From: a virus
Strand: one strand, 5' to 3'
Length of the DNA stretch: 20,113 bases
Virus record (IMG/VR): IMGVR_UViG_3300047510_002786
Span: 1-20,113 of that record
Position numbers and translations under genes: made by a program. The notes beneath the pieces were generated by a model. The model searched no databases and was not told the DNA's origin. It was given only the letters and a program-made list of their open reading frames with translations. This document shows, one piece after another, positions 1 through 20,113 of the stretch (within the stretch, counting starts at the first letter, position 1; every line of letters starts with the position of its first letter).

Positions 1-134
1 GCCTGGTGCAATTTGCCTATGATACGATTGTAGAGAACATGAGGAACATGGGACCTGAAGATGTTCTCAATGAGATCGCCAATGTGTATGATGAAGATGT
101 CATTCAGGAACTGGTGGAGGGTGTGACAGTCTGA
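1..134 (+). CDS. C-terminal end of a gene (partial), unknown function
   Basis: An open frame enters from the left edge and ends in TGA at 132-134; full codons begin at base 3. The visible 43 residues start LVQFAYDTIVEN and end ELVEGVTV, an acidic, helix-prone tail with the stretch GPEDVLNEIANVYDEDV. The composition fits the neighbouring phage genes. Similar acidic C-terminal tails occur in small cyanophage proteins of unknown role, so a phage hypothetical protein is the safest call. Its stop codon is followed four bases later by the TGGCACA element that also follows several other genes of this block, which supports the reading frame. Confidence 0.7.
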   Translation, partial: LVQFAYDTIVENMRNMGPEDVLNEIANVYDEDVIQELVEGVTV

Positions 135-138
135 CAAG

Positions 139-174
139 TGGCACAGGGGTGGTTGCATTCGTGCCCTGCCCCTG
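139..174 (+). other. Post-stop TGGCACA element and GC hairpin
   Basis: TGGCACA lies at 139-145, then CAGGGG (144-149) can pair with CCCCTG (169-174) across a 19-base loop. There is no T-run, so a strong intrinsic terminator is doubtful. The right arm runs into the TG of the next promoter. Confidence 0.4.
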
Positions 175-194
175 CCATACTGAATTCAGTTCAG
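173..194 (+). promoter_or_regulatory. Cassette promoter 1 with leader 10-mer
   Basis: Extended -10 TGcCATACT at 173-181, three bases, then TTCAGTTCAG (185-194), an 8/10 match to the array consensus CTCAGTTCAA. GGGAA follows and could serve as a ribosome binding site for the GTG start at 205. Confidence 0.6.
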
Positions 195-204
195 GGAAAC
201 CCCC

Positions 205-492
205 GTGCAATTCCAACTGTTCCTCGGTCGCAACATCCCCGACTCTGGCACCGTGACCAAGGCAATGATGCAGACCTTCATTCGTGAGGAAGTCTGCCCC
301 CGCTTCGATGGGTTCACCGTCACCGAAGGCGTGGGATTCTGGAAGGGTGATCAAGAGCAGGTTACGATCCTGACCTTTATCACCGACGACAGCGACAGCG
401 TGGCAGAGATCGCTGAGGCATTCAAAACCGCCTTCCGTCAGGAGAGCGTACTCATGACCGAAGTGGCGCTGCCCGTGTGCCAGTTCGTGTAG
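205..492 (+). CDS. DUF3574-like small protein
   Basis: 95 residues from a GTG start. No in-frame ATG is available upstream before the promoter, and CAGGGAA lies 8 bases before the GTG, so this start is well supported. The protein begins MQFQLFLGRNIPDSG, has a central EEVCPRFDGFTVTEGVGFW segment and ends QESVLMTEVALPVCQFV. This succession (hydrophobic strand plus GR, a PRF..GFTV core, an acidic helix, then QESVL and a terminal VC..F strand) is how I remember the DUF3574 family. The biochemical role of that family is not known to me. The protein has no signal peptide or membrane segment. It has its own promoter module and is monocistronic in appearance, with a GC hairpin right after the stop. 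Confidence 0.75.
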   Translation: MQFQLFLGRNIPDSGTVTKAMMQTFIREEVCPRFDGFTVTEGVGFWKGDQEQVTILTFITDDSDSVAEIAEAFKTAFRQESVLMTEVALPVCQFV

Positions 493-500
493 TATCACAA

Positions 501-520
501 GGGGGGTTGCGATGCCCCCC
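501..520 (+). terminator. GC hairpin without T-run
   Basis: GGGGGG (501-506) and CCCCCC (515-520) around an 8-base loop, 8 bases after the stop of the preceding gene. Only CTGTTCG follows, so it may act as a pause or RNA 3'-end stabiliser more than a classical terminator. Confidence 0.45.
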
Positions 521-527
521 CTGTTCG

Positions 528-545
528 TGCCATACTACGTTCATA
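528..545 (+). promoter_or_regulatory. Cassette promoter 2
   Basis: TGcCATACT at 528-536, preceded by TTCG as in promoters 1 and 20. The leader is diverged: ACG then TTCATAAGC in place of CTCAGTTCAA. Drives the ligase-like gene starting at 559. Confidence 0.5.
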
Positions 546-558
546 AGCAAACTACCCG

Positions 559-1455
559 ATGAAGAACACCCACCTGGAGCACCCCGAAGACACGATCCTG
601 AACGGCGACCTGTCCGTGCTGGACTGGTTCGTGACGCCTGGTTCCCTGTCCGTCAAGATCGACGGAGCGCCCGCCATCGTGTGGGGCATTGATCCTGCCT
701 GCGGCGAGTTCTTTGTAGGAACCAAAGCAGTCTTCAACAAGAAGAAGATTCGTATTGCTCACAATCACGAAGAGATTGATCAGTTCTATGAAGGCAATGT
801 AGCGCAGATTCTTCATTCGTGCTTTGATCATCTGCCCCGTACCGAAACGATCTATCAGGCAGACTTCATCGGGTTCGGTGGACTTTGTGAGTACAAGTCC
901 AACACGATCACGTATGTTTTTCCTGAGGTAGTTTCCCAGAACATTATCATCGCTCCGCACACCTGCTATTATGCTGAGAGCGATCTTCGTGATGCTGAGG
1001 CATACCCTGATCGTGCAATCTGGAATGATACCGAGCACGTCAAGTTCGTGAAACCGAATGCATTCATCGCTCACAATCAGGAATCCTTCGCTGATGTTGA
1101 GGAGGTGTGCAAGTTCGCCCGTGCATTGTCACTTGCTGTTCAGTTCGTAACTGATAGGAAAGCAGCAGAGATCAAAAAGCAAATCAACGCCCGTATTCGT
1201 GCTGGGATGAGGATTCACGAAGATGACTTTGAGTGTGATCCTAACCTGATCCGTTTGTGGTTGCTGGTGAAGTCCATTAAGGAAGATTGCCTGTTCCTGT
1301 GCCGCAATGATGGTCCTGCAGCATACATCAACGGCAACCGTATTGATGCTGAGGGTTACGTTCTCACCAATGAGTTCGGTATGTTCAAACTGGTGAATCG
1401 TGAGGTCTTCGCTTACGCCAACTTCAACTTCGGTAAGTTTCAAACTGTAGCGTAA
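559..1455 (+). CDS. KxDG-type nucleotidyltransferase / polynucleotide ligase-like protein
   Basis: 298 residues, the largest gene of the GC-rich block. It carries the ordered motifs of the covalent nucleotidyltransferase superfamily (DNA and RNA ligases, capping enzymes): motif I K33-I-D-G36 in SVKIDGAPA, a YQADFIGFG segment at 99-107 where motif III is expected, E265-G-Y-V-L-T at 265-270 as motif IV, and FKLVN at 276-280 as motif V with K277. K33 would be the AMP-accepting lysine. T4-type phages and cyanophages carry a group of proteins beginning HLEH.ED with a KxDGAPA motif that are usually left as hypothetical; this looks like a member. No separate DNA-binding domain is visible, and substrate (RNA or DNA) cannot be told. 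The gene's base composition is visibly lower in G+C than the small ORFs around it, and an intrinsic terminator follows, so it is a self-contained unit. Confidence 0.7.
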   Translation: MKNTHLEHPEDTILNGDLSVLDWFVTPGSLSVKIDGAPAIVWGIDPACGEFFVGTKAVFNKKKIRIAHNHEEIDQFYEGNVAQILHSCFDHLPRTETIYQADFIGFGGLCEYKSNTITYVFPEVVSQNIIIAPHTCYYAESDLRDAEAYPDRAIWNDTEHVKFVKPNAFIAHNQESFADVEEVCKFARALSLAVQFVTDRKAAEIKKQINARIRAGMRIHEDDFECDPNLIRLWLLVKSIKEDCLFLCRNDGPAAYINGNRIDAEGYVLTNEFGMFKLVNREVFAYANFNFGKFQTVA

Positions 1456-1460
1456 CACTT

Positions 1461-1476
1461 GCGACCTGGGCAGGTC
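1461..1476 (+). other. Short inverted repeat after the ligase-like gene
   Basis: GCGACCT and AGGTCGT around GGGC, giving a small GACCT/AGGTC stem directly after the stop at 1455. No T-run; it may be a minor 3'-end structure ahead of the true terminator. Confidence 0.3.
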
Positions 1477-1497
1477 GTTAAACTGCCTTCTGGTGGG

Positions 1498-1503
1498 TAT
1501 AAT
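1498..1503 (+). promoter_or_regulatory. Isolated TATAAT box just before a terminator
   Basis: A perfect -10 hexamer lies 2 bases before the terminator stem. No -35 is recognisable at 17 bases and the TG is one base out of register. Any transcript from it would be about 20-25 nt. Chance or a decayed promoter is equally possible. Confidence 0.25.
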
Positions 1504-1505
1504 CG

Positions 1506-1531
1506 GGGAGGGGTGGTGCCCTCCCTTTTTT
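1506..1531 (+). terminator. Rho-independent terminator
   Basis: Perfect 7-bp stem GGGAGGG (1506-1512) / CCCTCCC (1519-1525), loop GTGGTG, then six T (1526-1531) and a further T-rich tract. Ends transcription of the ligase-like gene. Confidence 0.85.
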
Positions 1532-1567
1532 ATACTTTTCTTTTTTTATTATTTTAAAGCTGCCCCC

Positions 1568-1630
1568 GTGACGACCTTTGATCAGGCAGCGACCCTGCTG
1601 CCGTCTTTGCCGATTGTCCCTTTATTATAA
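1568..1630 (+). CDS. Possible 20-residue GTG-started miniprotein
   Basis: A short open frame encodes MTTFDQAATLLPSLPIVPLL and ends TAA. Support is indirect: the start context CCCCCGTG matches that of the DUF3574-like gene, and the bases just after its stop (AGGCACTG) match the post-stop GGCACTG found after two accepted genes (2421 and 2853). No promoter module precedes it; it lies directly after the terminator T-tract. It could be a remnant of a longer gene cut back by rearrangement. Low confidence. Confidence 0.25.
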   Translation: MTTFDQAATLLPSLPIVPLL

Positions 1631-1658
1631 AGGCACTGCAGGGGCACTGGGAGGGGTC

Positions 1659-1684
1659 CTGTGCCACTTTCTGAACTGGCACAG
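1659..1684 (+). repeat. Inverted repeat containing TGGCACA
   Basis: CTGTGCCA (1659-1666) and TGGCACAG (1677-1684) form a perfect 8-bp stem with a 10-base loop. The right arm contains the TGGCACA element of the array. The 1456-1741 spacer otherwise holds the terminator, a T-rich tract and promoter 3. Confidence 0.5.
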
Positions 1685-1712
1685 ACCTGGTTGCGGGGGA
1701 TCCTTGATGCCC

Positions 1713-1731
1713 TATGCTGATTCCAGATCAA
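1713..1731 (+). promoter_or_regulatory. Cassette promoter 3
   Basis: TATGCT at 1713-1718, three bases, then TCCAGATCAA (1722-1731), a diverged copy of the leader 10-mer, followed by AGGAAC, which is a usable Shine-Dalgarno 6 bases before ATG. Confidence 0.5.
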
Positions 1732-1741
1732 AGGAACTCCA

Positions 1742-1888
1742 ATGACCCGCCTGATCATCCCTGCTGGTGTCACCCTGCTGCTCCTGTGGATCGGAGGCGG
1801 CATCCTGACCGCTTCCCTGCAGGTTGCCAAAGCGAATGCCGACCGCCTTGCTGTGACGATCTGTGAAGTGTCACAGGACTGCCGCTGA
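1742..1888 (+). CDS. 48-residue small membrane protein
   Basis: Encodes MTRLIIPAGVTLLLLWIGGG followed by ILTASLQVAKANADRLAV and a short Cys-containing tail ending CR. Residues about 4-26 are one continuous hydrophobic segment (LIIPAGVTLLLLWIGGGILTAS), long enough for a single transmembrane helix; the rest is a short polar tail with two cysteines (C41, C47). An AGGAAC site lies 6 bases upstream. Phage single-pass miniproteins of this kind may be holin-like, superinfection or host-membrane factors, but nothing here identifies which. It is its own cassette, followed 15 bases after the stop by the next extended -10. Confidence 0.65.
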   Translation: MTRLIIPAGVTLLLLWIGGGILTASLQVAKANADRLAVTICEVSQDCR

Positions 1889-1903
1889 TTGGCATCCGCC
1901 ACC

Positions 1904-1925
1904 TGCTACAATTAACTCAGTTCAA
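1904..1925 (+). promoter_or_regulatory. Cassette promoter 4 (consensus copy)
   Basis: TGCTACAAT (1904-1912), TAA, CTCAGTTCAA (1916-1925), then AGGAAC as ribosome binding site. This is an exact consensus copy. Confidence 0.75.
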
Positions 1926-1936
1926 AGGAACTCACC

Positions 1937-2176
1937 ATGAAGGTCCAGCAAGTCACCACCACCAGCACCCAGGTCACCCTGGCAGACGGCACTGAGGTGC
2001 TCTACTCCTACAGCACCCCCGTTGCCGCCCTGGTGCCTGGTCGGGGTTGGATGCGGACCGAGCAGTTCTACTCCACGACCACCAGCAAGCACATCAACGC
2101 CTGGTTGCGGAAGAACTGCGGCGGCACCGTCCAGACTGTGCCGCAATGGGAAGTGGACCAACTGGTGGCGTTCTAG
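1937..2176 (+). CDS. Small conserved-looking phage protein, beta-rich
   Basis: 79 residues. The N-terminal half is a Thr/Val-rich beta pattern (KVQQVTTTSTQVTLADGTEVLYSYSTPVAALV), the middle has RTEQFYSTTTSKHINAWLRK and the end is VPQWEVDQLVAF. The combination of a beta hairpin reading out Y-S-Y-S-T-P-V-A and a following FYSTTTSKHIN helix start is typical of a small-protein family seen in cyanophages and other T4-like phages with no known function. No membrane segment. Start chosen at the ATG after AAGGAACTCACC, directly downstream of an exact consensus promoter module. Confidence 0.75.
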   Translation: MKVQQVTTTSTQVTLADGTEVLYSYSTPVAALVPGRGWMRTEQFYSTTTSKHINAWLRKNCGGTVQTVPQWEVDQLVAF

Positions 2177-2196
2177 GGGCGCCACCCCCCGATCCA

Positions 2197-2218
2197 TGCT
2201 ACAATTAACTCAGTTCAA
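2197..2218 (+). promoter_or_regulatory. Cassette promoter 5 (consensus copy)
   Basis: TGCTACAAT (2197-2205), TAA, CTCAGTTCAA (2209-2218). Leader continues CCAACCCACC with no Shine-Dalgarno. A weak GGGG/CCCC pairing (2176-2179 with 2185-2188) precedes it. Confidence 0.75.
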
Positions 2219-2228
2219 CCAACCCACC

Positions 2229-2420
2229 ATGTCCCGCCTGGAAATGACCTACGCTGAGATCACCGCCGCCCACCTGAGCGCCTCTCAGGCACGTGCCGCC
2301 ATCTGTGACCTTGCCGATCAGTTCTCCTGGGAGACCGTTGCCCGTGAGATGCTCTCCCGCATGACGGGCGATGAGGCACGGGAGTTTGTGGAGGACTTCC
2401 AATCCCTCTACGCCGATTGA
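2229..2420 (+). CDS. 63-residue acidic helical protein, unknown
   Basis: Starts MSRLEMTYAEITAAHLSASQ and ends EFVEDFQSLYAD. The whole chain reads as three amphipathic helices with no hydrophobic core long enough for a membrane span, so a small soluble helical bundle is likely. An open frame extends further upstream to 2022, but that part lies over the preceding gene in another frame; the ATG at 2229 sits correctly below the promoter module. Function not recognised. Confidence 0.7.
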   Translation: MSRLEMTYAEITAAHLSASQARAAICDLADQFSWETVAREMLSRMTGDEAREFVEDFQSLYAD

Positions 2421-2432
2421 GGCACTGGCACA
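2418..2432 (+). repeat. Post-stop repeat, copy A
   Basis: TGAGGCACTGGCACA, including the TGA stop. Identical 15-mer occurs at 2850-2864 after an unrelated gene. Confidence 0.7.
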
Positions 2433-2433
2433 C

Positions 2434-2469
2434 GGGAGGCACGTTAGCGTTGCATCGGTAAGACCTCCC
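2434..2469 (+). other. Hairpin ahead of promoter 6
   Basis: GGGAGG (2434-2439) can pair with CCTCCC (2464-2469), loop 24 bases. The right arm ends one base before the extended -10. Confidence 0.35.
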
Positions 2470-2491
2470 TGCTACAATTCTCTCAGTTCAA
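2470..2491 (+). promoter_or_regulatory. Cassette promoter 6 (consensus copy)
   Basis: TGCTACAAT (2470-2478), TCT, CTCAGTTCAA (2482-2491), then AGGAAC as ribosome binding site for the miniprotein at 2502. Confidence 0.75.
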
Positions 2492-2501
2492 AGGAACCCC
2501 G

Positions 2502-2588
2502 ATGATCCGCTCCAACGACCCCCTGACCGTTGCCGCATCCTGCCCCTGCAAGGGACACCCCGCCTGCCCCAAATGCGGTTGGATGTGA
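2502..2588 (+). CDS. 28-residue four-cysteine miniprotein
   Basis: Encodes a 28-residue peptide whose second half is C14-P-C16-K-G-H19-P-A-C22-P-K-C25-G-W-M. Two cysteine pairs (CxC and CxxC) separated by five residues, with a histidine between, look like a minimal zinc knuckle. Very short, but it is framed by an exact promoter module with AAAGGAAC in front and by a hairpin spacer behind, as for the longer genes. A Zn-binding host-interaction peptide is a reasonable guess; a truncated remnant of a zinc-ribbon protein is the alternative. Confidence 0.55.
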   Translation: MIRSNDPLTVAASCPCKGHPACPKCGWM

Positions 2589-2608
2589 CGCCTGAACAAC
2601 TGGCATAC

Positions 2609-2625
2609 GGGGGCATCCTGCCCCC
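2609..2625 (+). terminator. GC hairpin without T-run
   Basis: Perfect 7-bp stem GGGGGCA (2609-2615) / TGCCCCC (2619-2625) with a 3-base loop, just after a diverged TGGCATA element. Followed by TCCCTGACC, so terminator strength is uncertain. Confidence 0.5.
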
Positions 2626-2637
2626 TCCCTGACCCCC

Positions 2638-2656
2638 TATACTGTTCTCAGTTCAA
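2638..2656 (+). promoter_or_regulatory. Cassette promoter 7
   Basis: TATACT (2638-2643) without the upstream TG, three bases, CTCAGTTCAA (2647-2656). Leader ACGACCCGCG, no Shine-Dalgarno. Confidence 0.65.
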
Positions 2657-2666
2657 ACGACCCGCG

Positions 2667-2852
2667 ATGAAAGTCTACGCTGTGATCGGTGGTTGGGATT
2701 ATGAAGGCGAGTCCTTCCACTCCCTGCGCCTGTTCGATTGCAAGTCTGCTGCTGACGCCTACCACCAGCACCTGACGGAGGATGAGGGATACGATTATGC
2801 CCTGATCGAAGTGCGGGAGGTCTGCCTGGAATCCGCCCTCTGTGCCGCCTGA
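2667..2852 (+). CDS. Small conserved phage protein (MKVY..GG.DYEGE type)
   Basis: 61 residues. Begins MKVYAVIGGWDYEGESFHSLRLFDCKSAADAY and ends EVREVCLESALCAA. The opening strand, GG.DYEGE turn, LRLFDCKSAADAY helix and closing EVREV strand resemble a compact alpha/beta fold found in many small phage proteins of unknown function. The C-terminus LCAA is shared in type with two other proteins of the array (GLCAA at 4158, HCYAA at 5196). The stop codon is part of the 15-base post-stop repeat. Confidence 0.75.
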   Translation: MKVYAVIGGWDYEGESFHSLRLFDCKSAADAYHQHLTEDEGYDYALIEVREVCLESALCAA

Positions 2853-2864
2853 GGCACTGGCACA
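2850..2864 (+). repeat. Post-stop repeat, copy B
   Basis: Same 15-mer TGAGGCACTGGCACA as at 2418-2432, here followed by ACGG. Confidence 0.7.
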
Positions 2865-2893
2865 ACGGTCCTGGGCACGACCCTAAACTGCCC

Positions 2894-2912
2894 TACAATA
2901 CTCTCAGTTCAA
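2894..2912 (+). promoter_or_regulatory. Cassette promoter 8
   Basis: TACAAT (2894-2899) lacking the TG, ACT, CTCAGTTCAA (2903-2912). No Shine-Dalgarno in the 17-base leader to ATG. Confidence 0.65.
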
Positions 2913-2929
2913 ACAACCCCGAACTTCAA

Positions 2930-3094
2930 ATGCGTTACAACCCCTCCACCGACCGCGCCCTGAACATTGAGGAGATCGCCGCCCAGTGCCGCAACGCCAT
3001 CCTGAAGGCAGACGCCCAACGCGCCCTGCAGGTGGCATACGATGAGATCCTGGAGAATGCCCGCTGGGAGAACGACATCCTGATCCCTGCCTGA
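2930..3094 (+). CDS. 54-residue helical protein, unknown
   Basis: Starts MRYNPSTDRALNIEEIAAQC and continues as a long amphipathic helix rich in Ala, Glu and Arg (about residues 12-48), ending WENDILIPA. A single long charged helix suggests a coiled-coil or partner-binding peptide. Not recognised. The start lies 17 bases below the leader 10-mer; the preceding AACTTCAA has no Shine-Dalgarno character. Confidence 0.6.
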   Translation: MRYNPSTDRALNIEEIAAQCRNAILKADAQRALQVAYDEILENARWENDILIPA

Positions 3095-3105
3095 GCGATT
3101 CTCCA

Positions 3106-3123
3106 GGGGGTCACCCGACCCCC
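3106..3123 (+). terminator. Tight GC hairpin
   Basis: Perfect 7-bp stem GGGGGTC (3106-3112) / GACCCCC (3117-3123) with a 4-base loop, 11 bases after a stop codon and 6 bases before the next extended -10. No T-run. Confidence 0.5.
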
Positions 3124-3129
3124 TCCACC

Positions 3130-3151
3130 TGCTACAATTAACCCAGTTCAA
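3130..3151 (+). promoter_or_regulatory. Cassette promoter 9
   Basis: TGCTACAAT (3130-3138), TAA, CCCAGTTCAA (3142-3151; one change from consensus). Confidence 0.75.
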
Positions 3152-3164
3152 CCGACCTGATCCG

Positions 3165-3305
3165 ATGACCCGCTACGAAGTCCGCTATCAGACCCCCTAC
3201 AACGCCTGTGAGTGGCGCTCCCAGTTCTTCCGCACTCTGGCAGAGGCAGAGTCTATGGTCGCCTTCTACCGCTCCTGCGGATCGCCTGCTCACCTGGCAC
3301 CCTGA
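3165..3305 (+). CDS. 46-residue MTRY protein, unknown
   Basis: Starts MTRYEVRYQTPYNACEWRSQ and has FFRTLAEAESMVAFYRSCGSPAHLAP. Reads as strand, strand, helix, strand: a small alpha/beta fold that may interact with a host protein. The first residues MTRY-V are shared with the protein at 4784. The stop is immediately followed by CC and the next TGCTACAAT, so the two cassettes are fused head to tail. Confidence 0.6.
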   Translation: MTRYEVRYQTPYNACEWRSQFFRTLAEAESMVAFYRSCGSPAHLAP

Positions 3306-3307
3306 CC

Positions 3308-3324
3308 TGCTACAATACGATCAA
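3308..3324 (+). promoter_or_regulatory. Cassette promoter 10, short-leader variant
   Basis: TGCTACAAT (3308-3316) two bases after the previous TGA; then ACG and ATCAACC. Relative to CTCAGTTCAACC the middle GTTCA is missing. Confidence 0.65.
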
Positions 3325-3338
3325 CCGCAACGGACCTG

Positions 3339-3500
3339 ATGACCTCTGCTGAACTGAACGCCGCCATCGCCGCCGGTGAATTCAAGATCACCCGCCTCCC
3401 CAGTCGCGGTCCCCGCCCTGGACAAGCATCCCTGACCCCTAAGGAGTTCCGCATCGCCTGCCACGCTGAGAAGCGCCGCCAGCAGGGTTGGATCGCCTGA
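3339..3500 (+). CDS. 53-residue basic protein, unknown
   Basis: Starts MTSAELNAAIAAGEFKITRL, has the Pro/Arg-rich link PSRGPRPGQ and a basic C-terminal helix EFRIACHAEKRRQQGWIA. Net positive charge and a helix rich in R/K would fit nucleic-acid binding, but no named domain is visible. Ends two bases before the next extended -10. Confidence 0.6.
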   Translation: MTSAELNAAIAAGEFKITRLPSRGPRPGQASLTPKEFRIACHAEKRRQQGWIA

Positions 3501-3502
3501 CC

Positions 3503-3511
3503 TGCTACAAT
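3503..3511 (+). promoter_or_regulatory. Cassette promoter 11 lacking the leader 10-mer
   Basis: TGCTACAAT at 3503-3511 two bases after TGA. The leader has no CTCAGTTCAA; instead a hairpin GGGAG (3518-3522) / CTCCC (3534-3538) lies inside the untranslated region before ATG at 3564. Confidence 0.6.
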
Positions 3512-3563
3512 GGGAACGGGAGCGCCCTAAAGACTCCCAGCACACTCTATCCCCCGAATCCTA

Positions 3564-3662
3564 ATGTCCCTGTCCCTTGCCCTCTCCCTGCTCCGCCAAG
3601 GAACCAACGGCGATGAGATCCTGAGCATCCTGGAATCCATCGCCGCCGACCAACCTGAATAG
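3564..3662 (+). CDS. 32-residue peptide MSLSLALSLLRQG...
   Basis: Encodes MSLSLALSLLRQGTNGDEIL followed by SILESIAADQPE. One amphipathic helix, a TNGDEI turn and a second helix. Similar short peptides (LALSLLRQG.NGDEIL) are common in cyanophage genomes, often unannotated because of length, which supports a real gene. Promoter 11 lies 52 bases upstream and an intrinsic terminator lies just after the stop. Confidence 0.6.
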   Translation: MSLSLALSLLRQGTNGDEILSILESIAADQPE

Positions 3663-3669
3663 TGGCACA
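3663..3669 (+). repeat. Post-stop TGGCACA
   Basis: TGGCACA one base after the stop TAG, followed by ACGGAGGGG. Confidence 0.5.
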
Positions 3670-3671
3670 AC

Positions 3672-3695
3672 GGAGGGGCACACCCCCTCCCTTTT
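3672..3695 (+). terminator. Rho-independent terminator
   Basis: GGAGGGG (3672-3678) / CCCCTCC (3684-3690), 5-base loop, then CTTTT. This is the clearest terminator inside the array. Confidence 0.7.
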
Positions 3696-3700
3696 GCCTC

Positions 3701-3719
3701 TATACTGATCTCAGTTCAA
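3701..3719 (+). promoter_or_regulatory. Cassette promoter 12
   Basis: TATACT (3701-3706), GAT, CTCAGTTCAA (3710-3719). Directly after the terminator, so the terminator-promoter pair forms one compact module. Confidence 0.7.
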
Positions 3720-3728
3720 ACGACCCCG

Positions 3729-3908
3729 ATGACCGCCTGGAACCCCAACACCCTCACCACCGTCACCCTGCCCGAGGGCAAGTGGGGCACCATCCGCACT
3801 GCCCTGCTCTGCATCGCCTGCGATGAGAGCACTAAAGGCAACCATGCCGACGCCGACCATTGGTTGAGCGCCTACAATGCCCTGAAGGAAGCGATGGGGA
3901 TGGAGTGA
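3729..3908 (+). CDS. 59-residue protein, unknown
   Basis: Starts MTAWNPNTLTTVTLPEGKWG, then TIRTALLCIACDESTKGNHADADHW and a final helix LSAYNALKEAMGME. The CIAC and HADADH residues (C28, C31, H39, H44) could bind a metal, but spacing does not match a family I know. Soluble, no signal peptide. ATG chosen as the first start below promoter 12. Confidence 0.6.
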   Translation: MTAWNPNTLTTVTLPEGKWGTIRTALLCIACDESTKGNHADADHWLSAYNALKEAMGME

Positions 3909-3918
3909 TCCCCCGACC

Positions 3919-3935
3919 TGCTACAATACTCTCAA
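3919..3935 (+). promoter_or_regulatory. Cassette promoter 13, short-leader variant
   Basis: TGCTACAAT (3919-3927), ACT, CTCAACC. The GTTCA of the 10-mer is deleted as in promoters 10 and 16. Confidence 0.65.
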
Positions 3936-3948
3936 CCGACCCGATCCG

Positions 3949-4158
3949 ATGATCACCATCCCCACCGACGACCAGTTCCGCAGCGCAATGCAAGGACTGC
4001 CCGCCTTTATGCTTGAGATGGGCACAGACTACAACTACGATCTGGTTTGGGATTGGGTTTGCGCTCAGTGTGGCACTGAATGGTTGGATGATGATCAGGT
4101 CGCCATCCTGGATGCCCTCTACGACCTGGCAGCATCCTATGGACTCTGCGCCGCCTGA
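3949..4158 (+). CDS. 69-residue acidic protein, unknown
   Basis: Starts MITIPTDDQFRSAMQGLPAF, has DLVWDWVCAQCGTEWLDDDQVAILDALYDLAASYGLCAA. It is acidic and mostly helical, with a CAQC pair (C38, C41) that is not matched by a second cysteine pair. Function not recognised. It ends in LCAA, and the codons for AA plus the stop (GCCGCCTGACC) run straight into the next promoter. Confidence 0.65.
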   Translation: MITIPTDDQFRSAMQGLPAFMLEMGTDYNYDLVWDWVCAQCGTEWLDDDQVAILDALYDLAASYGLCAA

Positions 4159-4160
4159 CC

Positions 4161-4182
4161 TGCTACAATTAACCCAGTTCAA
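4161..4182 (+). promoter_or_regulatory. Cassette promoter 14
   Basis: TGCTACAAT (4161-4169), TAA, CCCAGTTCAA (4173-4182), two bases after TGA. Same leader variant as promoter 9. Confidence 0.75.
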
Positions 4183-4191
4183 CCCCCACCG

Positions 4192-4707
4192 ATGACCGCC
4201 ACCCTCACCACCGCCCAGCAGCAGTACCTGGACGCCTTCGCCGCCCTGTATGAAGCAGCAGACGCCCTGAACGCTGGTGATCCGATGTCCTATGCCCGCA
4301 GCAGGGAGATCCACCTTGCCTGCTTGCTGGGGCACACCGTCGCAGACTCCTACAGCGGCGCAGACGCCTACGAAGCAGACGGGACCCCTGTAGAGTACAA
4401 ATCCACAATCGGCGGCGCTATCAGCGCAACCTACAATGGGATCAGCGTTCAACCGACCTGGGAGGATCAGGAAGCATACCTGATCGACCATAAGATCGGC
4501 GCCTATGCCCGCCACTACTACGCCCGCTATGAAGGCGCACGGGTCGCTGAGGTGTGGGTCCTGGACGCCGACACGGTGCTCTCCCTGATCCTGCCGAAGG
4601 CGCAACGCCAGTACGCCGCCAAGCGCAACGGCAAGGCAAAGGACCCCCGCATCGGTGTGACTCTCTCCGCTGGTGAGATCCGCCGCCACGGTCGCCGCCT
4701 GGTGTGA
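4192..4707 (+). CDS. Putative PD-(D/E)XK nuclease-fold protein
   Basis: 171 residues. After an N-terminal helical stretch (1-30), E39 lies in SYARSREIHLACLLG, followed by S55-GADAYEADGTPVEYKST. D58 and E68-x-K70 are spaced like the metal-binding D...ExK of restriction-endonuclease-like folds, and PVEYKS is a strand with polar residues on one face, as expected. The remainder alternates strands and helices and ends in a basic tail (KRNGKAKDPR..RRHGRRLV) that could contact DNA. Role could be host DNA degradation or modification; the fold is inferred from pattern only. Bases 4431-4458 inside it resemble a degraded copy of the cassette promoter-leader. Confidence 0.5.
   Translation: MTATLTTAQQQYLDAFAALYEAADALNAGDPMSYARSREIHLACLLGHTVADSYSGADAYEADGTPVEYKSTIGGAISATYNGISVQPTWEDQEAYLIDHKIGAYARHYYARYEGARVAEVWVLDADTVLSLILPKAQRQYAAKRNGKAKDPRIGVTLSAGEIRRHGRRLV
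4431..4458 (+). repeat. Intragenic look-alike of the cassette module
   Basis: CTACAAT, then GGGATCAGCG and TTCAACCGACC. Compare promoter 17: CTACAAT, ACACTCAG, TTCAACCGAC. It lies in the coding frame of the nuclease-like gene (TYNGISVQPTW) with no suitable gene below it. Confidence 0.35.
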
Positions 4708-4754
4708 CGGTCAGGGAACCGCCCACCCCGTTGGCCGCGGCGCCCCTGATGCCC

Positions 4755-4773
4755 TATACTGATCTCAGTTCAA
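4755..4773 (+). promoter_or_regulatory. Cassette promoter 15
   Basis: TATACT (4755-4760), GAT, CTCAGTTCAA (4764-4773), then AGGAAAC as ribosome binding site. Confidence 0.7.
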
Positions 4774-4783
4774 AGGAAACCAA

Positions 4784-4945
4784 ATGACCCGCTACGACGT
4801 GATCTGCCCCTCCGCTCCCTGGGAGAACACCACCACCGATCAGGATCGCGCTTGGGACCTCTGCCTGTCTCTGTCTGAAGAGTACGGGTACGCCCAGGTC
4901 CGCTGCAACGGGGTCATCATCGGAGACTACACTGAGGGGCGCTGA
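4784..4945 (+). CDS. 53-residue MTRY protein, unknown
   Basis: Starts MTRYDVICPSAPWENTTTDQ, then DRAWDLCLSLSEEYGYAQVRCNGVIIGDYTEGR. Pattern strand-helix-strand-strand, like a small ferredoxin-type or split-barrel half; cysteines C8, C27, C41 have no clear motif. Shares MTRY-V with the protein at 3165 and may be a distant paralogue. AAAGGAAA sits 5 bases before ATG. Confidence 0.6.
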   Translation: MTRYDVICPSAPWENTTTDQDRAWDLCLSLSEEYGYAQVRCNGVIIGDYTEGR

Positions 4946-4953
4946 CCCGCCCC
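4936..4953 (+). other. Hairpin spanning a stop codon
   Basis: GGGGCG (4936-4941) / CGCCCC (4948-4953), loop CTGACC containing the TGA of the preceding gene. The left arm is therefore coding. Confidence 0.4.
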
Positions 4954-4958
4954 CGACC

Positions 4959-4975
4959 TGCTACAATACTCTCAA
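4959..4975 (+). promoter_or_regulatory. Cassette promoter 16, short-leader variant
   Basis: TGCTACAAT (4959-4967), ACT, CTCAACC; CCCCCGACC precedes it exactly as at promoter 13. Confidence 0.65.
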
Positions 4976-4989
4976 CCGCAACCCACCCG

Positions 4990-5196
4990 ATGCGCTACCC
5001 CATCAATACCAGCGACAGCAACGCCATCGACACCCTGATCGCCAACCCCATCACGGGTAGCGTTCGCGTCCGCTTTCATAAGACTCCTGCCCGCCTCTAC
5101 CGCTTGAAGGCATCCCGCCTGGAGATTCTGCTGCTGCTCCTGGATTCGAATCTGTCCCTGGGGCGGTGGGTCAATCTCCACTGCTACGCCGCCTGA
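4990..5196 (+). CDS. 68-residue protein, possibly KTSC-like
   Basis: Starts MRYPINTSDSNAIDTLIANP and continues ITGSVRVRFHKTPARLYRLK, a Leu-rich helix LEILLLLLDSN and LSLGRWVNLHCYAA. The order of a beta hairpin (VRVRF...YRL), a helix and a final W-x-N strand recalls the small KTSC-type domain, but key residues of that domain are not clearly present, so this is only a suggestion. The helix ILLLLL is too short for a membrane span. Ends in CYAA with the GCCGCCTGACC junction shared with the gene at 3949. Confidence 0.6.
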   Translation: MRYPINTSDSNAIDTLIANPITGSVRVRFHKTPARLYRLKASRLEILLLLLDSNLSLGRWVNLHCYAA

Positions 5197-5198
5197 CC

Positions 5199-5220
5199 TG
5201 CTACAATACACTCAGTTCAA
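5199..5220 (+). promoter_or_regulatory. Cassette promoter 17 (consensus copy)
   Basis: TGCTACAAT (5199-5207), ACA, CTCAGTTCAA (5211-5220), two bases after TGA. Confidence 0.75.
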
Positions 5221-5235
5221 CCGACACCCCCACCG

Positions 5236-5448
5236 ATGAACCTCTACATCCTGAACGAAGTGCTCTCCGACTACACCGCTGGTATGGCGGTCATCGCTGC
5301 CGAATCGAAGGACGCTGCCCGCGCCATCTGGATTGAGCAGTTCGGAGCATACCACGCCGACGACTTCGATAAGTACGCCGAATTCACGGTGATCGAAGGC
5401 GTCAACCATCCCGCTGGTCTGGTCGCCCACGTCTTCGGCGGGGGTTGA
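5236..5448 (+). CDS. 70-residue alpha/beta protein, unknown
   Basis: Starts MNLYILNEVLSDYTAGMAVI, then AAESKDAARAIWIEQFG and ends EFTVIEGVNHPAGLVAHVFGGG. The pattern (opening strand, a strand ending V-I-A-A-E-S, a helix DAARAI, a closing V strand near a C-terminal PAGLV..F..G) resembles a widespread family of small phage proteins of unknown function that begin MK.Y.L and contain VVAAES.EEAR. No catalytic residues are evident. Confidence 0.7.
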   Translation: MNLYILNEVLSDYTAGMAVIAAESKDAARAIWIEQFGAYHADDFDKYAEFTVIEGVNHPAGLVAHVFGGG

Positions 5449-5466
5449 CCTCTCCCCCTCTGACCC

Positions 5467-5487
5467 TGTACAATTCTCTCAGTTCAC
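5467..5487 (+). promoter_or_regulatory. Cassette promoter 18
   Basis: TACAAT (5469-5474) with TG directly abutting it (5467-5468, one base short of canonical), TCT, CTCAGTTCAC (5478-5487). Confidence 0.65.
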
Positions 5488-5498
5488 ACCCCGAACCG

Positions 5499-5687
5499 AT
5501 GCACTGCTCCACCTTCCCCGCCATCGTCTGGAACTGCGCCGATGAGAACGGGTGCATCCGCTGGTCTGCCGCCTGCCAGGCAGCAAAGGAACACGGTCTC
5601 TGGGATGACTTCCGCACCGACTACGGCACAACCGCCCGCTTCGGTCCCGTTGATGCTGGTGAGTTCCTGGTCTGGTTGGGGTACTGA
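5499..5687 (+). CDS. 62-residue protein, unknown
   Basis: Starts MHCSTFPAIVWNCADENGCI and ends GPVDAGEFLVWLGY. An in-frame ATG at 5445 would add 18 residues but lies upstream of the promoter module and overlaps the preceding gene, so the ATG at 5499 is preferred. Cysteines C3, C13, C19, C26 and the aromatic residues suggest a small folded domain; no known motif. Followed by a G-rich/C-rich hairpin spacer. Confidence 0.6.
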   Translation: MHCSTFPAIVWNCADENGCIRWSAACQAAKEHGLWDDFRTDYGTTARFGPVDAGEFLVWLGY

Positions 5688-5695
5688 TTCGTGGG

Positions 5696-5718
5696 GGGTG
5701 GGGTACTGACCCCCGCCC
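5696..5718 (+). other. G-rich/C-rich hairpin spacer
   Basis: GGGTGGGG (5696-5703) opposes CCCCCGCCC (5710-5718) over TACTGA, with one mismatch or bulge. ATTCGTG occurs on both sides (just before it and again before promoter 19). Confidence 0.4.
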
Positions 5719-5724
5719 GATTCG

Positions 5725-5746
5725 TGCTACAATTCTCTCAGTTCCG
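5725..5746 (+). promoter_or_regulatory. Cassette promoter 19, last intact copy
   Basis: TGCTACAAT (5725-5733), TCT, CTCAGTTCCG (5737-5746). The 10-mer is altered in its last two bases. Confidence 0.7.
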
Positions 5747-5756
5747 AACCCCTCCA

Positions 5757-5966
5757 ATGCGTTTCCCACTCGCCCAGTGCTCCGACCTCGTGACCCGTGA
5801 GATTCGTTGGATCTCCCGTGCCGATCAACTGAAGAACGGTTCCCGCCCTTCGGCATACATCCACTGGGGTCTGCCCGCTACGGTCATCGCCGCCCAGTAC
5901 GCTGAGGTCCATGCCGATGAGGTGGGTCGCTGCCCCATCAGCGGGTGGCGCAGTTCCCAGGGGTGA
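5757..5966 (+). CDS. 69-residue protein, unknown, last gene of the GC-rich array
   Basis: Starts MRFPLAQCSDLVTREIRWIS, then RADQLKNGSRPSAYIHWGLPATVIAAQYAEVHADEVGRCPISGWRSSQG. The frame is open back to 5691 but an upstream start would lie across the promoter, so ATG at 5757 is used. Mixed alpha/beta composition, slightly basic, no recognised domain. After its stop there is no further intact promoter module, only a hairpin with repeats and then the composition boundary. Confidence 0.6.
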   Translation: MRFPLAQCSDLVTREIRWISRADQLKNGSRPSAYIHWGLPATVIAAQYAEVHADEVGRCPISGWRSSQG

Positions 5967-5973
5967 GCACCTC

Positions 5974-6017
5974 CTGCCCCCTGCGTTCGTTCGTGGGGGG
6001 CAGTGCGTTCGTTCGTG
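5974..6017 (+). repeat. Stem-loop whose loop is repeated directly after the stem
   Basis: CTGCCCCC (5974-5981) pairs perfectly with GGGGGCAG (5996-6003). The 14-base loop TGCGTTCGTTCGTG (5982-5995) is repeated exactly at 6004-6017, adjoining the stem. Could be the terminator/promoter remnant of a lost cassette. Confidence 0.75.
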
Positions 6018-6027
6018 ATCGGCAGTT

Positions 6028-6050
6028 GGCGGGGGGTGGGGGGTCGTCGG
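6028..6050 (+). other. G-rich tract
   Basis: Two runs of six G separated by one T, plus flanking GG pairs. A G-quadruplex is possible but loops would be very short. Confidence 0.3.
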
Positions 6051-6061
6051 CGCGGCCGCGT
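6051..6061. other. Composition boundary with 10-bp palindrome
   Basis: CGCGGCCGCG (6051-6060) is a perfect palindrome. Everything left of it is GC-rich; from 6061 (TATATTAAA) onward the sequence is AT-rich, apart from a short mixed stretch to about 6090. Confidence 0.7.
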
Positions 6062-6092
6062 ATATTAAACCCATGGGACCCCTTAGGCTACA

Positions 6093-6125
6093 AAGTCTTG
6101 CTTTCGCTAGTGTTTTATAAGACTT
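6093..6125. terminator. Inverted repeat flanked by A/T tracts, possible terminator
   Basis: AAGTCTT (6093-6099) and AAGACTT (6119-6125), 19-base loop, followed by AATTAAAAAATTTTT. Loop is long, so folding is weak; could serve either strand. The span 5967-6183 holds no gene that I can support. Confidence 0.35.
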
Positions 6126-6147
6126 AATTAAAAAATTTTTCCCCATA

Positions 6148-6153
6148 TATAAT
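6148..6153 (+). promoter_or_regulatory. Possible -10 box
   Basis: TATAAT, 30 bases before the AbrB-like gene. No convincing -35 (TAATTA at the 17-base position). Confidence 0.3.
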
Positions 6154-6183
6154 ATCGAAAAAGTAAAAAATAAAATACCCGAA

Positions 6184-6354
6184 ATGAAAAAAAATTCCGG
6201 AGATATTTTCGAATCCATAGAAGTTGATCCAATTAGCGGAGACTACTACATTAAAATCTCAGAGCAAATTATGAATGAATTGGAATGGTACGAGGATACG
6301 CAAATTAACCTTTCAATAGAAGGTAATGAAGTTATTCTTTCAGAAAGAAAGTAA
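6184..6354 (+). CDS. AbrB-like small DNA-binding-type protein
   Basis: 56 residues, beginning MKKNSGDIFESIEVDPISGD and continuing YYIKISEQIMNELEWYEDTQ, then INLSIEGNEVILSERK. The second part has the signature of the SpoVT/AbrB swapped-hairpin fold: a strand ending I-S, a short helix (IMNELEW), an acidic turn (YEDT) and two strands separated by EGNE, as in antitoxins and AbrB regulators (compare the usual IP..I...LGW..GD.l.l...g..i.L). It may therefore be a DNA-binding dimer, though phage versions could have a different target. It is the first gene of the AT-rich half. The next gene's promoter begins at its stop codon. Confidence 0.6.
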   Translation: MKKNSGDIFESIEVDPISGDYYIKISEQIMNELEWYEDTQINLSIEGNEVILSERK

Positions 6355-6383
6355 TTGACAAGCACTACATAATAGAGTATGAT
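6355..6383 (+). promoter_or_regulatory. Sigma70-type promoter of the glycosyltransferase gene
   Basis: TTGACA (6355-6360), 17 bases, TATGAT (6378-6383), 22 bases before ATG. A textbook host-type promoter, probably early; quite unlike the extended -10 modules of the left half. Confidence 0.8.
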
Positions 6384-6405
6384 ACTGAAGTAAACAAGTT
6401 ATCTT

Positions 6406-7158
6406 ATGTCTAAAGGATTTACAGTAAAGGCAAAAGCGCCTACACAAATACAACAAGAATGGGACTATGATCTTGCCAAGGAACTGATAAAGGGCAAGTC
6501 AATTGTTTTTTGTCTTCCTGGAAGAGGAGTCTCATATCAGTTTTTAAAAAGTTTTGTTCAACTTTGTTTTGACTTAGTTCAATCTGGAGCAAGCATTCAA
6601 ATCTCACAAGATTATTCCTCAATGGTTAATTTTGCAAGATGTAAGTGTTTGGGAGCAAATGTTCTCAGAGGACCTGACCAAATTCCTTGGGATGGAAAAC
6701 TGAAATATGATTGGCAACTTTGGATTGATTCTGACATTGTTTTTAATACTGAAAAATTTTTCCAATTGGTATTAATGGATAAGGATATTGCTGCTGGTTG
6801 GTATGCTACAGAAGATGGGCATACTACATCAGTTGCACATTGGTTGGAAGAAGATGATTTCAGAAGCAATGGTGGTGTAATGAATCACGAAACCGTTGAA
6901 AGTATTTCGAAGCGTCGCAAACCATTTACAGTTGATTATACTGGATTTGGTTGGGTTCTTATTAAGCATGGTGTTTTTGAACATTCAGAAATGAAATATC
7001 CTTGGTTTGCTCCTAAAATGCAAGTTTTTGAATCTGGAAATGTTCAAGATATGTGTGGAGAAGACGTATCTTTCTGTTTAGATGCAAAGGAAGCAGGCTT
7101 TGAAATTTGGTGCGATCCACGTATTAGAGTTGGTCACGAAAAATCAAGAGTAATTTAA
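6406..7158 (+). CDS. GT-A glycosyltransferase
   Basis: 250 residues. The N-terminus contains SIVFCLPGRGVSYQFLKSFV and ARCKCLGANVLRG, a nucleotide-binding Rossmann half. W106-I-D108-S-D110 is the DxD motif that binds the sugar-nucleotide metal. GGVMNHETVES and YTGFGWVLIKHGVFE form the acceptor loop region, C217-G-E219-D220 matches the (G)ED motif of the catalytic base region, and H244 in RVGHEKS is the C-terminal metal-binding histidine seen in GT-A enzymes. It probably transfers a sugar to a virion protein, host surface glycan or modified DNA base; the sequence does not say which. No membrane anchor. It has its own sigma70-type promoter, and the next gene starts 5 bases after its stop. Confidence 0.85.
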   Translation: MSKGFTVKAKAPTQIQQEWDYDLAKELIKGKSIVFCLPGRGVSYQFLKSFVQLCFDLVQSGASIQISQDYSSMVNFARCKCLGANVLRGPDQIPWDGKLKYDWQLWIDSDIVFNTEKFFQLVLMDKDIAAGWYATEDGHTTSVAHWLEEDDFRSNGGVMNHETVESISKRRKPFTVDYTGFGWVLIKHGVFEHSEMKYPWFAPKMQVFESGNVQDMCGEDVSFCLDAKEAGFEIWCDPRIRVGHEKSRVI

Positions 7159-7163
7159 TTTGA

Positions 7164-7355
7164 ATGTCTAACGAACGCTATAATATTCTCTGTAAGGGAA
7201 GGAAAATTTATAATCATCTTACAGAAAAAGAATATTTCAATATAATGGAGGATTTGTCAATTGAATTTTATCAGACAGGTTCTCCAAATCCTGAAGATCT
7301 TGAAACTGAAATTTTATTAGAGGATACAGTATGGCAAAAGCAAAAGTTGGTCTGA
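7164..7355 (+). CDS. 63-residue conserved-looking cyanophage protein
   Basis: Starts MSNERYNILCKGRKIYNHLT, then EKEYFNIMEDLSIEFYQTGSPNPEDLETEILLED. The pattern, strand (YNILCKGRKIYNHL), helix (EKEYFNIMEDLSIEFYQ) and acidic tail, is that of a small protein often found beside structural genes in cyanophages; function unknown. It starts 5 bases after the glycosyltransferase stop and its last 25 bases overlap the next gene in another frame, indicating translational coupling. Confidence 0.7.
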   Translation: MSNERYNILCKGRKIYNHLTEKEYFNIMEDLSIEFYQTGSPNPEDLETEILLEDTVWQKQKLV

Positions 7356-7480
7356 CTAAAGGTAGTTCTTATATTCCTGGACCTCCTAAGAAATCTCGTC
7401 AGGGAGATGGTGGAGGTACTAAATATGCTTCTTCGTCTCGTAATAAAGCACGTAAGAAATATAGAGGGCAAGGAAAGTAA
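7331..7480 (+). CDS. 49-residue basic Gly/Lys-rich protein
   Basis: Starts MAKAKVGLTKGSSYIPGPPK and continues KSRQGDGGGTKYASSSRNKARKKYRGQGK. Strongly basic, low-complexity, no hydrophobic core, so probably disordered or nucleic-acid/scaffold-binding. The short motif SYIPGPPKKSRQGDG recurs in cyanophages next to gp25-type clusters as far as I remember. It begins inside the end of the preceding gene (25-base overlap) and a strong terminator lies 16 bases after its stop, closing the glycosyltransferase operon. Confidence 0.65.
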   Translation: MAKAKVGLTKGSSYIPGPPKKSRQGDGGGTKYASSSRNKARKKYRGQGK

Positions 7481-7496
7481 ATTGATTCCCATCATA

Positions 7497-7528
7497 CACC
7501 TATCTCTTGTATAGAGTAGGTGTTTTTT
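7497..7528 (+). terminator. Rho-independent terminator
   Basis: CACCTA (7497-7502) pairs with TAGGTG (7517-7522), with an inner CTCT/AGAG extension past a one-base bulge, then six T (7523-7528). Ends the operon started at 6355. Confidence 0.85.
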
Positions 7529-7544
7529 CTTGCCTTAAAATAGA

Positions 7545-7552
7545 AATAAATA
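7545..7552 (+). promoter_or_regulatory. Late promoter candidate upstream of speD
   Basis: AATAAATA, one base from the T4-type late consensus TATAAATA and matching the relaxed form proposed for cyanophages, 35 bases before the ATG at 7588. Confidence 0.45.
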
Positions 7553-7587
7553 AATTTTTACTAAAAGATGAGTTGAAACAATTTTCA

Positions 7588-7914
7588 ATGGGCAAGCACC
7601 TGCTTCTTGAGGTGTATGATATTGATTTTGAAGCAATTAATGATGTTAAATTACTTCAAGATGCTATGATTAGAGGCATAAATCGTGCAAAAATGACGAT
7701 TTTAAACGTTTTTTCGCATTGTTTTTACCCTCAAGGTTGTACGATTGTCATTGCCCTGGCGGAAAGTCACGTTTCTTGTCACACTTGGCCCGAAAATGGG
7801 TGTATTGCGATTGATGTCTATACATGTGGAGAAGGAAATCCCAAATTAATTGCAATTGAACTCTTAAAATACTTAAATTCCGATAATTATTCTCTAAAAG
7901 AGATATATCGTTAA
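7588..7914 (+). CDS. speD: S-adenosylmethionine decarboxylase proenzyme
   Basis: 108 residues from ATG. The frame is open up to a TTG at 7507 but that lies inside the terminator, so ATG 7588 (MGKHLLLEVYD) is chosen; this gives close to the usual prokaryotic length of about 120. The self-cleavage motif is A58-E59-S60-H61-V-S-C-H65-T-W-P-E: the chain is cut between E59 and S60 and S60 becomes the pyruvoyl cofactor. H65 and C80 (in VYTCGEG) are the processing and proton-donor residues, in the same spacing as Thermotoga SpeD (S63, H68, C83). The product makes decarboxylated AdoMet for spermidine synthesis. speD is a known auxiliary metabolic gene of cyanomyoviruses and often lies near structural genes; polyamine supply for DNA packaging is the usual suggestion. 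Confidence 0.92.
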   Translation: MGKHLLLEVYDIDFEAINDVKLLQDAMIRGINRAKMTILNVFSHCFYPQGCTIVIALAESHVSCHTWPENGCIAIDVYTCGEGNPKLIAIELLKYLNSDNYSLKEIYR

Positions 7915-7922
7915 ATAGAAAT

Positions 7923-7942
7923 AAGGAGATAGCAACCTCCTT
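7923..7942 (+). terminator. Hairpin after speD
   Basis: AAGGAG (7923-7928) / CTCCTT (7937-7942), 8-base loop, followed by TATAAAAG. A weak terminator at best. Confidence 0.4.
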
Positions 7943-7952
7943 TATAAAAGTT

Positions 7953-7973
7953 CTGTTTTATTCAGTAAAACAG
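7953..7973 (+). promoter_or_regulatory. Perfect stem-loop touching the ribosome binding site
   Basis: CTGTTTTA (7953-7960) / TAAAACAG (7966-7973), loop TTCAG. The AGGAG Shine-Dalgarno of the next gene (7972-7976) starts in the right arm, so folding could limit translation. Confidence 0.5.
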
Positions 7974-7981
7974 GAGCTAAA

Positions 7982-8224
7982 ATGTCTAATTTACCAGTCG
8001 ATAGAGACAAAAACTACATGTATTCGATGTGGGGAACTAAAAAATTAGTCACGGATCACAATTCATTACCACAAAAGCGCGTAATTCAAGAAATTATGCA
8101 TGATACTGCCCCAAAACACGATTTTAAAAAGCAAGTTGAGTTACACGAAAGAATTCGTAATGATGAAGACTATGATGATTGGGATTATGGAACTGAACCA
8201 AACTATGGTTCTTCCTGGAAGTAG
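7982..8224 (+). CDS. 80-residue conserved-looking cyanophage protein, acidic tail
   Basis: Starts MSNLPVDRDKNYMYSMWGTK and continues KLVTDHNSLPQKRVIQEIMHDT, then a charged helix KHDFKKQVELHERIRND and a Tyr/Asp/Trp-rich acidic end EDYDDWDYGTEPNYGSSWK. I do not recognise a domain; the position just before gp25 and small size suggest a structural accessory or assembly factor of the baseplate cluster, which is inference. AGGAG lies 5 bases before ATG. Its stop is followed by an exact late promoter. Confidence 0.7.
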   Translation: MSNLPVDRDKNYMYSMWGTKKLVTDHNSLPQKRVIQEIMHDTAPKHDFKKQVELHERIRNDEDYDDWDYGTEPNYGSSWK

Positions 8225-8225
8225 A

Positions 8226-8233
8226 TATAAATA
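8226..8233 (+). promoter_or_regulatory. T4-type late promoter of the baseplate operon
   Basis: TATAAATA, an exact match to the T4 late -10 recognised by the phage sigma factor gp55, 22 bases before the gp25 start. No -35 is needed in this promoter class. Confidence 0.8.
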
Positions 8234-8255
8234 AATCAAGAAAAACTCTTATCCA

Positions 8256-8657
8256 ATGGCAATAACTAGGATATCTAGATCTTTTAAAGATATTAGTCTA
8301 TCCTTTGAACCACATCCGATTACTAAAGATCTACCAATTTTAAAAAATCAGGGCGCAATCATACGTTCGATTCGTAATTTAGTAGAAACAATTCCTACTG
8401 AAAGATTTTTTAATCCTCTATTAGGATCGGATGTTCGTTCAAGTTTATTTGAATTTGTTGATTATGGTACTGCATCGATCATAAAAGATCAAATTTTAAA
8501 CGTCATTACGAACTATGAACCAAGAGTTTCTGATGTTCAAGTAGAAGTTGATCCAAGTCCAGATACAAATGAATTTGAAGTGACTGTAAGTTTTGATATC
8601 ATTGGACAAGAATTACCCACACAAAATTTTTCTTTCATACTAGAGGCAACGAGATAA
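8256..8657 (+). CDS. 25: Baseplate wedge protein gp25
   Basis: 133 residues, the family's usual length (T4 gp25 is 132). Recognisable GPW/gp25 features in order: SRSFKDISLSFEPHPITKDLPIL at the N-terminus, GAIIRSIRNLVETIPTERFFNPLLGSDVRSSLFE in the middle, and the signature E88-P-R-V91 followed by alternating strands V.VQVEVDPSP...FEVTVSFDI. gp25 is the conserved sheath-initiating subunit of contractile tail baseplates and binds gp6 and gp53. It follows a late promoter and is separated from gp6 by a single base, so the pair is co-translated. Confidence 0.93.
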   Translation: MAITRISRSFKDISLSFEPHPITKDLPILKNQGAIIRSIRNLVETIPTERFFNPLLGSDVRSSLFEFVDYGTASIIKDQILNVITNYEPRVSDVQVEVDPSPDTNEFEVTVSFDIIGQELPTQNFSFILEATR

Positions 8658-8658
8658 A

Positions 8659-10632
8659 ATGCCTTTTACTAAGTTTGCGAATTTAGATTTCGATCAAATT
8701 AAAACTTCCATTAAAGATTATCTTCGTGCGAATTCGAATTTCACTGATTTTGATTTTGAAGGATCTAATTTTTCAGTTTTAATTGATACATTAGCGTATA
8801 ATACTTATATTACGGCATTTAACTCTAATATGGTTGTAAATGAATCTTTCTTAGATTCAGCAACCGTAAGAGAAAATGTTGTTTCTCTTGCAAGAAATGT
8901 TGGATATGTTCCTAGATCTAAAACTTGTGCATCAGCAGTAGTATCTTTTTCTGCAACTACATCAAATGTAAATACTTCCACTCTTACTCTTCAGTCTGGG
9001 TTGGTGTGCACAGGATCTATAAGTGGGACTTCATATGTTTTTTCAATTCCAGATAATATTACTGCAACAGTGAGTCCAACAGTTCCCAGAGGTAGTGGAA
9101 TTGTTGGAACCGCAACATTTAACAATGTAGAAATATTTCAAGGAACTTTTTTAAAAAAACAATTTGTAGTTGATGGATCTTTGGATCAAAGATTTATCTT
9201 AGATAATTCGTATATTGATACATCAACAATTAGAGTTTATATAAAAGATGAAAGTGATATAGAAGGAACTGGCAGACTTTATAATCTTGTCGATAATATT
9301 TTTGAAATTGATTCGAATTCAGAAATTTATTTAATTCAAGAAGTTAAAGATGAAAAATATGAACTTCTCTTTGGGGATGGTATATTTGGAAAAAAACTCG
9401 AAAATGGGTCAGTAATCACAGTAACTTATATTATTACGGACGGTAAGGATGGCAATGGACCAAATTCCTTTTCGTTTGTTGGTGCCTTTAAGAATCAAAA
9501 TAATTCTGTAGAAATTATTAATAGTTCAATTAATGTCACAACAGTACAAAATGCCCAAAATGGATCTGACATTGAAAGTGTAAGTTCTATTAGAAAATAT
9601 GCTCCCAGACTTTATTCTTCACAGTACAGAGCAGTTACTTCAAAAGACTACGAAGCAATTATCAAATCTCAACTCTATCCAGAAACAGAATCAATATCTG
9701 TAGTTGGGGGGGAAGAACTTAATCCACCTCAATATGGAAAAGTTTTTATTAGCATCAAACCGAAAAATGGAACATATGTTTCCGAGTTTAATAAGCAACA
9801 AATTAAGAATAAACTCAAGACATATTCTATCTCAGGAATTAATGTTGAAATCAATGATTTAAAAATACTTTATGTTGAGATTGATTCTTCAATTTATTAT
9901 AATTACTCTCAAGTAGGAAGCGTTGAAGACTTAAAAACAAATGTGATAGAGTCTTTATCTTCCTATTCAAATTCTGCAGAACTAAATGTTTTTGGTGGAA
10001 GATTTAAATATAGTAAAGTTCTTCAAGTAATTGACAATACAGACTCTGCAATTACTTCAAATATTACAAAAGTTAGAATTAGAAGAGATTTAAAAGCACA
10101 AATTAATTCTTTAACTCAATATGAGATTTGCTACGGGAATAAGTTTCATATTAATCCCGAAGGAAAAAATATTAAATCTACAGGATTTACTATTTTTGGA
10201 ATCAATGATACAGTATTCTTAACGGATGTTCCGAATAAAAATTCTGATGGATCTTTAAGTGGAACTGGAACTATTTCAATTGTGAAAGAAATACCAGTTT
10301 TAGAAGAAAAAGATTCTGAAGTGGTCTCTAAAATATCAGTAGTAGTTCAGTCTGCAGGTACTGTAGATTATACGAATGGTGAAATAAGATTGGGTGAATT
10401 AAATATAACTTCAACATCTTTACCTCAAGATATAATTGAAATACAAGCGTTTCCAGAATCAAACGATATAATTGGATTAAAGGATTTATATTTGGTTTTT
10501 AGTATTGAAAAAAGTTCAATAAATATGATAAAAGATGTCATTGCATCTGGTGATGATATATCTGGAGTAATTTTTTCCACTAGTGATTACTATAGATCAA
10601 GCTATTCAAATGGGGAACTAAAGAGGTTGTAA
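8659..10632 (+). CDS. 6: Baseplate wedge protein gp6
   Basis: 657 residues, the same size as T4 gp6 (660). The N-terminus MPFTKFANLDFDQIKTSIKDYLRANSNFTDFDFEGSNFSVLIDTLAYNTYITAFNSNMVVNESFLDSATVRENVVSLARNVGYVPRS is the classical gp6/baseplate J opening, with the helix that dimerises gp6 and the NVVSLA..VGY.PRS stretch. A central beta region (about 150-300) and the KYAPRLYSSQYRAVTSKDYEAII segment (near 314-336) typical of the J-like domain follow, then the SVVGGEE..P.YGKVFISIKPK domain. gp6 forms the inner ring that joins wedges around the hub. The last codon is followed after one base by the giant gene, so the three form one late operon. Confidence 0.95.
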   Translation: MPFTKFANLDFDQIKTSIKDYLRANSNFTDFDFEGSNFSVLIDTLAYNTYITAFNSNMVVNESFLDSATVRENVVSLARNVGYVPRSKTCASAVVSFSATTSNVNTSTLTLQSGLVCTGSISGTSYVFSIPDNITATVSPTVPRGSGIVGTATFNNVEIFQGTFLKKQFVVDGSLDQRFILDNSYIDTSTIRVYIKDESDIEGTGRLYNLVDNIFEIDSNSEIYLIQEVKDEKYELLFGDGIFGKKLENGSVITVTYIITDGKDGNGPNSFSFVGAFKNQNNSVEIINSSINVTTVQNAQNGSDIESVSSIRKYAPRLYSSQYRAVTSKDYEAIIKSQLYPETESISVVGGEELNPPQYGKVFISIKPKNGTYVSEFNKQQIKNKLKTYSISGINVEINDLKILYVEIDSSIYYNYSQVGSVEDLKTNVIESLSSYSNSAELNVFGGRFKYSKVLQVIDNTDSAITSNITKVRIRRDLKAQINSLTQYEICYGNKFHINPEGKNIKSTGFTIFGINDTVFLTDVPNKNSDGSLSGTGTISIVKEIPVLEEKDSEVVSKISVVVQSAGTVDYTNGEIRLGELNITSTSLPQDIIEIQAFPESNDIIGLKDLYLVFSIEKSSINMIKDVIASGDDISGVIFSTSDYYRSSYSNGELKRL

Positions 10633-10633
10633 T

Positions 10634-13600
10634 ATGATACAAACGGGGTTTGAATCAAGAGTAAAAATTCAACAAATAATTGATAGTCAATTACCAGAAT
10701 TTATTTTAGATGAAAGTCCAAAATCTGTGGATTTTTTGAAGCAATATTATATCTCCCAAGAATATCAGGGTGGTTCAATTGACATTTCTGATAATTTGGA
10801 TCAGTATTTAAAACTTGACAATTTAACACCAGAGGTAATCACAGGATTTACAATTCTTTCTGCAAATATTTCTGCAATAAGTGATACTATTCAAGTTGAT
10901 AGTACAAAAGGATTCCCTCAAAAATATGGTTTATTGAAAATAGATGATGAGATTATTACATATACTGGCATAACTACTAATACATTTACTGGTTGTATTA
11001 GAGGATTTAGTGGAATCACGAATTTTCATAAGCAGTTAAATGCTGAAGAATTAGTTTTTTCAGTTTCCGATGCTTCATCTCATAATGCCGAATCGAAGGT
11101 AGATAATTTAAGTTCTCTATTTTTACAGGAATTTTATAAAAAAATAAAATATACTCTTGCTTCAGATTTGCAAGATATTAATTTTGTTTCTGATCTAAAT
11201 GTATCAAACTTTATAAAGTCTTTAAAAACTTTATATCAAACTAAAGGAACGGAAGAAGCATTTAGAATTCTGTTTAATGTTTTATTTGGAGAAACTCCAA
11301 AAATAATTAATCTTGAAAATTTTCTAATTAAACCTTCAACTGCAAATTATATTAGAAGATTGATTGTCGTATGTGATGTAATATCTGGCAATCCACTTAA
11401 TCTTGAAGGACAAACAATAATAAAAACAACAGATTCAAACACTACGGCATCTGTTTCAGAAGTAGAAATAATTAAAAGAAAAAATAAAACATATTATAAA
11501 CTTTTACTTTTTCTTGGATATACTCTTCCACCAGAACCGATAACAGGGCAATTTAATATTACAGGAAGCACTAAAAATTTAGAAACTATTAGTATTGGAA
11601 GTTCTGTCATTACAGTTGATTCTACAATAGGATTTCCACAATCTGGAATAATTTATTCCGGAAATAATGTCATAAATTATTCTGATAAGAGCGTCAACCA
11701 ATTCTTTGGGTGTAGTGGAATAACTTCCCCCATTGAAGTGGCATCGATAATTTTTTCTGAAGATACTTATTTTGGATATGAAAATGGTGATACTTCCAAA
11801 AAAGTTATATTAAGAATTACTGGTATTTTGTCAGATTATATTCCTATTAAAACTGATTTTCCGATAAGTGCCGGTGAAAAAATAGCAGTAAAAAGTATCG
11901 GTAAGATTATCAAAAATCCAGATACTAATAAAACTTATAGAGAAATTTTTTCAAATAGTTGGATTTATAATACAAGTTCCAGATATGAAATAATTGATGA
12001 TTTTACTCCAGGAAATACTTCACAAATTATTTTAAAAAGTCCCGTAGATGCATCAAGTTTAAAAGTCGGAGACATTATTGAATTACTATACCGAAATACT
12101 CAAACAATATTAAAAAGTAATCTCCAAGTAAATTCTATTTCTATTAACGATAGTGATTTATATGAAATTGGTGTAGATGATAATGTTACCTTTTCATCTG
12201 GTTCTAGATATGATATTAGAAGAAAAATTAAAACCGCATCATCTTCAACTATACCATTTGACTACAATCCTATAACCTCAGACATTCAAAATGTATATGA
12301 TGATAATGATTACATGTTCATTGCTTCAAATTCATTGCCATCATATGAGATAACTAAATCTTTATTTTCTTATGATGCACTTGGAGTTGCTGATAAAGAT
12401 CCCGAAACTAATTTAAATTCATTAATTGTTTTTAGTAATAAAGTTTCATTTTTTACTGGTGATGAAATTTATTATAAACCCTCAATAACACCAATTTCTG
12501 GGTTAAAAGAAGGTATATATTATATCCAAGTTTTACCAGGAAATCTACAAGTTAGACTGTATGGTTCCAGGTCTGTAATAGGAACAATAAATTATTTGCA
12601 TTTTGGTGATCTAACAGAAGGAATTCACACCTTTATTTTAAATTCTCAGAAAGAAAGAATTTTATCAGCACAAAAAATACTTAGGAAATTTCCTTTAGAT
12701 GCTAATATTGGTGATGGTGAATCTGAGGAAACTCCTCCTGGAAGTATTGGAATGCTTGTAAATGGAGTTGAAATATTTAATTATAAGACAACTAATAAAA
12801 TTTATTATGGACCATTAGAAAAAGTTAATGTTTTGAGTGGTGGTGGTGATTATGATGTCATAAATCCTCCCAATTTATCTCTTTCTAGTGGATCAGCATT
12901 AATTCAACCATGCATTAGTGGATCTATAGAAAAAGTTTATGTAACTCCACAAAATTTTGATATTGACGTAGTAGTTTCTGTTGCTATTACTGGTGGAAAT
13001 GGATCTGGTGCAGTGTTCCAACCAATAATTGAAAGAAAAAGAAGAGAGATTGAATTTGATGCTAGATTATCAAGCTCTGGTGGAGGAGTTAATAACACCA
13101 CAGAAACAATAACATTTTTAACTGAACACAACTTATTAGATGGTCAAGAAATTATATACCGACCTCTTAACAATACTCCAGTTGGAGTTGGAACTTTTCT
13201 TGGATCAAACACAAATACTGGATTAACTTTAAAAGATGGATCATCATATTTTGCAAAATATGTAAATAATTTCACGATTCGTCTTTATCCGTCTATCACA
13301 GATTATAGATCTGGAATTAACACAATAGGATTTACTATTAGTAACGCTGCGGGTATTCAAAAATTTGCGACAGAAATTAAAAATACTTTAAGTGAAATTA
13401 AAGTTATCAATGGTGGAGAAAATTATAAGAATAGAAAACTTAGAGTTTTACCTAGTGGAATTTCTACAGCAAAAGACACTATTTATTTTCCCGGACATAA
13501 ATTTGAAGATGGTGAGAAAATTATATACTCCAATACAGGAAATCCATTATCAGGATTAACAACCGAAAAACAATATTATATTTTAAAGATAGACGATGAT

Positions 13601-16600
13601 TTTTTCAGATTATCTGATGCAGGAATTGGTGGGACTACTATATTAAACTATGAAAGAAGAAAATTTGTAAGTTTGGGATCAACAATTGGTAGTGGTTATC
13701 ATATTTTTAATGATCCAGAAATATCTTTAGAAGTGAGATATAGTCCTGTCGGTTTAGACACAAATCAATTTATTGGAAGTATTGATTCTACACCCATTGT
13801 AAAAGGAAAAATAACTGATATTTACATTTATGAAAAAGGTAGCGATTATGGATCAACTATCCTAAATTATCAGAAAAAACCCTCTATTATAATAAAAAAT
13901 GGAAAAGAAGCACAATGCAAACCCATTATTATAAATGGTAGAATAGAGGATGTATCTGTTCAATATGGGGGAAAGGATTATTATTCAACTCCAAATCTTA
14001 ACGTTATAGACTTGTCGGGAAATGGGAAAGGTGCTGTATTAAAACCTGTCATAGAAAATGGTAAATTATCTGATGTAATTGTTATTAACACTGGTATTGG
14101 ATACTCTAGTAAAGATACTAAAATTGAAATAACTCCATCTGGTAAGGGGGCGGCCTTCGACGTTCAAGTTAGGTCACTTTCCATAAATGATAATTTATTA
14201 TTTGGAACTATTCACCCAACTAACGATTCAATAATACCATCTAATGAGATTGTAAAATCTTCTTATAATAATTTGCAATATGGTATTTCTGGATATTTTG
14301 ATAAAATTAAGGACGAATTTGGCGATGATGGATCTAAACACTCCCCTATTATTGGGTGGGCTTATGACGGTAATCCTATTTACGGATCTTTTGGTTATTC
14401 TAATCCAGAGTCTGAACTTGGAAATGTAAAACGTTTATCTCCAGGATACACATTAAATATAGATAAAGTTTTTAACAGGCCAAATTCTTCATTATTTCCC
14501 CCGGGGTTCTTTATTGAAGATTATGAATTTACCAATTCAGGTGATCTTGATGTATATAATGGAAGATTTTGTGTAACAAAAGAATTTCCTAAAGGAACTT
14601 ATGCTTATTTTGCTACTACCGAAGAAGATGTTGATGGAAATAGTGTAGGTAAATATCCTTATTTTATTGCAAATAGATTCCGTTCAAAATTTGTTGAAGA
14701 TAATAGATCACTAAATCAGTCTTTTGATTTTAATAACTCATCTCTCATTAGAAACACTTTTCCGTATAAAATCGGAGATACTAATGCGAATAATGATTTT
14801 ATTATTGAGTCTAATGAGGTCATTAACCAATTTTCTGTTGTAGAGTCTATTACTTCCGGATCAATTGAAAAATTTAATATTATTAATTCTGGGGAAGATT
14901 ATAAAATTGGAGAAACATTATTATTCGATCAGAGTGATACTGAAGGTGGTGGATTAATATCACAAGTATCTGAAATTAAAGGAAAATCTATAGTAGATAT
15001 AGAAACTTCTTCACTTTCTTACAATAATACAATTTTTGAATGGGAAAATAAAAATCAAATAAAGGTGAAGATATCCCCAAAGCATGATTTAAATAATTTA
15101 GATTATGTTAATGTTTCTGGGTTATCAACTTTCTTAGGATCACTCAATGGGATTAATCGGATTGGAGTAACTTCTTATACTTCATCTCTTTTCCAAGAAC
15201 TACCAACTTTGGCAAGTGGTATAGTAACTGATGTATATCTTTCAAGTATTCCTGATAGTATTTCCATTGGTAGCAGCATTACTATAGGGTCAAATACTTT
15301 ATCTATTCTTAATATTTTTAACACTCAAAATGTAGTTAGAGTGATAAGTGTTGGGACAGTGGGGCCACATACTGCAACAACACCAGTATATTTTATTCCA
15401 GACTCATTTACAATTAATAAATCTGTAAATTATTTTGATTCTAGAGATAATGATTTAGTTTATTTTAACCCACAATATTCGATTGGAATTGGTACAACAG
15501 TGGGAGTTGATGTGCAAATTTCTTATAATGTGGGTGTTCAGACAAATAATGTAGTATCAGTACCAACACAGTCAATTTATTTGCCAAATCATCCGTTTAA
15601 AACAAATCAACCAGTTATATTACAAAAACCAGCACTTGGGGGAAGTAATATTTCTGTTAGTACTACGTCGGGTGGAGTGGCATTTGATTTGCCAGATGGT
15701 GGTAACAGTCAGGTTGTTTATATCATCAAAAAATCTATAGATTATATTGGAATCGTAACACAAATTGGATTAACTACAACAACAAATGGACTATTCTTTA
15801 GATCATTTGTTCCAGGATCTTATGATTACCAATATTCTCTACGATCAAATTTCAATCAAGTAAAAGGATCTGTTCAAAAAAATATTGCAACAGTATCAGT
15901 ATCAACATCACACAATCTTAGCAATAATGATACTATAAATCTTTTCGTTAAACCAAATTTATCTGTAGGAGTCGGATCATCGTCAAGTATTAAAGTTTTG
16001 CGGGATGCTGATACTGAATATATTTTATTTAATCCAATAGAATTTAATTCTTCCGTTGTTGATGCTTCTATTGATACAATATCAATTAATTCTCATGGAT
16101 TGAAGACAGGAGATAAGGTCAGATATTCAGCAAATAATGTAATATCTGGATTGACGACTGGATTTTACTTTGTTTACAAAATAAATGATAACACAATTAA
16201 ACTTGGGGAAACTTATACTGATGTTGTACAGACAAATCCGCCCAATACATTAACATTTAGTAGCACTGGTGGATCCTCTCAGGTTATTTCTTTGGTCAAT
16301 CCTCCGATTTCAATTATAAAAAACAATAACATTATTTTTGATTTGAAGGACTCATCTCTTTATGGGTATGAATTTAAGATATTTTATGATCAAGATTTTT
16401 ATAATGAATTTATTTCAACTGGATCAACTAGTTCTTTTTCAATAAGTAAAACTGGTACGATAGGTGTATCTACTACAAATGCATCACTATCTTTAAACTA
16501 TGATAGCAATATACCTTCACCACTATTTTATTCATTACAAAAGTCTGGATATATTAGTACTGCAGACAAAGAAGTTATAAATTATTCATCAATTAATTAC

Positions 16601-19600
16601 ATTGACAGTTTTTACAGTAATTCTTACAATGTTTTTGGTATAGGTACGACAACATTTAATATATGCTTATCTAGTTTTCCAGAAAAAAATTCTTATAGTG
16701 TATCTGAGTGTGATATTTTAGAATATACAACTTCCTCACAATCTTCTTCTGGGGGAGTTTCAAAAGTAAAAATAGTTTCTCCAGGTTCTAATTTTAAAAA
16801 ATTACCTATATTTAACGGAATTGAATCTGATTCTGGAAGTGGGGCATATATTATACCCGATTCTACTCAAATAGGTAAAATTAATCAAATCAGAATTTTA
16901 AATGAAGGATTTGAATATTCTTCGGATAAAACTTTGAGACCCGAAGCTTCTATTTCTAAGTTTTATTCTATAAAAAATTCAAATACAATTGATTCTATTG
17001 GAATAATTAATGCTGGAAAAAATTATATTTCTTCGCCAGATTTAATTATTGTCAATAGTGATAATAGAAATGTAATTGACTCTGGTTTATTGATCCCTAA
17101 CTTATCTCAATCTGGTTCAATTGAATCTGTTACTATTGATTCTCCCCCGAAAGGTTTACCAGAAACAATAGTTACTTTAAGGACTATTAATAATACAAAT
17201 GGAGTTGGAATTAAAACTGTTCAATCTTCTTCTTCTGGAATTGTTACTTGTGCATTATTAACTCCCGCATCTGGATTTTTAATTGAACCATTTTCTGTGG
17301 GTGATAAAATTTTTGTAGAAGGAATACAAAAAGAAACTACCGATGGAAGTGGGTTTAATTCGGAGGATTATGGATACCAATTCTTTGACGTTGTTGGATA
17401 TACATCTTCAATTTCTGGATCATCGGCAATATTAACATATGATCTTTCTGGCATAACTACAAATCCAGGAGTTCCAAAAGTAATTGAAAATAATTATGGA
17501 GTAGTTATTAACTATAATGATTACCCCAGATTTAATATCACTCAAGATTTTTCATCCTTTATTCTTGGAGAACCAGTTCAAGTTAAAGTACAAGATGAAT
17601 TTACTATTCAAGATTTAGTCATTACAGAATCTAATGAAAATTATGTTAAACTTTTTGGAACATATGACTTGCAAAGCAATCAAATTATAAGAGGATCTCA
17701 ATCTGGCACAATAGCGTCAATTGATAATGTAAAAGAATGTTCTGGACAATTTAAAATTGATTATGGAAAAATAACTGAAGTGGGGTGGTATGATGATATT
17801 GGAAAACTTAATGATGATACTCAAGTAATTTCTGATAATGATTATTATCAAAATCTTTCATATTCTATTAAAACCAATAAAGAATGGAATGATATTGTCA
17901 GTCCTGTAAATAATATTCTTCACCCATCAGGTTTGAAAAATTTTGCAGATACTCAAATTATAAAGGGTGTTAATGTGAATTCAATTTCAGTGAATTCAAA
18001 TCAATTTGCGGAATCAATTTTTACTATTATTGAAGAACAACGTGCAGATACTGTCAATAATTATGATTTAGTTGTAGACGTAGATACATTTGGGGATAGA
18101 TCAAAATATTTAAAATTTAAAAATAAAAAATTATCCAATTATTTTAAAGCAATTAGCAATAGAGTTTTGGATATAGATCAAATTAATTCTGAATTTTCAA
18201 ATTCCAATCAGGAACTTGCAGCTTCTTCAAAAGTAACAGATATTGTTTCTACAAGAAAATTCAATCGTTATCTTGTACAAATTTCAAATAAAAATTTGAC
18301 TGAATTTCAATTTACCGAATTGATTATTCTAAATAATGATTCTGAAATATTTATTTTAGAAAGAGGTACAGTAGACTCAAGGATATCATCAGAATCTGGA
18401 TATGAAACTAATACTATTGGTGATTTTTCTGGATATATTAACAATGATACTGATGAGTGTTATTTAAAATTTGAACCTAAAGATTCATTTGTAAGTAGTT
18501 ATAATATTAAATATTTGAATAATACATTTACCAACTCAACAACTGGAATAGGCACGACAAACATTGGGTTTGTGAGCTTAATTGGCGTTACGACAACAGT
18601 TTCTGCTGGATCAACAGTTACTTTACTTGAGAAATCAAGTTCTGTTTTAGATTCACTATATTCTATGATCCATATAACTGATGATTCTAATGGAGAAATG
18701 AATTATTCTGAAATATTTGTTGATCATGATGGAACAAACACTAATATATCTGAGTTTTATTTTGATACTAATGACGGATTGAGTTCTAATTTTATAGGAA
18801 CATTTGGGTCTTTTATAAGTGGTGGAATTATAAAAATTAATTATACTAATAATTCAAGTAATAATGTAACAATTAGAACTAAAAATGTTGGATTCAGTAC
18901 AATTTCAGTTGGATTGCAAACATATAGATTTAAATTAGACGGTCAAATTGATGGGTTTGAAAATACTATTTTATTTAATTCTTCATATAAAAATGTATCT
19001 ACAGCATCAACAGTTATATCACTCAATAATAATATATTTTCATCTGTAAAATCCTCGATAAAAGTCAGCGTGGGTGGAACCAGTGCTTTACATCAAGTTG
19101 TATTAGTTTCTGATGGTATTAATCCAACTATACTACAATACCCATTTCTTTCAATAGGAAGTACTCTTGGAATAGGTAGTTTTGGTGGAGAAATATCAGG
19201 ATCGGAATTAATTTTAAAATTTTATCCAGATCCTTCTTTCACTGGAAATAATTTTGAAATAATATCTTTTAATGAAATCTTCTATAGAGAAAATGATTAC
19301 ATTAATTTACCACCTCCAGATTTAGAATATGCTAATATACTGGAATCTGTGGGAGTTTCCCGTTACATTTCAGTTAATGACGATGATATTAATAAAAAAA
19401 TATTTGCGCTTAGGTATCAAGGAACATCAATTTTTGCAAAGCAATTTAATCCTTCTGATAGTAGTGTCTTAAACCTAAGCACAGGAGAATTTAACATTCC
19501 TAATCATTTCTTTAGCACAGGTGAAGAATTAATCTATGAACCAAAATCAACTTTCATTGGAGTCGCAGCTACTGCAGTTGGTATAGGGGCAACATTAAAT

Positions 19601-20113
19601 TATGTTGGAGTTGTTACTAATATTTTACCAGAAAGAGTATATGCCATTAAGATCAATAATGATAAATTTAAGATCTCAACAAGAGAGGAATATGCAAATT
19701 CTGGTATATCAGTAACATTCACTTCTCTAGGATCTGGAAATGCCCACCAATTTGAAATGTTGAAAAAGAATGAGAAATCTATTATCACAATTAGTAATAT
19801 TGTCCAAGAACCTATTTCTTATGCACTCTTAAACTATACCATTAATAATGGGTCTCAAGTTGGATCTTCTACAACAACATTTGGGTTAAGTGGAATATCA
19901 TCTATTAGAATTGGAGATTTGTTGAAAGTAGATAGTGAATATATGAAAGTAATTAATGTTGGTTTAGGAACCAGTTACTCTGGACCTATTTCTTTTGCGG
20001 GAACATTCCCTCTTGTCAGTGTTGAAAGAGGTTCTGTCGGATCATCTGCAACTACGCATTCAAATTCTGGCATTGCCTCAGTTTATAGAGGATCATTTAA
20101 CATTGTTGGAAGT
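10634..20113 (+). CDS. Giant tail/baseplate structural protein, open at right edge
   Basis: Starts ATG one base after the gp6 stop and stays in one frame for 3160 codons to the window end, with no internal stop. The N-terminus (MIQTGFESRVKIQQIIDSQL, then PEFILDESPKSVDFLKQYYISQEYQGG) is typical of the very large virion protein that follows gp6 in cyanophages, and may replace the T4 wedge proteins gp7/gp8, which is inference. Visible modules: a GFP..G....EIITYT..F.GC.RGFSG motif at residues 88-130, again near 328-365 and in altered form near 3085-3145; a degenerate YHYH-type domain at 1236-1344; at least eight short I.I.n.G..Y repeats (923-1186, about 1412, 2043-2166); and six H.(L/F)..G(D/E)..(I/V).Y repeats. 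The chain is rich in Ser, Thr, Asn, Ile and Gly, fitting a beta-rich surface structure. No enzyme motif was seen apart from the YHYH-like part. Confidence 0.9.
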   Translation, partial: MIQTGFESRVKIQQIIDSQLPEFILDESPKSVDFLKQYYISQEYQGGSIDISDNLDQYLKLDNLTPEVITGFTILSANISAISDTIQVDSTKGFPQKYGLLKIDDEIITYTGITTNTFTGCIRGFSGITNFHKQLNAEELVFSVSDASSHNAESKVDNLSSLFLQEFYKKIKYTLASDLQDINFVSDLNVSNFIKSLKTLYQTKGTEEAFRILFNVLFGETPKIINLENFLIKPSTANYIRRLIVVCDVISGNPLNLEGQTIIKTTDSNTTASVSEVEIIKRKNKTYYKLLLFLGYTLPPEPITGQFNITGSTKNLETISIGSSVITVDSTIGFPQSGIIYSGNNVINYSDKSVNQFFGCSGITSPIEVASIIFSEDTYFGYENGDTSKKVILRITGILSDYIPIKTDFPISAGEKIAVKSIGKIIKNPDTNKTYREIFSNSWIYNTSSRYEIIDDFTPGNTSQIILKSPVDASSLKVGDIIELLYRNTQTILKSNLQVNSISINDSDLYEIGVDDNVTFSSGSRYDIRRKIKTASSSTIPFDYNPITSDIQNVYDDNDYMFIASNSLPSYEITKSLFSYDALGVADKDPETNLNSLIVFSNKVSFFTGDEIYYKPSITPISGLKEGIYYIQVLPGNLQVRLYGSRSVIGTINYLHFGDLTEGIHTFILNSQKERILSAQKILRKFPLDANIGDGESEETPPGSIGMLVNGVEIFNYKTTNKIYYGPLEKVNVLSGGGDYDVINPPNLSLSSGSALIQPCISGSIEKVYVTPQNFDIDVVVSVAITGGNGSGAVFQPIIERKRREIEFDARLSSSGGGVNNTTETITFLTEHNLLDGQEIIYRPLNNTPVGVGTFLGSNTNTGLTLKDGSSYFAKYVNNFTIRLYPSITDYRSGINTIGFTISNAAGIQKFATEIKNTLSEIKVINGGENYKNRKLRVLPSGISTAKDTIYFPGHKFEDGEKIIYSNTGNPLSGLTTEKQYYILKIDDDFFRLSDAGIGGTTILNYERRKFVSLGSTIGSGYHIFNDPEISLEVRYSPVGLDTNQFIGSIDSTPIVKGKITDIYIYEKGSDYGSTILNYQKKPSIIIKNGKEAQCKPIIINGRIEDVSVQYGGKDYYSTPNLNVIDLSGNGKGAVLKPVIENGKLSDVIVINTGIGYSSKDTKIEITPSGKGAAFDVQVRSLSINDNLLFGTIHPTNDSIIPSNEIVKSSYNNLQYGISGYFDKIKDEFGDDGSKHSPIIGWAYDGNPIYGSFGYSNPESELGNVKRLSPGYTLNIDKVFNRPNSSLFPPGFFIEDYEFTNSGDLDVYNGRFCVTKEFPKGTYAYFATTEEDVDGNSVGKYPYFIANRFRSKFVEDNRSLNQSFDFNNSSLIRNTFPYKIGDTNANNDFIIESNEVINQFSVVESITSGSIEKFNIINSGEDYKIGETLLFDQSDTEGGGLISQVSEIKGKSIVDIETSSLSYNNTIFEWENKNQIKVKISPKHDLNNLDYVNVSGLSTFLGSLNGINRIGVTSYTSSLFQELPTLASGIVTDVYLSSIPDSISIGSSITIGSNTLSILNIFNTQNVVRVISVGTVGPHTATTPVYFIPDSFTINKSVNYFDSRDNDLVYFNPQYSIGIGTTVGVDVQISYNVGVQTNNVVSVPTQSIYLPNHPFKTNQPVILQKPALGGSNISVSTTSGGVAFDLPDGGNSQVVYIIKKSIDYIGIVTQIGLTTTTNGLFFRSFVPGSYDYQYSLRSNFNQVKGSVQKNIATVSVSTSHNLSNNDTINLFVKPNLSVGVGSSSSIKVLRDADTEYILFNPIEFNSSVVDASIDTISINSHGLKTGDKVRYSANNVISGLTTGFYFVYKINDNTIKLGETYTDVVQTNPPNTLTFSSTGGSSQVISLVNPPISIIKNNNIIFDLKDSSLYGYEFKIFYDQDFYNEFISTGSTSSFSISKTGTIGVSTTNASLSLNYDSNIPSPLFYSLQKSGYISTADKEVINYSSINYIDSFYSNSYNVFGIGTTTFNICLSSFPEKNSYSVSECDILEYTTSSQSSSGGVSKVKIVSPGSNFKKLPIFNGIESDSGSGAYIIPDSTQIGKINQIRILNEGFEYSSDKTLRPEASISKFYSIKNSNTIDSIGIINAGKNYISSPDLIIVNSDNRNVIDSGLLIPNLSQSGSIESVTIDSPPKGLPETIVTLRTINNTNGVGIKTVQSSSSGIVTCALLTPASGFLIEPFSVGDKIFVEGIQKETTDGSGFNSEDYGYQFFDVVGYTSSISGSSAILTYDLSGITTNPGVPKVIENNYGVVINYNDYPRFNITQDFSSFILGEPVQVKVQDEFTIQDLVITESNENYVKLFGTYDLQSNQIIRGSQSGTIASIDNVKECSGQFKIDYGKITEVGWYDDIGKLNDDTQVISDNDYYQNLSYSIKTNKEWNDIVSPVNNILHPSGLKNFADTQIIKGVNVNSISVNSNQFAESIFTIIEEQRADTVNNYDLVVDVDTFGDRSKYLKFKNKKLSNYFKAISNRVLDIDQINSEFSNSNQELAASSKVTDIVSTRKFNRYLVQISNKNLTEFQFTELIILNNDSEIFILERGTVDSRISSESGYETNTIGDFSGYINNDTDECYLKFEPKDSFVSSYNIKYLNNTFTNSTTGIGTTNIGFVSLIGVTTTVSAGSTVTLLEKSSSVLDSLYSMIHITDDSNGEMNYSEIFVDHDGTNTNISEFYFDTNDGLSSNFIGTFGSFISGGIIKINYTNNSSNNVTIRTKNVGFSTISVGLQTYRFKLDGQIDGFENTILFNSSYKNVSTASTVISLNNNIFSSVKSSIKVSVGGTSALHQVVLVSDGINPTILQYPFLSIGSTLGIGSFGGEISGSELILKFYPDPSFTGNNFEIISFNEIFYRENDYINLPPPDLEYANILESVGVSRYISVNDDDINKKIFALRYQGTSIFAKQFNPSDSSVLNLSTGEFNIPNHFFSTGEELIYEPKSTFIGVAATAVGIGATLNYVGVVTNILPERVYAIKINNDKFKISTREEYANSGISVTFTSLGSGNAHQFEMLKKNEKSIITISNIVQEPISYALLNYTINNGSQVGSSTTTFGLSGISSIRIGDLLKVDSEYMKVINVGLGTSYSGPISFAGTFPLVSVERGSVGSSATTHSNSGIASVYRGSFNIVGS
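13400..14190 (+). repeat. First cluster of I.I.n.G..Y protein repeats
   Basis: Within the giant gene: VINGGENYKNRKL, IYEKGSDYGSTIL, VQYGGKDYYSTPNL and VINTGIGYSSKDTKIEI, the later copies followed by a G.G(A/K)GA element. The encoded units are about 30-45 residues, likely beta hairpins. Copies are diverged at DNA level. Confidence 0.6.
14339..14665 (+). other. YHYH-like domain inside the giant protein
   Basis: Residues 1236-1344: HSPIIGWAYDGNPIYGSFGY near the start, D-V-Y-N-G-R-F in the middle, G-T-Y1323-A-Y-F in place of YHYH, and Y1341-PYF at the end. All landmarks of the YHYH family are in order; both histidines of the name-giving motif are replaced. Confidence 0.7.
16760..17140 (+). repeat. 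Second cluster of I.I.n.G..Y protein repeats
   Basis: Within the giant gene: VKIVSPGSNFKKLPIF, IRILNEGFEYSSDKTL and IGIINAGKNYISSPDLIIV, spaced about 40 residues apart, same type as the first cluster. Confidence 0.6.

Follow-up and report, generated by a model that had tools for sequence, protein, structure and literature searches.

A fixed locus of T4-like cyanophages holds an array of small single-gene cassettes, probably exchanged at a shared promoter-like module

The 20,113-base virus record analysed here (the window, meaning the whole stretch), a fragment of a T4-like cyanomyovirus (Kyanoviridae), encodes 19 small co-oriented genes at bases 173-5746 (ORFs of 28-298 aa), most of which are preceded by a copy of one short promoter-like module, raising the question of whether such genes enter and leave the genome singly by exchange at that module. 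The original prediction held that about 20 small genes each carry their own promoter-leader copy, and these copies proved to be real: 19 sites were read, of which 12 are strong, two have three mismatches, three have an alternative start region of the CTCAACCGC type and two are scarcely more than a -10 box (Table 1). The predicted succession of -10 box, three bases and leader motif also exceeded chance, as the pattern TGCTACAAT-N3-CTCAGTTCAA was matched eight times in the window at up to three mismatches and never in 100 shuffles; TANNNT-N3-CTCAGTTCAA matched 12 array copies at up to two mismatches.

Table 1. Features of the array (window coordinates, except the last row)
Feature	Position	Strand	Remarks
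Module	173..194	+	TGCCATACT-GAA-TTCAGTTCAG; moderate match, 3 mismatches
g1	205..492	+	DUF3574-like, 95 aa, GTG start; Pfam 4.8e-17
Module	528..549	+	weak, -10 only; GC hairpin upstream (497-524)
g2	559..1455	+	DUF6267 / phrog_455 protein; upstream array border
Terminator	1505..1535	+	T-tailed, intrinsic, 3' of g2
Module	1710..1731	+	moderate match, 3 mismatches
g3	1742..1888	+	48 aa
Module	1904..1925	+	strong, exact
g4	1937..2176	+	phrog_5643, 79 aa
Module	2197..2218	+	strong, exact
g5	2229..2420	+	63 aa
Module	2470..2491	+	strong, exact
g6	2502..2588	+	28 aa; family conserved
Module	2635..2656	+	strong, TATACT type
g7	2667..2852	+	phrog_17343, 61 aa
Module	2891..2912	+	strong
g8	2930..3094	+	54 aa
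Module	3130..3151	+	strong
g9	3165..3305	+	46 aa
Module	3308..3329	+	alternative start region (ATCAACCGCA); -10 box adjoins g9 stop codon
g10	3339..3500	+	53 aa
Extended -10 alone	3503..3511	+	without CTCAGTTCAA
g11	3564..3662	+	32 aa; no canonical module; homologues in 117 loci
Hairpin with T tail	3659..3703	+	g11-g12 gap (3672-3690)
Module	3698..3719	+	strong, TATACT type
g12	3729..3908	+	59 aa
Module	3919..3940	+	alternative start region (CTCAACCG)
g13	3949..4158	+	phrog_714, 69 aa
Module	4161..4182	+	strong
g14	4192..4707	+	171 aa; predicted PvuII-like endonuclease fold; D58/E68/K70 invariant
Module	4752..4773	+	strong, TATACT type
g15	4784..4945	+	53 aa; commonest cassette family; 189 related stretches in IMG/VR
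Module	4959..4980	+	alternative start region (CTCAACCGCA)
g16	4990..5196	+	phrog_7365; family of S-PM2 ORF 23012
Module	5199..5220	+	strong, exact
g17	5236..5448	+	70 aa
Module	5466..5487	+	strong
g18	5499..5687	+	62 aa
Module	5725..5746	+	strong
g19	5757..5966	+	last cassette; family of last S-PM2 cassette (24617)
Downstream array border	6040..6100	.	abrupt G+C switch, ~0.62 to 0.35
S-PM2 modules (11), predicted start A	21554, 21811, 22081, 22325, 22996, 23244, 23484, 23770, 24110, 24325, 24595		S-PM2 coordinates

In the module, 6 nt separate an extended -10 box from AGTTCAA. A weight matrix made from the window modules and applied to 87 related contigs (252 kb) retrieved 600 modules on the coding strand and none on the opposite strand, with five in shuffled sequence, and none of 580 array-gene hits in these contigs was inverted. 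The array, called unusual in the original prediction, is widespread rather than confined to this genome, with modules carried by 170 non-redundant IMG/VR contigs, and whole contigs of the larger set held 1149 forward and 28 reverse modules and 1163 module-plus-ORF cassettes in 174 families. In the wider set the -10 box lies 6 nt from AGTTCA in 613 of 649 cases and 27-35 nt (5-95%) from the ATG, and positions +11 C and +12 A are conserved at 99%. Sequence comparison shows the module to be strand-specific, to have spacing exact to the base and to be common to unrelated genes. The fixed spacing and the conserved A point to promoter geometry, with a start at that A and a leader of about 18 nt, and the module may be a sigma70-like early promoter; a conserved -35 hexamer was sought upstream of modules in the wider set and none was found. 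Host origin of the module was considered and rejected, an exact-pattern scan across 84,980 genomes of bacteria and archaea having returned three non-cyanobacterial hits, approximately the chance number. The short module gave only chance hits when BLASTed against phage records, and an Rfam search returned no match.

Hairpins are a less regular component. The original prediction placed a GC hairpin before many modules, which holds at about half of the junctions, but just two of those read here have a T tail, one after 1455 and the other at 3672-3690. Spacers of 35-55 nt (273 of 650 junctions) are typified by stable hairpins (mean MFE -15.4 vs -9.9 when shuffled), with TTTT in 8 of the 242 hairpins of such spacers. 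Hairpins in 10-24 nt spacers did not rise above shuffled sequence, the spacer is shorter than 10 nt at 124 of 650 junctions, and the stem-loop is absent at over half of junctions in the wider set. The constant part of the module is the promoter-like core of -10 box and start region, lacking a conserved -35 and often any stem-loop.

A DUF6267 gene and the baseplate genes flank the array. The homologous gp25/gp6 baseplate cluster downstream supports an origin from a T4-like cyanomyovirus (Kyanoviridae), and 6.1-13.1 kb of the window aligns with the baseplate region of the freshwater Synechococcus phage S-SRM01 (71% DNA identity over 96%). Bases 1-6050 have a G+C content of 47-65% (approximately 60% across most of the array) and the remainder 25-35%; since a 60.8-kb contig, possibly from the same sample, matches the window at 99.96% over 10.7 kb and has the identical junction at about 6060, this switch is not a local assembly join. 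Of the 119 contigs carrying five or more cassettes, 90 have a baseplate-side gene downstream of the array on the same strand, and none has it elsewhere; in 73, a DUF6267 gene lies upstream, preceding the third cassette on the same strand. Modules within whole genomes are grouped in one or a few adjacent stretches. Judged by these positions, the array is one fixed locus of T4-like cyanophages with open gene content.

The isolate S-PM2 harbours 11 cassettes at this same locus (21,542-24,802, shortly upstream of gp25), their families being common to environmental contigs; eight of the cassette ORFs have no matching CDS in NC_006820. Such an array is not unique to the window, and the S-PM2 cassettes are mostly unannotated. 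Variant modules are scattered at the same place in the marine phages S-WAM2, S-RIM32 and S-CAM4, S-SRM01 has two modules, and S-SZBM1 encodes a g17 relative with two weak modules. In S-CREM1 and DSL-LC02, relatives of g15 sit in tightly packed ORF blocks without modules.

Cassette proteins have a median length of 62 aa. Substitutions at codon positions 1, 2 and 3 (1917:1515:5484) indicate that the genes are translated and under purifying selection, and their third-position G+C is 0.69, whereas the window's late-side genes have 0.14-0.26. Recognised functions were rare among 95 family representatives (anti-restriction, a HicA-like toxin and a MutH-like endonuclease), and PADLOC returned no defence-system matches among the 95 families. 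The largest small gene of the window, g14, gave a Foldseek match to the PvuII fold (E 2.8e-6) and is predicted to have a PvuII endonuclease fold with invariant D58, E68 and K70, PvuII catalysis depending on an Asp, Glu, Lys triad. The gene g11 is common yet has no module, which counts against a cassette view built on the module.

Gene content barely overlaps between contigs (mean Jaccard 0.13) and the families are unsaturated, with 138 in 119 contigs. The 798 adjacencies comprised 428 distinct neighbour pairs, 266 of them seen once only, so that related phages do not keep identical gene order. At least two well-supported upstream neighbours were found for 15 families, and 10 of 16 window adjacencies were absent from the rest of the set. 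These comparisons show genes gained, lost and reordered singly. The majority relative order was kept in 87% of comparisons, exceeding the free-shuffling prediction; this too counts against a module-based cassette view.

Such variability could be spurious if metagenome assemblers had fused different genomes at the module, which is a repeat in data that are mostly metagenomic. We consider this very improbable: exact repeats between junctions of one contig had a median of 10 nt and a 95% limit of 24 nt, with only 1.6% reaching 31 nt, and 83 adjacencies recur independently in diverged contigs. Furthermore, the isolate genome S-PM2 has the same layout and families, and the longer contig, which may be from the same sample, agrees with the window.

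It had been expected that breaks in gene presence would fall at modules, and this was borne out when sequences were compared. Where orthologues differ in the gene upstream, similarity stays at background 5' of the module and climbs inside it. The shared stretch of genes with different previous genes started in the module in 15 of 21 cases, in the spacer in four and in the leader in two, the last six being a further observation that counts against the module-based view. At the downstream end, genes at least 95% identical but followed by different genes across spacers of at least 30 nt (n = 17) were compared; identity ended before the next module in one case vs 6.7 expected under uniform breaks, a simple model (P 0.0015), and in the other 16 continued across the spacer into or through the next module. 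A total of 102 filled/empty site configurations were identified, differing by one gene plus one module. In the five closest pairs (e.g. L302/L127 and L029/L312) the switch lies between -15 and +21, and in the closest of them, L302 vs L127, TGATCTGCTACAATACTC is present at all three junctions; overlapping identity inside the module was found in only 3 of 23 filled/empty pairs, most being too diverged to locate the switch. Near-identical cassettes in different settings thus show homology that starts and stops in modules. It was also found that modules of unrelated genes are more similar within one genome than between genomes (z 13), neighbours being the most similar, which fits pairing and conversion among modules.

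These data bear on whether the module is merely a shared early promoter under selection, with exchange occurring anywhere, through flanking homology or illegitimately, and survival limited to products in which promoter and gene are both intact. Such a filter would likewise place borders between genes, and the conserved order and the borders outside the module accord with it, but it is an unlikely explanation, given that identity crosses the non-conserved spacer in nearly all long-spacer events, that the closest filled/empty pairs switch inside the module or at its edge, and that modules resemble one another more within genomes than between them, the pattern that pairing among modules would produce.

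Site-specific recombination, with the module as an att site cut by a recombinase, was also weighed. As in integron arrays, single-gene cassettes in one orientation are separated by a short repeat and drawn from an open gene pool; however, apparent switch points vary within the module, the repeat is a promoter-like core rather than an attC hairpin or other att-shaped site, each cassette has its own promoter, and a scan of 95 array proteins recognised no integrase. We regard an integron-like mechanism as exceedingly improbable.

The most probable reading, and one in which we have good confidence, is an array of single-gene cassettes undergoing homologous exchange at the promoter module. In each cassette, a module (a -10 box, a start at the CTCA A and a leader with 5'-AGTTCAA) would precede one small ORF, accompanied by a 5-55 nt spacer in which a hairpin may occur. 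Host RNA polymerase would transcribe each gene early from its own module. Two phages co-infecting one cell, or copies pairing within one genome, would supply the substrate, and phage homologous recombination would act on the shared module of roughly 25-30 nt, a crossover inside which leaves an intact promoter ahead of an intact gene. The array may thereby serve as a plug-in site for accessory genes, probably those of host interaction.

A comparable system is that of the PeSLs (promoter-early stem-loops) of T4-type phages, reportedly described by Arbiol and colleagues in 2010 and Comeau and colleagues in 2014 (as cited in PMC4503421 and PMC5931544). PeSLs are repeated early-promoter elements among the small non-essential genes of hyperplastic regions, providing short homologies for shuffling. 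The cyanophage locus is likewise a hyperplastic region in which many copies of an element separate small variable genes, with gene exchange bordered at the elements. It differs in phage family and module sequence, in a density of roughly one module for every gene at a single fixed locus, in a constant part limited to promoter core and conserved start region without a -35, in hairpins at under half of junctions with rare T tails, and in a gene pool common to a marine isolate and environmental contigs. The breaks at modules and the variable order support the proposed kinship with promoter/stem-loop cassettes, and the array, which appears to work like the PeSL system, is most aptly described as a dense variant of that system in cyanophages. 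We stop short of claiming full membership, since most junctions either have no stem-loop or terminator or have one without a T tail, and the promoters are putative.

The S-PM2 array also falls within a region already noted for gene turnover. The ORFanage, a block of orphan small genes shuffled in metagenomes (Puxty et al. 2015, PMC4503421; Clokie et al. 2010, PMC2984593), was originally ORFs 002-078 (Clokie et al. 2010, PMC2984593), within which the cassette array (21.5-24.8 kb) lies, and its S-PM2-like genes are reported as enriched in freshwater (PMC4503421; PMC2984593). The part deleted in the laboratory spans ORFs 017-050 (5.8-15.3 kb), described as overlapping and operon-like (Puxty et al. 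2015, PMC4503421), where PeSLs were deemed too sparse and the mechanism unlikely (PMC4503421). We rejected this 9.5-kb deletion as a module-to-module event, the array being outside the deleted part. The passages describing the ORFanage contain no promoter-cassette array near gp25 (PMC4503421, PMC2984593). The g15-g18 hyperplastic region of marine cyanomyoviruses is similarly a variable block within structural genes (Millard et al. 2009, via PMC2984593), but it occupies another locus and carries larger metabolic genes, with no promoter-module array in the account given there (PMC2984593).

The array offers a concrete mechanism for the entry and exit of orphan small genes in cyanophage genomes, one left open for S-PM2, where PeSL-type exchange had been dismissed in one part of the ORFanage. 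The module itself is a search key with which hundreds of small early genes may be found and correctly annotated, and S-PM2, with Synechococcus WH7803 as host, offers a culturable system with a cassette array. A tentative extension, to which we give somewhat less than even weight, is that the locus is a gene-capture platform of Kyanoviridae in which the promoter core alone, without stem-loop or recombinase, doubles as the recombination site. If so, a captured gene would be expressed immediately, the lineage would share an open pool of genes for early host takeover and counter-defence, and the platform would fill an integron-like role driven by homologous recombination.

Among the cassettes, each typically a promoter module followed by one small ORF and a spacer, g11 is not preceded by the canonical module and its leader is longer; its homologues were found at 117 loci. 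In 143 of the 242 long spacers between a cassette stop codon and the next module, a TGGCACA motif is present directly 3' of the stop codon, upstream of the hairpin. The product of the cassette gene g14 is predicted to adopt an endonuclease fold, and residues D58, E68 and K70 are invariant; Pfam searches returned zero matches for g14, and no adjoining methyltransferase gene was seen in the window.

At the same locus in the S-PM2 isolate genome (NC_006820 20000-40000), eight cassette ORFs have no corresponding CDS in RefSeq, several of these being overlain by annotated minus-strand or out-of-frame ORFs.

Features of the window and of the S-PM2 locus
Feature	Position	Description
g11	window 3564-3662	32-aa ORF
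TGGCACA-bearing long spacers (examples)	window 2421-2440, 2853-2872	
g14	window 4192-4707	predicted PvuII-like PD-(D/E)XK endonuclease fold
speD homologue (S-adenosylmethionine decarboxylase)	window 7507-7914	adjoins baseplate genes
Giant open frame	window 10634-20113	single frame, >3160 aa, extends past window end
S-PM2 cassette ORFs without RefSeq CDS	NC_006820 21570, 21830, 22097, 23012, 23263, 23503, 23789, 24129	

The single phage genome represented by the window also exhibits two composition regimes (window 1-6060 versus 6060-20113), with a GC3 of approximately 0.69 in the cassette genes versus 0.14-0.26 in the late-side genes; across 77 contigs, mean G+C was 0.58 in the islands versus 0.36 downstream. 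On the baseplate side, the freshwater Synechococcus phage S-SRM01 likewise carries a speD homologue next to its baseplate genes, matching the arrangement in the window. The giant frame adjoining gp6 encodes a giant virion structural protein.
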